DNA of 64,000 nt. It comes from Sphingobium phenoxybenzoativorans. Lineage in GTDB: Bacteria > Pseudomonadota > Alphaproteobacteria > Sphingomonadales > Sphingomonadaceae. The notes beneath the pieces were generated by a model. The model saw only the letters and a list, made by a program, of their open reading frames with translations. It had not been told where the DNA came from and made no database searches. The translations under genes and the position numbers were made by a program. Position 1 is the first letter of the stretch, and each line of letters starts with the position of its first letter. This document shows, in pieces, positions 1 through 64,000 of the stretch. The DNA lies in contig NZ_MINO01000001.1 in the NCBI RefSeq assembly GCF_001757355.1, positions 62,001 to 126,000 of the forward strand, in the 5' to 3' direction.

Positions 1-68
1 GCAATCCATAGGTCATGGCGGCATCATCTTTCCGCTAGGATGGCGAAAAGGCATAGGAGACTCGATAG

Positions 69-1499
69 ATGGCCGAGAGCGATCCCAAGATCAAAGCACC
101 CCCGCAGATCACTGGCGAACCGCTGCCGCGCTGCCCCGGCACTTCCTATCGCGACCTGGCGCTCGCGGACACCAATGAGGTGCCGGAGTTTCTCTACCAG
201 GACGTCTATGAAAATCTGGGGTCTGCCCCCATTCCCGCCACGCGCTATACCGATCCCGCTTTCTTCGAGCTTGAGAAGGCGAAGATGTGGCCGAAAGTGT
301 GGCAGTTTGCCGCGCGTGAGGAGGAACTGCCGGAACCGGGCGACTATGTCGTTTATGAGAATGTCGGCAAGTCCTTCATCCTGATGCGGCAGGAGGATGG
401 CTCCATCAAGGCCTTCTACAATGTCTGCCTGCACCGCGGCCGTAAGCTCAAGCTGGAGGATGGCTGGACGGCGGAGCTGCAATGTCCCTTCCACGGCTTC
501 ACCTGGAACAATGATGGGTCGCTCAAGAATATTCCGTGCCGCTGGGACTTCTCTCACCTGTCGGATCAGAAAATGCAGTTGCCGGAGGTCTCGGTCGGCC
601 GCTGGGGCGGCTATATCTTCATCCGCGAGGCGAAGGAGGGGCCGACGATCGAGGAATTCCTCGCGCCCATGCCGGAACATTTCAAGCGGTGGAAGCATGA
701 GGAATGCGCCACTGCCCTCTGGGTGGGCAAGGTGATCCCGGCCAACTGGAAGGTGGTGATGGAGGCTTTCATGGAAAGCTGGCACACCGTTGTCACCCAT
801 CCGCAATTGCTGCCGTTCACCGGCGACGCCAACTCGACGTATAATATCTATGGCGACCATGTGAACCTGACGGTCACACCCTTCGGCACCATGTCCCCGC
901 ATATCGATCCGGAGGGTAAGGAGCAGCAGTGGATCGTCGACGAGTTCGTCAAATATAACGGCCGCTCGTCCGACAATTATGAGGATAAGGAAGCGGCGGC
1001 AGGCGGCTTTGCCGTCAAGGTGCCCGATGGCGTCACCGCCCGCGCGGCCCTGGGCGAAAGCCTGCGCGAAACCACAACCCGCATGTTCGGCCATGACGTC
1101 AGCTTCGCGTCGGATAGCGAGATGATGGATGCGCTGCTGTATAACGCCTTCCCCAACTGGAGTCCCTGGGCGGGGTTCCAGCCGAATATCGTCTATCGCT
1201 GGCGGCCATGGCATGATGTCGACCATTGCCTGATGGAGGTCCGCATCCTCACCCGCGTCCCGCCGGGGCAGGAAGCGCCGAAAGCGCCCGCCATGCATTT
1301 CCTGACCGATGACGAGAAATGGACGGCGGCGGCCGAGATCGGCATCCTGGGCGACGTGTTCGAGCAGGATATGGAAAATCTGCCCTTCGTGCAGCAGGGG
1401 CTGAAAAGCTCTGCGAATGGCGAGGTGCAACTGGCCAATTATCAGGAAATCCAGATCCGCCAGTTCCAGAATACGCTCATGAAATATATCGAAGCCTGA
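69..1499 (+). CDS. Rieske non-heme iron oxygenase, large (alpha) subunit
   Basis: A ring-hydroxylating or demethylating oxygenase alpha subunit of 476 residues, usual for the family. The Rieske [2Fe-2S] ligands are visible as Cys120-x-His122 and Cys139-x2-His142. The C-terminal catalytic domain carries an ESWHTVVTH segment (Glu-x2-His-x4-His), which fits the mononuclear iron site. Oxygen activation needs electrons from a ferredoxin and a reductase; a Rieske ferredoxin lies at 20998 and a ferredoxin reductase at 39501, but neither is adjacent. The ATG is preceded by AGGAGA at 55-60, eight bases away. A CurA-like reductase follows within 10 bases, so the two are probably co-transcribed. The substrate is unknown. 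Confidence 0.93.
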   Translation: MAESDPKIKAPPQITGEPLPRCPGTSYRDLALADTNEVPEFLYQDVYENLGSAPIPATRYTDPAFFELEKAKMWPKVWQFAAREEELPEPGDYVVYENVGKSFILMRQEDGSIKAFYNVCLHRGRKLKLEDGWTAELQCPFHGFTWNNDGSLKNIPCRWDFSHLSDQKMQLPEVSVGRWGGYIFIREAKEGPTIEEFLAPMPEHFKRWKHEECATALWVGKVIPANWKVVMEAFMESWHTVVTHPQLLPFTGDANSTYNIYGDHVNLTVTPFGTMSPHIDPEGKEQQWIVDEFVKYNGRSSDNYEDKEAAAGGFAVKVPDGVTARAALGESLRETTTRMFGHDVSFASDSEMMDALLYNAFPNWSPWAGFQPNIVYRWRPWHDVDHCLMEVRILTRVPPGQEAPKAPAMHFLTDDEKWTAAAEIGILGDVFEQDMENLPFVQQGLKSSANGEVQLANYQEIQIRQFQNTLMKYIEA

Positions 1500-1507
1500 G
1501 CAGTCAC

Positions 1508-2497
1508 ATGCGGCAGATGACATTGGCGGACCGCCCCGTGGGGCGGCCCGTCGCGCATAGCGACTTTGCGATGGTCGATGGACCTACGCCAGAGGTAGGG
1601 CCGGGCGACATGCTGCTGGCCGTGCGCTGGCTTGGGTTCGAACCGGCGCAGAAGGGCTGGATGGAGAATTTCGGCGGTTATGTCGCGCCAATGGAGATTG
1701 GCGACGTCATGCGCGGCATGGGCGTGGCGGAGGTCGTCGAAAGCCGTGACGGCAAATGGCCCGTGGGTACGATGGTCACGGGCATGACGGGCTGGACCGA
1801 ATATCTGGTCAGCGACGGGACGGGATTCGACGTCTGCCATCCGGGCTTGCCGCCAGAGGCGATGCTGGGCGTGCTCGGCATTCCTGGCCTCACCGCCTGG
1901 GTCGGCATGCACAGGATCGGCAAGCCGGTCGCCGGAGATGTTGTGGTTGTTTCAGGCGCGGCGGGCGCGACCGGTTCCGTGGCTGGCCAGCTTGCCAGGA
2001 TCGCGGGCGCTTATGTGATCGGCATTGCTGGCGGTCCGGAAAAATGCCGCTGGCTTGTCGAGGAGGCGGGCTTCGACGCCGCCGTCGACTATAAGGCGGG
2101 CGATGTCTCCAAACAGCTCAAGGCACTCGCGTCCAAAGGCATCGACGTCATCTATGACAATGTCGGCGGGGATATTCTCGACGCCATGCTGGCCCGCATT
2201 GCGATTGGTGCGCGGGGGGTGCTCTGCGGCGGCATCAGCCGCTATGAGCAGGGCGGCAAGATCGCCGGACCTGCCAATTATTTCAACCTTGTCCTCCGCC
2301 GCGCAAGCATGGAGGGCTTCATCGTCCTAGACCATGAAAGCGAGTGGCCCGCTATCCGCGAACGGTTGGCCGCCCTTGTGCTCGACGGAAAACTGAAATG
2401 GCAGGCCGATGTGCTGGAGGGTCTGGAAAACGCTCCCGCCGGTCTCGCCCGCCTGTTCGACGGATCGAACCGGGGGAAGCAGGTGCTGCGGCTTTAG
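1508..2497 (+). CDS. CurA-like NADP-dependent MDR oxidoreductase (paralog 1)
   Basis: A medium-chain dehydrogenase/reductase of the zinc-independent CurA/leukotriene B4 dehydrogenase type, which reduces alpha,beta-unsaturated carbonyls with NADPH. About 329 residues. The nucleotide-binding segment reads GAAGATGSVAGQLARIAG and is followed by the IAGGPEKC motif shared with the paralogs at 2728 and 19839. The reading frame is open further upstream into the oxygenase gene, but the ATG at 1508, just after the oxygenase stop, gives the family-length protein; ATG 1517 is an alternative. Likely the second gene of the Rieske operon, acting on an unsaturated ketone or CoA-ester intermediate (inference). 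Confidence 0.88.
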   Translation: MRQMTLADRPVGRPVAHSDFAMVDGPTPEVGPGDMLLAVRWLGFEPAQKGWMENFGGYVAPMEIGDVMRGMGVAEVVESRDGKWPVGTMVTGMTGWTEYLVSDGTGFDVCHPGLPPEAMLGVLGIPGLTAWVGMHRIGKPVAGDVVVVSGAAGATGSVAGQLARIAGAYVIGIAGGPEKCRWLVEEAGFDAAVDYKAGDVSKQLKALASKGIDVIYDNVGGDILDAMLARIAIGARGVLCGGISRYEQGGKIAGPANYFNLVLRRASMEGFIVLDHESEWPAIRERLAALVLDGKLKWQADVLEGLENAPAGLARLFDGSNRGKQVLRL

Positions 2498-2515
2498 TTC
2501 TGTTTGAAGTGTAGC

Positions 2516-2581
2516 GTGCTCCTGCGAAAGCAGGAGCCCAGTTCCGAGCGTGGGTCTGGGCTCCTGCTTTCGCAGGAGCAC
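2516..2581. repeat. REP-like perfect 25-bp inverted repeat
   Basis: Bases 2516-2540 and 2557-2581 are exact reverse complements (25 bp), separated by 16 bases. Each arm also contains its own smaller dyad built on CTCCTGC/GCAGGAG. It lies between two convergent genes, so the transcript from either side would fold into a long hairpin. This suits a bidirectional terminator or a REP element of the sphingomonad type. Confidence 0.85.
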
Positions 2582-2638
2582 GTTGTGTTTGTTGGCCTGG
2601 TAGCGCACGCTTTGGCCATTCGGCCGAACTCCCTACTT

Positions 2639-2703
2639 CCGTTCGCGTCGAGCGTAGTCGAGAAGTCTGCGCACTCACTTCTCGACTACGCCCGAAGCGA
2701 ACG
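2639..2703. repeat. Second REP-like inverted repeat
   Basis: Arms of about 28 bases (2639-2666 and 2676-2703) match at 26 of 28 positions when one is reverse-complemented. The arm core is GTCGAGAAGT/ACTTCTCGAC. It sits 58 bases after a different inverted repeat in the same convergent intergenic space. Its sequence family is distinct from the first hairpin. Confidence 0.8.
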
Positions 2704-2727
2704 GGGGCGGTAAAGAAGAACGGAGGA

Positions 2728-3738
2728 TCAAACCAGCTTCAGGATCATCTTCCCCTGATTGCTGCCTTCGAACAATCGGAGGAAGGCGGGATAGGCATTG
2801 TCTATTCCCTCATCGATATGCTCGTCGAAGCGCAGCTTGCCCTCGGCCACCAGCTTCGCCATCGCCATGCCGCCCTCGGCGAAACGGTCGAGAAACTCGC
2901 TGATCAGGAAGCCCCGGATGGTCGCCATGCGCGCGATGAGTTGCCACAGATTGCGTGTGCCATAAGCTTCGCCATTATATTCGGAGATCAGCCCACACAG
3001 CCCGATCCGGGCATAAGGATTGATATGCGTCAGCGTCGCGTCCAGCCCGATCCCGCCGACATTTTCGAACACCAGATCGATGCCGTCGGGGCAGGCTTCG
3101 CCGATCGCCTGGGTCAGCGCCTCAACATCCTTGCCGCGATAATCGATCGCCGCGTCGAAGCCATAATCGTCGATCAGCCGCTTGCACTTGGCGGGTCCTC
3201 CGGCAATGCCCACGACCCGCGCGCCCGCCAGCTTGCCCAACTGCCCGGCCATTGATCCGACGGCGCCGGCGGCGCCGCTGATCAGGAAGGTTTCGCCCGC
3301 CTTGGGCTTCAATATCTCCGTGACGCCAAACCAGGCCGTCAGCCCGACCGCGCCCATGACTGACAGATAATTTGTCACCGACGGCACGATGGTTGCGTCG
3401 ATCCGGCTGGTGAATCCGCCCTTCTTCGCGACCGAATAATGCTCGATCTTGTTGAGGCCCATCACCCAGTCGCCCGGCGCAAAGCCATCGACATTGCTTG
3501 CCTCGACCACGCCGACCGTCGTCGCGCGCACGGCGTCGCCCAGTTCCACCGGCGGCAGATAGCTCGGCACATCATCGAGCCAGCCGCGAATGGCGGGGTC
3601 GAGCGAGGCATAATGGTTGCGGATCAATATCTCGTCCGGGCCGATGGCGGGCACCGGCTCGTCGACCAGCGTGAAATCGCTGGCCTGCGGCGTGCCATCC
3701 GGCCGGGCGGAGAGGAGGAAGCGGCGGTTGATGGTCAT
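2728..3738 (-). CDS. CurA-like NADP-dependent MDR oxidoreductase (paralog 2)
   Basis: 336 residues, the same zinc-independent MDR family as the gene at 1508. The coenzyme-binding stretch is GAAGAVGSMAGQLGKLAG, followed by IAGGPAKC. The protein ends GKMILKLV, the typical family C-terminus. It is the last gene of a minus-strand set (SDR, fused SnoaL, SnoaL, MDR) and starts one base after the stop of the SnoaL-like gene, so it is surely in that operon. Function inferred: reduction of an enone or enoyl intermediate of the same pathway. It is not a duplicate copied in place, since the proteins differ throughout. Confidence 0.9.
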   Translation of the reverse strand: MTINRRFLLSARPDGTPQASDFTLVDEPVPAIGPDEILIRNHYASLDPAIRGWLDDVPSYLPPVELGDAVRATTVGVVEASNVDGFAPGDWVMGLNKIEHYSVAKKGGFTSRIDATIVPSVTNYLSVMGAVGLTAWFGVTEILKPKAGETFLISGAAGAVGSMAGQLGKLAGARVVGIAGGPAKCKRLIDDYGFDAAIDYRGKDVEALTQAIGEACPDGIDLVFENVGGIGLDATLTHINPYARIGLCGLISEYNGEAYGTRNLWQLIARMATIRGFLISEFLDRFAEGGMAMAKLVAEGKLRFDEHIDEGIDNAYPAFLRLFEGSNQGKMILKLV

Positions 3739-3739
3739 T

Positions 3740-4276
3740 TTATCGTCCCGATGTCCCTGACGCCCAATCGAGCGTCTGGCTGAAATCCGCGCCGTTGCGG
3801 CCGGGCAGGTGGACCAGTGGCATGTCGGCCATGAAGCCGTCGCTCGCCTTGTCCTTGCGCGCCCAGTCGATCAGTTCCCGGCGGCGCTGGATCGCCCATT
3901 TGCCGTTCTTGTTGGTATATTCGTCGATGTAGCGCCCGGCCATGAACAGGTCGACATCCTCGCCTTCTTCGGTCAGGCGGTGCCAGGCGAAGAAATAGAC
4001 TTCACCGCTGCCCGTGCCCGCCTCGGCATCTACCGTCAGGTCCATCTGCCCGATCAGATGCTGGCTACCGCTCATCCCGGCGAGAAAGCCCTGCGCAAAG
4101 TCGGTATAGGCCTTGGGGCCGCCGCGCAGCAGCCCGCAATCGACATCGGAATCGTCATGGAACGCCGTCATCTGCAGCGCATGGTCCAGCCGGTCCTGCC
4201 CGCGCATATAATTGAATATCGCCTGCTGAATGTCCCGCCGCGCGGCGAGATCGCGTATTTCCGCTTCCAGGTTCAC
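3740..4276 (-). CDS. SnoaL/NTF2-like protein
   Basis: A 178-residue alpha+beta barrel protein of the SnoaL-like (NTF2 superfamily) group. Family hallmarks seen are an N-terminal helix with ALQMTAFHDDSDVDC, a mid-section HRLTEEGEDVDLFMAGRYIDEY and a basic C-terminal part. Such proteins act as ketosteroid-isomerase-like isomerases, dehydratases or small hydroxylating subunits. The start is GTG at 4276, supported by AAGGA eight bases upstream. It lies 25 bases downstream of a tandem SnoaL fusion, so three SnoaL domains are encoded in a row. The exact reaction cannot be told from sequence. Confidence 0.85.
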   Translation of the reverse strand: MNLEAEIRDLAARRDIQQAIFNYMRGQDRLDHALQMTAFHDDSDVDCGLLRGGPKAYTDFAQGFLAGMSGSQHLIGQMDLTVDAEAGTGSGEVYFFAWHRLTEEGEDVDLFMAGRYIDEYTNKNGKWAIQRRRELIDWARKDKASDGFMADMPLVHLPGRNGADFSQTLDWASGTSGR

Positions 4277-4301
4277 CGGTCAGTCCTTCTTTCTGGCCGT
4301 T

Positions 4302-5396
4302 TCAGTTCCACAGGGCATAAACGGGGTCTTCCGGTCCCCGCCGGCCCAGCAGGTCGAGCGGCGCATACATGCCGTCATTGCTGTGCGTGGTGGCGTCCAC
4401 CCGGTTCCAGTCGCACACGAAGCTGCGCTCGGAGATCTTCCATATTCCCGCGCGCCGTTCGAACCGGTCCAGATAGCGGCCGCCGGTGAGCATTTCCGAC
4501 TGGCTGCCATCCTCATTGGTCATGGTGGACACGGCGATCACATAGGTTTCGCCGACGGCGGCGTTCCCGGTCACCTCGATCCACTGGTTGGCGATCGAAT
4601 GGAATGTCTGGTTGAACACGGCCTTCACGATCCGGCAGATTTCCGTCGCGAACTGTTGGCCGCCGCCATTGAACGCACCACTGATGACGATGCTGTCGTC
4701 ATGGAAGATGGTTTTGAGCAGATCCTCGTCCGCCCGGTCCACGCCGCGGCAATAGGCCATGGTCAGGTCGGCGATCTTTTGCCGCGAAATGACGGCATCA
4801 ATGGCCGCTTCGTCCGGGGGCGGGTTGCTCATGCCCTGGTCTCCTTCTTGTATCAGTCTGTTTTTTGCGGCGGCCGACGCCAGCAGCGCGATGCCCGGAT
4901 CGGCCGCGCCTTGCGCGCCCGCGGGAACATGGTTGGCAAGCGAGCCGAGGGCGGGCGGCGCATAGGCCCCAGGCCAGTTGGCGTTGACGTCCATGACATA
5001 TTGGCGGTGGGACAGGCGCCAGACCCCGGCGCGCTTCTCATGGCGATCCAGATACCGGCCGCACACCAGCCGCTGCATCATTGCGCCATCGGGGTCGGGA
5101 GATTGCGCATAGGCGATGATATAGCTTTCTGATTTCGCCCTTTCCCCGTCCAGCAGGACCCACATCTGGCTGGTCCGGTGCAGCATCACGGGCTGCCCCT
5201 TATTGGCCGCTGTCAGCATCGCCGCGAGTTCCTTCGCCGGGCCGGCGAAGAAGCGGTAGTCGACTGTTGCGTCCTCATGATAGCAGTCGGCCAGCAGCGC
5301 TTCGTCCGCCCGGTCCACGCCGCGGCTGTGCTGCGCGATCCGTTGCCTGATCGCCTGCAGGTCGGCGACGCCGGAAAGATCGCCTGCGCCGCTCAC
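4302..5396 (-). CDS. Tandem SnoaL/NTF2-like fusion protein
   Basis: 364 residues made of two SnoaL-like domains, about 1-165 and 190-364. Both contain the CRGVDRADE/SRGVDRADE signature followed by a His-Asp-Asp or His-Glu-Asp segment and a GRYLDR motif. The usual family length is 130-180, so this is a fusion of two units. At the joint (about residues 175-190) there is a strong internal ribosome-binding site and ATG (4832), so the second domain may also be made alone as a 176-residue protein. The gene start is GTG 5396, overlapping the SDR stop by four bases. Fusion may be a recent loss of a stop codon. Confidence 0.82.
   Translation of the reverse strand: MSGAGDLSGVADLQAIRQRIAQHSRGVDRADEALLADCYHEDATVDYRFFAGPAKELAAMLTAANKGQPVMLHRTSQMWVLLDGERAKSESYIIAYAQSPDPDGAMMQRLVCGRYLDRHEKRAGVWRLSHRQYVMDVNANWPGAYAPPALGSLANHVPAGAQGAADPGIALLASAAAKNRLIQEGDQGMSNPPPDEAAIDAVISRQKIADLTMAYCRGVDRADEDLLKTIFHDDSIVISGAFNGGGQQFATEICRIVKAVFNQTFHSIANQWIEVTGNAAVGETYVIAVSTMTNEDGSQSEMLTGGRYLDRFERRAGIWKISERSFVCDWNRVDATTHSNDGMYAPLDLLGRRGPEDPVYALWN
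4830..4848 (-). promoter_or_regulatory. Internal ribosome-binding site and start inside the SnoaL fusion
   Basis: Read on the minus strand, AGAAGGAG (4848-4841) lies eight bases before an in-frame ATG (4832-4830). Spacing and match to anti-Shine-Dalgarno are ideal. The ATG begins exactly where the second SnoaL domain begins. This is the arrangement expected for a formerly separate downstream gene. Confidence 0.7.
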
Positions 5397-6139
5397 GCCA
5401 TCGTTTCTCCATTGTCGATGATGATGTGCGTGCCGGTGATCTGGCGGGATTCCTCCGACGCCAGGAACAGGACCAGGTTGGCCACATCCTCCGGCTGGCC
5501 CTGGCCATGCGCATTGGCCTGATCCAGTCCGGCGGTGTCGGCCGGAAGCTGCGCTATCGCCTGCTGCGTCATCGGGGTATCATGCGCGCCCGGCGCGATC
5601 GCGTTCACCCGGATCTTGTAGCCCTGCTCCTGGCAATGGACGGCGATGCTGCGCGACATGGCGATGATGCCCGCCTTGGCCGCGGAATAGGCCGGAATGC
5701 TGCTGAGGCCCTTCAACGCCGCGACGGACGCCACGTTGATGATCGATCCGCCGCCGCCCTTGGTCATGAAAGGGATCGCCGCCTTGCAGCCAAGGAAGCA
5801 GCCGTCGACCATCACCTCCACCTGCAGGCGGAAATCGGCGAGCGAGGCGTCCTCCACCGTGCCGAAACGGACAAGCCCGGCGTTGTTTACCAGCACATCC
5901 AGCTTGCCGAAATGCGCGATCGTCTTCGCGATCACGTTCCGCCATTGCGCCTCGTCGCGCACGTCATGCTTCAGGAACAATGCGCCGGGAATGGAGGCGG
6001 CGGTTTCTTCGCCCAGCGCCTCCTGTACGTCGGTAATGACCACCTTCGCGCCCTCGGCCGCCAGCAGCCTCGCGTCGGCCGCGCCCAATCCGGATGCGCC
6101 GCCCGTGATCAATGCGACCTTTCCGGCTACCCTGTTCAT
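5393..6139 (-). CDS. SDR family oxidoreductase (classical)
   Basis: A 248-residue classical short-chain dehydrogenase. The Rossmann motif TGGASGLG is near residue 13, NNAG follows about residue 88, and the catalytic YSAAK is near residue 150. The C-terminal ITGTHIIIDNG is typical. NAD(H) preference is suggested by an acidic residue after strand 2 (VVITD). It is the first gene of the minus-strand operon and overlaps the SnoaL fusion by four bases (GTGA), which implies translational coupling. Probable role: oxidation of a hydroxyl produced by an oxygenase. Confidence 0.92.
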   Translation of the reverse strand: MNRVAGKVALITGGASGLGAADARLLAAEGAKVVITDVQEALGEETAASIPGALFLKHDVRDEAQWRNVIAKTIAHFGKLDVLVNNAGLVRFGTVEDASLADFRLQVEVMVDGCFLGCKAAIPFMTKGGGGSIINVASVAALKGLSSIPAYSAAKAGIIAMSRSIAVHCQEQGYKIRVNAIAPGAHDTPMTQQAIAQLPADTAGLDQANAHGQGQPEDVANLVLFLASEESRQITGTHIIIDNGETMA

Positions 6140-6341
6140 GGCGTCATGCTCTCCAAACGACTATAGTGTCTTGATAAACCGCTAGAGCATCGTGCCGCCG
6201 ATCCCGACTAGCACTTAGGGGAGGGTGAAGCAGCGGACCCTAGCAGAAAGCCGAGTTGGCCCTGCATGGCAGGGGCATAAAGTCGGCTGGGAGCGCACCC
6301 GGCGACAGCCGGGGCAGGACGCAGCGAGCGAGGATGGACCA

Positions 6342-7676
6342 TTGACGAAAGAGCATTTTCTCGGCCGGACGCTTGAGGCTTTCGATCCGCCCGTGCGCGG
6401 TGACGCGATCACCGGCGAACGCTATTATTCCAAGAGCTGGGCGCGCGCCGAATGGCGCAACGTCTTTTCGAAGGTCTGGCATATCGGCGGCATGCTGGCC
6501 GACCTGGAGGAGCCGGGCGACTGGATCACCCATAATCTGATGCGCGACAGCGTGATGATGATCCGGCAGGAGGATGGCTCGGTCCGCGCCTTCTTCAACG
6601 CCTGCATCCATCGCGGCAACCGCCTGCTCTGGTCCGACATGGGCAGCAATGAGCGCATCACCTGCTCCTATCATAGCTGGCAGTTCGGCAAGGATGGCAC
6701 GCTGCTGTTCGCGCAGGATGCGGAGGATTTCCCCGGGGGGAACCCATGTGGCAAGGCGCATCTGACCGAGATCGCCTGCGCCAAATGGGGACCGTTCGTC
6801 TGGTTCAACATGGACAAGGACGCGACGCCGCTCCACGAATGGCTGGCGCCCCTGACCGAGCAGCTTGCCGGATATCAGATGGAGACGATGACGCGCGTGC
6901 TCGACGTGCGCTGCGAAATCCCTTGTAACTGGAAGATCATCCGCGACAATTTCAACGAGAGCTATCATCTGCCGACGCTCCATCCGGAGCTGGCGAGCTT
7001 CATCGACGACGAATATACCGACACCAGCTTCGAAATGTATCCCAGCGGCCATAACCGCATGGTGCAGAAGGGGTGTCACCCCTCCAAACGGCTCGACTAT
7101 CCCGATGCGATGCAGCCGCTGATCGAGGATAATCTGCGCGAATGGGGTCTCGACCCCGCCGATTTTGTCGACAAGGCGACGGAGGCCCGCCGCGCGATCC
7201 AGCTCGCCAAGCGCAGGCTGGGGCCGGAGCGCGGCTTCCGCCATTTCGATACGATGACGGATAGCCAGCTTACCGACTATTATCACTATACGCTCTGGCC
7301 GAACACGACGATCACCATGAGTCCGGACGGCTTCCAGATCCTGCGGTCGGAGCCGCATCCGACTGATCCGGAAAAATGCATTTTCGATCACTGGTATCTT
7401 ATGCCGCCGGTCGATGGCCGTAACGAGGTGGTGACGCCGGTCGGCGTCGTGCCTTTCGAACATGCGGAGCGCGAAGTCGTGATCTATGGCGAGGCGACGC
7501 TGGGTTATGTGGCGGATCAGGACATGTCGGTCGCGGTCGGCCAGCAGCAGGGCCTGCATTCCATGGGCTATAGGGGCGGGATCATCTCCGGCCAGGAAAA
7601 GCGCATCCAGCGGTTCCACGAACTGCTGAACGACGCATGCGGCATTCATGGAGCCTTGCCGGCGGACGCTGACTGA
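6342..7676 (+). CDS. Rieske non-heme iron oxygenase, large subunit (second)
   Basis: About 444 residues. Rieske ligands are Cys88-x-His90 and Cys108-x2-His111 from the proposed start. The catalytic domain has DNFNESYHLPTLHPE, the standard Asn/Glu-x3-His-x4-His iron site. The frame is open back to a GTG at 6225, but that codon abuts its purine-rich stretch directly. TTG 6342, with GAGGA seven bases upstream, gives the normal family N-terminus and is preferred. It differs clearly from the oxygenase at 69. It leads a plus-strand operon with a SnoaL protein, two SDRs and a TIM-barrel protein, all overlapping or nearly so. Confidence 0.9.
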   Translation: MTKEHFLGRTLEAFDPPVRGDAITGERYYSKSWARAEWRNVFSKVWHIGGMLADLEEPGDWITHNLMRDSVMMIRQEDGSVRAFFNACIHRGNRLLWSDMGSNERITCSYHSWQFGKDGTLLFAQDAEDFPGGNPCGKAHLTEIACAKWGPFVWFNMDKDATPLHEWLAPLTEQLAGYQMETMTRVLDVRCEIPCNWKIIRDNFNESYHLPTLHPELASFIDDEYTDTSFEMYPSGHNRMVQKGCHPSKRLDYPDAMQPLIEDNLREWGLDPADFVDKATEARRAIQLAKRRLGPERGFRHFDTMTDSQLTDYYHYTLWPNTTITMSPDGFQILRSEPHPTDPEKCIFDHWYLMPPVDGRNEVVTPVGVVPFEHAEREVVIYGEATLGYVADQDMSVAVGQQQGLHSMGYRGGIISGQEKRIQRFHELLNDACGIHGALPADAD

Positions 7677-8077
7677 TGAGCATGTTCGAGGATCGCGTCG
7701 CGATCAATGATGTGCTCGCGCGCTATGCCGATGCGGTGAACCAGCGCGATGCCGCCACCTGGGGGGCGACCTGGGACGAGGAGGGCGATTGGTTCCTCTT
7801 TGGACCTGATCCGGTCAAGGGGCGCGAGGCGATCGTAGCCGCCTGGAGCGAAGCGATGGCCGGTTTCCCCTTCGTTGTGATGTATGTGTCGCAGGGCGCG
7901 GTCGCGATTGAGGGGGATACGGCGTCGGGCCGCTCCTACAGCAGCGAGGTCGCCCGCACCGCCGATGGCAAGAAGCTGCGCGTCTATGGCTGCTACGAGG
8001 ATCGCTATCGCAAGCGGGATGGCGCGTGGGGCTTTTCCTACCGCCGTTTTTCCATCCTCCACAGCGAAGAATATTAA
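7676..8077 (+). CDS. SnoaL/NTF2-like protein
   Basis: A compact 133-residue SnoaL-like protein. The N-terminal helix RVAINDVLARYADAVNQRD and the strand pattern ending RYRKRDGAWGFSYRRF are those of the family. Its ATG overlaps the oxygenase stop (ATGA). Because it directly follows a Rieske alpha subunit it could be a divergent small (beta) subunit, as those share the NTF2 fold, or an independent isomerase/dehydratase. Sequence alone does not decide. Confidence 0.83.
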   Translation: MSMFEDRVAINDVLARYADAVNQRDAATWGATWDEEGDWFLFGPDPVKGREAIVAAWSEAMAGFPFVVMYVSQGAVAIEGDTASGRSYSSEVARTADGKKLRVYGCYEDRYRKRDGAWGFSYRRFSILHSEEY

Positions 8078-8096
8078 GACAAGTCAGGAGAAGATG

Positions 8097-8858
8097 ATGG
8101 GACGTCTGGACGGCAAGGTCGCGATCATATTGGGCGCGTCCGATCCCCGCAGCATGGGCGCGGCAACCGCCCGGCGGTTCGTGGCGGAGGGGGCTGATCT
8201 GGTGCTGGCCGCCCGCCGCAAGGACGCCGTGGCCGATGTCGCTGGTCCACTGGGGGCGACTGCCGTCGCCTGCGACATCACTGACGAGAATGACCTGGCC
8301 GCCCTCGCGAAGATGGCGGTCGATACCTATGGCAAGCTGGATATTGCGATCAACTATGCCGGAATCGAGGGCGGAGCGCCCATTATCGAGACGACAGCGG
8401 ATATGTTCCGGCAACAGGCGGATGTCCACTTCGTCGGGACCGGCCTGTTCATCAAGCAGATGGCGCTGGCCATGAAGGATGGCGGTTCGATCATCACGGC
8501 CTCCTCGCTCACCGTTCTGGTGCAGGCGCCGGGGCAGGGGGCCTATGCCGGGTCGAAGGGTGGCGCGGACGTGCTGGTCAAGGTTGCCGCCAATGAGCTG
8601 GGCGCAAGGGGCATCCGCGTCAACAGCATCGCGCCGGGCTTTACTAAGAGCGCCATGACCGACGCCTATTTCGCTATGGAGGCGGTGACCCGCGCTTTCC
8701 TGAAGGAAATGCCGCTTGGCCGCTTCCCGACCGTGGACGACATTGCCGACTGCGCGCTCTGGCTGGCGAGCGACGAGGCGTTCGTCACCGGCCAGCGGAT
8801 CGATGTGACCGCGGGGCAGGCGCTGCGCCGCACGCCGCGCATGGACGAGTTCGCCTGA
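8097..8858 (+). CDS. SDR family oxidoreductase
   Basis: A short-chain dehydrogenase of about 253 residues with a slightly altered glycine motif (GASDPRSMGAATA) of the enoyl-ACP-reductase-like or extended-gap type, an INYAG segment in place of NNAG, and active-site YAGSK. The frame is open well upstream, but the ATG at 8097, six bases after AGGAG, starts the family N-terminus MGRLDGKVAI; ATG 8094 is the alternative. The stop overlaps the next SDR start (TGATG). Likely oxidises or reduces a ring alcohol/ketone in the operon's pathway. Confidence 0.88.
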   Translation: MGRLDGKVAIILGASDPRSMGAATARRFVAEGADLVLAARRKDAVADVAGPLGATAVACDITDENDLAALAKMAVDTYGKLDIAINYAGIEGGAPIIETTADMFRQQADVHFVGTGLFIKQMALAMKDGGSIITASSLTVLVQAPGQGAYAGSKGGADVLVKVAANELGARGIRVNSIAPGFTKSAMTDAYFAMEAVTRAFLKEMPLGRFPTVDDIADCALWLASDEAFVTGQRIDVTAGQALRRTPRMDEFA

Positions 8859-9655
8859 TGGCCGGGCGGCTGGAGGGGCGCAAGGCGCTGGTCGTTGGCG
8901 CTGCGGGCGCGGGCAATATGGGGCAGGTCATCGCCCGCCGGTTCGCGGCAGAGGGCGCGAGGGTGGCCGTGGCTGGCCGCAATCGCGCTATTCTCGATGC
9001 GCTGGCGGATGAGATTGGCGGTGTCGCCATCGAATGCGACTTTTCGAAGCGGGCCAGCATCTTCGCGATGGTGGATGCCGCCAGGGCGTCGCTGGATGGC
9101 CTGGACATTGCCGTCAATGCGACGGGATGGGGCCTGCTCAAGCCTTTCCTCGAAACGACCGAGGAGGAGATCGACAAGATCTATGCCCTTCAGTTGCGCG
9201 GCCCGTTCCAGTTTCTTCAGGCGCTGATCCCGGCGATGGAGGAAAAGGGCGGATCGATCATCCAGATCAGCTCCGCCACCGCGACGATCCTGTTCCACGA
9301 TCATGACGCCTATATGGCCACCAAGGCGGGCACGGATCATTTGGTGCGCAGCGTCGCCAATCAGTTCGGCGAAAAGGGCATCCGCGTGAACAGCATCTCG
9401 CCCGGCGTCACCGAAACGCCGATGACCGCGGACGCGGCGGCCGTGCCCGGCGTCATGGCGGCGTTCGTGAAGGGATACCCCCTCGGCCGCTACGGCACCT
9501 CGGAAGATATAGCGGCGGGTTGCGTCTGGCTGGCGAGCGACGAATGTTTCATGACCGGCCAGAACCTTCAGGTGAATGGCGGCCTCACTCTGCGCGCCAA
9601 CCCGTCAAAGGCCGATATAGAGGCGTCGGTAGTCGCCGCCATGGCGGCCGCCTGA
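8858..9655 (+). CDS. SDR family oxidoreductase
   Basis: 265 residues. The glycine motif is GAAGAGNMGQVIA, INATGW replaces NNAG, and the catalytic segment is YMATK. Two consecutive SDRs with the same unusual spaced glycine motif suggest an old duplication followed by specialisation. It overlaps the upstream SDR by one base and is followed after one base by a TIM-barrel gene. The product probably acts on an intermediate from the second Rieske oxygenase. Confidence 0.88.
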   Translation: MAGRLEGRKALVVGAAGAGNMGQVIARRFAAEGARVAVAGRNRAILDALADEIGGVAIECDFSKRASIFAMVDAARASLDGLDIAVNATGWGLLKPFLETTEEEIDKIYALQLRGPFQFLQALIPAMEEKGGSIIQISSATATILFHDHDAYMATKAGTDHLVRSVANQFGEKGIRVNSISPGVTETPMTADAAAVPGVMAAFVKGYPLGRYGTSEDIAAGCVWLASDECFMTGQNLQVNGGLTLRANPSKADIEASVVAAMAAA

Positions 9656-9656
9656 C

Positions 9657-10472
9657 ATGGCGCGCGCCAATCCCCTGTCGATGTGCGCCGGCATCATGCC
9701 GGAGGCGACGCCGGTCCAGCTCGTCGAGTCCGCTGCTTATGGGGGCTTCGATTATAGCGGCATGTGGTTCGAACCGGACCAGTGGACTGCCGCCACCACC
9801 CGCGAGGTAAAGGCGGCCATCGCCGCGACCGGCGTGCCATTGCTCGATATCGAGGTTGTCTGGATACAGCCGGGACCGCCCAATCCCGACCATCTACGCC
9901 TGATCGATATCGGCATGGAGCTGGGCGCGCTCAATGTGCTCTGCGTCAGCAGCGACCCGGACATGGGGGCAACGCGCGACAAGCTCGCCCTGCTCATGGA
10001 GCATGGCGCGGCTGGCGGCATTCGCGTCAATCTGGAGTTCGGCCTGTTCAGCGAGATCAGGACGATTGGCGAGGCCTGCCGGATGCTGCGAGAGATCAAT
10101 TCGCCCTCTGCGGGCCTGTTGATCGATGCCCTCCACTGGACCCGCCATGGCGGCACGCTGGAAGAGATCGCCGCCGTTCCGCGCAAATGGCTGAGCTATA
10201 TCCAGCTTTGCGACGCGCCCGCTGTTGGCGCTGACCCCGCTGATCCCGATGCGATATTGGTTGAGGCGCTCGATGGCCGCATGCCGATGGGTCATGGCGG
10301 CCTTGATCTGCATGGGATCATGAGCCTGATGCCGGAGGGCATTCCCGTGGCTGTCGAGGAACGATCCCTCCGTCTCCGGGAGGATTTCCCCGACCTGAAA
10401 GCCCGCGCTGCCGAACTGGCGCGAACATCCCGCGCCTGGCTGGAAGTGCACGGGGCTCAGATTTCGGCATAA
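9657..10472 (+). CDS. Xylose-isomerase-like TIM-barrel protein
   Basis: 271 residues, matching the AP-endonuclease-2/sugar phosphate isomerase fold. Visible hallmarks are an early LSMCAGIMPEATP, a central INLEFG-like strand (VNLEFGLFSE), LLIDALHWTRHGG and a late VAVEERSL. The conserved Glu, Asp-x2-His and Glu residues are the expected metal ligands. In catabolic operons such proteins isomerise or hydrolyse cyclic intermediates; the substrate here is unknown. It closes the plus-strand operon and its 3' end overlaps the converging EthD gene by 16 bases. Confidence 0.82.
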   Translation: MARANPLSMCAGIMPEATPVQLVESAAYGGFDYSGMWFEPDQWTAATTREVKAAIAATGVPLLDIEVVWIQPGPPNPDHLRLIDIGMELGALNVLCVSSDPDMGATRDKLALLMEHGAAGGIRVNLEFGLFSEIRTIGEACRMLREINSPSAGLLIDALHWTRHGGTLEEIAAVPRKWLSYIQLCDAPAVGADPADPDAILVEALDGRMPMGHGGLDLHGIMSLMPEGIPVAVEERSLRLREDFPDLKARAAELARTSRAWLEVHGAQISA

Positions 10473-11104
10473 GCCCAGAAGATCGACCGCGCATGGTCGA
10501 TGAAATTGCGCTCGTCGGCCAGTGCTTCCTCGGCGACCTCCGGTCGGCTGAGCTGCGCAACGAGCGCCGGAACATCGGGAAAATATACTTCCACGATGCC
10601 GTCCAGCGTAGATGGCTGGACGCTTGCGGCTTCGGCAATTTGTGCGGAGAGACCAGGATCGGCATGAAGCTGGTGATAGCTATGGGGCGGGATCAGCCTC
10701 CGTCCAATCGCCGCGTGCCGGTGCAGCCAGTAATCGTGGAAGGCAGGCAAGCTCAACCGTTCCAGTCGCCGCAATCCGAAAAACAAGCGGATGGCGTCGC
10801 GGCCGGGTAGCACTGCATGGCGCCGCACCACGACCAGCGATGTCTCGGCGGAGAGTGGCCGCATCCGCTTGGCCAGATTCGCCATTGTCCTCGCCAGATC
10901 AGAGTCATGCTCCGCACATGACGAAACGATGCAATCAGGAAGGTCCGGCGCAGCGAAGGCGGCATGAGCCAGCGAAGGCAGCGCCTCGTCGGGCAGGCGA
11001 CGGGCCACCGCAACATCGTCGGATTTTCCGGCACGCGCCATTTCGGCGAACAGGTTGGCGGCGAGGCCCGGCTTGGCCTTGAGCAGAAGCTGGGCCTCGA
11101 TCAT
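10457..11104 (-). CDS. EthD-domain protein
   Basis: 215 residues. The second half carries the EthD signature FHDYWLHRHAAIG and a terminal YFPDVPALVAQLSRPE/SIFWAYAE pattern of dimeric alpha+beta barrel proteins. The first half looks like a weaker second barrel. EthD proteins accompany P450 and aromatic degradation genes, and some act as decarboxylases or lactone-forming enzymes. It lies six bases downstream of the E2 gene, at the end of the large minus-strand operon. Confidence 0.75.
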   Translation of the reverse strand: MIEAQLLLKAKPGLAANLFAEMARAGKSDDVAVARRLPDEALPSLAHAAFAAPDLPDCIVSSCAEHDSDLARTMANLAKRMRPLSAETSLVVVRRHAVLPGRDAIRLFFGLRRLERLSLPAFHDYWLHRHAAIGRRLIPPHSYHQLHADPGLSAQIAEAASVQPSTLDGIVEVYFPDVPALVAQLSRPEVAEEALADERNFIDHARSIFWAYAEI

Positions 11105-11110
11105 CCTGGG

Positions 11111-12580
11111 TCACCCCACCAGCAGCTTGGGTTCCTCGATCAACCCTTTCAGCGTCCGCATGAATTCCGCGCCGACCGCGCCGTCGATCGCTCGGTGATC
11201 GCAGGACAGGGACAGCTCCACGATCGTCGCGAAGGCCAGCGCATTGCCGATCTCGATAGGCTGCCGCACGCCCGCACCCACGGCGAGGATGGCGCCCTGC
11301 GGCGGGTTGATGATCGCGTCGAACTGATCGATGCCGAACATGCCGAGGTTGCTGATCGAGAAGCTGCCGCCCTGAAACTCCTCAGGCTGCAGCTTGCCCG
11401 TTCGCGCCTTCTCCACCAGCGCCTTCACCTCGCGGGATATGGCGGCGACTGACAGCGTATCCGCGCCCTTCACAATCGGCGTGATCAGCCCCTTGTCGGT
11501 CGCGACCGCCACCGAGATGTCGGCGCTGCCGAAGCGATGTATCTCATTGCCATGCACCTGCACATTGACGTCGGGATGCCTTGCCAGCGCCAGGCCGCAG
11601 GCCCGCACGATATAATCGTTGATGCTGGGCGCTTCGCCGGTTGCCGCCTTCGCCTGCGCCCGCAGGCCAAGGATTGCGTCGATCCGTACCTTCGACCGCA
11701 GGTAGAAATGCGGGATGGTCGACTTGCTGTGACTTAGCGCGCGCGCAATGGCCTTGCGCATCGACGACATCTTGACGATCTCGGCCGTACCGGGAGCGGG
11801 CCGGGCGAAAGCCATTGGCGCAGCGGCGGATGCAGGAGCAGGCGTTGCCGCCTGCGCAACCGGCTCCGGCTTGACCTTGGCCAGCACGTCCGCCTTGCAG
11901 ATGCGCCCCTTCGGCCCCGTTCCCGTCAGCGAGGAAAGGGCAACGCCATGCTGCACCGCCAGCCGCTTGGCGAGCGGACTGGCGAACACTTCGCCCAATG
12001 TCTCGCCAACCGGTGCAATGTCGACGGGCGATCCGCCAATGCTCACCGGCGGCAGGCTGGCCTGTAACACGTCCTGGAACGTGATGCGCCCGCCTTCGCC
12101 GGACCCCGTGATGCCGGAAATATCGACGCCCTTTTCCTCGGCCAACGCACGCGCGGCCGGGCTGATGTTCGCGTCGGCGGCAATGCTGACTTTCTTCACC
12201 GGCTCGGGCGCAGGTTCGGCCTTTGGCGCGGCCGGGGGCGGAGGCGTCGATCCCCCTGCCTTGGACGCAACAGCCGTATCGGCGGGCTTGAACCCACTGA
12301 CAAAGGCCGAAACCTCGTCAGCCGAGGGCGTCTCGTCCGCGCCCGCCAGCACGGCGATCAGCTCGCCGACCTGATAGGTGCCGCCGGTCTCTGCGACCAG
12401 CTTCGGGAACATACCGTCGGCTTCCGCCTCGACCTCATTGGTGATCTTGTCGGTCTCGATCAGGGCGATGATATCGCCCTTCTTGAAGGGGACGCCTTCC
12501 TTGACCATCCATTCGGCGACGACGCCCTCGGTCATCTCTATGCCCCATTTGGGCATGGCGAATGCGCGCAGATTAGCCAT
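11111..12580 (-). CDS. 2-oxoacid dehydrogenase complex E2 (dihydrolipoyl acyltransferase)
   Basis: 489 residues. Lipoyl domain at 1-80 with Lys45 in ETDKITNEVEA. Two peripheral-subunit-binding domains are seen (about 138-174 and 199-235), both with the PxA+xLA...GxxxxxxxGxGxxGRI pattern, where most E2 proteins have one. The catalytic domain follows, with SCDHRAIDG (His462, Asp466) near the end. Ala/Pro-rich linkers join the domains. It transfers an acyl group from E1 to CoA. E1 genes are directly upstream; no E3 gene is nearby, so the cell's shared lipoamide dehydrogenase is probably used. Confidence 0.93.
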   Translation of the reverse strand: MANLRAFAMPKWGIEMTEGVVAEWMVKEGVPFKKGDIIALIETDKITNEVEAEADGMFPKLVAETGGTYQVGELIAVLAGADETPSADEVSAFVSGFKPADTAVASKAGGSTPPPPAAPKAEPAPEPVKKVSIAADANISPAARALAEEKGVDISGITGSGEGGRITFQDVLQASLPPVSIGGSPVDIAPVGETLGEVFASPLAKRLAVQHGVALSSLTGTGPKGRICKADVLAKVKPEPVAQAATPAPASAAAPMAFARPAPGTAEIVKMSSMRKAIARALSHSKSTIPHFYLRSKVRIDAILGLRAQAKAATGEAPSINDYIVRACGLALARHPDVNVQVHGNEIHRFGSADISVAVATDKGLITPIVKGADTLSVAAISREVKALVEKARTGKLQPEEFQGGSFSISNLGMFGIDQFDAIINPPQGAILAVGAGVRQPIEIGNALAFATIVELSLSCDHRAIDGAVGAEFMRTLKGLIEEPKLLVG

Positions 12581-12585
12581 TTCGC

Positions 12586-13602
12586 TTAACCCCGCCTGTA
12601 GGACATGGCCTTGACCGCAGCCGCCACGATCTTGTCGGGGGAGGGGACATAGGCGGATTCAAGTTCGCGGGCGAACGGCACCGGGCTGTGCGGCCCCGTG
12701 ACCATCTCGATCGGCGCTTTCAAGGATGCAAACGCCTTGTTGGCGACCAGCGCCGACAGGTCGGTGGCAAAGCTGCAGCGGGGCGGCGCTTCGTCCACGA
12801 TCAGCAGGCGGCCGGTGCGCTCCACGCTGTCCATGATCGCTTCCTCGTCCAGCGGGCTGGTCGTGCGCAGGTCGAGCAGATCACAGCCGATGCCGTCCTG
12901 CGCCAGTTGCGCCGCCGCCTTCTCGGCAAAGCCGACCATCATGCCGGTGGCCAGGATGGTGACATCATCGCCCTGCGTGACCTGACGCGCATGGCCGAAC
13001 GGGATCAGATATTCGCCGTCCGGCACTTCGCCCTTCAGGCCATATAATGCCTTGTGCTCCAGAAAGATGACGGGGTCGTCGTCCCGGATCGCCTGGGTCA
13101 GCAGGCCCTTGGTGTCGGCCGCGGTGGTGGGCATCACCACCTTCAGGCCCGGCATCGCCGTGACCATCGCATGGATCGACTGGCTGTGCTGGGGGGCTGC
13201 GTTATATCCCGCGCCATAGGGCATGCGGATCACGATGGGGCATTTGGACTTGCCACCGAACATATAGCGAAACTTGGCCACCTGGTTCCAGATCTGGTCC
13301 ATGCACACGCCGATGAAGTCGGCGAACATGATTTCGGCAATCGCCCGCTTGCCCGTCAGCGACGCGCCTGCGGCCGCGCCGATGATCGCGCTTTCGGAAA
13401 TCGGCGTGTCGATCACCCGGTCCGATCCATATTTGGCCCACAGGCCGCCGGACGTGCCCCAGATGCCGCCGATAGCCTCCGGCCCACCGGCTGAACCCAT
13501 GCCCCCGACAATATCTTCGCCCAGCATGATGACGCTGTCGTCGCGCGCCATTTCCTCGTCGATCGTGTCGCGAATGACGTCGCGGATCATTTTCTTTGCC
13601 AT
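12586..13602 (-). CDS. 2-oxoacid dehydrogenase E1 component, beta subunit
   Basis: 338 residues, thiamine-diphosphate-dependent E1 beta. Family markers include MLGEDIVGGMGSAGG, RMPYGAGYNAAPQHSQS, an EHKALYGLKGEVP segment and VDEAPPRCSFATD. It forms an alpha2beta2 tetramer with the product of 13623-14585 and decarboxylates a 2-oxoacid. The sequence is of the acetoin-dehydrogenase/branched-chain style rather than the housekeeping pyruvate complex; the substrate is not known. Six bases separate it from E2. Confidence 0.93.
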   Translation of the reverse strand: MAKKMIRDVIRDTIDEEMARDDSVIMLGEDIVGGMGSAGGPEAIGGIWGTSGGLWAKYGSDRVIDTPISESAIIGAAAGASLTGKRAIAEIMFADFIGVCMDQIWNQVAKFRYMFGGKSKCPIVIRMPYGAGYNAAPQHSQSIHAMVTAMPGLKVVMPTTAADTKGLLTQAIRDDDPVIFLEHKALYGLKGEVPDGEYLIPFGHARQVTQGDDVTILATGMMVGFAEKAAAQLAQDGIGCDLLDLRTTSPLDEEAIMDSVERTGRLLIVDEAPPRCSFATDLSALVANKAFASLKAPIEMVTGPHSPVPFARELESAYVPSPDKIVAAAVKAMSYRRG

Positions 13603-13622
13603 GATTTTATCGATCCCTGCGA

Positions 13623-14585
13623 TCAGTAGCTGATGTAGACGTCTTCAAGGACGTGTGCGGCTGTGGGGCGGGGCGCGGCCTTGGATTCCGCCACGGCGCG
13701 TTCGATCAATGCCTCGACCTCCGTGTCGATGGCGTCGATATCCTTGCCTTCAAGAAGCTTTGCCTCGGTGACTTTGGTCCGGAACACTTTCAGGCAGTCG
13801 CGCTCCTCGCGCAGCCGGTCCAGTTCGCCCTTGCCGCGATAGCGCTGCGGATCGCCTTCGAAATGGCCGTAGAAACGCTCCGTATCCAGTTCGATCGACG
13901 CCGGGCCGTTGCCCGCCTTGCAGTAATCAATCAGCTCCCGCATCGCGTCATAGACGGAGAAGAAGTCGATGCCGTTGGCCTTGATCGCCTTCATGCCGAA
14001 GGCGGCCGAACGCACCGTCATGCTTTCCGCGCCGACGGCGTAGGACTCACCGGTATGTTCGGAATAATGGTTGTTTTCGAACACGAAGATGACCGGCAGC
14101 TTCAGGACGACCGCCATGTTCATGGCCTCGAACGTCGTGCCCTGGTTGCACGCGCCGTCGCCGGAAAAGGCGATGGAGACATTGCCGGTGCTCTTGGCGG
14201 TGATGCCCGCGCCCACAGCGATCGGCGCGCCCGCGCCGACGATCCCGTTCGCGCCCAGCATGCCCTTGTTAATGTCGGCAATGTGCATGGAGCCGCCCTT
14301 GCCCTTGCACAGGCCATCGCTGGAGCCGTAAATCTCCTTCATCATACCCACCACGTCGCATCCCTTGGCAATGCAGTGGCCATGGCCGCGATGGGTGGAA
14401 ATGATGTAGTCGGCGGGGCCGAGATGCTCGCAAACGCCCACGGCGCAGGCTTCCTGGCCAGCATAGAGGTGCGTGAATCCCGCGATCTCGCCAAGGGCGA
14501 TGTCGTCATGCAGACGCTCCTCGAATGCCCGGATCGTTTTCATCTGGCGATAGGCCTGTATCAGCGCTTCGCGGCTATGCTGCAT
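13623..14585 (-). CDS. 2-oxoacid dehydrogenase E1 component, alpha subunit
   Basis: 320 residues with the ThDP-binding motif GDGACNQGTTFEAMNMA and the E1-alpha segments HRGHGHCIAKG and GKGGSMHIADINKG. Length and sequence match AcoA/PdhA-type subunits. GGAG lies ten bases before the ATG. It is followed by E1 beta and E2. The operon context with acyl-CoA dehydrogenase and thiolase suggests that a 2-oxoacid released during ring or side-chain cleavage is turned into an acyl-CoA here (inference). Confidence 0.93.
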   Translation of the reverse strand: MQHSREALIQAYRQMKTIRAFEERLHDDIALGEIAGFTHLYAGQEACAVGVCEHLGPADYIISTHRGHGHCIAKGCDVVGMMKEIYGSSDGLCKGKGGSMHIADINKGMLGANGIVGAGAPIAVGAGITAKSTGNVSIAFSGDGACNQGTTFEAMNMAVVLKLPVIFVFENNHYSEHTGESYAVGAESMTVRSAAFGMKAIKANGIDFFSVYDAMRELIDYCKAGNGPASIELDTERFYGHFEGDPQRYRGKGELDRLREERDCLKVFRTKVTEAKLLEGKDIDAIDTEVEALIERAVAESKAAPRPTAAHVLEDVYISY

Positions 14586-14623
14586 GTCGTCCGTCTCCGT
14601 TCAAAATTCGTCTCGCGCGGGGG

Positions 14624-15832
14624 TCAGAGGCCCAGCACCGTTTTCGCAATGATAGTCTTCTGGACCTCGTTCGTCCCGCCGAAGATGGTCCATGCCCGAC
14701 TGTTCAGGTAACGGGGGGCTGCGACCTGCGCCGCCTTGTTGTGCAGCGGTTCGGGCGCGCCATTGCCATAGAGCGGCCGCTGTTCCTCCAGCGCCAGACC
14801 GGCATAGCCGTAAAGCCGCACGGCCAGATGATCGACCTCCTGACGCAGTATGGATGCGACCATCTTGCAGAGCGAAGTTTGCGGCCCCGGCGGCAGGCCC
14901 TTGGCCATTTCTGCGAGGATGCGCAGCTCCGTCATCTCCAGCGCCTGCGCCTCCAGTTCGACCTTGGCCAGCGCCGCCATGAACGCCTGATCCCCGGCCA
15001 TCGATCCACCCAGGCCATCCGGCTCATCCTTCGCCGCCGCGCGGATCTTATTCAGATCGGACAGCAATTTGGGCGCATGGCATGCCCCGCCGCGCTCATT
15101 TTCCAGCAGGAATTTCGCGATGGTCCACCCGCCGCCTTCCTCGCCGACCAGATTGTCCAGGGGCGCGGTCACATCGTCCAGATAGACCTCGTTCACTTCA
15201 TGGTCGCCGGCCAGACCGATGATCGGACGGACTTCGACACCTGGCTGGTTCATGTCGACAAGAATGAAGCTGATGCCTTTCTGCGGCTTCACCTTGGGGT
15301 CGGTGCGCAGCAGGCAGAAGATGTGCGTCGCATGATGCGCATGCGTCGTCCACAGCTTGCGGCCATTGATCAGCCAATGATCGTCCTTGCGTTCCGCCCG
15401 GCTTTTCAGGCTGGCGAGGTCGGAGCCGGAGCCGGGTTCGGAAAAGCCCTGGCACCAGTAATCCGTACCATCCAATATGCGGGGCAGGATCGTCGCCTTC
15501 TGTTCGGGCGTGCCGAACTTGCAGATGACCGGGCCAAGCAGCTTGAGGCTCAGCACGGGCAGGCTCGGCGCATCGGCCAGCGCGCATTCCTTCTCGAAGA
15601 TATAGCGCTGCACCGTGGTCCAGCCGGTGCCGCCGCAATCGACCGGCCAGTTATAGGCCAGCCAGCCCTTCGCATGCAGGATCGCCTGCCATTCGCGGCC
15701 GATATCCGGTTCGACGAATACCGATGGCGTCGCTCGCATGCCCGCGCGCAGATGTTCGGGAAGATTGGCGTCCAGAAAAGCGCGCACTTCCTGGCGGAAA
15801 GCTTCGTCTTCGGGAGAAAAATGCAGATGCAT
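14624..15832 (-). CDS. Acyl-CoA dehydrogenase (1)
   Basis: 402 residues from ATG 15832. It contains the flavin-binding CQGFSEPGSGSDLASLKSRA region and a C-terminal IFGGTNEVQKTII, both classical. The frame continues upstream of 15832 without an upstream stop until 16234, but that part overlaps the thiolase and does not look like acyl-CoA dehydrogenase, so it is left out. It resembles the large-substrate acyl-CoA dehydrogenases of steroid and terpenoid degradation. A second one is at 18710, and a heteromeric alpha2beta2 enzyme is possible (inference). Confidence 0.92.
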   Translation of the reverse strand: MHLHFSPEDEAFRQEVRAFLDANLPEHLRAGMRATPSVFVEPDIGREWQAILHAKGWLAYNWPVDCGGTGWTTVQRYIFEKECALADAPSLPVLSLKLLGPVICKFGTPEQKATILPRILDGTDYWCQGFSEPGSGSDLASLKSRAERKDDHWLINGRKLWTTHAHHATHIFCLLRTDPKVKPQKGISFILVDMNQPGVEVRPIIGLAGDHEVNEVYLDDVTAPLDNLVGEEGGGWTIAKFLLENERGGACHAPKLLSDLNKIRAAAKDEPDGLGGSMAGDQAFMAALAKVELEAQALEMTELRILAEMAKGLPPGPQTSLCKMVASILRQEVDHLAVRLYGYAGLALEEQRPLYGNGAPEPLHNKAAQVAAPRYLNSRAWTIFGGTNEVQKTIIAKTVLGL

Positions 15833-15842
15833 GAGCGGTGCT

Positions 15843-16988
15843 TTAGCGTTGGAGGATAGTGACGCCGGAAATGCCGGGCGCGCCATAGACATGGGAGTAG
15901 GCGGTCTTGGGATCGCCGGGGACCTGCCGTCCGCCGCCAAGCCCGCGAAGCTGGATGACATTCTCATAGACCTGGCGCAGTCCGGATGCGCCGATCGGCT
16001 CACCGCAGGCGAGGCAGCCGCCATCGGTATTGACCGGCAGCTTGCCGCCGATCCGCGTCCAGCCCTCGGCCAGCCATTTTTCCTGCTCGCCATCGGCGCA
16101 GAAACCGTTCTCGGCCATATGCATGATCTCGGCGCCGGATTCGGTATCCTGCAATTGCGCAACGTCGATATCGCTGGGGCCAAGCCCGGCCATCTCGAAT
16201 GCCGCCTTGGACGCAAGCAATGTCGGTGCGCCACCGCGCGCGATGTCGATGCAGGGGGCGAATACCTCGAAAGATCCCGGCGGCCGGGTGCGAACTGCGG
16301 CCGCCTTTATGCGCACCGCCGTCCGGCCCAGTTCGCGCGCCTTCTTCTCATTAGCCAGTATCAGGGCGACGCCGCCTTCTCCGGGGGAGCAGAACATATA
16401 TTTGGTCAGCGGATCGTTGATCATCTGGCTGTTCAGGATCGTGTCGATGTCGACCGGCGCCCGCCGCCAGGCATGATCGGCATGGACGGCGTTCTGGAAC
16501 GCCTTTTCGGCGACCCGGCCCAACGTCGTGCTGCTGATGCCGTGCGCAGCCATGTAGCGCTGCAGCTTCATCGCGAAAAACTGCGTCGTCACCATCATGC
16601 CGACCTCGCCATACCAGTCGGGCAGGCTGTATTCGGCGGGCATGGCGTTGAACGCGCCGCGCGGATGCTTGTCGAAGCCTAGGGCGACGCCAACATCATA
16701 TTGTCCCGACGCAATGCCCTGCCATGTGCCGATCATCGCCGATCCGCCAGTGGCGCAGCCATTCTTGACGTTAATGATGGGAAGCCCCGTCAGGCCCAGC
16801 TCATTGACGATGGCGTCCGCATTGCCCGAAGCGTCCGACCCGCCAAAGCCGAACTGCATGTCGTTCCAGTCAAGCCCGGCGTCCGACAGCGCCTGGCGCA
16901 CGGCATAGGCCCCTTGCTGCAGGCCGGAAAGCCCGTCCGTCCGTCCGAACGGATGGATGCCTACCCCGACGATATAGACATCAGTCAT
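15843..16988 (-). CDS. Thiolase family protein (SCP2/lipid-transfer type)
   Basis: 381 residues of the SCP2-thiolase-like branch. The active-site cysteine lies in NVKNGCATGGSAM, and the late GGCLACGEPIGASG supplies the conserved Cys/Gly loop. Like Ltp2-type aldolases of steroid side-chain degradation, it is encoded with a DUF35 OB-fold partner, whose stop overlaps this start by eight bases. Probable role: carbon-carbon cleavage of a CoA-linked intermediate, by thiolysis or retro-aldol. Whether the reactive cysteine is used as in true thiolases cannot be settled here. Confidence 0.88.
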   Translation of the reverse strand: MTDVYIVGVGIHPFGRTDGLSGLQQGAYAVRQALSDAGLDWNDMQFGFGGSDASGNADAIVNELGLTGLPIINVKNGCATGGSAMIGTWQGIASGQYDVGVALGFDKHPRGAFNAMPAEYSLPDWYGEVGMMVTTQFFAMKLQRYMAAHGISSTTLGRVAEKAFQNAVHADHAWRRAPVDIDTILNSQMINDPLTKYMFCSPGEGGVALILANEKKARELGRTAVRIKAAAVRTRPPGSFEVFAPCIDIARGGAPTLLASKAAFEMAGLGPSDIDVAQLQDTESGAEIMHMAENGFCADGEQEKWLAEGWTRIGGKLPVNTDGGCLACGEPIGASGLRQVYENVIQLRGLGGGRQVPGDPKTAYSHVYGAPGISGVTILQR

Positions 16989-17391
16989 GACCGGAGCTTC
17001 CTGTTACCGGAGTGAAGGCATAGCTTGTCACGGTGCGGCCCTGCGCATCGGTGGCGTGGGGGACGATGACCGTTTCCACCTCCATGCCGATCTCGATGGC
17101 GTCGAATGCGATATTGACCATCGGCCCCTCGACGATCACCGCTCCGGGCAGTTCGACATAGGCGATGGCGAAGGGCTGAAACGCTTCCGGCCCGGTATAG
17201 GGCGGTGATTTCGGCCGGAACCGCTGGATCGTCCAGGACCAGACGGTTCCCCTGGGCGGCAGCGGCTCCGGCGTATAGCGCGGGTCGCCGGCGGGGCAGG
17301 GAAAGACGAGCCGCCCGGTCTCGCCGTGACGGCCGCCGATCAGGCGCGGCTGCGCGCCCTCGGTGAAAAGACCTTCGGCTATGGCGATCAT
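16981..17391 (-). CDS. DUF35 OB-fold protein, thiolase partner
   Basis: 136 residues from ATG 17391. The frame is open 48 codons further upstream, but that part is not family-like. The TVWSWTIQRFRPKSPPYTGPE motif region and a following OB-fold identify it. DUF35 proteins usually have a Cys4 zinc ribbon; here only one cysteine (FPCP) remains, so the metal site appears lost. It probably forms a complex with the thiolase at 15843, since the two genes overlap and the pairing is a known theme in steroid catabolism. Confidence 0.8.
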   Translation of the reverse strand: MIAIAEGLFTEGAQPRLIGGRHGETGRLVFPCPAGDPRYTPEPLPPRGTVWSWTIQRFRPKSPPYTGPEAFQPFAIAYVELPGAVIVEGPMVNIAFDAIEIGMEVETVIVPHATDAQGRTVTSYAFTPVTGSSGHD

Positions 17392-17619
17392 GTCGGAAAT
17401 GGAACCTGCTCCTGCGTTTCTCTGTCCCTTGCAGTTATGAAAATGCGCAGCGGCAAATGCTTCTGTAAGAAAGCATAGGTTATCGATACTCGCAGGTTCA
17501 GGAACCGGCTGGCCCTGGGGAGGGCGGGATTGCAAGGCGCGGCATGGAAGCCCGCCAAAAAAGAACGCGCACGGGTTGCCCCATGCGCGATCCTTATCTT
17601 TCTAGTCTGACGAAACGGA

Positions 17620-18510
17620 TCACTCGATCATGGCCCCGTCATGATGTTCGCCATGGCCGCCGGTCATGACCGCCGCCACGCTGCCCAGATAGCCAAGCTG
17701 CGTCGCCTTGAACACGGTCTGGCTGCGGTTCACCGCCTCCAGCTTGGTAGCGGCGTTGTGGATGTGGAACCGCACCGTGGCGCAGCTCCGGCCAAGGATC
17801 ATCGCGATCTCGACATCGGTCTTGCCGACCGCCGCCCAGCGCAGGCATTCGACCTCGCGCTTGGAAAGGCGGCAATTTTTGGGAATCCAGGGACGATGGC
17901 TCGTCACCCGCGAATATCCGCCGATGAAACGCCGGCTGTGATATTCCAACTGGTCGGCATAAAGCTCGAACTCGCGGGACAGGTCCTTACGGCCATTGTC
18001 GAGCGGGGAAAAGCTGACCACGCCAATCTGGCCGAAGGGCAGGTGGATCGGTACTACAATAACCGACTGCGCATTCACCAGCTCGTCGAAATGCGACAGG
18101 TCGATCTGGTCGAGCAGCGGATTGGGCGCGCGGGTGTAGATGCCTGCGGCATTCACCCAGAAGGGATCGCTTTCATAGCGGCATGCGAAGGGCAGGGGAG
18201 AGCTTAGCGCCAGGAGTGGCTTCTTCCACCATTGCTCCTTGGATGTCGGCCATCCGAATATGCTATGCGCCAGCACATTGCCGTCCGCGTCGCACATCGG
18301 CATCTTGGATGCGATATTGGCGCAGGCCGCGACCTGGAAGTTCCCTATGTCGCGCGCTATGTCGCGCAGGGCCTCCGCGGCGGGCCGTATATCGGCCGGC
18401 GTCGCAATAGCGGTGGGGACATGCCTGCTAGAAGGGATATCGGCGCCGGCTGTGGCCTGTGTCGCACTTCCGTCCATGCAGGCGGTGAGTGTATCGCCTG
18501 AACTCTCCAT
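17620..18510 (-). CDS. LuxR-type transcriptional regulator
   Basis: 296 residues. The C-terminal helix-turn-helix (about 220-280) has the LuxR/GerE pattern LSKREVECLRWAAVGKTDVE, then ILGRSCATVRFHIHNAATKL. The N-terminal ~200 residues form an autoinducer-binding-like or GAF-like sensor domain, with the ligand unknown. No LuxI-type synthase is visible nearby, so a pathway intermediate may be the signal (inference). It lies between the degradation operon at 10.4-17.4 kb and the acyl-CoA dehydrogenase at 18.7 kb, and two dyads lie just upstream of its start. Confidence 0.88.
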   Translation of the reverse strand: MESSGDTLTACMDGSATQATAGADIPSSRHVPTAIATPADIRPAAEALRDIARDIGNFQVAACANIASKMPMCDADGNVLAHSIFGWPTSKEQWWKKPLLALSSPLPFACRYESDPFWVNAAGIYTRAPNPLLDQIDLSHFDELVNAQSVIVVPIHLPFGQIGVVSFSPLDNGRKDLSREFELYADQLEYHSRRFIGGYSRVTSHRPWIPKNCRLSKREVECLRWAAVGKTDVEIAMILGRSCATVRFHIHNAATKLEAVNRSQTVFKATQLGYLGSVAAVMTGGHGEHHDGAMIE

Positions 18511-18519
18511 GTGGATTAA

Positions 18520-18577
18520 GATACGCCTGACCGGTTAACGTATCAAGTCATCCAAAACCTCGGACTAGTGCTAGGTT
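18520..18577. promoter_or_regulatory. Two dyad elements between luxR-type gene and acyl-CoA dehydrogenase
   Basis: First dyad: GATACG (18520-18525) and CGTATC (18539-18544), perfect arms 13 bases apart. Second dyad: 18556-18577, arms AACCT and AGGTT around a central ACTAGT, 18 of 22 positions symmetric. Both lie in the short divergent promoter region, upstream of the regulator on one side and the acyl-CoA dehydrogenase on the other. They are candidate operators for the LuxR-type protein. Confidence 0.5.
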
Positions 18578-18709
18578 TTTCGGCTGACCGATGCGCAAAC
18601 TATCGGAAAAAGCAGGACGCCGATGTCCGCGAGCATGCTTATCCCTTCACAGGAACGATGCGGCAGCGCCCATTGGCGACCGCCGCAATGCTGTGAGGGG
18701 AACAGGAAG

Positions 18710-19816
18710 TTGAATTTCGATCTCAGCGAAGAGCAGGGGCTGCTGCGCGATCTGATCGAGAAGTTCGCCGGCGATCGTTATGATCCGGTCCGCCGCCTGG
18801 CCTATGTCCGCGAACCTTCGGGCTTCGATCCGGCAGGATGGGCCACCCTCGCCGACATGGGCGTTCTCGCCTTTCCCTTTGGCGAGGAGCTGGGCGGATT
18901 TGGCGGCGGCGGCGTCGAACTGATCACCATCATGGAGGCGATGGGCCGGGCGGTCGCGGTCGAGCCGCTGTTGCCGGTCGTCATCCTTGGCGGCGGACTG
19001 CTGGAACGGGCGGGCACAGAGGAACAGAAAGCCGAATGGCTCCCGCGCCTGATCTCTGGCGAGATTTCGGCGGCATTCGCGCATGGCGAGCACAGCGCGC
19101 GTTTCAATCAGGACCGGGTGACCGTGCGCGCCATGACGAATGGCGGCGGCGGGATGATCCTGGACGGCGCGAAGCATGCCGTTCTGGGCGGCGCTTTCGC
19201 CCAGATATTGCTGGTCTCCGCAGTCGATGCATCGGGTGACGTAGGACTCTATATGGTGCGCGGCGATGCGGAGGGTCTGCGCCGCCGGGACTATCGCCTT
19301 TCCGATGGGTCCGTCGCCAGCGACATCAGCTTCGTACATGTGAGGGCCGAGCCGATGGCCGGGGACATGGCGGCTATTGCGGCGACTCTGGGCGACGGAC
19401 GCTTGGCCGTTTGCGCCGAACTTGTCGGCCTGATGGGGATGATGTTCGACGCCACCCTGGACTATGTGAAGACGCGCCAGCAATTCGGGCAACCGATCGG
19501 CCATTTCCAGGCGATCCAGCACCGCATGGCCGACAATTACGCCCGGCTGGAGCTTGCCCGGTCGCAGCTTTACCGCGCCGCCGCGCTCGATGCATCCGAT
19601 CCCGCCCGCGAAGCGGCCATAGCTGGGGCCAAATCCTACATCAGCGCCAACGCCCTGTCGCTGGGCGAGGATGCGGTGCAACTGCATGGCGGCATCGGCA
19701 CGACCGAGGAATTGATGGTCGGGCAGGCGTTCAAGCGTGTGCTGATGCTGACATCCCTGTTCGGCGACAGCGATTGGGAACAGCGCCGCTATCTCGCGCT
19801 GACCGGCCGGGCATAA
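18710..19816 (+). CDS. Acyl-CoA dehydrogenase (2)
   Basis: 368 residues from TTG 18710, which begins the family-like LNFDLSEEQGLLRDLIEKFA. The frame is open back to ATG 18623, but the extra 29 residues look non-coding. GAGGGG lies about ten bases upstream of the TTG. The C-terminal QLHGGIGTTEELMVGQAFKR and FGQPIGHFQAIQHRMAD are typical. It belongs to the divergent steroid-type branch (FadE-like beta subunits), so pairing with the dehydrogenase at 14624 is possible. It is transcribed away from the regulator. Confidence 0.88.
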   Translation: MNFDLSEEQGLLRDLIEKFAGDRYDPVRRLAYVREPSGFDPAGWATLADMGVLAFPFGEELGGFGGGGVELITIMEAMGRAVAVEPLLPVVILGGGLLERAGTEEQKAEWLPRLISGEISAAFAHGEHSARFNQDRVTVRAMTNGGGGMILDGAKHAVLGGAFAQILLVSAVDASGDVGLYMVRGDAEGLRRRDYRLSDGSVASDISFVHVRAEPMAGDMAAIAATLGDGRLAVCAELVGLMGMMFDATLDYVKTRQQFGQPIGHFQAIQHRMADNYARLELARSQLYRAAALDASDPAREAAIAGAKSYISANALSLGEDAVQLHGGIGTTEELMVGQAFKRVLMLTSLFGDSDWEQRRYLALTGRA

Positions 19817-19838
19817 CGCCCGGTCCGGCCATCGCCGC

Positions 19839-20846
19839 TCAATCCGCCAGCTTCACCATCACCTTGCCGACATTGCCGCCGGAAAACAGCTTGCCATAGG
19901 CGGTCAGCGTATTTTCCAGCCCCTGGGTCGTGTCGAACGCCATGCCGACCTTTCCAGCCTCCAGCCAGGGCCGGGTCAGCCGGTTGATCTCTCCGCCCCG
20001 GAAATAGAAATCGGGTGAGAAGAAGCCAGCAATGGTCAACCGCTTCATCAGGATCAGGTCGAAATTGCGCGGTCCTTCGCGCTCCGCCTTGTCATAGGTG
20101 GAAATGAGGCCGCAGACCGCCACCCGCCCGTTCATCGCCATGTTCGGCAGCACAGCGTCCAGGATCGGCCCGCCCACGCAATCGAAATAGCAGTCGATCC
20201 CGCCCGGCGCGATCTCCGCCAGCGCGCGCCCCACATCCTGCGCCTTATAATCAATCGCCGCGTCCAGCCCCCATGTACCGGTCAGCAGCGCGCCTTTGTC
20301 CGGCCCGCCCGCAATGCCGATGACCCGGCATCCCATCGCCTTGGCGAACTGCGCCGCCAGCAGGCCGGTCGCGCCGGCGGCGGCGGATACCAGCACGGTT
20401 TCGCCCGGCCGCACCTTCCCATATTCGGTCAGGCCGACATAGGCGGTCCATCCGTTCGGGCCGAGCACGGCGAAATGCTGCCGCATGTCGGCTATGTCCT
20501 CGACCACCCAAATGTCGCCCATGTCGGGATAGAGCACGGAATAGTCCGCCCATTGGCCATAGGCGCGCACGATGTCGCCTTCCTTGAACCCCGCATGGCG
20601 CGACTGAACGACCCGGCTGAGGACGAAGCCGATGATCTTGCTGCCCAGCGGCGTGGGGTCCATGTAACTGTCCGTGCGCGGGGTCAGCCACATCCGCGTA
20701 CCCGCATCGAGGGAAAGCCACAGATTCTCGACGAGAAGCTGGTTCTCGCCGATTTCCGGCATCGCCTCCTCCTGCAAAGTGATGCCGGAAGCGAAATCGG
20801 TCCCCTGCGGATAGGCAGTAAGCTGCCAGAAACGGTTTATGCCCAA
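19839..20846 (-). CDS. CurA-like NADP-dependent MDR oxidoreductase (paralog 3)
   Basis: 335 residues, the third zinc-independent MDR enzyme of the window. The cofactor motif is AAAGATGLLAAQFAKAMG, followed by IAGGPDKG. The start is TTG 20846, preceded by GAGGA at seven bases; no in-frame ATG lies near. It converges on the acyl-CoA dehydrogenase, 22 bases apart, and appears to be a single-gene transcript. The three paralogs differ enough to suggest different substrates. Confidence 0.88.
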   Translation of the reverse strand: MGINRFWQLTAYPQGTDFASGITLQEEAMPEIGENQLLVENLWLSLDAGTRMWLTPRTDSYMDPTPLGSKIIGFVLSRVVQSRHAGFKEGDIVRAYGQWADYSVLYPDMGDIWVVEDIADMRQHFAVLGPNGWTAYVGLTEYGKVRPGETVLVSAAAGATGLLAAQFAKAMGCRVIGIAGGPDKGALLTGTWGLDAAIDYKAQDVGRALAEIAPGGIDCYFDCVGGPILDAVLPNMAMNGRVAVCGLISTYDKAEREGPRNFDLILMKRLTIAGFFSPDFYFRGGEINRLTRPWLEAGKVGMAFDTTQGLENTLTAYGKLFSGGNVGKVMVKLAD

Positions 20847-20997
20847 AGGTTCATCCTCTTGTGGTCGTCATGGGTTGTCTTGATTCCACCATGGTTGGTC
20901 CGGCGCGCCAAGACAGCTATGAGAAGCATCAATTGTGGACAGCGGCGCTGGCGGCCACAGCGATGGCAAGAATAGTAGGCGGATTGCGTAGCAGGCT

Positions 20998-21363
20998 ATG
21001 AGCGAGACATATCACAGGGTTATCGAAGCTTCGGCTGTCGAGGAGAAGGCGATGCTGCCCTTCATCGTCAATCGCTGGCCGGTATTTCTGTGCCGCGAGG
21101 AAGGGACGATCCACGCGATCATCAATCGCTGCACCCATGCCGCCGCCGAACTGGCGCCGGCTGGCCGCGTCCGCCGGGGATCGGTCATGTGCCCGCTGCA
21201 CGGCGCGCGGTTCAAACTGGACAGCGGCGAATGCCTTGGCGGCGTCAATTACAAGCCGTTGAAAATCTTCCCCTGGCGGGAGACGGAGGACGGCTGGATA
21301 GAGGTCGCCGTGCCGGATGAAGCGCCCGGCATGGAGCATCTGCCGGTCAAGGCGCTGGTCTAG
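20998..21363 (+). CDS. Rieske [2Fe-2S] ferredoxin
   Basis: 121 residues. Cluster ligands are Cys45-x-His47 (CTHAAAE) and Cys65-x2-His68 (CPLHGARF). It is a soluble electron carrier of the type that serves Rieske oxygenases and might serve either oxygenase of the cluster; the partner reductase is not adjacent. It is followed by a regulator gene after 105 bases. The function is inferred from motif and context. Confidence 0.9.
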   Translation: MSETYHRVIEASAVEEKAMLPFIVNRWPVFLCREEGTIHAIINRCTHAAAELAPAGRVRRGSVMCPLHGARFKLDSGECLGGVNYKPLKIFPWRETEDGWIEVAVPDEAPGMEHLPVKALV

Positions 21364-21468
21364 GCCATATCTCCCAAGGCTCCCGCTCACACGGGCCGAT
21401 CCCCTCCGGAAAGGGACGTAACGCATATGGCGGTTGCGTGTGCGGAGCCATGGCGACAATAAAGATGG

Positions 21469-21990
21469 ATGAATGCGGACGAAACATCGGGTCAGGCGCG
21501 CGACCGCTATATCCAGACCTTCGGGGACGTTGCGGCCCGTGACTATCTTCCCACCATCGCCGGACGCATCGCGGCCCTCCTTTATGTCAGTAACGGTCCT
21601 GTCAGCTTCGGCGCGCTGGAGCGGGAACTGGGCGTAAGCCGCGGCTCAATCAGCACGAATACGCGGCTGTTGGAGGAACTGGGCACGATCGAACGGGTCG
21701 AGGTGGAGGGCGCTCGCGGCCATTATTTCCGCGCCGCGCCGAATGCGGGCGCTCGAACGGCGGAATATCATCTTCAGAGAACCGAGACGGCTTTGGATAT
21801 GATCCGGGCCGCCAGCGCCGAAATGAGGACCGAGGGCCAGGACCTGTCGCCCGAAATCCTGGGGAAAATGCAGGCGATCGAGATTTTCTACGAAAAATGG
21901 GTGAAGCATCTCCGGGCATTTCGCGACGAGATGGCGGCCGGCGATCCCATCACACCGCCCAGCGCAGGGGCAGGGACTCGCAGGAGTTGA
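21469..21990 (+). CDS. GbsR/MarR-type transcriptional regulator
   Basis: 173 residues. The winged helix covers about 45-105 with VSFGALERELGVSRGSISTN as helix-turn-helix, and the C-terminal helical part probably serves dimerisation. Family members are repressors that respond to small molecules. The 3' end overlaps the converging P450 gene by 41 bases. A likely target is the perfect palindrome upstream of the P450 start at 23191, though another regulator could bind it (inference). Confidence 0.82.
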   Translation: MNADETSGQARDRYIQTFGDVAARDYLPTIAGRIAALLYVSNGPVSFGALERELGVSRGSISTNTRLLEELGTIERVEVEGARGHYFRAAPNAGARTAEYHLQRTETALDMIRAASAEMRTEGQDLSPEILGKMQAIEIFYEKWVKHLRAFRDEMAAGDPITPPSAGAGTRRS

Positions 21991-23158
21991 TGAGGCTGGT
22001 CGTAAAGACGGGCGGATCGTCTGGATCGAGCGTGAATTCGGGAATGCGGGTCAGCCATTCCTGCAGGAATATCGCAATCTCTCGCTGAGACAGCACACGG
22101 CCCGGACAGGCATGAATGCCCGTACCCCAGGCGGTATGGCGCGGCGAGGCGCGGGCGAAATCGACATCGAGCGGACGTTCCGTCGCATGGTCGTCCAACC
22201 CGCCAAGCGCCATGGGCAGCAACACCATGTCATCCTTGTGGAATGTGACGCCGCCATAGGCGACATCCTGTTTCACGATCCGGGCGATATTGCTGATCCC
22301 GAAACGCCTTGCCAGTTCCTGGACGGCGTTGGGGATCAAGTCCGGCTGATCGCGCAACTGGCGGCGGTGGTCGGGATGGGTGGCGAGGAAATGCGCGATG
22401 AATGCCATCATCGACGCCACGGTATCAAGGCCGCCGGTCAGCAGCAGCAGGCACATGCTGAACACATCCTCATCCGAAAGGGGGGCATCCCCAACCCGGC
22501 CGTGGATCGTCGCGCTCAGTGGGTCGTCGCCCGGCCGGACCCGTCGCTCGGCGATCCAGTGGCGGATATAGCTGGACAGCGCCTCCCACGCTTCCGCGCT
22601 GCCCGGATAATGGGGTTTTGACGCCAGTACGGCGTGACTGCGCAGCATTTCCAGATCATCTTCCGGCAACCGCATCATCGTCAGGAATGCGATGATCGGC
22701 ATGGTTCCTGCGAAATCCTTCACAAACTCGCAGCCGCCCTGCGGCTTCACCCCTTCGATAAGGTCGATCGCCACCGCCCGCGCCTTCGCCTCGATCTCGG
22801 CCAGCGCGCGGGGTATGAAGAACGGCATCATCAGGCGGCGGTATGGCGTATGTTCGGGCGGATCGAGCTGCAGCGGGATCAGGCGCGGAACAACGCCGCG
22901 CGGGATGACGAACTCCGCATTGGAAAAATGCGCGCTGTCCGCCTGGATGGCGATCAGGTCCTCCAGGCGGGTGACGACCCAATGGCCGCCATGCCGCGGC
23001 GTCCAGAAGATCGCAGGGCGGTCGTCCTGCGCGTTTTCCTTCCAGTAACGGTGAATGTCGCCATCCGGCCGGTCGCATCGCGCCATGTCGAAATCGATCA
23101 CCAGCCCGTCCGGGACATGATCGGGAATTGCGGTGCTGACGGCGACTTGGTTCAACAT
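21950..23158 (-). CDS. Cytochrome P450, P450cam (CYP101)-like
   Basis: 402 residues, similar along its length to camphor 5-exo-hydroxylase, for example VIDFDMA near the start, GGHWVVTR, and EWLTRIPEFTLDP near the end. The I-helix acid-alcohol pair is in TGGLDTVASM. The ExxR motif is ELAR. The heme ligand is Cys351 in WGTGIHACPG, where the usual Phe is Trp. It is soluble and needs a [2Fe-2S] ferredoxin and reductase; a putidaredoxin-reductase-like gene lies at 39501. A monocyclic or bicyclic terpenoid or similar compact substrate is plausible. Confidence 0.92.
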   Translation of the reverse strand: MLNQVAVSTAIPDHVPDGLVIDFDMARCDRPDGDIHRYWKENAQDDRPAIFWTPRHGGHWVVTRLEDLIAIQADSAHFSNAEFVIPRGVVPRLIPLQLDPPEHTPYRRLMMPFFIPRALAEIEAKARAVAIDLIEGVKPQGGCEFVKDFAGTMPIIAFLTMMRLPEDDLEMLRSHAVLASKPHYPGSAEAWEALSSYIRHWIAERRVRPGDDPLSATIHGRVGDAPLSDEDVFSMCLLLLTGGLDTVASMMAFIAHFLATHPDHRRQLRDQPDLIPNAVQELARRFGISNIARIVKQDVAYGGVTFHKDDMVLLPMALGGLDDHATERPLDVDFARASPRHTAWGTGIHACPGRVLSQREIAIFLQEWLTRIPEFTLDPDDPPVFTTSLINSCESLPLRWAV

Positions 23159-23190
23159 CCTGATCCTCTCTCAACCACGAACGGCAATTT

Positions 23191-23210
23191 TGTTTAGTCA
23201 TGACTAAACA
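23191..23210. promoter_or_regulatory. Perfect 20-bp palindromic operator candidate
   Basis: TGTTTAGTCATGACTAAACA is its own reverse complement over all 20 bases. It lies 32 bases upstream of the P450 start codon, inside the expected promoter. This is the size and symmetry of a site for a dimeric winged-helix or TetR-type repressor. Confidence 0.7.
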
Positions 23211-23631
23211 ATATGATCCAGCAAGTCCAGGGAGATTGTCAGGATTGCATGCATTGTCGGATTTTTGACCGGATTTTGCACGACGCTAAATGCACGGAAA
23301 GCTATGCATGTCCTACGATGGCCCGCACATGTTACGATGCTTCGGTTAAAGCGATATCGGGGCGCATATGGTGAAAATAGCTGCCATAAACTCTCTTGAA
23401 ACTGCCATTAAGAGCATGATTTTTTACAATGTGGACGCGAGAGAGGGGCGGCCGGGCAGGGGCTTTTGCGGCAGTCGGCCCGGATACGATGGCAACCCGC
23501 AACTTCCGCAACTTAGGAGGATCATTCTGCGCCGGGGGCGTCTTGGGTGTCCACTGGCCTGTTGAATGATTGCATGCTTATATGCCGGTTCGGAGTGGCG
23601 TTCATGATCCCGGCTTTCCACGGATTGGGGG
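23211..23631. other. Intergenic region without a supported gene
   Basis: About 420 bases between the P450 promoter and the exoribonuclease 3' end. One short plus-strand frame (23368-23565) has no family resemblance and a weak start. The DNA is less GC-rich than its surroundings. I see no RNA gene or clear terminator. It marks the border between the catabolic cluster and core genes. Confidence 0.5.
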
Positions 23632-24075
23632 TCAGCTCATGCAGAAATCCTTGAGCGCCCGCGCATCATGCAGGGCGTTATGCGGCGTCTTGCTGTTCAC
23701 AGATGCGCTGAACCCGGCCGCATTGATCAACTCCAGCCGCAGGCCGTTGATCGTGATCATATTCGCGGGACTCATGACCAGAAGATGGCAGAAATAGCCC
23801 AGATCATCGGGCCAGTCCGCGACGATCACCGGGTCGGGATCATTGGCCAGATAGGTCTCGATATATTGCGCTGCTTCCACCCTGCTCAACTGATGATCGA
23901 CGCCCGGAGGCACGAACCGCAGATAGGGGATGACGTTCCGCTCGACCCAGCTATGGATTTTGTCGGGCAGGGGAAGCGAGGTGTAGAATTCCTGGTCGCC
24001 ATATTCGGGCACGAGAGCCAGGCTGATCAGTTCGCCGCCAAAACCGTTAAACTCTGTATCAAGGAAATATCGCAT
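23632..24075 (-). CDS. DEDDh 3'-5' exoribonuclease (Rv2179c-like)
   Basis: 147 residues of the small DEDDh RNase family. The acidic motifs are DTEFNGFGGELIS near the N-terminus, VADWPDDLGYF in the middle and HNALHDARALK at the end. It resembles the polyadenylate-preferring exoribonuclease Rv2179c of mycobacteria. It is a single gene, divergent from a methyltransferase. Role: RNA trimming or turnover (from family knowledge). Confidence 0.85.
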   Translation of the reverse strand: MRYFLDTEFNGFGGELISLALVPEYGDQEFYTSLPLPDKIHSWVERNVIPYLRFVPPGVDHQLSRVEAAQYIETYLANDPDPVIVADWPDDLGYFCHLLVMSPANMITINGLRLELINAAGFSASVNSKTPHNALHDARALKDFCMS

Positions 24076-24218
24076 GCCCGCCGCTATGGAGACGCCCGCC
24101 GCGACCGTAAACCCTTCATCGCCCGGTGCCGGGATCGACGCGCCTAAATTGCTTTGGCGATGTCCTTCGAGGCGCTAGCAGCCTTGCGTCCCATTCCTTC
24201 AATGAAAGTCCTGCCGTC

Positions 24219-24893
24219 ATGCAACTCCGTGAACTGATTGGATCGGCCCAGGTCCCCGGCGGAGAGGAATTGAGACTCTACCGGCGGGGCAGGGACTTCA
24301 TGATCGTGCTCGACCGCAACGAGCTGATGAGCAGCCGGATGAGCGGGTCGGAGGAGGCGCTGGCCGACATGACCTTTGACCGGCTGGCGGGGCGCAAGGC
24401 GACCCATTGGCTGATCGGCGGATATGGCATGGGCTTCACCCTGCGCGCCGCGCTCGCCAGATTGGACGGCGGAGCGCAAGTCACGGTAGCGGAACTGGTC
24501 CCCGAAATCCTCCAATGGGCGCGGGGACCGATGGCGGAACTGGCCGCAGGCTGCCTCGATGATCCCCGCGTCCGCATCGTTCAGGATGATGTGGCGGAGG
24601 TCATCGCTGCAGGGCGCGGAGCATATGATGCGATTCTGCTGGATGTCGACAATGGCCCGGATGGCCTGACGCGGCAGGGCAATGACCGGCTTTATTCGGC
24701 GCAGGGGCTTTCGGCTGCCATAGCGGCGCTAAAGCCGGGCGGCGTGCTGGCGATCTGGTCGGCCGCGCCGGACAACGCCTTTGCGCGGCGTCTCGCAAAT
24801 GCGGGTCTGGCCGTCGAGGAAGTCGGCGTCCGCGCGCGCAGCAACGGCAAAGGTCCGCGTCACGTCATCTGGTTCGGCACGAAGCGGCGATAG
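24219..24893 (+). CDS. Spermidine-synthase-like methyltransferase-fold protein
   Basis: 224 residues from ATG 24219; the frame is open to 24126 but the family similarity starts at MQLRELIG. It has the Rossmann fold of polyamine synthases and SAM-dependent methyltransferases: LIGGYGMGFTLRAAL (motif I), VTVAELVPEILQWAR, and DAILLDVDNGPD. The polyamine-binding residues of true spermidine synthases are not obvious, so spermidine synthesis is not claimed. A hairpin terminator follows within about 20 bases. Confidence 0.82.
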   Translation: MQLRELIGSAQVPGGEELRLYRRGRDFMIVLDRNELMSSRMSGSEEALADMTFDRLAGRKATHWLIGGYGMGFTLRAALARLDGGAQVTVAELVPEILQWARGPMAELAAGCLDDPRVRIVQDDVAEVIAAGRGAYDAILLDVDNGPDGLTRQGNDRLYSAQGLSAAIAALKPGGVLAIWSAAPDNAFARRLANAGLAVEEVGVRARSNGKGPRHVIWFGTKRR

Positions 24894-24906
24894 AGGGATA
24901 TGGCAA

Positions 24907-24946
24907 AGAAAAAGGCCGCCCGGTCTCCCGGACGGCCCTAATTCTT
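24907..24946. terminator. Bidirectional rho-independent terminator
   Basis: The stem GGCCGCCCGG (24914-24923) pairs with CCGGACGGCC (24928-24937), with one G-U. It is flanked by an A-run on the left and T-rich sequence on the right. On the minus strand the hairpin is followed by TTTTTCTTT, ending the ribosomal operon; on the plus strand it ends the methyltransferase transcript. Confidence 0.85.
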
Positions 24947-24964
24947 TCACGGTCGATGAAGCGC

Positions 24965-25570
24965 TCAGGCTTCCTCTTCCGAACCTTCTTCCTCGTCGGT
25001 GCGCGCAGAGGCGATCTCGCCCGGCTCGGCGTTGGGATCATAATCCTCGGTGAAGCCCGACTCGTCCTTTTCGAACAGGCTGGCCATCACGTCCACGCCG
25101 TCCTTCTGCAACTCGGCTTCTTCCGGCGACCGCGCGACGTTCACCTGGATGGTGACGGCGACTTCCGGGTGCAGCGCGACCTTGACGTCGAACAGGCCAA
25201 GCGTCTTGATCGGGCGCTCTAGGACGATCATCGCCTTGGTCACGATCTTGATGCCTTCGGCGTCAAGCGCTTCGATGATGTCGCGGACCGAAACGGAACC
25301 GTAAAGCGCGCCGGCATTGGACGACTGGCGGATCAGTACGACCTGCTTGCCATCGACGCCCTTGGCTGCTGCTTCGGCGTCGGAACGGCGGGCAGCATTG
25401 TCGGCTTCGATCTTCGCCCGGTTGGCCTCAAACACCTTCTTGTTGGCGTTGTTTGACCGGAGGGCCTTCTTGTTGGGGAGCAGGAAGTTGCGGGCGTAAC
25501 CGTCCTTGACGGTCACGATGTCGCCAATGGCGCCGAGCTTCTCGATCCTTTCGAGCAGAATGATTTCCAT
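24965..25570 (-). CDS. rplI: 50S ribosomal protein L9
   Basis: 201 residues. The N-terminal signature MEIILLERIEKLGAIGDIV and GYARNFLLPNKKA are diagnostic of L9. A typical L9 has about 150 residues; this one has an acidic C-terminal tail of about 50 residues (DESGFTEDYDPNAEPGE and a Glu-rich end), as is common in sphingomonads. It binds 23S rRNA domain V. It is the last gene of rpsF-rpsR-rplI, 13 bases after rpsR. Confidence 0.98.
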   Translation of the reverse strand: MEIILLERIEKLGAIGDIVTVKDGYARNFLLPNKKALRSNNANKKVFEANRAKIEADNAARRSDAEAAAKGVDGKQVVLIRQSSNAGALYGSVSVRDIIEALDAEGIKIVTKAMIVLERPIKTLGLFDVKVALHPEVAVTIQVNVARSPEEAELQKDGVDVMASLFEKDESGFTEDYDPNAEPGEIASARTDEEEGSEEEA

Positions 25571-25583
25571 GGGGTCTACTCCC

Positions 25584-25808
25584 TCACTTCACGATGTAGG
25601 GCAGCAGGCCGAGATGCCGGGCGCGCTTGATCGCCTGGGCGAGTTCGCGCTGCTTCTTGGTGCTGACGGCGGTGATGCGGCTGGGAACGATCTTGCCACG
25701 CTCGGACACGAAGCCCTGGAGCAGACGAACGTCCTTATAGTCGATCTTGGGCGCATCCTTCGCGGCGAAGGGGCAGCTCTTGCGGCGGCGGAAAAAGGGG
25801 CGTGCCAT
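25584..25808 (-). CDS. rpsR: 30S ribosomal protein S18
   Basis: 74 residues with [27 protein letters not shown] and [19 protein letters not shown], the S18 signature. It binds S6 on the platform of the small subunit. It lies between rpsF (14 bases upstream) and rplI, the standard order. Confidence 0.98.
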
Positions 25809-25822
25809 TGTCTCTCTACTCC

Positions 25823-26254
25823 TTATTCGCCGATTTCATCACGGTCGCGGCGGGGGCGATCCCCACGATCTTCGCGCGGGCCGCGCGGGCCGCGGTCGCC
25901 ACGATCTCCGCGGTCGCCACGCTCGCTGCGTTCCTGCTTGCGCATCATCGCGGACGGGCCGGTTTCCAGCTCGTCGACCTTTACGGTCATATAGCGGATG
26001 ATGTCTTCGTTGATCTGGGTCTGGCGCTCCAGCTCGGCGACCACGCCTGCGGGCGCGTCGATGTTGAGCATCACATAGTGCGCTTTGCGGTTCTTGGCGA
26101 TCTTGTACGCCAGGCTGCGCAGGCCCCAGGTCTCGGTCTTGGTGACCTTGCCGTTATTGTCTTCGATGATCTTGGTGGCGGTTTCCGCCAGCGCGTCCAC
26201 CTGCGCCTGTGCCAGATCCTGGCGCGCAAGGAACACGTGCTCGTACAGAGCCAT
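25823..26254 (-). CDS. rpsF: 30S ribosomal protein S6
   Basis: 143 residues from the ATG at 26254 ([14 protein letters not shown]), with AAGGA seven bases upstream; an in-frame start five codons earlier is less likely. It contains [20 protein letters not shown]. The C-terminal third is a highly charged Arg/Asp/Gly-rich tail ([18 protein letters not shown]), longer than in E. coli. First gene of the ribosomal operon. Confidence 0.97.
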
Positions 26255-26397
26255 GCTGCTTTCCTTCATCTTGGCCGATCGCTGACGCCGCCCGATGCGA
26301 ACGCCCCTCCGGCTATCGTCTCATATTTTCGCGCCCGGCAAAGTCTCCCCGCCGTTTGCGAAGGCGCGCCTATGGCTGATCTTGCCTCCAAATGCAA

Positions 26398-26425
26398 GCG
26401 CCTCCGGGGATAATCCCGGAGGCGC
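26398..26425. terminator. Hairpin downstream of the RcnB-like gene
   Basis: GCGCCTCCGG (26398-26407) and CCGGAGGCGC (26416-26425) are perfect reverse complements with an eight-base loop. It lies 21 bases beyond the minus-strand stop at 26447. There is no strong T-run, so termination may be partial. Confidence 0.6.
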
Positions 26426-26446
26426 ATGGCATTGCCGGCAGACCAA

Positions 26447-26824
26447 TCAGCGCAGGACGTTTCCGATAACCGCGCCGATGATGCCGCTGGTGATCGCCAC
26501 CAGCACCGCGTCATTCCCCGACCGCACCCAATGATAGCCGCGCGGCGCATTATAGAGGCGATAGGCGCGGGGATTGTTGATCACCGTATAGCGGCTGGCG
26601 TAGCGGCGATCGAACCGCTCGCCCTTGCGCCAGCTACGATAGTCGCTGCGGTAATCCTTGCGGACGACGGTCGTGCGGTGAACGCTGACATTGCCGCGCG
26701 GCCCTTCGCGGACTGTCTCATGCACAACGCGGCGGGGTTGGGCCGCTTGCGCTTCGGCCAGCGGACTCAGCACGGTGGCGGTGATCATGGCGGCAGTGGC
26801 CAGCTTGATCAGAAAGGACTTCAT
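26447..26824 (-). CDS. RcnB-like small secreted protein
   Basis: 125 residues. A Sec signal peptide (MKSFLIKLATAAMITATVLS, cleaved near AEAQA) is followed by a basic Arg/Tyr-rich region with KDYRSDYRSWRKGERF and YHWVRSGNDAVLVAI, the RcnB pattern, and a glycine-containing C-terminal segment. E. coli RcnB is a periplasmic factor for nickel and cobalt efflux, but many homologs have no known role. AAGGAG lies eight bases before the ATG. Single gene. Confidence 0.8.
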   Translation of the reverse strand: MKSFLIKLATAAMITATVLSPLAEAQAAQPRRVVHETVREGPRGNVSVHRTTVVRKDYRSDYRSWRKGERFDRRYASRYTVINNPRAYRLYNAPRGYHWVRSGNDAVLVAITSGIIGAVIGNVLR

Positions 26825-26941
26825 GGCTTTGCTCCTTGTTCAAAGGCGCCTTTCGGTCGGCGTCTGATCATGGAGATAGGCGGCAACTGTCGCGGGACTG
26901 TGCCAAAGAGGCTGGGGAATTGTCGAAAAGTGTAACCGTGT

Positions 26942-28330
26942 TCAGGCCGCGAAATCGGGCGAGCCCGCCTGCATGACCCTCTCCCAAGGGCCAGATACCG
27001 CCAGCGTTTTGCCAGGTGCGTAGATGTTGAGGAACAGTATCCGCCCGTCCGGGGAGAAACATGCGCCGGTCGGCTCCGTGCCGCCCCTTATCCTGCCGAG
27101 CGTATAAACCCTGCCGCCCTGCGTCACGCCTCGCAACATATTGTCCGCAAACGGCGTCTTGTTGTCCTCGCAGACGATCAGATGGCCCCAGGGCGCGACG
27201 GTGATATTGTCGCCATAGTTCAGCACCTGCCGGTCGTCGGACTCGACGAACAGGCTGAGGCGGCCGGGTTCGTCCTTCTCGCGCGTCCGCCCTTCGAATG
27301 GGGAGGGTATGTAGCGGAATATCTGGCCCAATCCGGCTGCGCCGCCGGAGGTGCACATGAAATGCACCTGCCCGTCGCCGAAATATATGCCTTCGCCGCG
27401 TGCAAAGATCGCCGCGCCATCGGCGTGGCCGCGGTTCTTGAGGTCGTTATGGGGATTATCGACACCGTTCAGGTCAATCCAGCGGGCAAGGCGCATATCG
27501 CCGACCGCCATGTCGCGCCGCTTCCAGTTCCGGCTGTCGCCGCCCTCGGACTGTTCGATAAAGCCCAGCGCCTGCAGCCGCCCGCCCTGATGCAGCGCGC
27601 CCGGCCGGTCGGGCAGGAAGCGGTAGAAGAGCGAATCCTTTTCGTCCTCCGTCAGATAGAGAATGCCGGTGCGCGGATCGATGACTGCGCCTTCATGGTT
27701 GAAGCGGCCGAGCGCGTGGATTGGCGCTGGTTCGACCAGGCCCCTCGCGTTTGCGGGCACCTCGAACGCCAACCCATGGTCCCTGGCGATCCCATCCTCG
27801 CCTGCGCGGGTCAGTATCTCCTCGCAGGACAGCCAGCTACCCCAGGGCATGACGCCGCCAGAGCAGTTGCGAATGGTGCCCGCGAGGCTCAGATGCTGCC
27901 GCTCGACCCGCCCGCTGCGCAGATTATAGACGATGTTGCTTGTCCCACCGGGCAGGGCGCCGCCGTCCGCATACCGGTCATAAGCGAGGGAAATCACGCC
28001 CTTTGCCCCGCGTGCGCGCTGGTCGGGCAATAACTCATGATTGCGCACCAGCACGACCCGGTCGGCATCAAGGGGAAAGCAGCCCATCCCGTCATGGCAG
28101 CAGGGCACCGTCAGCCCGTCGTCCATAATATCCCCGGCGCTGGAAATGACGCGATAGGAAAAGCCGTGGGGCAGGTCGATCAGCCCGGCCGGGTCGTCAC
28201 GCAGCGGTCCGTAGCCCGGCACCTGATTATGATAGCTGGTTGCGGCCGCAACGCTGGCGAAGCGGGACAGGCCGGCAAAGGCGGCCAGACTAGCGCCGCC
28301 CATGGCGAATTGTCGGCGGCTGATGGTCAT
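26942..28330 (-). CDS. PhoX-family (DUF839) alkaline phosphatase-like protein, Tat-exported
   Basis: 462 residues. The N-terminus SRRQFAMGGASLAAFAG is a twin-arginine signal. The body carries DUF839/PhoX segments: VLVRNHELLP, GTIRNCSGGVMPWGSWLSCE, FNHEGAVIDPRTGILYLTED and LIVCEDNKTPFADNM. PhoX enzymes are calcium- and iron-dependent phosphomonoesterases in the periplasm. A single gene between the RcnB-like gene and the efflux operon. No Pho box was recognised. Confidence 0.9.
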   Translation of the reverse strand: MTISRRQFAMGGASLAAFAGLSRFASVAAATSYHNQVPGYGPLRDDPAGLIDLPHGFSYRVISSAGDIMDDGLTVPCCHDGMGCFPLDADRVVLVRNHELLPDQRARGAKGVISLAYDRYADGGALPGGTSNIVYNLRSGRVERQHLSLAGTIRNCSGGVMPWGSWLSCEEILTRAGEDGIARDHGLAFEVPANARGLVEPAPIHALGRFNHEGAVIDPRTGILYLTEDEKDSLFYRFLPDRPGALHQGGRLQALGFIEQSEGGDSRNWKRRDMAVGDMRLARWIDLNGVDNPHNDLKNRGHADGAAIFARGEGIYFGDGQVHFMCTSGGAAGLGQIFRYIPSPFEGRTREKDEPGRLSLFVESDDRQVLNYGDNITVAPWGHLIVCEDNKTPFADNMLRGVTQGGRVYTLGRIRGGTEPTGACFSPDGRILFLNIYAPGKTLAVSGPWERVMQAGSPDFAA

Positions 28331-28422
28331 CGGCGCATCGTCATCGGCTGGTTCATGAACCGGCCCAATGATGCAGCTTGGCTACGTCCTCATGACTTTT
28401 CCGCTACGCCAATGTTACATCG

Positions 28423-29628
28423 TCATTCGTGGCGCAGCGCATCGATGGGGTTGAGCGCCGCCGCCCGGCGCGCCGGGAAATAGCCGAACACGACGCCGAT
28501 CGCCGCCGAAAACAGGAAGGCGATCAAATTGACCCTGACGTCGAAGATGAAGGGCACCTGCATCAGCGGCGCGATGGCGATCGAGGCGATAAGGGCGAGG
28601 AACAGACCAATCAACCCGCCAAGGCAGGACAGGACGATCGCCTCGACCAGAAACTGCATCAGCACCTCGCTGGCCACTGCGCCAATGGCGAGGCGAATGC
28701 CTATCTCCCGCGTGCGCTCCGTTACCGACACCAGCATGATGTTCATGATTCCGATGCCGCCGACCAGCAGGGAAATCGCCGCCACCGCCGCCACGATCTG
28801 CGTCAGGATGGTCGTCGTGCCCGTCAGCGTGTCGGATATCTGCTTGGTGTCGAACACGTTGAAATTATCCTGATCGCCTTCCTTTATCTTCCGGCGCTCC
28901 CGCATCAATTGTTCCAGGCTGGCCTGCACCGCCGATGTCTCATAGGCGTCGTCGACCGCCACCAGGATCATGCTGATGTCGCGGTCGCCGGTGAAACGGC
29001 GCTGCACGAACTTGATCGGCATGACGACGGTATCGTCCTGATCCTGAAAGCCGCCCTGGCCGCGCGTTGTGAGCACGCCGATAACCTGGCAGGAAACGCC
29101 CTTTATCCGGAACTGCTTACCCACCGGGTCGATATTCCGGAACAGGTTCTGCCGTACTGTATTGCCGATGATGCACACAGCTTTGCCCGCTTCTTCCTCC
29201 TCCGGCATGAACAGGCGGCCGGAATCGAGCTTCCACTGCTGCGCCTCGAAAAAGGCGGCGGTTGTGCCGTTGACGGTCGTTGACCAGTTGCTGCCTTCGT
29301 AGATCGCTGTGGCGCTGGTCTGCGCTTGCGGGGCGACAGCGCGGACGCCGGTCAACTGATTCTCTATGGCGGTCACATCCTGCGGCTTGAAGTTGGGCGG
29401 GCGCGGGCCGCCGCCGCCCCGGCCGAACCCCTGGCCCGGCCGGAGCTGGAGGATATTCGCGCCCAGCGAGGAAATCTGCTCGCGCACGGCGGCCGTCGCG
29501 CCATTGCCCAGCGTGACCATTGTCACCACGGCGGCCACGCCGATGATGATGCCCAGCGTCGTCAGGAAGGAACGCAGCTTGTGGCGCATGATCGCCCGGA
29601 AGGCGAGGGTGATGGTGGTGCCCAGCAT
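28423..29628 (-). CDS. MacB-like ABC transporter permease
   Basis: 401 residues. An N-terminal TM helix (TTLGIIIGVAAVVTMVTLG) is followed by a large periplasmic MacB-PCD domain and three C-terminal TM helices (AAVAAISLLVGGIGIMNIML and the last two before NPIDALRHE). The C-terminal ARRAAALNPIDALRHE is characteristic. It couples ATP use by the protein at 29628 to efflux or mechanotransmission. The start overlaps the ATPase stop. Unlike E. coli MacB, ATPase and permease are separate. Confidence 0.92.
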   Translation of the reverse strand: MLGTTITLAFRAIMRHKLRSFLTTLGIIIGVAAVVTMVTLGNGATAAVREQISSLGANILQLRPGQGFGRGGGGPRPPNFKPQDVTAIENQLTGVRAVAPQAQTSATAIYEGSNWSTTVNGTTAAFFEAQQWKLDSGRLFMPEEEEAGKAVCIIGNTVRQNLFRNIDPVGKQFRIKGVSCQVIGVLTTRGQGGFQDQDDTVVMPIKFVQRRFTGDRDISMILVAVDDAYETSAVQASLEQLMRERRKIKEGDQDNFNVFDTKQISDTLTGTTTILTQIVAAVAAISLLVGGIGIMNIMLVSVTERTREIGIRLAIGAVASEVLMQFLVEAIVLSCLGGLIGLFLALIASIAIAPLMQVPFIFDVRVNLIAFLFSAAIGVVFGYFPARRAAALNPIDALRHE

Positions 29629-30329
29629 CAGTTGCCCTCACCCTTCCTGATGCCCTCGACCAGCCCGTCCTTGAACGTGACGATGGTGCGCGCAAATGCC
29701 GCCATCTCCGGCTCATGCGTCACCATCAGCACGGTGATGCCGCTATTCTTGTTGAGGTCGGTCAACAGCTCCATGATCTCGACCGAGCGTTCAGAATCAA
29801 GATTGCCTGTGGGTTCGTCGGCCAGAAGCACGTCAGGTTGGGTGACGATGGCGCGCGCGATCGCCACGCGCTGTTGCTGGCCGCCCGACAATTCCGCAGG
29901 CGTATGGTCCCACCAGGGCTTAAGGCCGACTTTATCCAGCGCCGCCATACCCTGTTCCTGCCGGGTTTTCCTGTCCTCACCCCGATACAGCAGCGGCAGC
30001 TCGACATTTTCCAATGCCGTGGTGCGGGAGAGGAGATTGAACCCCTGAAATACGAAGCCGAGATATTTGCGCCGCAGCAACGCCCGCTGGTCGCGGTCGA
30101 GCGTTTCGACATGATGCCCCTTGAACAGGAAGCTTCCGGCGCTGGGTACGTCCAGGCAGCCTAATATGTTCATCGTCGTCGACTTGCCCGATCCCGAAGG
30201 CCCCATGACCGCGACAAAATCCCCCCGCGCAATGTCGAGGTCGACGCCCTTCAACGCCTGAAACGCTGTCGGTCCGCTGCCATAGACCTTGGTCACGCCG
30301 CGCAGGCTGATGATCGGATCAGTGGGCAT
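29628..30329 (-). CDS. MacB-like ABC transporter ATP-binding protein
   Basis: 233 residues from ATG 30329. Walker A GPSGSGKST, Q-loop FQGFNLL, signature LSGGQQQRVAIARAI, Walker B VLLADEPTGNLD and the H-loop (MVTHEPEM) are all intact. The frame is open upstream to 30461, but this overlaps the adaptor gene and lacks family similarity. It overlaps the adaptor gene by 11 bases and the permease by one. Confidence 0.94.
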   Translation of the reverse strand: MPTDPIISLRGVTKVYGSGPTAFQALKGVDLDIARGDFVAVMGPSGSGKSTTMNILGCLDVPSAGSFLFKGHHVETLDRDQRALLRRKYLGFVFQGFNLLSRTTALENVELPLLYRGEDRKTRQEQGMAALDKVGLKPWWDHTPAELSGGQQQRVAIARAIVTQPDVLLADEPTGNLDSERSVEIMELLTDLNKNSGITVLMVTHEPEMAAFARTIVTFKDGLVEGIRKGEGN

Positions 30330-31809
30330 TGCTGGCCGCTGCCGGCTCTTGCTGGCGGGCATCGCGCCTGTCGCTGGCCGCCGCAGGGGCCGGTCCATGT
30401 TGCCGGTCGTTCTGGCGATCGCCACCTTTGCGCTGACCACCGTTGCCGGATCCGCCGTCATCGCGTTCCTCCGGCTGTTCCTGACCCGCGGCGAGTTGAC
30501 CGGTGATGACCTTCATGCCTTCTTTCAGGCCGCCGCTGACAATCGCGGTGCGGGCGCCGTCGCTGTCGCCAATGACCACCTGGATCGCCTTCGGCTTTCC
30601 ATCCTCATCCACGACATAGACCGTCTGGCTGCTGCCGGCGCCGAAAGTGACTGACCGGGTTGCGCGATTGCCGAAACGGCGGGGGCCGGGCACGATCTGG
30701 CTGGTGATGCCGCCGCCCTTGCCCGAACCGGCCGAAGGGTTGAACCGCAGGGCCGCATTGGGGACGAGCAGCGCATTTTGAAGCCGTTTCGTGACGATGG
30801 AGGCAGTCGCCGTCATGCCCGGCCGCAGAATCTCGTCAGGATTATCCACGGCCAGCACTGCGGTATAGGCGACGACGGTGCCTGTGCTGGTACTGGTTGC
30901 TGTTGAGGATGATGATGAGGACGTCGAGGCGCTGTTGGAGCCGACATTGACCCGCGTGATATGCGCCGGGAAATTCTGTCCCGGAAAGGCGTCGACTGTG
31001 AAGGTGGCCGACTGGCCGTCCTTCACCTGCCCGACATCGGCCTCATCGACCGAGACCTCCACCTCCATGCGCGTCAGGTCCTCGGCGAGCGTAAACAGTA
31101 CGGGCGCGTTGAGGGAGGCGGCAACGGTCTGGCCCGGCTCTATGTCGCGGGACAGGACCACGCCATTCACGGGCGAGACGATTTGCGCGATCGACAGGTT
31201 GGTCTGGGCGGTGGAAAGCTGGGCGTTGGCGACCTCCACCTGCGCGCGGGCGGATTGCACCGATGCAATCGCCTGCTCATAGGTCGCGCGGGCGCTGTCC
31301 AGTTCCGTCTTGGCCGGCACGCGGCCGCCGGAAAGCTTGTAGACCGATTCCTGCCGGTCCAGCGTCGCCTTGGCGAGGGCGGCCTGCGCCTGCGCCTGCG
31401 CGACGCCGGCTCTGGCCGCCGCCACCTGAGACCGGTTCTGGGCGATTGAGTCCACCAGGCGCCTTGTGTCCAGTTCCGCCAGCTTCTGTCCTTTGGTCAC
31501 GCGGTCGTTCACATCGACAAAGACCTGCGTGATCTTGCCCGATTGTTCCGATCCCACATCGACCTGATTGACCGGCTTCAGGTTTCCGGTGGCGGATACG
31601 GTGACGGTCAGGTCGCCCGTGCGGACGGTGCGTGTTGAGTAATTCGGCTCGTCGCTGCCGGAGAAGCAGCGGCCAAGCAGCAGGATCAGGATCAACAGGG
31701 CAAGACCGATTGCGCCACGGATGACCCATTTGCGCCAGGGCTTTGCTGGCTGAACGCCAAGGAAGTCGTCCAGATTGTCGCTGTTGCCGGTCGTCGTCTC
31801 GTCGGTCAT
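30319..31809 (-). CDS. MacA/HlyD-type periplasmic adaptor
   Basis: 496 residues from ATG 31809. One N-terminal TM helix (GAIGLALLILILLLGRCF) anchors it in the inner membrane. A barrel-sandwich with a coiled-coil hairpin (QVAAARAGVAQAQAQAALA) and beta-barrel domains follow. The C-terminus has a Gly/Asp/Gln-rich extension (about 50 residues), longer than MacA. It joins ABC permease and outer-membrane factor. The start overlaps the upstream stop (ATGA). Confidence 0.92.
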   Translation of the reverse strand: MTDETTTGNSDNLDDFLGVQPAKPWRKWVIRGAIGLALLILILLLGRCFSGSDEPNYSTRTVRTGDLTVTVSATGNLKPVNQVDVGSEQSGKITQVFVDVNDRVTKGQKLAELDTRRLVDSIAQNRSQVAAARAGVAQAQAQAALAKATLDRQESVYKLSGGRVPAKTELDSARATYEQAIASVQSARAQVEVANAQLSTAQTNLSIAQIVSPVNGVVLSRDIEPGQTVAASLNAPVLFTLAEDLTRMEVEVSVDEADVGQVKDGQSATFTVDAFPGQNFPAHITRVNVGSNSASTSSSSSSTATSTSTGTVVAYTAVLAVDNPDEILRPGMTATASIVTKRLQNALLVPNAALRFNPSAGSGKGGGITSQIVPGPRRFGNRATRSVTFGAGSSQTVYVVDEDGKPKAIQVVIGDSDGARTAIVSGGLKEGMKVITGQLAAGQEQPEERDDGGSGNGGQRKGGDRQNDRQHGPAPAAASDRRDARQQEPAAASNAH

Positions 31810-33260
31810 TGCGGCCGTCCATCCATAGTCTGCCATCCGCCGCCAAGCGCGCTGTAAAGCTGCGAGACGGCCAGAACCTGATCTGATTGTGCGCCAGCCA
31901 GGCTGTTGCGCGCGGAAAGGAGCGTCTGCTCTGCGGTGAGCAGCGTCTGGAAATCGGTAAGCCCCGCCTGATATTGGCTGCGGGCCAGAATGGCGCTGTT
32001 GTTCGACGCTTCATAGGCGATGGCGAACTGCTCCGCGCGCTGCCGCGCAGCGCTGAGCGCCGCCATGCCATTTTCCACATCTTCCAGCGAAGTCAGCACC
32101 GTGCTCTTATAGGCGGCGAAGGCGGCGTCGGTGGCCGCCCTTTGTGAACGCACCTGCGCGCGCAGGCGGCCGCCGTCGAAGATCGTTTGCGCGATCCGGC
32201 CGAATACGCCGCCCGTCACGATATCGGTCAGGTCGCGGAAAGCCGTGGCGCTGGTGCCGATATTCCCGCTGATGCTGAGCGAGGGGTAGAGCGCCGCCCG
32301 CGCCACGCCGATCCGCGCGGTGGCGGCGGCCAGAATGCGTTCGGCGGCCCGTACGTCCGGCCGCTGGCGCAACGTATCGGCAGGGATGCCTATGGCGATA
32401 TCATTCTGCGCGGCGGGGATGGGCTTCGCCTGCTCCAGCGCGCGCGTCGCTTCGCCGGGCGCTTCACCGGTCAGCACGGCAATGCGATTTAGGGCTGCCC
32501 TCACGCTGTTTTCAATCTGAGGGACAGTGGCGGTCGTCTGCGCCAGTTGCGCGCGGGCCTGTTCCTGATCCAGCGAGGAGACAAGGCCAGCCTGCAGCCG
32601 CCAGCGGGCGATGTCATAATTATCCTGCTGATTGGCGAGGGTTTCCTTTGCGATGCGCAACTGCTCCTGGCCCAGTCGCGCTTGCACATAGTTGGACACC
32701 AGCTCGGAAATAATGGCTGTTCTCGTACTGGCGAGGTCAAAGCCGCTGGCTGCATAGTCGGCACGCGCCGCTTCGGAGGAGCGTCGGATGCTGCCGAACA
32801 GATCGACTTCCCAGCTTGCGTCGGCGCCCGCCGAATAGGCGCTGCTCCACCGGTTGGCGGAAGAACCGATCACATTGCCATTGCTGTCGAGTTGGAAGCC
32901 GCTTGTGCCGCTGCGGTAATTCTTGCCCGCGCTGCCAGAGGCGTTGATCTGTGGGAAGAAGGCGGCATTGGCCTGCACCAGCGCCTCGCGCGCTTGCCGG
33001 AGTCTGGCCTGCGCCTGTGCAATGTCCAGATTATTGGCGACGGCCTTCTGTATGAGGCCATCGAGCGTAGGATCGTTCAGCCGGGTCCACCATTGCGCCA
33101 GATCGGTATCGCTCGGCGCGGGCGTGGCTCCCTTCGCGTCGCCATAATAAGTAGCAGGCACCCCAAGCGAAGCCGTTTGCGGTGCGCGATAGTCCGGCCC
33201 CGCCGCGCAGGCGGAAAGGACGGTGGCCGCTCCCAATATCAATGTAGCGGGATAACGCAC
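31806..33260 (-). CDS. Outer-membrane efflux lipoprotein (NodT/OprM type)
   Basis: 484 residues with a lipoprotein signal (ILGAATVLSACAAGPDYRAP; lipobox Leu-Ser-Ala-Cys). Two OEP repeats are visible, with typical LARWWTRLNDPTLD-like LAQWWTRLNDPTLDGLI, LRQRPDVRAAE and helix heptads. It forms the trimeric channel of the MacAB-like system. It is the first gene of the four-gene operon. Substrates are unknown. Confidence 0.93.
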   Translation of the reverse strand: MRYPATLILGAATVLSACAAGPDYRAPQTASLGVPATYYGDAKGATPAPSDTDLAQWWTRLNDPTLDGLIQKAVANNLDIAQAQARLRQAREALVQANAAFFPQINASGSAGKNYRSGTSGFQLDSNGNVIGSSANRWSSAYSAGADASWEVDLFGSIRRSSEAARADYAASGFDLASTRTAIISELVSNYVQARLGQEQLRIAKETLANQQDNYDIARWRLQAGLVSSLDQEQARAQLAQTTATVPQIENSVRAALNRIAVLTGEAPGEATRALEQAKPIPAAQNDIAIGIPADTLRQRPDVRAAERILAAATARIGVARAALYPSLSISGNIGTSATAFRDLTDIVTGGVFGRIAQTIFDGGRLRAQVRSQRAATDAAFAAYKSTVLTSLEDVENGMAALSAARQRAEQFAIAYEASNNSAILARSQYQAGLTDFQTLLTAEQTLLSARNSLAGAQSDQVLAVSQLYSALGGGWQTMDGRPQ

Positions 33261-33442
33261 TGTGGATCGAGGCTCCTGTCTTGATCAGGACTTGCATCAA
33301 CATGCGCAGGGGGAACTTGCGCGCGGCTGAATGCCTGTCTAGGTCCTGCCGAAATTGGGGCGGAGGCTCAACGGCTTTTCTGTCTCAAAGTGTATCAACC
33401 ATGTAATGCGCTGGAAATCGCGCTTTTCGAGAGGGTTTCGCC

Positions 33443-34378
33443 ATGAGGGCATTCCTGTTTCCCGGTCAGGGGAGCCAATCGGTCGGTATGGGCAAGGCGC
33501 TGGCCGAAGCCAGCCCGGCTGCAAAAGAGCTGTTTCAGGAAGTCGATGACGCGCTGTCGCAGAATCTGTTCCGCATCATGGTCGAGGGACCGGACGCCGA
33601 TCTGACCCTGACCGAAAATGCCCAGCCTGCGATCATGGCCAATGCGTTGGCCACGCTGAAGGTGATGGAGAAAGAAGGCGGGCTGCGGCTTTCCGAGAAG
33701 GCGGATTTTGTCGCTGGCCACTCGCTTGGCGAATATACCGCGCTGTGCGCCGCCGGTGCGATCGACCTGTCGACTACGGCGCGTCTGTTGAAGCTGCGCG
33801 GCAGGGCGATGCAGGCCGCCGTGCCGGTGGGCGAGGGGGCCATGGCCGCACTGCTCGGCGCAGATATCGATAAGGCGCAGGCTCTGGCCGATGCAGCGGC
33901 GGAGGGCGAGGTGTGCGCTGTCGCCAACGACAATGATCCGACCCAGGTCGTGATCTCCGGCCATCGCGGCGCCGTTGAGCGCGCGGTAGCGATGGTGAAG
34001 GATCATAGCATCAAGCGCGGCGTGCTGCTGCCGGTGTCTGCGCCGTTCCATTGCCCGTTGATGCAGCCTGCGGCCGACGCGATGGCTGACGCGCTTGGTA
34101 AGGCGGATATCCGTGCGCCGCTGGTCCCGGTCTATGCCAATGTGCTGGCCGCGCCGATCGCCGCGCCGGATGACATCCGGCAACGCCTTGTGGAGCAGGT
34201 TACCGGCCGCGTGCGCTGGCGCGAGTCCGTCGCCGCGATGTTCGCCGCGGGCGTCACCGATTTCGTGGAAGTGGGTGGCAAGGTGCTTGGACCGATGGTC
34301 AAGCGCATCGCCCCGGACGCAACAGTGACCAGCATTGTCACGATGGACGATATCGAAGCGGCGCTCGGCGCGCTCTGA
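33443..34378 (+). CDS. fabD: Malonyl-CoA-ACP transacylase
   Basis: 311 residues. FPGQGSQSVGMGKAL at the start and the nucleophile elbow GHSLGEYTAL (Ser in GHSLG) are diagnostic; a late VSAPFHCPLMQP supplies the catalytic His. It loads malonate onto ACP for fatty acid synthesis. It leads fabD-fabG-acpP-fabF-mltG, the usual alphaproteobacterial order. Confidence 0.97.
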   Translation: MRAFLFPGQGSQSVGMGKALAEASPAAKELFQEVDDALSQNLFRIMVEGPDADLTLTENAQPAIMANALATLKVMEKEGGLRLSEKADFVAGHSLGEYTALCAAGAIDLSTTARLLKLRGRAMQAAVPVGEGAMAALLGADIDKAQALADAAAEGEVCAVANDNDPTQVVISGHRGAVERAVAMVKDHSIKRGVLLPVSAPFHCPLMQPAADAMADALGKADIRAPLVPVYANVLAAPIAAPDDIRQRLVEQVTGRVRWRESVAAMFAAGVTDFVEVGGKVLGPMVKRIAPDATVTSIVTMDDIEAALGAL

Positions 34379-34389
34379 AAGGAAAAGAC

Positions 34390-35136
34390 ATGACCATGTT
34401 CGATCTCAGCGGGATGACTGCACTGGTGACCGGCGCTTCGGGCGGTATCGGCTCGGCTATTGCGAAGGCGCTGGCGGGGCAGGGCGCGCGCCTTGCCTTT
34501 TCCGGCAGCAATGAAGCGAAGCTCAGGGATTTTGCCGCCCAATTTTCCGGTGATCACGTTATCCTGCCATGCAACCTTTCGGACGCGGCGGCCGTCGACC
34601 CGCTTGTTCCGCAAGCCGTCGAGGCGCTTGGCGGGAAGCTCGATATCCTGGTCAATAATGCCGGGATCACGCGCGATAACCTCATCATGCGCATGAAGGA
34701 CGAGGAATGGGCCGATGTCATTTCGGTCAATCTGGAGGCCGCCTTCCGCCTTGCCCGTGCCGCCGCCAAGCCAATGATGAAGGCGCGTTTCGGCCGCATC
34801 ATCTCGATCACATCGGTTGTGGGCGTGACCGGCAATCCCGGACAGGCGAACTACGCCGCGTCGAAGGCCGGAATTATCGGCATGTCGAAGGCGCTGGGGC
34901 AGGAATTGGCCAGCCGCAACATCACCGTCAATTGCGTTGCGCCGGGCTTCATCCGGTCCGCGATGACCGATGCGCTGAACGACGCGCAGAAGGGCGCGAT
35001 CACTGGCCGGATTCCCGCCGGAACGCTGGGTGAGGGAGAGGATATCGGCGCCGCCGTCGTCTATCTCGCCAGCAAGGAAGCCGGATATGTCACCGGTCAG
35101 ACCTTGCATGTGAATGGCGGAATGGCCATGATCTGA
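34390..35136 (+). CDS. fabG: 3-oxoacyl-ACP reductase
   Basis: 248 residues, classical SDR with TGASGGIG, NNAG (VNNAGITRDNL) and YAASK. The sequence and position after fabD make FabG certain, in contrast to the catabolic SDRs earlier in the window. AGGA precedes the ATG by eight bases; eleven bases separate it from fabD. Confidence 0.97.
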   Translation: MTMFDLSGMTALVTGASGGIGSAIAKALAGQGARLAFSGSNEAKLRDFAAQFSGDHVILPCNLSDAAAVDPLVPQAVEALGGKLDILVNNAGITRDNLIMRMKDEEWADVISVNLEAAFRLARAAAKPMMKARFGRIISITSVVGVTGNPGQANYAASKAGIIGMSKALGQELASRNITVNCVAPGFIRSAMTDALNDAQKGAITGRIPAGTLGEGEDIGAAVVYLASKEAGYVTGQTLHVNGGMAMI

Positions 35137-35289
35137 CCCAGTTTGTGGGGGAATTGATGCAGGTTTTCGCGGCAGGCCGATCGCTGCGCCGCAATATGCC
35201 TTGCCTCTTGCCTCCCTCGCAGCTTCGCACTAGGGCAAGTGCCTGAACGGATATTCATACCCGCATCTACCCAAGCAGAAGGACCACCC

Positions 35290-35523
35290 ATGAGTGAGAC
35301 CGCGGATCGCGTAAAGAAAATTGTCGTGGAGCATCTGGGCGTCGAGGCCGAAAAGGTCACGGAAGATGCCAGCTTCATCGACGATCTGGGCGCTGACAGC
35401 CTCGACATTGTTGAGCTGGTTATGGCGTTCGAAGAAGAATTCGGCGTTGAGATTCCTGATGACGCCGCCGAGAAGATCGGCACGGTCAAGGACGCCATCG
35501 ATTACATCGACTCCAAGCAGTAA
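35290..35523 (+). CDS. acpP: Acyl carrier protein
   Basis: 77 residues, acidic, with the phosphopantetheine attachment Ser in [15 protein letters not shown] precedes the ATG by eight bases. The 150-base gap from fabG may contain its own promoter, as acpP is usually highly expressed. Confidence 0.98.
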
Positions 35524-35578
35524 GGAGCCGATCCGCTCGCCGGCCCGGCCGGTGGGAATGGACCAGGAATAAGGGAAA

Positions 35579-35618
35579 CGGCTCTCCGGCCCCGGTACGT
35601 CCGGCGGAAGGAGAGCCG
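35579..35618 (+). terminator. Hairpin between acpP and fabF (terminator or attenuator)
   Basis: CGGCTCTCC (35579-35587) and GGAGAGCCG (35610-35618) form a perfect nine-base stem. No T-run follows; fabF starts 45 bases later. This suits partial termination or mRNA stabilisation of acpP. Confidence 0.55.
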
Positions 35619-35662
35619 CTTCCATTTGAAGATTATCGGAAAAGTTGGACGGAGCTGGGAAT

Positions 35663-36922
35663 ATGCGTCGTGTGGTCGTGACGGGCCTGGGCATGGTTAC
35701 GCCGCTGGGCGCGGACGTGGAAACTGCCTGGAAAAACATCATCGCCAGCAAATCGGGTGCTGCAACCATCACCCGTTTCGACGCGACCGACTATGCTTGC
35801 ACCTATGCGTGTGAGGTAAAGCCCGCCGACCACGAATATGGTTTCGATCCCAACAAGCGCGTGGATCATAAGGTCCAGCGGCAGGTCGATCCCTTCATCA
35901 TTTACGGCATCGACGCCGCCGGACAGGCGCTGGAAGACGCCGGGCTTACCGATATGAGCGAAGCCGAACGCTATCGCGCGGGCTGTTCGATCGGTTCGGG
36001 CATTGGCGGCCTTCCCGGCATCGAGAGCGAATCGCTGGTGCTGGAGCATAAGGGGCCGCGCCGCGTATCGCCGCATTTCGTCCATGGCCGCCTGATCAAC
36101 CTCATCTCTGGCCAGGTTTCGATCAAATATGGCCTTATGGGTCCCAATCATGCTGTCGTCACAGCCTGCTCGACTGGTGCGCACAGCATAGGCGACGCCG
36201 CGCGGATGATTGCGATGGATGACGCCGATGTGATGCTTGCGGGCGGCGCGGAAAGCGCGATCTGCCCCATTGGCATCGCTGGCTTCGCGCAGGCGCGCGC
36301 GCTTTCCACCGCGTTCAAGGATGCGCCGGAAAAGGGCAGCCGCCCCTATGACATCGACCGTGATGGCTTCGTCATGGGCGAGGGCGCAGGCGTCGTATGC
36401 CTTGAGGAATATGAGCACGCAAAGGCGCGCGGTGCGAAAATCTATGCCGAGGTGATCGGCTATGGCCTGTCTGGCGACGCCTATCATGTGACCGCCCCGC
36501 ATCCCGAAGGCTCCGGCGCGTTCCGCTCGATGGAAATGGCGATGCGCAAATCCGGGCTTTCGCTGTCGGACATCGACTATATCAACGCGCACGGCACATC
36601 GACGCCGCTGGGTGATGAACTGGAGCTGGGCGCTGTGCGCCGCCTGTTCGGCGATGCGATCGGCGGGCTTTCCATGTCGTCGACCAAATCGGCCATCGGC
36701 CACCTTCTGGGCGGTGCGGGCGCCGTGGAGAGCATCTTCTGCATTCTCGCCCTGCGCGACCAGATCGTGCCGCCGACCCTCAATCTCGACAATCCGTCGG
36801 AAAATTGCGCCGGGGTGGACCTGGTCCCTCATGTCGCGAAACAGCGGAGCGTGAAGGCCGTTCTGAACAACAGCTTCGGCTTTGGCGGCACGAACGCCAG
36901 CCTCGTCATGAAAGCGGTCTGA
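35663..36922 (+). CDS. fabF: 3-oxoacyl-ACP synthase II
   Basis: 419 residues. MRRVVVTGLGMVTPLG start, active-site Cys in VTACSTGAHSIGD, and the His residues in INAHGTSTPLGD and KSAIGHLLGGAG complete the Cys-His-His triad. GGAG lies eight bases upstream of ATG 35663. It elongates acyl-ACP in type II fatty acid synthesis. Confidence 0.98.
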   Translation: MRRVVVTGLGMVTPLGADVETAWKNIIASKSGAATITRFDATDYACTYACEVKPADHEYGFDPNKRVDHKVQRQVDPFIIYGIDAAGQALEDAGLTDMSEAERYRAGCSIGSGIGGLPGIESESLVLEHKGPRRVSPHFVHGRLINLISGQVSIKYGLMGPNHAVVTACSTGAHSIGDAARMIAMDDADVMLAGGAESAICPIGIAGFAQARALSTAFKDAPEKGSRPYDIDRDGFVMGEGAGVVCLEEYEHAKARGAKIYAEVIGYGLSGDAYHVTAPHPEGSGAFRSMEMAMRKSGLSLSDIDYINAHGTSTPLGDELELGAVRRLFGDAIGGLSMSSTKSAIGHLLGGAGAVESIFCILALRDQIVPPTLNLDNPSENCAGVDLVPHVAKQRSVKAVLNNSFGFGGTNASLVMKAV

Positions 36923-36932
36923 GGCTGACGCT

Positions 36933-37904
36933 ATGCGGCGCGCCGGTTGCCTGATCCTCATCATCGGACTGGCGATCGCGGCGTTTTTTGCTTTCCGCTT
37001 CGTTCATGGCTGGACGGGCGAGGGGCCAACAACCGCTGACCGCACCTTCGTCGTTGCGGAGGGCGCAACGCTGACCAGCGCAGCAGTCGCGCTGAAGGAG
37101 GCGGGCGTCATCCGTTCGGCCGATGCCTTTCTGGCGCGCGCCAAGCTTTTCGGATCGTCCGATCCCATCAAGGCCGGTGAATACCTGATCCCCAAGGGGG
37201 CAAGCAACGCCGACATTCTCGCCATATTACAGGGCGGCAAAGCCGTCGCCCGGATGGTGACGATACCGGAGGGCATGCCGTCGATCCTGGTTCATGAGCG
37301 GCTGATGGCGCAGAAGGAACTCACCGGATCGATCCCCGTACCGGCAGAGGGCAGCATCCTGCCCGACAGCTATGCTTTCGATAAAGGCGAGACTCGCGCC
37401 GCAGTCGTCAAGCGCATGCAGGCCGCCATGACCAAGGCGTTGGCGGAGCTTTGGGCGCAGCGCAGCCCTACGACCGTCGTCAAGACGCCGGAACAGGCCA
37501 TCATCCTCGCCAGCATCGTGGAAAAGGAAACGGGCGTTCCCACCGAACGGCCGACGGTCGCGGGCGTCTATTCCAACCGCTTGCGCACCGGCATGATGCT
37601 GCAGGCGGACCCGACGATCATCTACCCGATCACCAAGGGCAAGCCGCTTGGGCGGCGCATCCGCAAATCAGAAATCGCGGCGGTCAATGATTACAACACC
37701 TACGCCATGACCGGTCTGCCCAAGGGGCCGATCGCCAATCCAGGGCGGCTGTCCATATTGGCGGTCCTGCAGCCTGCGCAGACTCGTGCGCTCTATTTCG
37801 TTGCCGACGGGAAAGGCGGCCACATCTTCGCCGACACGCTGCAGCAGCATAATGAGAATGTGCGCAAATGGTTTGAGATCAGGCGTCAGCGCGGCGAGCT
37901 TTAA
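36933..37904 (+). CDS. mltG: Endolytic murein transglycosylase
   Basis: 323 residues. One N-terminal TM helix (CLILIIGLAIAAFFAFRF), a LysM-like region, and the YceG/MltG catalytic part with IILASIVEKETGVPTERP (catalytic Glu) and MTGLPKGPIANPG. It terminates nascent peptidoglycan strands. Ten bases after fabF. Confidence 0.96.
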   Translation: MRRAGCLILIIGLAIAAFFAFRFVHGWTGEGPTTADRTFVVAEGATLTSAAVALKEAGVIRSADAFLARAKLFGSSDPIKAGEYLIPKGASNADILAILQGGKAVARMVTIPEGMPSILVHERLMAQKELTGSIPVPAEGSILPDSYAFDKGETRAAVVKRMQAAMTKALAELWAQRSPTTVVKTPEQAIILASIVEKETGVPTERPTVAGVYSNRLRTGMMLQADPTIIYPITKGKPLGRRIRKSEIAAVNDYNTYAMTGLPKGPIANPGRLSILAVLQPAQTRALYFVADGKGGHIFADTLQQHNENVRKWFEIRRQRGEL

Positions 37905-37907
37905 CCG

Positions 37908-38327
37908 CTATTTGATGATGCCCTTGTTGGCCAGCGACCGGGCGTAGAGCAACTGGACAACGCCCATGATGAAAATGAAAAGAGGAAAAGCGGCCGCCAT
38001 GACGCCTTTCACCGCCAGCAGGTCCGTGCCCAGAAAGCTATAGCCAAACTGGATGACGACTGCAGCGAGCGAGATCGCGTACAGAGGCACGGCAAGCCTC
38101 CGTTTCATCAGCAGCAGGATCGTGGCTATTGTCGTCCCCCACACGGCGACGGCATAAGCCGACCAGGCCCATTGCGGCATTTGGGCGAATGTGCGGGCCA
38201 TATAAGGGTCGGTCTTGGCCAGTTCCGACAGGTTCATGGTGACCTGCATCAGATAGGCCGCGCAGCCCATCAGATTCCACAGCAGGAATATGATGCCGAT
38301 GACGATGAAGGATCCCGCTACTTTCAC
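37908..38327 (-). CDS. Four-TM inner-membrane protein of unknown function
   Basis: 139 residues from GTG 38327, preceded by GGAGAGG at six bases; the frame is open upstream, but without similarity to a membrane protein. Four hydrophobic helices are visible, for example VAGSFIVIGIIFLLWNLMG and VMAAAFPLFIFIMGVVQLL. It resembles sugar-transporter-like small membrane proteins often found in sphingomonads. Function unknown. It converges with mltG, three bases apart. Confidence 0.75.
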   Translation of the reverse strand: MKVAGSFIVIGIIFLLWNLMGCAAYLMQVTMNLSELAKTDPYMARTFAQMPQWAWSAYAVAVWGTTIATILLLMKRRLAVPLYAISLAAVVIQFGYSFLGTDLLAVKGVMAAAFPLFIFIMGVVQLLYARSLANKGIIK

Positions 38328-38455
38328 GATCGACCTCTCCGGTACGTTGCCACCTTTCCCAATTAGGGCATATCCTACTCCAACATCCGCATCCCCGCCA
38401 TAGGGCGCGATGAAAGCTGTTGGCGCTGCGTGATGGCCACCAAAAAGGAGCCTGT

Positions 38456-38995
38456 ATGATCGGACGTCCGATACCTGACGTAACATTGAAGACCCGCGTG
38501 CGCGACGAAAGCGTCGGCGGCCCCAATCCCTTTCGCTGGCAGGATGTGCAGACCGGCGACCTTTTCCGGGGCAAGCGCAATGTCGTGTTCTCGCTGCCTG
38601 GCGCGTTCACGCCGACTTGCTCAACCGAGCAATGCCCGGCATTTGAGCGCTTTCACGAGGATTTCAAAGCCGCAGGCGTGGATGAGGTCTATTGCATCTC
38701 GGTCAACGACGCTTTCGTCATGTATCAGTGGGGCAAGCATCTCGGTATATCCAAGGTAAAGCTGTTGCCGGATGGATCGGGCGATTTCACGCGCCGCATG
38801 GGCATGTTGATCAAGAAGAATCATCTTGGCTTTGGCGACCGTAGCTGGCGCTATGCAATGGTTGTTGATGACGGCAGGATCGTCGCCTGGTTCGAGGAGC
38901 CGGGCATCAATGATGTCGGGTCGGACGAGGACCCCTATGAGGAAACGCGGCCGGAACCCGCCCTGGACTGGGTGACGGCGCATCCCAGGGCATGA
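38456..38995 (+). CDS. Peroxiredoxin (Prx5-like)
   Basis: 179 residues. The peroxidatic Cys is in PGAFTPTCSTEQCP, a Prx5/AhpE-type active site with Pro, Thr and a second Cys four residues on. AAGGAG ends five bases before the ATG. It reduces peroxides with glutathione or thioredoxin. It overlaps the 2H phosphoesterase gene by four bases. Confidence 0.93.
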   Translation: MIGRPIPDVTLKTRVRDESVGGPNPFRWQDVQTGDLFRGKRNVVFSLPGAFTPTCSTEQCPAFERFHEDFKAAGVDEVYCISVNDAFVMYQWGKHLGISKVKLLPDGSGDFTRRMGMLIKKNHLGFGDRSWRYAMVVDDGRIVAWFEEPGINDVGSDEDPYEETRPEPALDWVTAHPRA

Positions 38996-39504
38996 TCGGG
39001 AACGCCGCGCCTATCATCCTGACGGCAACGATGGGGGCGGCGGACTTTGCCTGGGCGGACACGCTGCGCCGCGCCCATTTTCCTGCCGGGCGCAACAAGG
39101 TGCCCGCGCATATCACCCTTTTCCACCACCTGCCGCCTGGCCTGCAAAGGGAATTGATGGATCGTATGGCCGTGATTTGCAGGGGGAAAGCGCCGGCAGC
39201 GCAGCTCGCGGGATTGCTCAACCTGGGGAATGGCGTGGCTTTCCGGGTCGAGAGCGCGGGTCTGGACGCCATACGCGCCGAACTGGCCGACATGTTTCAG
39301 GGTTTGCTGACACCGCAAGATCAGGCGAAGCCGCGCTTCCACATCACGGTGCAGAATAAGGTCAGCAGCGACCGCGCCAGACTAGCGTTCAATGAACTGA
39401 ACGCCAGCTTCCGGCCGCGACCGCTTGTGATTTCCGGACTGGCGGCATGGCGCTATATGGGCGGCCCCTGGGAGCCGATCCGCGCTATGCCGTTCAGGGG
39501 TTAG
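38992..39504 (+). CDS. 2'-5' RNA ligase/2H phosphoesterase family protein
   Basis: 170 residues with two HxT motifs, HITLFHH and HITVQNK, the hallmark of 2H phosphoesterases such as LigT/ThpR. Activity on RNA 2',3'-cyclic ends or ADP-ribose-type substrates is possible. The start overlaps the peroxiredoxin stop (ATGA), so they are coupled. The 3' end overlaps the convergent ferredoxin reductase stop. Confidence 0.88.
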
Positions 39505-40730
39505 GCCAGGTCCACTTCCTTGAGCGGCCGTGATGCGTCCGCCAGTTGCGCCTGATCCAGCACGGCGCCGGAAATCACATGGGCGCGGCCCTGAACATAG
39601 TCCTTGACCATATTGACGCAGTCGAGCGCGATCAGCTTCCCGGCCTTCATATACAGGACGGAGAAACTGCGCGTGGCCGGGTCGCCGCGCAAAATCGTCT
39701 GATCGAAGCCGGTCGACAGGCCAACGGTCTGCAGCTTCAGATCATATTGGTTGGACCAGAACCAGGGCACCGCATCATATTCGGTTTCCTGGCCCGTGAT
39801 ATGCTGGACCGCGACCTTTGCCTGATCATTGGCGTTCTGAACGGATTCAAGGCGAATCTGCGCGCCCCGCGCATAGCCATTGGCGTGCGCTGCGCAGTCG
39901 CCGACCGCATAAATGTCCGGCAAGCTGGTGCGGCAATAGGCGTCGACATCAACGCCATTGCCGCCAGTTGCGCCTGCGGCGATCAGCGGGGCGGTCTCCG
40001 GAATGATGCCGATGCCGACAATGACCAGATCGGCGGGAATGCGCTCTCCGTCCGCTAGGATGACGGCGCTGACATGGCCATCGGTCGCCTCGATCTTCTC
40101 GACCATCGCGCCCAGGCGCAAATCGACGCCATGCGCCCGGTGGTCCGCCTCATAGAAGCGGGACAATTCTTCCCCGGCGACGCGCGCCAGCACCCGGTCG
40201 AGCGCCTCCAGCAGCACCACCTTCTTGTCGAACTTGCGCAGGACGGCCGCCGCCTCAAGGCCGATATAGCCGCCGCCGATCACCACAACCTGATTGATCT
40301 CATCGAGCCGCGCCATGATGGCGTCCACGTCATCGCGCCGGCGCACGCCGTGGATGCCCTTGGCGTCGGCCCCGGGGCAGGACAGCATGCGCGGCGTGCC
40401 GCCCGTGCACCAGATCATCTTGCCATAGCTTACTTCGCTATCGTCGGTCAGCGTGACGAACTTGCCGACGGGATCAACGGCCTTCACCCGCTTGCCGAGC
40501 AGCATTTCAATATTGCGCTCGGTCCAGAAGGCGACGGGACGGATCAATATGCGCTCGAACGTCTTTTCGCCCGAAAGATATTCCTTGGAGAGGGGAGGCC
40601 GCTCATACGGGACTTCGCGCTCGTCGCCGAGCATGGCGACGCTGCCTTCGAAGCCCATCTGGCGTAACTGGATTGCCGCCTGTGCGCCCGCATGACCCGC
40701 GCCGACGATCAGGACGTCATAATAGCTCAT
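39501..40730 (-). CDS. FAD-dependent ferredoxin reductase (putidaredoxin/rhodocoxin reductase-like)
   Basis: 409 residues from ATG 40730, preceded by GGAGGG at ten bases. FAD-binding [20 protein letters not shown]-binding [30 protein letters not shown] and a reductase C-terminal domain are seen. Such enzymes pass electrons from NADH to [2Fe-2S] ferredoxins of P450 or Rieske systems, so it could serve the P450 at 21950 or the Rieske ferredoxin at 20998, though it lies in the core region and may have other partners (inference). Confidence 0.92.
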
Positions 40731-40829
40731 TGCCCGTACACCCTCCATATATTCCCGCTTTTTCGCGCCTTGGCCTGCTTTGCCCGACATGGCAAGAGGC
40801 GGTCGGCTGATCTGGGTTCAAACCACTGG

Positions 40830-40858
40830 TTGACCAGTCCAAAAAGCCTTCGTATAGG
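40830..40858 (+). promoter_or_regulatory. sigma-70 promoter of tRNA-Met
   Basis: TTGACC (40830-40835), 17 bases, then TATAGG (40853-40858). The tRNA begins 51 bases later. The match to the -35 element is five of six and the spacing is optimal. Confidence 0.7.
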
Positions 40859-40909
40859 GCGCGCCTCACCGAGATTGCTTCTCTGCGGAAGTCCCCGGTG
40901 GCCTCTTGG

Positions 40910-40986
40910 GGCGGAGTAGCTCAGCTGGTTAGAGCAGCGGAATCATAATCCGCGTGTCGGGGGTTCAAGTCCCTCCTCCGCTACCA
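40910..40986 (+). tRNA. tRNA-Met (anticodon CAT, elongator type)
   Basis: 77 bases including the encoded CCA. Acceptor stem GGCGGAG pairs with CTCCGCT (one G-U), D-arm AGCTCAGCTGGTTAGAGC, anticodon stem GCGGA/TCCGC around loop ATCATAA (anticodon CAT), T-arm GGGGGTTCAAGTCCCTC. It matches alphaproteobacterial elongator tRNA-Met rather than initiator (no C1-A72 feature) or tRNA-Ile2. Accessory DNA starts right after it. Confidence 0.95.
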
Positions 40987-41159
40987 AAATTTCCTTTGTA
41001 TAATCAGTATCTTGAGCTGATCGTAGGCCTCGAAATCGGTGGCCTTTCAAGTGCAAACTTGCATCAGGATTTTCCACGATTTTCCGCCGTTTTCTCCGGT
41101 GTTCCCGCGGCTCCATGCAACACTGATGCAACATGGAATAATGGATGCCGGCTCTGCTG

Positions 41160-41339
41160 TCAGGCTACTAAGTCGACATCATCTACGTGTTTCGAATCTA
41201 GCGCACGGGCCTTTCGCGCAAAATCGGCCCCTGCAGCGAGGCGTAGACGCTTCTCGCCAGGATCGATGCAGTTTTCTGCCTTCTCGATTTCTTCCAAGGC
41301 ACGCTTCTCAAAATAAGCGCGGTCAATGCGATCGAACAC
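41160..41339 (-). CDS. Small charged protein (59 residues)
   Basis: A short frame opened by GTG 41339, with GGAG six bases upstream (ideal ribosome-binding site). The product is rich in Glu, Lys, Arg and Ala (RAYFEKRALEEIEKAENC, later EKRLRLAAGADFARKARAL), compatible with a two-helix protein. It resembles small alphaproteobacterial proteins with a Tyr-Phe-x-Arg-Arg-Ala start; no function is known to me. First gene-like feature after the tRNA. Confidence 0.5.
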   Translation of the reverse strand: MFDRIDRAYFEKRALEEIEKAENCIDPGEKRLRLAAGADFARKARALDSKHVDDVDLVA

Positions 41340-41530
41340 TCAGCTCTCCAGCATTCGCGTTAGGTGCCGGGCTACCCGTGCGGCGCATATATTGATCGCG
41401 ATCGCGATAGTTCAAGGGCCATTGCATCAACTTGCGAAGCGACCCTACAATACGCCAGAGTGTTGGCTACCAAATAGCACTTGGCAAAAAAGAGAGGTTG
41501 CTAATCTAATTGTAATCCGGAGGATTTTCC

Positions 41531-41653
41531 TTGCCCCATAGTCCATCTACGATGTCCGACGCGGAATTGATTATGGCGTATGACCGAGACACTATGACCA
41601 GCTGGGAACGAGCCGTAGTGGCGGAGATGGAAGCGCGCGGCATCGAATTCTAA
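41531..41653 (+). CDS. Possible 40-residue small protein
   Basis: TTG 41531 follows GGAGGA (41519-41524) by six bases. The product ends in a helix-like ERAVVAEMEARGIEF; ATG 41552 is an alternative start giving 33 residues. No family recognised. An overlapping minus-strand frame (41501-41776) is less convincing. Existence rests on the ribosome-binding site and composition only. Confidence 0.35.
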   Translation: MPHSPSTMSDAELIMAYDRDTMTSWERAVVAEMEARGIEF

Positions 41654-41757
41654 CTTCACTACAGTGCCGAGCTCTTTTCGCTTAACGAAGCTCCGGCAGT
41701 CGATCACCTTGACCCTCGAGAGCGTCTGACCACCGGAATGATCGGAAAACGGTCGTT

Positions 41758-41991
41758 TCACCGCTTCTTCCACCACTTCTGATCATCAGGCATGTCTGCG
41801 TAGATAGGCTGACGCGAACGCCAATCATCCTCGTAATCGTCTACAACCGTGCTTCCGGCGCCTTCGCCGATAACGATCTCGATCCTCTGTGCCGGCAAGT
41901 CGATCGTGATTCGGGCGGTTTGAAAACCAACAGCCTTCACCGCCTTAAGTACACGCTCAACATCAGATTGAAGGATTCGCGTGCCTTTCAT
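41758..41991 (-). CDS. Hypothetical 77-residue protein of the HTH operon
   Basis: From ATG 41991, preceded by GGAG at eight bases. N-terminal part RILQSDVERVLKAVKAVGF is helix-like, followed by two strands (TARITIDLPAQRIEIVIGE) and an acidic/Trp-rich tail (DDQKWWKKR). The start overlaps the previous stop by four bases (ATGA). Proteins of this look often lie next to excisionase/integrase genes in sphingomonad islands (my recollection). Function unknown. Confidence 0.65.
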   Translation of the reverse strand: MKGTRILQSDVERVLKAVKAVGFQTARITIDLPAQRIEIVIGEGAGSTVVDDYEDDWRSRQPIYADMPDDQKWWKKR

Positions 41992-42140
41992 AACTCTATC
42001 TCCGGCGCTGGGCTGGGCCTGGTCTCGATGGTGCCATTGGCAAAGTCCAGGATGACGCGACCGGACTGCGCGTCGGACCACTTCACCGTCCTCAAAGCTG
42101 CTCTGATTTTCGCCGTGGTGATGCGAGCTGACTGGGTCAC
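41988..42140 (-). CDS. Small 50-residue protein coupled on both sides
   Basis: GTG 42140 overlaps the stop of the HTH gene (GTGA), and its own TGA overlaps the next ATG (ATGA). The product has a helix (ITTAKIRAALRTVKW) followed by a short hairpin (GRVILDFANGTIETRP). Its strict stop-start interlocking with both neighbours is strong evidence that it is real. No family recognised. Confidence 0.6.
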   Translation of the reverse strand: MTQSARITTAKIRAALRTVKWSDAQSGRVILDFANGTIETRPSPAPEIEL

Positions 42141-42472
42141 GCTGTGGGCGGGAACATTGGTTCGCGACGACGTTTTGCTCGTGCGATATTGGGCCGGAAC
42201 GTCGTCGCTGACGAGCTCATGTCCTCGGAGGGGGCACCGACCTTAACTCTCGTCGCCTCATATTTTTCAACGTCGACAGCCAAAATCCGAATAAGGTTCC
42301 CGACACGGAAGTGACCCAACTCGCCGGAATTGATGACTTTTCGAACCATGCTGGGGCTGCACTCCCAACGTTCGGCGACAGTTTCGACCGTCAGGGGGCG
42401 TGGCCCAAGATTGTAGGGCGACCAATCGCGCTCAGCCACCTGGCCGACTTTGCCTTTACTCTCGTCATTCAT
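42137..42472 (-). CDS. Excisionase-like helix-turn-helix protein
   Basis: 111 residues. The middle part TVETVAERWECSPSMVRKVI, then GELGHFRVGNLIRILAVDVEKYE, is the HTH_17/excisionase pattern (helix-turn-helix plus wing with RVG..IRI). The C-terminal part is basic and disordered. It probably binds an attachment site or promoter of an integrative element. It lies 27 bases after the amber-interrupted frame and is coupled to two small genes. Confidence 0.78.
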   Translation of the reverse strand: MNDESKGKVGQVAERDWSPYNLGPRPLTVETVAERWECSPSMVRKVINSGELGHFRVGNLIRILAVDVEKYEATRVKVGAPSEDMSSSATTFRPNIARAKRRREPMFPPTA

Positions 42473-42499
42473 CGTTGCCCCTCCATCAGTTATCCCCGT

Positions 42500-42856
42500 T
42501 CAATTCGAGATGAAGTCCGCCTCCTCGACCGTCAGTATGCGGGTTCCATCAGACGGATCGGTACCGCCACCGCCGGCGACCTTGTACACATAATATCGTG
42601 TCGGGATCGCGCGATCGATGAAGCCCTCGATGCCGCCGGTCTCCAGAATGCGCTGATCAGTAAAAATATCAGCGGCCTAGCCGAGTGCCATCTTGGGCAC
42701 ACAAGATATGATGGGTTCGCCGTCGAAGGTTTCGACCAGGATGGCCTCACCGGTCCATTCCATGGCTTCCCAGTCGGTTATGAGAGAATCGTCTGTCATC
42801 CAGTACGGTACCGAGTTGCCGGGGAGAGGAAAAGTTGGAGCGATAAGCGCACGCAT
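42500..42856 (-). pseudogene. 118-codon frame interrupted by one in-frame amber codon
   Basis: ATG 42856 opens a frame that reaches TAG at 42679-42677 (codon 60), continues in the same frame without another stop, and ends at TGA 42502-42500. Both halves look like protein: before the stop WTGEAILVETFDGEPIISC, after it DQRILETGGIEGFIDRAIP and YYVYKVAGGGG. The second half lacks a good start. It is either a fresh point-mutation pseudogene or a readthrough gene. First in the HTH operon. No family recognised. Confidence 0.6.
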
Positions 42857-43328
42857 CGATCAGCTCAATGTTCCGTAAAGATTATCGCCGTGGCCATGAA
42901 ATTGTATCGTAACGAAACATTAACCACTTCCTTTAGCGACCAACCACCTTGAATCCCAAACCGGGGCGCTCAATCGCGGTTAATCGGGTTGCAGAGAAAG
43001 GTGATTCGTGAGGATACTGGCGCTGTCACTCAGGTGCTGAACAACCAGTATCGCGGTGGCCACGGCAACATCTGAATGTATCCAAACAGGATGATGGGCG
43101 GATAGATTGACGCCTCCGGCCAGGATGGGATCCCCCTTCCACAAGGAGAACCTACGTACGTCGTCTATCCGCTGCTGTGATCCTAGCGGTCTGACCAACC
43201 GCTTCAACAACAAGTTAAGGTCACCAAAAAAGGTTAATACCCATTTTGGGACAATGCCCAGAGTTGGGACCGGTGCTTCACACATCTGAAAACAGCGACC
43301 CATTTGCATTATGGGTCGGTCGGTGGCT
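42857..43328. other. Intergenic region without a supported gene
   Basis: About 470 bases, AT-richer than the core. A minus-strand frame at 42980-43309 (109 codons) has no recognisable domain or good ribosome-binding site and I do not call it. The right part contains runs such as CACCAAAAAAGG but no clear terminator. It may hold the promoter of the minus-strand HTH operon. Confidence 0.4.
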
Positions 43329-43499
43329 TTACGATTTTAGGCGCGCCGCGTATTTATCTGCCCGGTTAAAAGCTCCCTCGATCCGGCGTTGCGTTGCTTC
43401 AATAGCTTGCTTTAGCGGTGCGTCCGAAGACTGCTTTGGAAAGCGAGAGTCCTCAATCGAGTTGCGAACGGTTTCCAGCGATGCACTCAGCTTCGTCAT
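43329..43499 (-). CDS. Small 56-residue protein coupled to the proteasome-like gene
   Basis: ATG 43499 overlaps the stop of the upstream 440-residue gene (ATGA). The product is a charged, mostly helical peptide (SLETVRNSIEDSRF, then LKQAIEATQRRIEGAFNRAD). It is too small for an enzyme; a partner, adaptor or inhibitor of its neighbour is possible (inference). No family recognised. Confidence 0.6.
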   Translation of the reverse strand: MTKLSASLETVRNSIEDSRFPKQSSDAPLKQAIEATQRRIEGAFNRADKYAARLKS

Positions 43500-44818
43500 T
43501 CACCGTCTCCCTTGCCATGCCGGCCCATACGATCGAAGAACCGGGAATTCAACTCGGGTGGAAAGTAATGTTTCCGCTTCACCCACACAAAACCCTCTGC
43601 TTGAGAAATGACCGCGACATCGATCGGACCGCCCACGGTTTCCATTCCACGAGTTACCCGACGCTTGATCGATGTAAGATTGACGAGCGCTTCTGCCATC
43701 CTTGCCATCTCAGGCTTCGGCATGAATTCTACCATGTCCTCAATCTCAGTTCGAGACTGCTGGCGTATCGCTTCAAAGCTATCCTGCTTCAGCCCGTCGA
43801 GAAATGCCGCTTCTGCCTCTTCCGCTACGCTAGCGAGCGCGGCCTTTTCTTCGGCAGCCATTTCCAGGTGGGCTAGAATACTTTCGCTGATTCTCGGCAC
43901 CGCACCCCGGCAGAAATTGGACACGTCTCGCTGAATGCTTTCATCCAGACCGTACAGAAAACGCTCGACCATTTCACGCTGTGCGAAAGGGATCACGCGT
44001 GCACGATCGCCATCTCGATCGATATCGACAAGATTGGCTCTCGCAAACTTTAAACACCCACAAGGGGCGCCGAGGAGTTCAAATGATACGAGAGTAGGGA
44101 AAAGATCATCTCGACCGTATCCCGCGATTACCAAGCCAGTCGAGGGTTGAAACGGTGTATTCCTCTCTAGTGCCAGCCTGCAAATAATCCCGGCATCTTC
44201 CATATGAATTGCGTCCAAGTCCGGCAAAATCGACTTGGCGAACTCCAGAACCCAAACCGCAAGGACATCATCTACAGCCGGCACCGCATTTCCGATGAAC
44301 TCTGCCGCGGGCTGGGACTCCAAATAGCTGCGCATCACCGCCAGTTGCTCACGCAGCGTGTCCGATCTGGCGCGCGCATAGCCGTCCTCGCCGGCGTATT
44401 CCTGGCTGATGCCACCCTCATCACCGAAATATCGATTGAGGTATCGATCATCAAATCGACTTTTTACGACATTGAGGATCGGCCGAAGAATATTGCCAAA
44501 ATCCTGTTTTTGAACCTCTGCAGATGCGGTTTCTGCGAAGGAATTTAGATAAACAAGGAGCGCCTCGGCCGCGTCCGTGACGCGTCCAAAGCTATCGTTC
44601 TTGGCCCGGAATTTTTTAATGAGAACCGCCAACGGAATTTGCACGAAGTGCATTCCGCCATTCACCATAGCGCCAATCGCATCCAAGCTGCACAACTCGA
44701 ACAGCTTGTCGGCAGAATCGTAGATCTTCTCCTGGTTACTGCCGGCTGAGATTGTGACTGCGCTGTCGGCAGCTAATGCGACAGCCGTCTTATTAAGAAT
44801 CGCGATTTCCGCAGTCAT
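43496..44818 (-). CDS. Large protein with proteasome/HslV-like N-terminus (putative Ntn hydrolase)
   Basis: 440 residues from ATG 44818. After removal of Met the chain begins Thr-Ala-Glu and reads AVALAADSAVTI, with Asp at position 17 and Thr at 21 counted from the new Thr1, exactly as in proteasome beta subunits and HslV. Lys30 in EKIYDSADKLFEL may stand for Lys33 (a loop three residues shorter). The remaining ~240 residues are unlike HslV and end in a charged helical part and a basic tail. A 22-codon upstream extension exists but would bury Thr1. Catalysis is inference, not shown. Confidence 0.7.
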   Translation of the reverse strand: MTAEIAILNKTAVALAADSAVTISAGSNQEKIYDSADKLFELCSLDAIGAMVNGGMHFVQIPLAVLIKKFRAKNDSFGRVTDAAEALLVYLNSFAETASAEVQKQDFGNILRPILNVVKSRFDDRYLNRYFGDEGGISQEYAGEDGYARARSDTLREQLAVMRSYLESQPAAEFIGNAVPAVDDVLAVWVLEFAKSILPDLDAIHMEDAGIICRLALERNTPFQPSTGLVIAGYGRDDLFPTLVSFELLGAPCGCLKFARANLVDIDRDGDRARVIPFAQREMVERFLYGLDESIQRDVSNFCRGAVPRISESILAHLEMAAEEKAALASVAEEAEAAFLDGLKQDSFEAIRQQSRTEIEDMVEFMPKPEMARMAEALVNLTSIKRRVTRGMETVGGPIDVAVISQAEGFVWVKRKHYFPPELNSRFFDRMGRHGKGDGE

Positions 44819-44821
44819 GAG

Positions 44822-44829
44822 CCCCCCCC
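44822..44829. repeat. Homopolymer of eight C (G on the coding strand)
   Basis: On the minus strand eight G lie three bases upstream of the start of the proteasome-like gene, where a ribosome-binding site is expected. No other good Shine-Dalgarno sequence is present. Slippage here could alter translation. Confidence 0.6.
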
Positions 44830-44909
44830 GGATTGCAGTGGTCTCGCAAATCGATATCTGCGCCGCAACGATCGAATCCACCAAAATGGCAGGATAACTG
44901 GCGATGGAC

Positions 44910-45015
44910 TCGAAGTTCTAACAAACCGACTGAGCCAAAACAGAATTATCGGTTAAAAAAGGGATCCCCCACCGCTTCAATTCGTAGGGAAGCCCCGTAA
45001 GGACCGTAAAAATTT
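44910..45015 (+). repeat. Diverged direct repeat, copy 1 (~106 bp)
   Basis: Shares three anchored blocks with 48039-48144 at identical spacing: TCGAAGTTCTAACAA at position 1, GGG(A/G)TCCCCCACCGCTT at 51 bases, and GTAAGGACC at 87. Similarity between the blocks is low, so the blocks appear selected. It lies upstream of the flippase-glycosyltransferase module. Confidence 0.7.
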
Positions 45016-45089
45016 AAGCTAAAAATAATAGTGATTTAAGCGAAGCATTTCGACGGACCGCTTGCATCGCAGCCTTCCGCGAGTGACCG

Positions 45090-45245
45090 GTGCACACAGC
45101 CTATGGGGATGGCGTCGTCCGCGTGCGGAGGCCCGGCGAAGCCAATCCAATTGATGCTGTAGCTTACGCGGAGCCAAGGGAAGCTCGGCAGGATCTGCGG
45201 AAGAAGGCGAGAGCACTTATCGCCGCCGATATCAGCGAAAAATAG
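45090..45245 (+). CDS. Possible 51-residue protein followed by a perfect hairpin
   Basis: GTG 45090 to TAG 45245. The C-terminal part is helix-like (EPREARQDLRKKARALIAAD). A perfect ten-base hairpin begins at the stop codon, as terminators often do. The ribosome-binding site is weak (GAG at six bases). It could also be the decayed end of a larger gene. Competing minus-strand frames exist but are not supported. Confidence 0.35.
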   Translation: MHTAYGDGVVRVRRPGEANPIDAVAYAEPREARQDLRKKARALIAADISEK

Positions 45246-45279
45246 GCCGGTCGCTACCAAGGGGGGGACGCGACCGGCC
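45245..45279 (+). terminator. Perfect ten-base stem hairpin
   Basis: GGCCGGTCGC (45245-45254) and GCGACCGGCC (45270-45279) are exact reverse complements with a 15-base loop containing seven G. No T-run follows. A terminator or structured RNA is possible. Confidence 0.5.
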
Positions 45280-45443
45280 CGGCGTGTGCCCTAAGCGTCT
45301 TCTCAACGGCGTCAGGCTACTACATCTCCGACACGAGAATCTGAGATCGATCCGTTTTCGATCTTTTTCTCTGGCCCCGCCGTCAGCTTGCCGTTTCTTC
45401 CTGAAAACAGGTAATGCATAGGCGCGAAATCAAAGGGGGTCAC

Positions 45444-46922
45444 TTGAGTATCAAGCGCCAGGTTGCTCGCGGCAGCGTATGGATCTCAGCTGCCCGCCTG
45501 CTGAGCAATGTGCTGACCGCACTGAGTACCATCGTGCTTGCGGCATACCTTGCCCCGAGCGATTTCGGAATCGTCGCCATTGCGACATCGGTACTTGCCG
45601 TGTTTGGTGCCTTTACCGAGCTTTCCCTCGCCAATTCGCTGATCGCGATCAAAGATCCGGACGAGGACCACTACTATACCGCATGGAGCTTAGGCGCCGC
45701 GCGCGGCCTGGCTCTCTCTATCGTCCTCGCTGCAGCATCGCCATTTGTCGCCAAGGCATACGGCGATCCTCGCTTAGAAATGGTCATGCTGGTGGTCGCA
45801 CTGACGCCGCTGATCACGGGGCTCCGCAGCCCCCTTATCTCAAAGCTGCAGAAAGAGCTTCGCTTCCACCAGTCTTTCTACCTGGATGTGGCGACCAGCC
45901 TCTCCACCGTCGTAGCATCGATCGCACTCGCAGCGATCTTCCAGTCCTACTGGGCGATAATTATCGGAACGTTGGTCGGGCAGGTCGTAGGCGTCGCCAT
46001 TTCCTATGCTGTGAAGCCGTTTATGCCTCGCATCAGATGGCGCAAAGCTAATGAAATGTGGCGGTTTTCTTTGTGGCTGTCCCTCGGTCAAATCATTTCG
46101 ACCATCAATTATCGCGTCGACCAGCTCCTCGTCGGTGCCTATCTCGGCAACGTTTCGCTGGGTCTATACACCGTGGGAGGTAGGCTGGCCCAAATCCCCG
46201 GTCGCGAGGTTGTTCGACCTCTTACGCTTCCCCTATTCCCTGCTTTTTCGATGGCGGTCGACTCGCCAGATCGACTGAAGTCGATGTACCGACGCGCGCA
46301 AAACCTAGTCACGGCGGTGGCGCTCCCCATTACCGCGGGCCTTTCCGTTCTTGCGGGTCCGACAGTCCACGTCCTGATGGGCGACCGCTGGACCCAAGCA
46401 GTGCCGGTCATCCAAATCATGGCGGCCGTCACAGCCTTCGAAACGCTAGGCACGCTCGTCACGCCGTTGGCGATGGCGAAGCACCAAACGCAAGTTCTGA
46501 TGGTCCGCGAGATCCAAAAATTCGCGGTTCGACTGCCGCTCCTGCTCGTTGGCATTCTTCTGGGCGGCTTCCCCGGCTTAATCGCCGCGCGTGCAGTCGC
46601 GGCATTGTTGGGCACCACCGTCGACATGTGGATGGTCCGGACTTTGATCAACTTGCCGCTTTGGACGCAGCTCGCTGACAACTGGCGCAGTCTGACCGCC
46701 ACGGGTGTGATGGTCGGAGTGGTTTGGACGGGCCAACATTCAATCGCGATGCCGACTGAGCGCTTCGAAGCGGCAGGATGGCTGGCAGTTCTCACGGCAC
46801 TTGGCGGGGCGACCTATCTTACCGCCAGCCTGGTCCTCTGGCGTATGTCGGGCCGGCCGAATGGTCCTGAAAGCGAAATGCTTTCCGGCCTCAGGGATAT
46901 ACGAAATTTAGCTCGAAGTTAG
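45444..46922 (+). CDS. Polysaccharide flippase (Wzx-like, MOP superfamily)
   Basis: 492 residues from TTG 45444, which follows AAAGGGGG; ATG 45414 would add ten residues. About 12-14 TM helices. The N-terminal GSVWISAARLLSNVLTALST and the SDFGIVAIATSVLAVFGAF region are typical of lipopolysaccharide biosynthesis flippases (WzxC-like). It moves lipid-linked glycans across the inner membrane. It is followed by a glycosyltransferase 20 bases on. The polymer made is unknown. Confidence 0.88.
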   Translation: MSIKRQVARGSVWISAARLLSNVLTALSTIVLAAYLAPSDFGIVAIATSVLAVFGAFTELSLANSLIAIKDPDEDHYYTAWSLGAARGLALSIVLAAASPFVAKAYGDPRLEMVMLVVALTPLITGLRSPLISKLQKELRFHQSFYLDVATSLSTVVASIALAAIFQSYWAIIIGTLVGQVVGVAISYAVKPFMPRIRWRKANEMWRFSLWLSLGQIISTINYRVDQLLVGAYLGNVSLGLYTVGGRLAQIPGREVVRPLTLPLFPAFSMAVDSPDRLKSMYRRAQNLVTAVALPITAGLSVLAGPTVHVLMGDRWTQAVPVIQIMAAVTAFETLGTLVTPLAMAKHQTQVLMVREIQKFAVRLPLLLVGILLGGFPGLIAARAVAALLGTTVDMWMVRTLINLPLWTQLADNWRSLTATGVMVGVVWTGQHSIAMPTERFEAAGWLAVLTALGGATYLTASLVLWRMSGRPNGPESEMLSGLRDIRNLARS

Positions 46923-46942
46923 TTGATCCTGTGGGGGGAAAA

Positions 46943-47965
46943 ATGGCTTTAAAGACGCACTTGAAGAAATCGCTGTATCGTCTCCGACGCGTCAAATGGA
47001 TGTTGGATGCAACGCATCGTCGTCGACTCGTCAGCGTCTCAACGAAACATATTTCCGGGCGACGGCAGATCCCGGCGACGAAAGACGATGTGATCGTTGC
47101 ATGCCTCGTGCGCGACGGCAGCCCATACATCGAAGAGTTTCTGAGCCATTATCGGTCGCTCGGCGTCAAGCACATGGTGTTTTTGGACAACGGCTCGACC
47201 GACGGCACGAGAGAGAAGCTGGCGCGGCATCCCGACGTTACGGTGCTCCAGACCAACGTCTCCTACAAGAAGCTGAAGATGGAGATGAAGCAGCACCTTG
47301 TGCACCGCTTCGGCAAATCCAGTTGGGTGCTGTGCGTCGATATCGATGAGTTCTTCGATTATCCTGGCCGAGACGGCAGGACAATTGCTCCACTGGTCTC
47401 GTATCTGAACGCTCGCGACTTTTCCGCGGTTGTTGCCCAGATGCTGGACGTGTTTCCTGACAACCTGTACGAGCAGCAGGCGAGCTGGCGCGATACCCAT
47501 GTCTATTACGACAATCGCCATCTGGAACGACAGCCGTACTCCCACGAATTCCTCAACGAGAACAAAATGCCTTGGCCGGCAATTGAGGCCTACTACGGTG
47601 GGATGCGGAAATCGAAGTTCGATGTCAGCGTGCACCTAACCAAGCACCCGTTGGTGTTCCCTTCGAAGGGTGTGGACTTCTACCACCATCACCGGGTGCG
47701 CGGGGCCTATGTGTCGGACATCACGACCGTTTTGCTTCACTATAAATATGTCGGTGACTTCCGGGGCTCGATCGACACAGCTGTTTCGAGGGGCACCCAT
47801 TGGGGCGGCTCAGCGGAATACAAAGCCTATGCCAGTGCCTTCAATGACAATCCGGCACTTTCGCTCTTCGATGGCGAAAGCCGTCGAATTGAGACCATAG
47901 AACAGCTCGTCGACGAAAAGTTCTTGGTTGTCTCAGACGATTTTAAGAATTTCACTGCTGCGTAG
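46943..47965 (+). CDS. Glycosyltransferase family 2-like/GT92-like protein
   Basis: 340 residues from ATG 46943, with GGGGGG three bases upstream. It contains DVIVACLVRDGSPYIEEFLS, FLDNGSTDGTREKL and the metal-binding DxD in CVDIDEFFDYP, followed by LLHYKYVGDF-type segments. It transfers a sugar from a nucleotide-sugar, probably onto the glycan handled by the adjacent flippase. A strong terminator follows. Confidence 0.86.
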   Translation: MALKTHLKKSLYRLRRVKWMLDATHRRRLVSVSTKHISGRRQIPATKDDVIVACLVRDGSPYIEEFLSHYRSLGVKHMVFLDNGSTDGTREKLARHPDVTVLQTNVSYKKLKMEMKQHLVHRFGKSSWVLCVDIDEFFDYPGRDGRTIAPLVSYLNARDFSAVVAQMLDVFPDNLYEQQASWRDTHVYYDNRHLERQPYSHEFLNENKMPWPAIEAYYGGMRKSKFDVSVHLTKHPLVFPSKGVDFYHHHRVRGAYVSDITTVLLHYKYVGDFRGSIDTAVSRGTHWGGSAEYKAYASAFNDNPALSLFDGESRRIETIEQLVDEKFLVVSDDFKNFTAA

Positions 47966-48004
47966 CGACGATGGCCTGTGGATCATTTCCACACGGCCTT
48001 TACT

Positions 48005-48030
48005 AACCGCCTTCGGGCGGTTTTTATTTT
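48005..48030 (+). terminator. Rho-independent terminator after glycosyltransferase
   Basis: AACCGCC (48005-48011), TTCG loop, GGCGGTT (48016-48022), continuing into TTTTTATTTT. A canonical tetraloop terminator, 40 bases after the stop. Confidence 0.92.
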
Positions 48031-48038
48031 GCGGAAAG

Positions 48039-48144
48039 TCGAAGTTCTAACAATCGGCGGGAAGTAAAATGCTAATTCGTTTTGAAAATGGGGTCCCCCA
48101 CCGCTTAACACTTCGTCGCATCCGGGTAAGGACCCGTGAATTTC
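48039..48144 (+). repeat. Diverged direct repeat, copy 2 (~106 bp)
   Basis: Same three blocks and identical spacing as 44910-45015. In this copy GGGTCC (48091-48096) and GGACCC (48129-48134) are complementary and could form a stem. It begins eight bases after the terminator of the glycosyltransferase and ends about 60 bases before the DNA ligase start. Confidence 0.7.
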
Positions 48145-48206
48145 CCTAGCATTTCCGTGTGTTTCATGAGTTTATCGAACGTCATCGATTGCTCCAGGCC
48201 GCTATC

Positions 48207-48902
48207 ATGCTCGTCGCCTCGTCTTCACCTCCTCGCTTTCATCCCGCTCTGATGAAGCAGCCCCGCGAACTCGCCCACCTGTTCACCGCGTGGTCCGGAA
48301 ACGTGCCCGCAGACGGTATCATGGCGGAGGAGAAGCGTGACGGCATTCGTGCCCTCTACATCGATGGTCGACTGCTGACCCGAGAAGGCAATGAGATCCA
48401 CGGCGTCACACACATCATTCCAGTGCTTCGGTTGATGGAGGAGAGGGCAGGGCACGCGCTATTCATCGATGCCGAGTTTCAGGTCGGTGATAGCCTTCGA
48501 GATACCATCGGTCATTTCAAGCGTGGGCCAGCTGCGCCCGATGCAGGCACGCTGTGGGCCTTCGACTGCATCCCTCTGGACCAATGGCGCTCTGACAGCT
48601 GCGAGGATCCCCTATACCGGCGCAAGGCTACCCTGCAGCGCCTGTCGGCGGCTGCGATAGAGGAGATGCAGTCTGACGCCTGGACATGGCCCCAGCGCTC
48701 CTATGGACGGCGTACGGGGGGCGATAGTGTGGTTGTCATACCGGATGTGTGGCTAGGCGATGTCGCAGCGGTGTTAAGTGAAGCACACCGGGTCTGGGCT
48801 CGCGGTGGTGAAGGGCTCGTTCTGAAGGAGTGGGACAGTGCATATCGGCGCCGGCGGACCAGCGACTGGCAGAAGGTAAAAAGGATGATCTCAGATGACT
48901 GA
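48207..48902 (+). CDS. ATP-dependent DNA ligase (minimal, phage-type)
   Basis: 231 residues from ATG 48207; a GTG at 48159 is in frame. Nucleotidyltransferase motifs are present: motif I EEKRDGIRA (Lys is the adenylation site), motif III FIDAEF, motif IV GEGLVLKEWDSAY and motif V DWQKVKR. The usual OB-fold domain is missing, so this is an adenylation-domain-only enzyme. It overlaps an unknown 339-residue gene by eight bases. Bacteria normally use NAD-dependent LigA; stand-alone ATP ligases occur on phages and in repair cassettes. Confidence 0.85.
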   Translation: MLVASSSPPRFHPALMKQPRELAHLFTAWSGNVPADGIMAEEKRDGIRALYIDGRLLTREGNEIHGVTHIIPVLRLMEERAGHALFIDAEFQVGDSLRDTIGHFKRGPAAPDAGTLWAFDCIPLDQWRSDSCEDPLYRRKATLQRLSAAAIEEMQSDAWTWPQRSYGRRTGGDSVVVIPDVWLGDVAAVLSEAHRVWARGGEGLVLKEWDSAYRRRRTSDWQKVKRMISDD

Positions 48903-49914
48903 GCTAGAGATGGAGCAAGGCGGCACAATGGTGGCCACAATTTGGCTTCCATCACCTTGGCCGGTGCCTGCGTCGCGCCGGATCGTTGGCATGGCAGGGC
49001 AAGACTGCGTATTTATAATCACAGCGCAAAGTGATGGCTCATTAAATGTAGCCACGGTCGATTTGACCACTGAAGCCTTGTTTGTTGAAGCTTGGACTCC
49101 GGAGATCAAAATTACTGGCGTCGGCCTCGGAGTGATCGTGCTGACCGCGATTTTTAATAAGATGGCTAGATCGCTGCTGCTAAGGATCAATGGGAGTCCA
49201 GTAACATCTGATGATGATTGTATCTTGCTGAACGCACGGTCCTACCCTGGTGAGCCGTTAGGGCCACTTACTGAGGATGTCGATGGTTTGAAACGTGCGC
49301 TACGTAAGCGTCAGGATCGACTGCGAAATTACAAAAGAGAAGGCCTCGATCTTCGACACAAAGCGAGGCGTTGGTCGGACTTAGAGACTGAATGCCGGTT
49401 ATTGCATGAGGAAACAGCCAGACTACGCGATGGCAATCTCGACTATGTCCGCCCGGTTAGTTTGAACTTACGAAAAATTATCGGTGACGGCCAAGGCAAC
49501 CATCTTCTCCAAGATTGCGCGTCATTTCTCTCTCTCCCGATTGGAGTGTGGCGGAGACCAATCATTTTAACCGGCGAAAGCGCTATCCCTATTGTGACGG
49601 CTATCTCAGCAATCCACGGCGCTGCGGAGCCCGTTCTCAATCTCACAGAGAAGACAGATTTAGACATCTGGTTGGACGATGAATGTGACATCCTATTTGG
49701 GAAGAAGTGGACTAATCTCGAGCTGATACGGGAAATCAGCGACCGGGTGGGCGCCCACTCAGATATGTTTAATCGCGCTGTTGCTGAAGAGCTTGAAAGC
49801 CACTTTGCTTTCGATCGCACATTATTGGCGACTTATTTGATAAGCCTTGCAGATTTGGTTTTGGCGCTGATGGCGCGCGTTCAGTCAGCACGTGGTCGAG
49901 GCGACGCTGGATGA
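48895..49914 (+). CDS. Hypothetical 339-residue protein linked to the DNA ligase
   Basis: No domain recognised. An N-terminal part rich in beta strands (about 1-100) contains one hydrophobic segment (GVGLGVIVLTAIFNKMA). A charged coiled-coil-like helix follows (about 130-180, LKRALRKRQDRLRNYKREG and LHEETARLRD). The C-terminal half is mixed and ends with a hydrophobic helix (LLATYLISLADLVLALMARV). Codon use is AT-richer than in core genes. Overlap with the ligase suggests common expression. Confidence 0.7.
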   Translation: MTELEMEQGGTMVATIWLPSPWPVPASRRIVGMAGQDCVFIITAQSDGSLNVATVDLTTEALFVEAWTPEIKITGVGLGVIVLTAIFNKMARSLLLRINGSPVTSDDDCILLNARSYPGEPLGPLTEDVDGLKRALRKRQDRLRNYKREGLDLRHKARRWSDLETECRLLHEETARLRDGNLDYVRPVSLNLRKIIGDGQGNHLLQDCASFLSLPIGVWRRPIILTGESAIPIVTAISAIHGAAEPVLNLTEKTDLDIWLDDECDILFGKKWTNLELIREISDRVGAHSDMFNRAVAEELESHFAFDRTLLATYLISLADLVLALMARVQSARGRGDAG

Positions 49915-50096
49915 TCACCGCTTTAAACCGGTGCACTGATGACGACCAGTTTAATCTTGGAACGTGGCTAAAATGCTGGAAGAATGTCTAGCGAGAGTCG
50001 AAACGCGCGGAGTAATAATGGTCTCCGGGTTCGCTCATTTCCCTCTCCATTTATCGATGGTTTTACGGGACGCAATGCCGATCGACATTGATGCTG

Positions 50097-50339
50097 TTAA
50101 ATAGCAAGACCGGCCTCGATTCGAACGATCGCGGCGTCAATCGCAGCAATGTCGTTCTGGATCCTGACGAGCCTATATTCGCTAAGGTGCGATCCCCTTC
50201 GCTTCGCATGGAACGTATCGATCGCGTCGATGACCGGCGACGTCTCGCCTTTGAGCTGGCGAAGGATTGCGGCGCGAGAACGGCGCAACGATGCGATATG
50301 AGATTTGGCTTCGAGTGGGTCGGCTGGTTGGGGTCGCAT
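50097..50339 (-). CDS. Small helical phage-type protein
   Basis: 80 residues from ATG 50339. Predicted helical: KSHIASLRRSRAAILRQLKG and LVRIQNDIAAIDAAIVRIEAG form heptad-like repeats. The frame is open further up but without similarity. It lies downstream of the giant tailspike-like gene, where phages often encode small accessory proteins. Function unknown. Confidence 0.6.
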   Translation of the reverse strand: MRPQPADPLEAKSHIASLRRSRAAILRQLKGETSPVIDAIDTFHAKRRGSHLSEYRLVRIQNDIAAIDAAIVRIEAGLAI

Positions 50340-50433
50340 AATGATCCTCAAGAAATGACAAGCGGGCGCCGTTGTCGTGGTGTGATCACGCCGGCGCCCC
50401 AGGGTCATACCCGTTTTCACGGGCTATACCTTA

Positions 50434-53400
50434 TCAAACGAACTGGCTGACCATAGCAGCAGCGCGGGCGTAAAGCTTATAGACATTCGCCACGTCTTCG
50501 CTGACCAGCGCGGCGCCCCAGCAGCGCAGGAACCCTTTGTTTTGATTGGCGCCGCCCCATTGCGTACCAGTGCTGAGGGCGACGCTGGCGATACTGCTGG
50601 TGTTGATGGCAGTCCCCGCCCGATACAGCTGCATGACGCTGCTGCTGTTGCGCAGCAGTCGCCACCATGCCCGACCCATTGACGCGCCAGAGTTCGGGAG
50701 GTTGTAGCTTCGCGCCGCCGCCGCCGTGACCCGATAGGTGCCCGACGATCCGGAAGTGCGCGGTACAAGGTTCGTCACGCCAGCGACGCTGAATTGGGTA
50801 TTCCCGGTATTCACGTCCTCCATGATCTCCGCCATGACGGTGACACTGTCGCGCAGCATCCCTTCGCCGCCGGATGCCGGCGCGTAAGTTGGCCAGTTCA
50901 CGCGGTTCGTCGACACGCTGCCTGCGCTCTTGAAGGAGCCAGTCGCAGCTTCCCAGGTGATGCTGCCTTCGATAACGCCATGATGGCGGTTGAGGGCATC
51001 GCGGACGGCGACTTCCTGGTTCCAGCCATAGCCCAGAACAAAGACATCCTGCTTTGTCCGCAGATTGAGCTCGTCCAAGCTATTCTGGAACATGTCGACG
51101 AACCGGCGCCATTGCGTGCTAGGGGCGGCCGATCCGAAGCTGGTCATGAACGCGGTGGTCGCGGCGTTCTCATTCGAGCCGTCATGGATTGCTACGACGA
51201 CCGTTTTTTCTTTGAAGGTCGGACCCATGTAGCATTGCCATGTTTTCGGGTCGTCGATGTCCCCAGGCTCCCCGGTCAGCGGGTTGATGCCGAAAATCCC
51301 ATAGACGCCGCGCACCGTGAACTCGTGGATCGGTTGCGTCGAATAGGAGAGGGCAGATGCGACGCGAATTTCCTTCGTCGTCTGGTCGATTGTGAAAGCC
51401 GGGCTGCCACTGACGATACGAGCGAACCCACTCCCTTCCGCAAAAACGATAGTGCCGATCGCAGTGCCGACCGCTGTACCCTGCGGAACGACCAGGCCAT
51501 TGAAGCCGGGCTTCGGCACGATAGTAAACTCGCTGGTCGGAAGCTGCGGGTCCCAATAGATCGTAGCGCCGCCGGTGTTTACGCCGCCCTCGCGCTTGAT
51601 CCAGACCATATCATCTGGAATTTCCCACTTGTCCCAGCCGTTCACCTCCAAGCGGATGCCGCCCTGCGTCGAAGCCTTGTAATCCAGGAATGTGCGGCAG
51701 AGGCTTGCGGCGCAACGCATGCGACTGTCGTTAAAGATGACACGCTGGTTCGTGACATTGAGGCCCACAAAGAACATTGCATCATTGGAGCCATTAACGC
51801 CTGTGGGGCGGCGCGGCTCTTCAATGGTCAGGCGGTTATAGGTATTGGGGTTGTTGAAGCCGGTATTGCCCCAATCCTTTAGAGCGCGCTTGCACCATTT
51901 GATGTGAACATCGTTGAAAGTGCTCTCAAGAGCCTTGTGATCCAAGCCCGCATCGGCGCAGTTCTCGAAATACCCTGTGTTGATGACAAGCCTGCGCGGT
52001 CCCTGGCTATTATCGGCCTTGCCGCTGTCGGCGTCGATGCCGTCGCCGTTATTGTATACCGCATTGTTTACCTGCACGCTGTTTTTGCAGGTGACATTGT
52101 TGAGTGTAATATCCGACCACTCATCCAGTCCATCGGCGCGCTGACTTTTGAAAACCAGCATCGCTTGCCAATCCTTGCCCCAACGGCTGTCGCCGTCGAG
52201 CACCATGTTGCTCATGGTGACATGATTCACGCCATACTGCAGTTGAGCAAAGCCGCGTTCAGCCCGCAGCAGTTCGATGTTATCGCACTCGAAATGGCTG
52301 ATGCGGGCAGCGCCTTCATCGCGGTCGGTCGTGTCGCCGACGCTATCGGCGGGCTTGCTCTTGGTATTCTCGATGGTGCGATAGACATTATAGCTACGGT
52401 GGTTGAAAACGCCCCAATGCTCGATCGGGCAAGTCACCAGCCACACGCCATTGCCATAATGATCGTGATCGATGTCGTAGAACCAAATGTAACCCGAGCC
52501 TGGGGACAAGTTTTCAAACCGGAGCCAATTCGGACCAGTCCCGCCCGTCGATCCATTCGCGGCGTTCGGCCGGTTGCCTTTGAACTTGGCGCGCCGGGGC
52601 GTTAGGCCATCAGCCTTCATTCCGCGAAGGGAGATGCCTTTTGCGGGGTTGGTGGGCAGCTGATCTATGACACCAGCAGCATTGCCCTGCTGTTGATAAT
52701 CGCCTGAGTCCGCGTCGACGAGGATCGTAACGGGCACATCATCCTGGATGCCGCGCTTTATAAAAGTCGGGATCGCGGTGCGGTTGGCCGCATTGGCATA
52801 GGAACTGCCATCCTGGGCACCGCGAGCGGTCGGCGCAATCCAGAACGTCAGCTCGTCGCCGACGACCACCCCGTCATCCAGCACATTGATGGAGAAGGTC
52901 CATTCGTCCTTGTTGCGCTCGGGGCTGAGTACCTGGAAATTGATCGTCGCAGGGGAGCCGCCCAGGTCGTTGTAATTCAGGTAAAGCTGATTGCCGACGA
53001 ACAGGCCATCGCGGGCCACGGTCCCATATTGGCTGTTGACCTTGACGCGCATCGTGAACGGACGATCGGCAACGAACTGCCGCGAGAAGGCGCTATTCTC
53101 CACCATGACGGCGGATCGCTGCTCAGTAGGAACAACCGCTTTGGCGGTGTTCGCGAGATTGACATCCCAATGGATCACAGCGTTGGTATCGGTCAGCCCG
53201 GTGATGACCGATCCGTCGCCGGAATAGGCTTCCCGGTCCGCCTGGGTATTGATCCACTGCCCGTTATATTTGAGGCCATTATGAGCGACGCGCAGAACGA
53301 AGCTGTTGCCTTCGACGCCGATGAGAACGGCGCCAGCGCAGCCGGGTAGCGCCGGGTCGTGGATGGCCTCGCATCCGCTCATCCATAGCATGTCCGCCCG

Positions 53401-55197
53401 GCCGATGCCGCCGTCATATATGCCCCAATGGATCGGGATCGTACCGCTGGCATGCGGAGGATTGCGCTTTGTCGTCGGGTTGATCGACTTGCAATTTTCG
53501 AATGTTTGCCAAGGATCTTCGCCCAAAATGCTAACGATCCAGCAGCGCCAGTTGCGCTTGTTGTCTTCGCAGATGACGTTGCGATAATGGGTCTTGCGGC
53601 CTTTGTTATCGATGCCCGCATCAGTCATGCCGCTGATACGGACGTTCTCGACCAAGCCGTTGTAGATATTCTCGTTGCCAGTGATGCCGTCGCCGTTCTG
53701 GTAATAGATGCCGGGGATCGGCCGGGGGTCCATGCTGCAATTCTTGAGGTGCATGAAGTTCGGCGAATTAGGATCGGTCTCAGTCCCGCGAATAGTCCAG
53801 TTCGTGATGGTGCCGGTAAGGTCGAAAATCTCCTGCCATGCCACGGTGCCCGTGCTGTCGCCGATCTGGCGGCCGGCGTTCACCGGGAAGTCTTCGATCA
53901 GCAGATCAGTGACGGTGCCGTTGCAGCGCACGGCGGCACGCGAGCAGCCGATGCCCGTGCAATTGCGCACTGTCATTCCAGCGACGGTGCTCCCAGACGC
54001 CTGCTCAATGAAGCGCTGGACGTCGAGGAATTTGCAATCCTCCCATACCAGCTTCGCCATGTTGGTGCTGTTTTTGACGACCCAGCCAAAGTTGAAATGG
54101 CTAAGATCGAACCCCCGAAAAGTGAGGTTGCGGCTACCTTGGACCGTAATGAAAGTGTTTCCCGGACTGCCGCCCAAGTCATATTCTTCATCCAGATAGG
54201 TCAGCTGTTCAGGGTCGTCCGGAAGCTCCCAAAGTGTCCCGTTGCGCATGCGCCGCATGCCGAACGGCTTGACGCCCAGCGGCTTATAGGTCCCCTCGCT
54301 GTCGGTCGACTGCACCAGCGTCTGATTTGTGCCAGTGCTGCCCGTGCCCGCCACAGTGGCCAGATTGGCGGCGGTGATCGTATATTCGCCTTCGACGATA
54401 TTAACGACGCCGTTCTGTCCCGAATTGGCGACCTGGGATGCGATTTGGGCCAGTGGCGCCGCATTTTCAAAGCTGGTGCCGTCCTTCGTCCCGCTACCGA
54501 GCATTGTAACCCAGCGCGGCGACGCAACTGCGCCTTGCACAACTGTGAAGGTGCGATCGATGCCCGACCCCACGATCACGCCGGACGCATTCAGCAGGTT
54601 GATATGCAGATCGATGGTATAGGCGACATTGAAGTTTACCGACCCGGTCAGCCGGACCTCATTGACGTTCGCGACGCTGAACAGTCCCAGGCCGCCGCTT
54701 ACGCTAATGGAATATCCGAGCTCGAGCCCGGTGACCGTGCCGACCGTTTGAGACGCATAGGTCGCGGACTGGAGAATATCGCCCTCATATCCCGACGCCG
54801 GGACATAAGCGAGAGAAGGGGTAGACACTGCCAGAATGTCGGCCGGCAGCGAGGCGTCGGTCGTTTCGCCGCCGGGGCCGGCCGCGGTCACCTCCAGCAC
54901 AAGCGCACCGACGTTCATCGGGACCACCGTCGTCCCCGTTCCGACCGACGTGCCGTTCAGCAGCCAGCGACGGCCCGTTACCGTCCCGTGACTGACGGTA
55001 CCGTCGTTAGCTGTGAATTCAGTGACACCGGCGGTACCGGAGACCGGCGAAATGCTGGGCGGCTCGCCGAATATCGGTGCGGGATCGGGTTCCGCCACCA
55101 ATGGCGTGATACCGAGCATGTCTTGGATTGCGGAGATGGCCTCGGGATTTTGGTCCTGAAGAGCGGCGGCGATCTCGGCAGCATTAAGGACGGGCAT
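50434..55197 (-). CDS. Giant tailspike/tail-fibre-like protein with two beta-helices
   Basis: 1587 residues from ATG 55197 (GGAG nine bases upstream). Residues ~35-230 hold Ig-like strands. Two right-handed parallel beta-helix regions follow (about 240-700 and 800-1170), each opened by a similar ENAAPLAQIA/YANAANRTAI segment. A cadherin-like domain (about 1210-1290) contains GTAVGTAIGTIVFAEG and FTIDQTTKEIRVAS. The C-terminal part looks like a LamG-type lectin fold ending in YARAAAMVSQF. Probably a receptor-binding or polysaccharide-degrading virion protein. No assembly genes are near. Confidence 0.82.
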   Translation of the reverse strand: MPVLNAAEIAAALQDQNPEAISAIQDMLGITPLVAEPDPAPIFGEPPSISPVSGTAGVTEFTANDGTVSHGTVTGRRWLLNGTSVGTGTTVVPMNVGALVLEVTAAGPGGETTDASLPADILAVSTPSLAYVPASGYEGDILQSATYASQTVGTVTGLELGYSISVSGGLGLFSVANVNEVRLTGSVNFNVAYTIDLHINLLNASGVIVGSGIDRTFTVVQGAVASPRWVTMLGSGTKDGTSFENAAPLAQIASQVANSGQNGVVNIVEGEYTITAANLATVAGTGSTGTNQTLVQSTDSEGTYKPLGVKPFGMRRMRNGTLWELPDDPEQLTYLDEEYDLGGSPGNTFITVQGSRNLTFRGFDLSHFNFGWVVKNSTNMAKLVWEDCKFLDVQRFIEQASGSTVAGMTVRNCTGIGCSRAAVRCNGTVTDLLIEDFPVNAGRQIGDSTGTVAWQEIFDLTGTITNWTIRGTETDPNSPNFMHLKNCSMDPRPIPGIYYQNGDGITGNENIYNGLVENVRISGMTDAGIDNKGRKTHYRNVICEDNKRNWRCWIVSILGEDPWQTFENCKSINPTTKRNPPHASGTIPIHWGIYDGGIGRADMLWMSGCEAIHDPALPGCAGAVLIGVEGNSFVLRVAHNGLKYNGQWINTQADREAYSGDGSVITGLTDTNAVIHWDVNLANTAKAVVPTEQRSAVMVENSAFSRQFVADRPFTMRVKVNSQYGTVARDGLFVGNQLYLNYNDLGGSPATINFQVLSPERNKDEWTFSINVLDDGVVVGDELTFWIAPTARGAQDGSSYANAANRTAIPTFIKRGIQDDVPVTILVDADSGDYQQQGNAAGVIDQLPTNPAKGISLRGMKADGLTPRRAKFKGNRPNAANGSTGGTGPNWLRFENLSPGSGYIWFYDIDHDHYGNGVWLVTCPIEHWGVFNHRSYNVYRTIENTKSKPADSVGDTTDRDEGAARISHFECDNIELLRAERGFAQLQYGVNHVTMSNMVLDGDSRWGKDWQAMLVFKSQRADGLDEWSDITLNNVTCKNSVQVNNAVYNNGDGIDADSGKADNSQGPRRLVINTGYFENCADAGLDHKALESTFNDVHIKWCKRALKDWGNTGFNNPNTYNRLTIEEPRRPTGVNGSNDAMFFVGLNVTNQRVIFNDSRMRCAASLCRTFLDYKASTQGGIRLEVNGWDKWEIPDDMVWIKREGGVNTGGATIYWDPQLPTSEFTIVPKPGFNGLVVPQGTAVGTAIGTIVFAEGSGFARIVSGSPAFTIDQTTKEIRVASALSYSTQPIHEFTVRGVYGIFGINPLTGEPGDIDDPKTWQCYMGPTFKEKTVVVAIHDGSNENAATTAFMTSFGSAAPSTQWRRFVDMFQNSLDELNLRTKQDVFVLGYGWNQEVAVRDALNRHHGVIEGSITWEAATGSFKSAGSVSTNRVNWPTYAPASGGEGMLRDSVTVMAEIMEDVNTGNTQFSVAGVTNLVPRTSGSSGTYRVTAAAARSYNLPNSGASMGRAWWRLLRNSSSVMQLYRAGTAINTSSIASVALSTGTQWGGANQNKGFLRCWGAALVSEDVANVYKLYARAAAMVSQFV

Positions 55198-55380
55198 GGT
55201 AAGAATCTCCAGGCGAGCCGCCGGCACACGCCGCGGCTGGTGTGGCCAACTGGCCATTTGCGATCGGGAGATCCTGCCGGGTCACGCTGGTCAGGATCGT
55301 GCGGTTCGATGTTGAAAGGGGCCACCAGCTCCGCTGCCCTGGTGCCCCCCAGCGCCGCGATAGGGGGGTCGCGCGCTGAG

Positions 55381-55411
55381 ATCAGCGGCGGGAAAGGATT
55401 CCGCCGCTGAT
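55381..55411 (-). terminator. Perfect 11-base stem hairpin ending the small-gene operon
   Basis: ATCAGCGGCGG (55381-55391) and CCGCCGCTGAT (55401-55411) are exact reverse complements with a nine-base loop. It begins eight bases after the stop at 55419. It separates the small-gene operon from the tailspike-like gene. No T-run. Confidence 0.65.
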
Positions 55412-55418
55412 TTCCGAT

Positions 55419-56159
55419 TTATCTATTGAGCCTGAAGTGCGCGGCCAGACTATAATCCGTCGGCGCGCTGGGCGCCGCGATTTCGGGCGGGATCGGATAC
55501 TTGATGATCTGCAGTGCCGGCACGTCGTTAAGGGCGACGATCTCCTTTGGCGTTTCAAGCGGCGATCTGGACAAAAATCCCGCCTCGATGCCGGTTCCGA
55601 CGATGTCAGAGAGTGCGCGCCGCAATGCATCAGCCTCGTGCGACGTTGCACAATTCGCAAGAGCCGCGATTTGTACATAGCATTGCGCCAATAGGCTGAA
55701 GGCTTCGGACGCGTCGACGCGCAACTCGTCGACCAATGGACCAAAAGCTTCGCCAATCTCTCCAATTATTGGTGCCGCGACATTGTACAGCTCGCGACCA
55801 GCCTGTTCAGCATTGAGTTTCAACCCCTTGAGTATCAGCAGATAGCGCTCCCTCTCCTCCTCCAAATCTGAGATCGATTTCGGTGGCGCGGTGCCGTCCA
55901 TCATCGCCTTGGCAACTGCGGCTGCGTTATCCCCAGCGCGCTCAAGGTCGATGATTTCTTGCCGGATCTCGACAAGACGCGCGTTGGTGGAAGCGATCGC
56001 ATCCTGGATCGCGGCCTGCGACGAACGGAATTCTTCGCGTTTCGCGATCGTCGCGGCGGGATCGATCGTGATCAAGCTCTGGTAGACAACCGATAGCGCC
56101 GATTGATCGAGAGTTGAATGGTTCTGGTCACGGCCCAGAAGCCGGTCGAAAGCGTTCAT
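55419..56159 (-). CDS. Coiled-coil phage-type protein (246 residues)
   Basis: From ATG 56159, overlapping the upstream stop (ATGA). A long helical part (about 35-125) contains heptads such as AIASTNARLVEIRQEIIDLE and LEEERERYLLILKGLKL. The C-terminal ~40 residues are Pro-rich. Scaffold-like or tail-associated roles are possible; no family recognised. Confidence 0.7.
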   Translation of the reverse strand: MNAFDRLLGRDQNHSTLDQSALSVVYQSLITIDPAATIAKREEFRSSQAAIQDAIASTNARLVEIRQEIIDLERAGDNAAAVAKAMMDGTAPPKSISDLEEERERYLLILKGLKLNAEQAGRELYNVAAPIIGEIGEAFGPLVDELRVDASEAFSLLAQCYVQIAALANCATSHEADALRRALSDIVGTGIEAGFLSRSPLETPKEIVALNDVPALQIIKYPIPPEIAAPSAPTDYSLAAHFRLNR

Positions 56160-56719
56160 GCTACGAGCCCACGGTTTGAATTTGCTTGGCGGGCTCGATC
56201 CCACACGCTGGCGGCCTTAGGGCGCCTGGTGGAGATTTGCGCCGAGATAACCGCAGGTCGGACGCCCGCGGCCTGATTTGCCGCTCTGGCTTTCGTCCAG
56301 ATCGCTTCGGCGCGTGCCGCTTTTGGGTCCTTGGGCTTGTTGATCGCCGGTCGAGGGTCGCCACTGGCTAGCGCGGCATTGGAGGCGCGTGCGCGGCTCC
56401 AAATCGCCGCCGACCGGGCTTGGCGCTCCTCCGCAGCAAGCTCTGCTTTGGCCTGGGCCACCAATTCGGCGACATGGGCCTTACGTGCCAAATCTTCCGC
56501 GGCGGGCTGAGTTGGGGGAACCGCTGCCTTAGCAGGTGGCGCCGCTGGGACCGGCTTGTCGGTACCACTGGCCGATTCTTCACGGTCGGGAGAAATTGAT
56601 TTGCTGCTGATCCGAAGCGCGTCGGGGCTGCGCGCGTTAATCGCATCCCGCCGGTCGTTCAGCTTTGCAAAGCGCGGGCCAGTTGCTGGCGACGCGCCGA
56701 TTATGGTGATGTCAGTCAT
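56156..56719 (-). CDS. Alanine-rich phage-type protein with a threefold repeat
   Basis: 187 residues from ATG 56719. Three similar segments with the core (A/V)IWxRARxxN appear: SAAIWSRARASNAAL, AEAIWTKARAANQAA and AASVWDRARQANSN. The region before them is Ala/Pro-rich. The repeats could bind a repeated partner. Coupled by ATGA to the coiled-coil gene; the start overlaps the previous small gene by eight bases. Confidence 0.7.
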   Translation of the reverse strand: MTDITIIGASPATGPRFAKLNDRRDAINARSPDALRISSKSISPDREESASGTDKPVPAAPPAKAAVPPTQPAAEDLARKAHVAELVAQAKAELAAEERQARSAAIWSRARASNAALASGDPRPAINKPKDPKAARAEAIWTKARAANQAAGVRPAVISAQISTRRPKAASVWDRARQANSNRGLVA

Positions 56720-56906
56720 GAGAAAACCTTTGCTTGTGAATGAATTCCTTGAAACGGCGGCGACTGGTGTTGCGGGTTTCGTTCGAGATCTTCGCGAAGT
56801 GCTTTGCTGCCGCTGCCGATCGGAGCTTCCTTGCGATGCCGGCGTCCTGCGCCGCTGTAAGCGCGACGAACGGGGCAGGTCGGATCTCAACGATGGGCAC
56901 AATCAC
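56712..56906 (-). CDS. Small basic protein (64 residues)
   Basis: ATG 56906 overlaps the stop of the preceding gene by four bases. The middle is basic and helical (GIARKLRSAAAAKHFAKIS, RRRFKEFIHKQRF). It fits a chain of overlapping small genes. No family recognised. Confidence 0.6.
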   Translation of the reverse strand: MIVPIVEIRPAPFVALTAAQDAGIARKLRSAAAAKHFAKISNETRNTSRRRFKEFIHKQRFSHD

Positions 56907-57079
56907 CGCATCACCGCCATCGCATCCAGCGTCTGGTCTATCAGCGCGGGAAGGGGCGCGGTCTCGGCCAAAGGGACCGGAACGGACTCTGTCGGCGTGA
57001 CGGACGTGTCGGATGGCGGTTCGATGCCCGCGGCGCGAAGTGCGGCGGCGAGGGTGAGGCGGTCGGAATAGTCGATCAT
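56903..57079 (-). CDS. Small acidic protein (58 residues)
   Basis: ATG 57079, with GGA seven bases upstream; TTG 57085 is also in frame. It starts with a helix (DYSDRLTLAAALRAAGI) and continues with Pro/Thr-rich sequence. The stop overlaps the next start by four bases. No family recognised. Confidence 0.6.
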   Translation of the reverse strand: MIDYSDRLTLAAALRAAGIEPPSDTSVTPTESVPVPLAETAPLPALIDQTLDAMAVMR

Positions 57080-57129
57080 GGTCAAGTCCTTCGATTAATG
57101 GTCGTCACGGCTTCGGGGGCCGGGGGTGG

Positions 57130-58515
57130 TCACGTTCCGTCAGCCCAGCCGGGAACGGTATCGGGGCTGTCGGGATGATCGGGATCGAACAGAGGGGAGA
57201 GGGCCTCCAAGGGGGCCTCTCCCTCTTTCGTAGAAAGAGGGTGTGTGTTTCCCGCAGTTTCCCGCACATTTCCCGCAAGGATTTCTGCGGTTTTTGAAAC
57301 TGTTTCCCGCATTTCCCGCAGGGTATTTCCCGCAGCATTTCCCGCACCCGATTTTTGGCTGATTTCCGCCGGATTCTTCGTGTCGGAGGCCAAATCGGTC
57401 GATGGGTTTCCCGCAGGTTTCCCGCACGTTTCCCGCAGCCCAAAAACGGGCTTTCGATCAGCGCCTCGCCACAGTTCGGAGCGCTCGATTTTGCCCAAAC
57501 GGAACAGCCGATCCATTGCTTGCTCCAGACGCCGGCGACCTATGTTTTTGCTTTCCGGCATCTCAGAAAAAACGAGAGGCGCAAAGTTCCGGCCGCTCAG
57601 TTCAGATACTGCTCGTTGCTGGCGTTTCCGCTCTGTCAGGCATGCCAGGAATAGCTCATTGTCGATCGACGCCTGTGCGATCGCGACTAGGTCATCACGT
57701 TTGTTTTCCGGCAGATCTTCATCGCGAACGAAGGCGCCTTCCAACCATCGGAATGTAATGGCCTCCCCTCTGGCGGCGTAATTTGATTTTGACCGGGAGA
57801 GGCTTCGCAGATTCGGATCGATTGGCCCTTCCAAGCTGTCGGGGAATGACAGAAATAGGCGATTGCGGACCTGGTTTTCCCATGCCGTTGATCCGCTGAA
57901 TTCGGCTCCGGCCTTGTTAGGATGGCCGATCAAGATCATAGGACCGTCCATCGCCATCGAGAGGCTGTCCATGAGGCCCAGGAACTTCGCTACAGCATGT
58001 CGCGAGTTCTCGTCGCCATTCAGACCATGACTGGCATTGTCGAACGCCATGGCGCCAATTGCGTGGGCGTCGATCGTTTCGAGGAGCTGCCGGTAAAGCG
58101 GTTCAATCCGCAACCGGCGATCGGTATCGATGGTCGCGAGGGCGGTGTCAGGGCTGCCTTTTAGGCTGAGAAGGAACAGCCGTCCCGCTAAGTCCTGCAT
58201 CGAGCACCCAAGGCGATCGTTGATTGCTTCCTGCCTCCGATGAAGCTCGTCCAGGTCATCCTCAGCAGTGACGTAAAGAGATATCGCTGATCGAACGGCC
58301 AACCCCATGAACGGCGAGCCCCGTGCGATGCATGTAAGCAGCTGCTGGGTCATGAGCGATTTGCCGACCGACCCTGGACCGGTCAGATATGTGGTCGAGA
58401 GGAGGGGTATCCAGTCCTTCGCGGTCCATTCACGATCGGGGGCGGACAACCCCTGCCACTGACTGGCGTCGACTACAGGAAGGGACGGGGCGGCACTTTC
58501 CACTCGGGCGGCCAT
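57130..58515 (-). CDS. RepA-like AAA ATPase (DnaB/RecA-fold helicase type)
   Basis: 461 residues from ATG 58515; GTG 58536 is an alternative. Walker A GPGSVGKSLMTQQ is near residue 45, AEDD/ELHRRQEAIN follows, and a Walker-B-like GAMAFDNASHG lies near 165. This matches the AAA_25/RepA ATPases of plasmids and phages. The C-terminal ~110 residues are of strange composition (CGK, AGN, RET, REM repeats) because the DNA there consists of 9-bp repeats. The likely role is replication of the excised element, with the origin inside the gene. Confidence 0.85.
   Translation of the reverse strand: MAARVESAAPSLPVVDASQWQGLSAPDREWTAKDWIPLLSTTYLTGPGSVGKSLMTQQLLTCIARGSPFMGLAVRSAISLYVTAEDDLDELHRRQEAINDRLGCSMQDLAGRLFLLSLKGSPDTALATIDTDRRLRIEPLYRQLLETIDAHAIGAMAFDNASHGLNGDENSRHAVAKFLGLMDSLSMAMDGPMILIGHPNKAGAEFSGSTAWENQVRNRLFLSFPDSLEGPIDPNLRSLSRSKSNYAARGEAITFRWLEGAFVRDEDLPENKRDDLVAIAQASIDNELFLACLTERKRQQRAVSELSGRNFAPLVFSEMPESKNIGRRRLEQAMDRLFRLGKIERSELWRGADRKPVFGLRETCGKPAGNPSTDLASDTKNPAEISQKSGAGNAAGNTLREMRETVSKTAEILAGNVRETAGNTHPLSTKEGEAPLEALSPLFDPDHPDSPDTVPGWADGT
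57248..57437. repeat. Ten iteron-like 9-bp repeats (replication origin candidate)
   Basis: Exact TTTCCCGCA occurs at 57248, 57258, 57269, 57303, 57312, 57326, 57338, 57407, 57418 and 57429, all in one orientation. Seven copies lie within 99 bases and three more within 31. They lie in the 3' part of the ATPase gene and are read in all three codon phases, so the DNA is what is conserved. Confidence 0.85.
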
Positions 58516-58525
58516 GCTTTGGTGA

Positions 58526-59074
58526 TCACGCGGCACTGGAGCGAAGCTTCCGTATCACAATGCCGGGCAACGGCTTGGGCTTGCTAAGTGCTAAACGTAC
58601 ATATCGTGCCGTGACCGCGTCGGTTTCAATCTCTGGCGCAAGGAACAGCTGGCTGACCTCCTGCGCTTCGTAGTCGAGGATGCAGATGCCTCGGCAACCA
58701 TTCTGGAGCCAGGAGAGCGGGGTGTCCCAGATCTGAAGGGGCGCCATATCGAAAGTAGGCCGGCAAATTTGCTCCGGAGATAGGCACCAGCCTTGACCAA
58801 CTCGCCAATACCAGCGCGTGGGATTTGTCGGTTTGAAAGCGACAAGGTCGACTATGCCGTTGCCCTCCCAGACCGCAAGGACGACATGAATTTCACCCTC
58901 GTCGCTCGGTTCGAACAACTGTCCGGGAAGGATGCTGATGGGACCGACACCAAGCGGGGCGTATGAGCCCAACTGCGCTATCGTCTCGGTAGAGATCCCA
59001 TAGGCGACAAGCCGATCGACGTGCTCGACCATCCCCATCGCGAAATGCTGGGTTTCTCGTTCGAGATCGATCAT
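58526..59074 (-). CDS. Hypothetical 182-residue phage-type protein
   Basis: From ATG 59074 (MIDLERETQHF). A mixed alpha/beta protein with ILPGQLFEPSDEGEIHVVLA and RYVRLALSKPKP. I do not recognise a domain, but similar single-copy proteins accompany RepA-like ATPases in prophage regions (recollection). It directly precedes the ATPase gene. Confidence 0.65.
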   Translation of the reverse strand: MIDLERETQHFAMGMVEHVDRLVAYGISTETIAQLGSYAPLGVGPISILPGQLFEPSDEGEIHVVLAVWEGNGIVDLVAFKPTNPTRWYWRVGQGWCLSPEQICRPTFDMAPLQIWDTPLSWLQNGCRGICILDYEAQEVSQLFLAPEIETDAVTARYVRLALSKPKPLPGIVIRKLRSSAA

Positions 59075-59078
59075 CCGA

Positions 59079-59282
59079 TCAGACACTGGACAGTCCTGTG
59101 CGATCGAAGATGCGCCATCCGCGCGTCGTGCGGAGGCCTTGGGCCCAGCCGAACGCTTGTTGATAAGACTGGAATTCAGCGTCCAGCGGTTCACCTACGA
59201 CTGGGGGGCACACACGGACGTCAAAGCCGGCGCCGAAAGGCTCATGAACGATTTCGATGGTGCGCTCGGCGGTCGGACGCAT
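59079..59282 (-). CDS. Small phage-type protein (67 residues)
   Basis: ATG 59282. Contains FDVRVCPPVVGEPLDAEFQSY then AFGWAQGLRTTRGWRIFDRT, a pattern I recall from small conserved prophage proteins. Four bases separate it from the next gene. Function unknown. Confidence 0.7.
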   Translation of the reverse strand: MRPTAERTIEIVHEPFGAGFDVRVCPPVVGEPLDAEFQSYQQAFGWAQGLRTTRGWRIFDRTGLSSV

Positions 59283-59381
59283 AAATCTACTCCGATTGAA
59301 TCAAAGCGAGCATGTCGTCGAAAAATTAGCCGTCAAATTCGCCGTGGCGAGGATTTGGCGAACTTGGCGAGGGCGCAGAAA

Positions 59382-60008
59382 TCAGCCATTTTTCGCTTTT
59401 TCCCATGCCGGTCGGAACATGTCCGCGCGAGAGTACGGCAAGAATTGCGGCAGCTTCCCGAACTCCTTCCACGCCTTTTCGGAGTTTTTGTCCCGCCCTC
59501 TGGCACGATAGGCAGCGCACCAACTGATTGCGGCTGCGAAGTCCTGTTCGGTTGTAGTAATACGACCTACTTGGTTTGCGGCTGCAGGGGACTCGGCAAA
59601 GCGGAGTAGCAGCGCAGATGCTTCCTCACGGTCTACCGTGACGCCGTAGGCACGGCTGACGGTCATCGAAGTCCGAGATCCGCCGCCAGTCACTGTTACC
59701 GCCGCGAATGATGCAGTGGTCCAGTCAGCTGAATAGGTCGCCCGATTGGTATATGTTCGATCGCTCAGTTCAACGATGCGATCGCCATCATGTGTCCAGT
59801 GGTTGCCCCAAAAGCGTTGATCTAGCGGGTGGTTGAGCAAGGATTTGGAGGTGGCTTTTTGCCAGGTGCTTTCGCAGAAGTATGTTGTGGCGATCGCTGT
59901 CAGCACGCCGGAGTTTAGCTGCCCCACGATCCAGAGCCGCGCACCGGATCGACCAAGAAAGCGCTCAGCAGCGAGCACCACCTCTGACAGACTGATCCGC
60001 TCCGTCAT
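59382..60008 (-). CDS. Hypothetical 208-residue protein
   Basis: ATG 60008 overlaps the upstream stop by four bases. N-terminal LSEVVLAAERFLGRSGARLW is helical; the middle is strand-rich (DWTTASFAAVTVTGGG); the C-terminus is charged. No domain recognised. Part of a chain of four-base overlaps running from 61348 to here. Confidence 0.65.
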   Translation of the reverse strand: MTERISLSEVVLAAERFLGRSGARLWIVGQLNSGVLTAIATTYFCESTWQKATSKSLLNHPLDQRFWGNHWTHDGDRIVELSDRTYTNRATYSADWTTASFAAVTVTGGGSRTSMTVSRAYGVTVDREEASALLLRFAESPAAANQVGRITTTEQDFAAAISWCAAYRARGRDKNSEKAWKEFGKLPQFLPYSRADMFRPAWEKAKNG

Positions 60009-60286
60009 TGGGGCGACCTCGGATCATATTCCCGACCACCGGGCGCAAAGTCGCCGATCCGCTGAGCGCGTTGGACAAGGATCATCAGATCATCGCGCAG
60101 GTCCCAGAGCCAGGCGACGTGATCGGCGTTCGCCATGTCGATGCCGAATGCCGGCGCTATGCCGCGTTCGTTGAGCTGGGTCTGCTCATGCAGCCAGTGG
60201 GCGGCTTCAGCAATGCGGCCAAGGTGACGGCAAGCCGATACCGTCGTGGCTGGCATGGGCGGGGGGAGAGAGGCGGAGGCTATCAT
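60005..60286 (-). CDS. Small 93-residue protein of the overlapping chain
   Basis: ATG 60286 overlaps the previous stop. Helical segments HLGRIAEAAHWLHEQTQLNE and DLRDDLMILVQRAQRIGD. No family recognised; overlaps on both sides make it credible. Confidence 0.65.
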   Translation of the reverse strand: MIASASLPPPMPATTVSACRHLGRIAEAAHWLHEQTQLNERGIAPAFGIDMANADHVAWLWDLRDDLMILVQRAQRIGDFAPGGREYDPRSPQ

Positions 60287-60597
60287 CCCGCGCCGCCTTG
60301 GCGATACATCGCCAGTTGGTGTGCCCTAATCGCCTCGACCTCGTTAACGGGTCCGAGGGTCTGATCTACGCCATATCTCGGAGGGGCTACCAAGATTTCG
60401 GTGTCAGCCTGAGCTTCGCCAAGGTCGAGCGGATCTCCATCTTCGATGTCGGTGTCCTCAAGGTCTGGGTCCCCATCAAGGGCGTCGAGCAGATCGATCG
60501 CCACTGTGATGAACGAGGCGAGGGCCCGGCGGTCAAAGCGGCCCAGGATCTGCACCACGGCCGGCAGGGATTTAGCGTGAAGCTGCGTCGCCATCAT
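60283..60597 (-). CDS. Acidic 104-residue protein of the overlapping chain
   Basis: ATG 60597 (or the next codon, also ATG). The middle is strongly acidic (DGDPDLEDTDIEDGDPLDLG). N-terminal LPAVVQILGRFDRRALASFI may be a helix. Possibly a DNA mimic or regulator; this is only composition-based. Four-base overlaps with both neighbours. Confidence 0.65.
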   Translation of the reverse strand: MMATQLHAKSLPAVVQILGRFDRRALASFITVAIDLLDALDGDPDLEDTDIEDGDPLDLGEAQADTEILVAPPRYGVDQTLGPVNEVEAIRAHQLAMYRQGGAG

Positions 60598-61022
60598 GCA
60601 TCATCTTCCAAACGACGGAAATCTTCGAGGAGGACCTCCATTACGTTACGGGTCATCAGAGTCGTGTTGTTCAGCTCGTACTTTTCGATCAGCTCGACCT
60701 TGATCGGGATGCCATCGAGATCAGGCGAGGGGGTCAATACCACTTCGATTGCTGCCATTTCTGCAGGCTCGTCGAACGCCTCCAGTTTTGCCTTCTCTGC
60801 CTCATTCATGGCAGCGTCTGCATGTTCCAGCATTAGCCGACGCGCCGGCTGCGTAAGACCGGGCAAACGGTCGATGCGCTGCTTTTCACGCTCCCAAAGA
60901 TCATTGGCTTTTGCCCATTCGCCAAAATGGTACTCGGCCTCGGCAAGCGCGGACAGTGCACGCCATCGGGAAAGCCGATGGCTCCAGAGCTGCCGATCGG
61001 GCAGAAATTCCGATATGGTCAT
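60594..61022 (-). CDS. Hypothetical helical 142-residue protein
   Basis: ATG 61022 overlaps the previous stop. Mostly helical (WRALSALAEAEYHFGEWAKA, then ARRLMLEHADAAMNEAEKAK). No domain recognised. Confidence 0.65.
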   Translation of the reverse strand: MTISEFLPDRQLWSHRLSRWRALSALAEAEYHFGEWAKANDLWEREKQRIDRLPGLTQPARRLMLEHADAAMNEAEKAKLEAFDEPAEMAAIEVVLTPSPDLDGIPIKVELIEKYELNNTTLMTRNVMEVLLEDFRRLEDDA

Positions 61023-61348
61023 CGCCGGCCCCCTTCTTTGGCCAGGCGAACATCTTCCACGTGCTGAGCAAGCCCGATGAGGGAAGAAATCCCGGTCAAC
61101 GCGTCGGAGACCAGTCTGGGATTAATCGAGAAATAATCGGCGACTGTTTGTCCGCCGGCGTCGTCGGCGATTTCATAAGACTGGGCCAAGACGGTGAGCA
61201 GAGCGAAGGCTTGAGCGAGGAAGGGGTCTGAGTCGCCTGATCCGAATGGGCATGTGCCAGCGATGCGAAGTTCTTCGATCTCGGGCAGCGGTTGGGTGGA
61301 TGCGGTTTTGACGCGCGGTGTCGATCCCGCTATTGCAGCGTGGTTCAT
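61019..61348 (-). CDS. Hypothetical 109-residue protein
   Basis: ATG 61348. Helical centre (DPFLAQAFALLTVLAQSYEI), ending in a basic tail. First of five genes linked by four-base overlaps. It may sense or regulate early functions of the element, but no family is recognised. Confidence 0.65.
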   Translation of the reverse strand: MNHAAIAGSTPRVKTASTQPLPEIEELRIAGTCPFGSGDSDPFLAQAFALLTVLAQSYEIADDAGGQTVADYFSINPRLVSDALTGISSLIGLAQHVEDVRLAKEGGRR

Positions 61349-61432
61349 TGGATTACCTTCTCGTGAATATGTCGGCGAGGTCTGGTGGCGACCGCCTCGT
61401 CGACAAATCGCCAGCTGGGCGCTGGCTCTCCG

Positions 61433-61618
61433 TTATCCGTTGGCAATTTGTGGCTGGAACGCAGCGTCCAGCAGCGACTTTCGTGAGTGAATTTTGCCGC
61501 CGATTTTGAATGACGGAATCTCGTTCTTGTAGATCAGGTGATAAGTAGCCCGCTCGGTTTTCCCGATGTGATGGGCAATCGCTGGCACGCCCGTTAACAA
61601 ATCCTCAGAAAGACTCAT
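61433..61618 (-). CDS. Excisionase-like helix-turn-helix protein (61 residues)
   Basis: From ATG 61618. VPAIAHHIGKTERATYHLIYK then IPSFKIGGKIHSRKSLLDA is the winged HTH_17 pattern of excisionases and Cox-like regulators. It is divergent from the regulator at 61728; two identical operator-like repeats lie between them. It probably directs excision and early transcription. Confidence 0.8.
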   Translation of the reverse strand: MSLSEDLLTGVPAIAHHIGKTERATYHLIYKNEIPSFKIGGKIHSRKSLLDAAFQPQIANG

Positions 61619-61642
61619 CTCATTAACCTTTCCGTTGTACAA

Positions 61643-61656
61643 GAATATCCCTATTC
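61643..61656. promoter_or_regulatory. Operator-like repeat, copy 1
   Basis: GAATATCCCTATTC: arms GAATA/TATTC around TCCC. It is embedded in a 17-base sequence, AAGAATATCCCTATTCC, that recurs exactly 50 bases downstream. Lies in the divergent promoter region of the element. Confidence 0.7.
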
Positions 61657-61692
61657 CCATTTCTCATACGATTTGCATCCCGTCAATACAAA

Positions 61693-61706
61693 GAATATCC
61701 CTATTC
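61693..61706. promoter_or_regulatory. Operator-like repeat, copy 2
   Basis: Second exact copy of the sequence at 61643. The 50-base distance is nearly five helical turns, so bound dimers would sit on the same face. It ends 21 bases before the ATG of the regulator at 61728. Confidence 0.7.
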
Positions 61707-61727
61707 CTAGTTGAGTGCGGAGTCGCA

Positions 61728-62351
61728 ATGCATCTTTCTTATCGCCACGTCGAAGACCTGATTGCCGAGTTGCACGGGATACCACCGTCGCGGCGAACAG
61801 CGTTATTGGGCCGCTTCAAGCATTTCAAACGGCTCGGATTTCCTGCGGGTGTTAACACAGGTAGGGGTAAGCCCGCGGATTACGATGTGAGCGCGGTGCT
61901 TCGGCTTCTCATAGCTTTTGAGCTTCTGCAGTTAGGGCAGACGCCGGAGAAAGCTATCGCGCTAATGAAGCTGATCGGCTTCCTTGTACTCGATGCTGCT
62001 GGGTATGCCGGTCTCAGGCTCACTACGGGGCCTGATCCCGATCTTGTTGGATCGGAGTCAAAAGGGGGTGAGGATTACTACATCGTTTTTGACCCAGTGG
62101 GTTTAAGTTCTCTGGCAAACCCTTACGACGAGGGCGAAATGGCTATGAGCACCATTTTCGGAACGCGCCAAGTTGACCTAGATGATTGGCAGGTGAATGG
62201 AGGGCGTAGGTTCGCCATCATAAGCACCACAAGCCTTCTCTCTAAAGTCTCAATTCACCTTAGGGACGTCGAAGGCATACCCTGCGCCGAGTTCGGAAAT
62301 GAACTTCTTAAGTGGGCGTATACCCTCGAATGGCAACCAAGAGATGACTAG
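61728..62351 (+). CDS. Putative element regulator (207 residues)
   Basis: ATG 61728 with GGAG six bases upstream. The first ~75 residues look like a DNA-binding helical domain (YRHVEDLIAELHGIPPSRRT, then FKHFKRLGFPAG), continuing with VSAVLRLLIAFELLQLGQTP; the second half is strand-rich. It sits where a repressor is expected: divergent from the excisionase-like gene and just before the integrase. Repressor function is inferred from position. It overlaps the integrase start by eight bases. Confidence 0.65.
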   Translation: MHLSYRHVEDLIAELHGIPPSRRTALLGRFKHFKRLGFPAGVNTGRGKPADYDVSAVLRLLIAFELLQLGQTPEKAIALMKLIGFLVLDAAGYAGLRLTTGPDPDLVGSESKGGEDYYIVFDPVGLSSLANPYDEGEMAMSTIFGTRQVDLDDWQVNGGRRFAIISTTSLLSKVSIHLRDVEGIPCAEFGNELLKWAYTLEWQPRDD

Positions 62352-63504
62352 CGTCCGCAAACGCACCTGGACGGCACCCAACGGTGAAGCCAAGACTGCA
62401 TGGCTTGTCGACTACACAGACAACGCCGGCAAGCGCCGCGCTAAGCAATTCGCCCGCAAGAAAGACGCCGACGCCTGGTCGGTCGGTGCTTCTTGGCAGG
62501 TCAGCCAAGGCATCCACACCGCCGATTCCCAATCGGTGACGGTATCTAAGGCGGCGGATCTCTGGATTGCGAAGGCTGAGGCCGACGATCGCGAGCGCTC
62601 GACGACAAAGCGCTACCGGGAGATCGCCGACATCCATATCATCCCATTCCTGGGTAAGTCGAAGCTATCGAAACTGACCAAGCCCATCATTGAGCAGTAC
62701 CGGGACGACTTAGTCGCGACTCGGTCGAAGGCGATGGCAGGGAAGGCTGTCCGAGCACTATCCAGCATCTTATCCGACGCCCAACGCCGTGGCTTGGTCG
62801 CCCAGAACGTCGCCAAGGACGTCAAAGTGGTCCGCAGGAGCCGTGAGAAGGGCAGGGTAGTCGTCCCTTCTCGTGAGGAGCTGAAGGCGATCCTGAAGGC
62901 TGCTACGGACGATGAAAAGCCGCTCATGATGGTGGCGATGCTTGCTGGTCTGCGATTTTCGGAGTTGGCAGGCCTACGATGGGCGGACATCGACTTTGCG
63001 AAGGCCACCATCTCCATCAACCAGCGGGCGGACCAGTGGGGTCAGATCGGGCCTCCCAAGAGCGCTGCCGGGTACCGGACGATCCCGATATCGTCGACCT
63101 TGATCACTACCCTGAAGGCGTGGAAGCTACGGGCAAAGCCGTCGGATAAGGATTTGGCATTTCCGAGCGCGACCGGCGGCCCTCAGCGCTACCAGAACGT
63201 CCTACGCCGCCTCTATATTCCTCTGCAGGTTCGCGCAGGCGTCAGTTTCCCAAAGCTTGATAAAACGGGCAAGCCGATGCTGGACGATGAGAAGCAGGTC
63301 GTCATGACCGGGAAGTACGGTTTCCATGCCCTTCGTCATGCCGCCGCCTCAAGCTGGATTGCTCAGCGAATCGATCTGAAGCGCCTGCAGGTCTGGATAG
63401 GGCATGAGAACATCCAGCTCACCATCGATACCTACGGACATCTGATTGTCGACGCTGGCGGCGACGCTGAACTGATAGCTGCAGCGGGAGCGGACCTCGC
63501 ATGA
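62344..63504 (+). CDS. Tyrosine-type site-specific integrase
   Basis: 386 residues from ATG 62344. An N-terminal Arm-binding/SAM-like part precedes the catalytic domain. Catalytic residues seen: Arg in AGLRFSELAGLRW, HALRHAAASSW (His-x2-Arg), His in WIGHENI, and the nucleophile Tyr in IDTYGHL. It mediates integration and excision of the element. No copy of the tRNA-Met 3' end was found nearby, so the site it uses is not known. It overlaps the FRG gene start. Confidence 0.95.
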   Translation: MTSVRKRTWTAPNGEAKTAWLVDYTDNAGKRRAKQFARKKDADAWSVGASWQVSQGIHTADSQSVTVSKAADLWIAKAEADDRERSTTKRYREIADIHIIPFLGKSKLSKLTKPIIEQYRDDLVATRSKAMAGKAVRALSSILSDAQRRGLVAQNVAKDVKVVRRSREKGRVVVPSREELKAILKAATDDEKPLMMVAMLAGLRFSELAGLRWADIDFAKATISINQRADQWGQIGPPKSAAGYRTIPISSTLITTLKAWKLRAKPSDKDLAFPSATGGPQRYQNVLRRLYIPLQVRAGVSFPKLDKTGKPMLDDEKQVVMTGKYGFHALRHAAASSWIAQRIDLKRLQVWIGHENIQLTIDTYGHLIVDAGGDAELIAAAGADLA

Positions 63505-64000
63505 CGGAAGTTGAGAAGGTGGATGACGACAGATTTGGAACGGTCTGGATTCCAAAGTCGTTTGACGAACTAATCGCGCTGACGGTTGACGCCGAAGGCG
63601 GGATAAATTCCGTTAGAATGTGGCGTGGGCAGGCTGATCAATCTTGGTTGTTACACAGTGGAATTTATCGGAAACTGATGCGAGTGAAACCCCCGGTCGC
63701 GGAGCAGTCGGTTTCTAGTCATGAAAAGCAGCTGCTTCGCGCTGCGACCCATAGGGGTTATCGACGGGTCGAGGGTCGGAATCTCACAGATTTCGAGTTG
63801 CTCGCGAGATTGCAACATCACGGTGCCGCCACGCGCCTAGTTGACACAACTCGAAGTATGTTGATCGGTCTCTACTTTGCCTGCTCAGAGCAATTTGACC
63901 GTGATGGCATGCTGTTCGGTATCCATACATGGCACCTAGGTGGTGGCGAGGGGGGCGCTTTGACCGAACCATATGACGTTCATGTCAAATCGCTTGCGAA
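63501..64000 (+). CDS. FRG-domain protein, truncated by the window end
   Basis: ATG 63501 overlaps the integrase stop (ATGA). 166 codons are present with no stop before the window end. FRG signature: MWRGQADQSWLLHSGIYRKL, then HEKQLLRAAT, and LQHHGAATRLVDTTRSMLIG followed by LYFAC. FRG domains (pfam08867) occur in known and predicted anti-phage systems and are thought to be nucleic-acid or nucleotide-acting. Here it would be a cargo gene expressed with the integrase (inference). The C-terminal part is not visible. Confidence 0.88.
   Translation, partial: MTEVEKVDDDRFGTVWIPKSFDELIALTVDAEGGINSVRMWRGQADQSWLLHSGIYRKLMRVKPPVAEQSVSSHEKQLLRAATHRGYRRVEGRNLTDFELLARLQHHGAATRLVDTTRSMLIGLYFACSEQFDRDGMLFGIHTWHLGGGEGGALTEPYDVHVKSLA

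Follow-up and report, generated by a model that had tools for sequence, protein, structure and literature searches.

The described systems closest to the locus reported here include HslV, a protein of about 175 residues, and the bacterial proteasome system, in which substrates are tagged with Pup, whose gene neighbours a proteasome-type gene and whose roughly 60 residues are disordered. In 2021, Fuchs, Alva and Lupas described 22 new proteasome-like families, the function of which is not known (PMC8665760). One of them, PMI-4 (Proteasome homolog with Multiple Insertions 4), has insertions after H1/H2 (site 3) and between H3/H4 (site 4) and occurs in many bacterial phyla, Euryarchaeota and phages; for the new homologs, the authors report finding neither a genomic context nor a co-occurrence pattern that would point to a particular function (PMC8665760). 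The bacterial proteasome homologs Anbu and BPH have no propeptide and no known dedicated ATPase (PMC8665760). Among the PMC full-text matches listed, we found no work on the function of PMI-4 or of phrog_5990, the matching phage protein family; a later report may exist.

The window analysed here, a stretch of 64,000 nucleotides from Sphingobium phenoxybenzoativorans, contains a two-gene locus (Table 1) whose large gene likely belongs to PMI-4, an assignment made by the published description (representative HDY66466.1) and not by sequence. The likeness comprises a proteasome beta core, an N-terminal nucleophile, insertions at both sites 3 and 4 and a similar spread (PMC8665760). A sequence-only reading of the window had called the enzyme possibly new; its family fits PMI-4 instead (PMC8665760). 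What sets the locus apart is its context, as a coupled small gene follows most copies seen here, whereas the 2021 authors report finding nothing suggestive for the new families (PMC8665760). This small partner is the most novel part of the locus and seems to be undescribed. Homologs of the large gene occur in several bacterial phyla, phages and archaea (including Methanosaeta and Ca. Methanoplasma MAGs).

Compared with HslV and the 20S proteasome beta subunits, the large protein shares the fold, Thr1, Asp17, an equivalent of Lys33 and an SGG-like strand, but it is 440 residues long against about 175–205, has two helical insertions, no propeptide and no adjacent ATPase that we could see, and carries Val in place of the Ser preceding Gly-Gly (64 of 64 large proteins). 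We rejected HslV itself on grounds of size, insertions and the lack of any HslU seen nearby. The sequence-only reading had placed no ATPase partner alongside, and a Pfam scan of 8 ORFs at 39.5–48.0 kb indeed found no AAA ATPase among them. Relative to Anbu and BPH, the large protein adds the insertions, carriage by mobile elements and the coupled small gene.

Table 1. Coordinates of the gene pair, its key residues and nearby genes in the window
Feature	Positions	Strand	Basis
440-aa proteasome-like (PMI-type) hydrolase gene	43496-44818	-	phrog_5990 match and predicted fold
Thr2 codon (putative Thr1 nucleophile after Met removal)	44813-44815	-	64/64 aligned sequences
Asp18 codon (Asp17 from Thr1)	44765-44767	-	64/64
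Lys38 codon (Lys37 from Thr1), likely equivalent of proteasome Lys33	44705-44707	-	64/64; aligned with Thermoplasma beta Lys33
First helical region, residues 80-218, mostly insertion after H1/H2 (site 3), as predicted	44165-44581	-	Element order of the model, inference
Second helical insertion, residues 293-364, between H3 and H4 (site 4), as predicted	43727-43942	-	Element order of the model, inference
C-terminal core, residues 394-419, TVGGPIDVAVIS to WVKRKHYF (SGG strand region of proteasome beta)	43562-43639	-	
56-aa partner gene	43329-43499	-	ORF call; 4-nt overlap of its start with the large-gene end
HTH_17 / excisionase-like gene, between the pair and tRNA-Met	42137-42472	- (strand of the pair)	
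DNA-ligase-like ORF	48159-48902	+	Translation
1607-aa repeat-rich ORF	50434-55257	-	Translation
ATPase-like ORF	57130-58536	-	Translation
Tyrosine integrase-like ORF	62299-63504	+	Translation

The proteasome-like Ntn fold anticipated by the sequence-only reading is borne out by structure prediction and fold search, and we regard this predicted fold as almost certain. The model has a beta-sandwich core flanked by helices (S1–S11, H1–H4); its residues 2–417 align structurally with residues 1–192 of yeast beta5, and its Foldseek matches include Anbu. In profile searches, the best match of the large protein is Thermoplasma beta (E about 0.01), in the C-terminal core region. PHROG phrog_5990, of unknown function, is the sole strong family match (E 3.8e-82, residues 1–430); a single-sequence Pfam search at E up to 10 returned no proteasome family for the large protein, and Pfam and NCBIfam gave nothing meaningful for either protein. 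We took as noise the matches of the large protein to a TcdA/TcdB pore (Pfam, E 0.25) and to cysJ (NCBIfam, E 0.16), and that of the small protein to CAMSAP_CC1 (Pfam, E 0.0077 over 16 residues, under its cut-off). A weak match of residues 359–429 to cathepsin L, from a single-sequence comparison with solved structures (E 0.12), was not adopted because the profile search ranks proteasome beta first and the predicted fold is Ntn.

The large ORF starts with ATG, and its protein begins MTAEIAILNKTAVALAADSAVTIS. An in-frame stop lies upstream within the available DNA at 62 of 64 loci, and at 40 of these 62 no ATG, GTG or TTG intervenes between stop and start, which agrees with the expectation that homologs do not begin further upstream; judged from these reading frames, the large protein is made without a propeptide. 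In the window, the choice of start rests on the homologs because two non-ATG candidates stand upstream of the ATG, with the TTG at 44884 giving a 462-aa ORF.

Six positions (Met numbering) are invariant across 64 aligned sequences, the window protein and 63 homologs picked by a motif that contains the Thr: Met1 (the start codon), Thr2, Glu4, Asp18, Ser19 and Lys38. The motif filter set aside 23 ORFs. Five of them (L025, L030, L032, L047 and L073) are intact, begin MT and miss the motif at other positions; the short relatives L051 and L052 retain the Thr, as does L120, apparently identical with the L052 gene; and the remainder are fragments of truncated or frameshifted copies. Another 5 of 68 cluster representatives stayed unaligned: L001 (ATT at the start place), L038, L117 and L119 (frameshifted) and L053 (short). 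A second scan without the motif filter, its set partly overlapping contigs met in the first viral-contig scan, found [M/V/L]-T at the start in 78 of 78 new loci, with Glu4 absent in at least 4. By these comparisons, the N-terminal motif is more than chance.

Counted from Thr2, Asp does fall at 17 and Thr at 21 in the window, as the sequence-only reading had stated, and in the alignment Thr1 and Asp17 are each conserved in 64 of 64. The same reading had pointed to Lys30 (K31), which is conserved (63 of 64), but proteasome Lys33 aligns with K38 (64 of 64) instead, and the catalytic lysine is likely K37 from Thr1; the alignment of K38 with Lys33 of Thermoplasma beta comes from a profile comparison in which that N-terminal stretch alone is weak (2.6 bits). 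Met is presumably removed from the large protein, which would expose an N-terminal Thr; the protein is probably catalytic, and we are confident that Thr1 would be the catalytic residue. Around the probable counterpart of the oxyanion Gly47, no conserved Gly stands out among the 64 aligned sequences: Y, F, N, S or H occupies column 53, and in column 54 there are 38 G, 23 N, 2 S and 1 D. In the C-terminal core, V395, G396, G397 and D400 are invariant in the same alignment, and the conservation of WVKRKHYF is overstated because WVKRKHYF itself served as a search word. Within residues 415–424 (43547-43576), RKHYF and an Asn are strongly conserved in addition to the residues with an established catalytic role in the proteasome fold, in part favoured by that search word. 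Three short relatives (L051, L052 and L053, about 270–330 aa) keep the N-terminal Thr and the VGGPIE...WVKRKHYF end while much of the inserted sequence is absent; they are perhaps other PMI groups.

The coupled 56-residue gene described by the sequence-only reading is present, overlaps the large gene by 4 nt and has counterparts beside homologs of the large gene. We scored as a partner any ORF of 40–80 aa starting between 45 nt before and 30 nt after the large-gene stop. By this criterion, 61 of 64 representatives are paired, whereas such an ORF follows 92 of 332 control genes taken from these loci (Fisher p 1e-25); the 64 loci (chosen for no more than 70% identity, a protein of 380 aa or longer and 240 nt or more of downstream DNA) differ from the 64 aligned sequences, and the controls are crude ORF calls of at least 200 aa. 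The second scan, of viral contigs, gave 159 relatives, of which 80 were kept, yielding 78 new loci; 25 representatives at no more than 70% identity to the earlier set and to each other were reduced to 21 by dropping 4 near a contig end, and 18 of the 21 have a small ORF. Across 115 loci, a small ORF of 38–85 aa is found in 108, the other 7 being L009 and L124 (too little DNA), L038 (frameshifted) and L007, L023, L036 and L134, in which, as in L165, L205 and L214, no partner was found despite enough downstream DNA. The start of the small gene overlaps the large-gene stop or lies within 10 nt of it in 60 of 70 cases. A small CDS directly after the large gene is annotated in 5 of the 12 annotated records examined; one of the other 7 ends at the large gene (Javan85).

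Substitution patterns indicate that the small gene is coding and under purifying selection. Of 21 pairs, 1 was unalignable and 10 were saturated in dS; in the remaining 10, dN/dS does not exceed 0.33, although 7 of those 10 have dS of at least 1 and the pairs are not independent because identical sequences recur in some of them (L089-L092, L097-L099). The small gene has a higher dN than the large gene in 15 of the 20 pairs that could be aligned. Divergence of the two genes is strongly correlated among 26 enterobacterial-type sequences (r 0.93, 0 of 2000 permutations) and weakly so in the window's own alphaproteobacterial clade (n = 14, r 0.37, 42 of 2000 permutations, with the wrong-frame ORF L003 included). 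A plain alignment of the small proteins is weak, and the signal came from a left-out-clade test: on a common profile with relatives left out, 34 of 75 small proteins beat 95% of their own shuffles versus 3 of 39 unrelated small proteins, where the 75 exclude L117 and L119 (large gene frameshifted), L003 and L106 (doubtful ORF). The consensus suggests that the common part is a C-terminal helix-like stretch. The window's small protein aligns with the small genes of its clade and, on a profile without close relatives, outscores all but 1 of its 60 shuffles.

In an AF2 prediction of both L017 proteins as a joined chain, the small part has block means of 33–48 pLDDT, and by this model the small protein is probably disordered. 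No docking was predicted for this pair, a result compatible with binding because only 10 of 37 alignment rows were paired. A probably disordered protein of such small size, made from a gene next to that of a proteasome homolog, recalls the Pup–proteasome operon, but here the small gene sits downstream and has no apparent conserved C-terminus; PafA, Dop and Mpa are not among the neighbour matches listed. Taken together, we consider it very probable that the small gene is real and functionally linked to the large one, and somewhat likely that its protein acts directly on the enzyme.

The large gene is rare, sporadic and carried by mobile DNA. It was found in none of 60 relatives of the source genome (36 congeneric) and in 10 of 398 sampled genomes of the phylum, the source genome included and 2 being partial matches; in E. 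coli, DNA resembling one enterobacterial-type copy turns up in 22 of 5426 genomes, in 9 of which the similarity spans most of that copy. Its carriers include 10 plasmids, 13 phage records, 9 of which are streptococcal (7 satellites, 2 phages), and viral contigs with 66 loci in the first scan. In two satellites examined, the pair forms the last two genes, at the end distal to the integrase, and in Javan85 the large gene is the final gene of the record. The gene runs opposite to phage late genes in 3 of 12 annotated records, namely E. coli H3 and Stenotrophomonas phage BUCT708, where it lies near Q or lysis genes, and a Pantoea plasmid, where it opposes phage structural genes and no partner was detected. 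It shares the strand of its flanking genes in a Providencia phage (between a DNA methylase and a holin) and a Porphyromonas phage (among head genes), and in both the pair is on the strand of most neighbours. Nearest-neighbour strands are mixed over 73 representatives (upstream 41 same and 28 opposite; downstream 30 same and 36 opposite). We set aside a role in virion assembly because plasmids and the ends of satellites also carry the gene, which often runs on the opposite strand. The reading frame is disrupted in L038, L043, L108, L117 and L119, consistent with accessory turnover. One accessory stretch of a Rhizobium sp. T1473 plasmid (L131, 5243-14484) has the PMI-type gene flanked by an integrase on one side and a multiubiquitin/ThiF/DUF6527/Clp-protease operon on the other.

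Repressors, transposases and Q top the lists of 135 nearest neighbours, and we see no third component because no neighbour family listed exceeds 7 members. Neither protein matches a family in PADLOC-DB 2.0 at E up to 10. Among the best 25 of 77 PADLOC families matched by the neighbours are capH (3), HTH_VI (2) and RmrA (2), with single matches that include Avs1a, SoFic, LmuA and RTasMBL; within these 25 there is no clear defence enrichment. Ten larger neighbours checked individually gave one match, SoFic beside L048.

The explanation that we tentatively favor is a self-contained two-gene cargo module of mobile elements, in which a PMI-4-type enzyme is paired with a small protein that acts as its brake or first substrate. 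Host methionine aminopeptidase would expose Thr1, which with Asp17 and Lys37 would cut (or transfer) peptide bonds, and the two helical insertions would alter the ring-packing surfaces of the proteasome and probably bind a target or partner. The small, fast-evolving and probably disordered protein, made by coupled translation, would bind the enzyme and, antitoxin-like, restrain it or serve as its first substrate; prophages and satellites may carry the module as a means of countering rival phages or shielding the element. The sequence, the conserved catalytic residues, the recurrent pairing with its selection and the mobility are observed, and fold and disorder are predicted; Met removal, catalysis, binding between the two proteins, inhibition and defence are steps that we infer. 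Because Thr1 can be exposed without a propeptide, some other brake would be required for an active hydrolase, and a coupled, co-evolving small protein would be a natural candidate; such a candidate, together with the spread of the pair as a self-standing cassette of prophages and satellites, favors a conflict module. We regard a conflict or defence role as possible. Weighing against the module are the lack of predicted docking and of PADLOC matches, the neighbours without clear defence enrichment, the same-strand placement in the Providencia and Porphyromonas phages, the variable residues near the probable Gly47 counterpart, the loci in which no partner was found and the weak correlation in the window's own clade. 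More doubtful is the full scheme, a new kind of two-gene conflict system that phages, satellites and plasmids would have spread among bacteria and into some archaea. Its effector would be a proteasome-type Thr hydrolase, and a co-evolving partner about 60 residues long, probably disordered, would inhibit this enzyme, act as a sensor or be its activating substrate.

In conflicts between bacteria and their viruses, the pair may serve as a new proteolytic weapon or switch and, if the conflict reading is true, would provide, to our knowledge, the first known defence or addiction role for a proteasome homolog. The recurrent partner gene offers a first handle on the function of the PMI-4-type family, and the pair is open to co-expression, pull-down and phage testing. 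Control of the enzyme by the partner, should it exist, would reveal a way of regulating a proteasome-type protease that has no propeptide or dedicated ATPase.

Mobile carriage, a coupled small gene and rapid correlated evolution would also suit a toxin–antitoxin addiction pair, in which free hydrolase would harm the host, the small protein would neutralise it and the element would be retained; we think this unlikely, as the toxin-first gene order is less usual in such pairs and a conflict role would fit the pair just as well. Nor do we expect the small protein to be a dedicated substrate or tag, rather than an inhibitor, that the enzyme processes or joins to targets in the manner of Pup or of a connectase ligation substrate: small size, predicted disorder and the coupled arrangement fit this reading, and a relative, connectase, is a ligase (PMC8665760), but neither Gly-Gly nor another conserved C-terminal motif is apparent in the small proteins compared, and no recurrent ligase gene is among the neighbour matches listed. 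A still less probable view is that the enzyme cleaves a repressor or antirepressor to regulate the life cycle of the element, with the small protein tuning the enzyme. ImmA/ImmR is a model for such control, repressor-like and Q-like genes top the neighbour lists, and a partly similar gene of E. coli TUM12355 is adjacent to the regulator genes of a prophage; however, neighbours vary, the gene also sits on plasmids, satellite ends and islands, and it is rare in genomes, unlike a core switch. That the downstream ORF is spurious or unrelated, the large protein alone being a peptidase of the lysogen, could draw on the small ORFs after 92 of 332 control genes, the lack of AF2 docking and the 7 of 12 records without a small CDS, but is very improbable given purifying selection, correlated divergence, the 18 of 21 in the second set and the common profile.

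In the window, the pair lies in accessory DNA, as the sequence-only reading had proposed: besides the absence of the gene from all 60 relatives, no part of 40988-52000 was found in the compared 11–12 kb of any of 7 congeners. A reductase (39501-40790) is common to 7 of 7 congeners and tRNA-Met to 4 of 7, with only L138 matching the window's place and orientation. A search for an attachment site at tRNA-Met found no exact tRNA repeat of at least 12 nt in 40991-64000. Further along, the window holds an element-like block (48000-63504), the genes of which are named in Table 1 from reading their translations.
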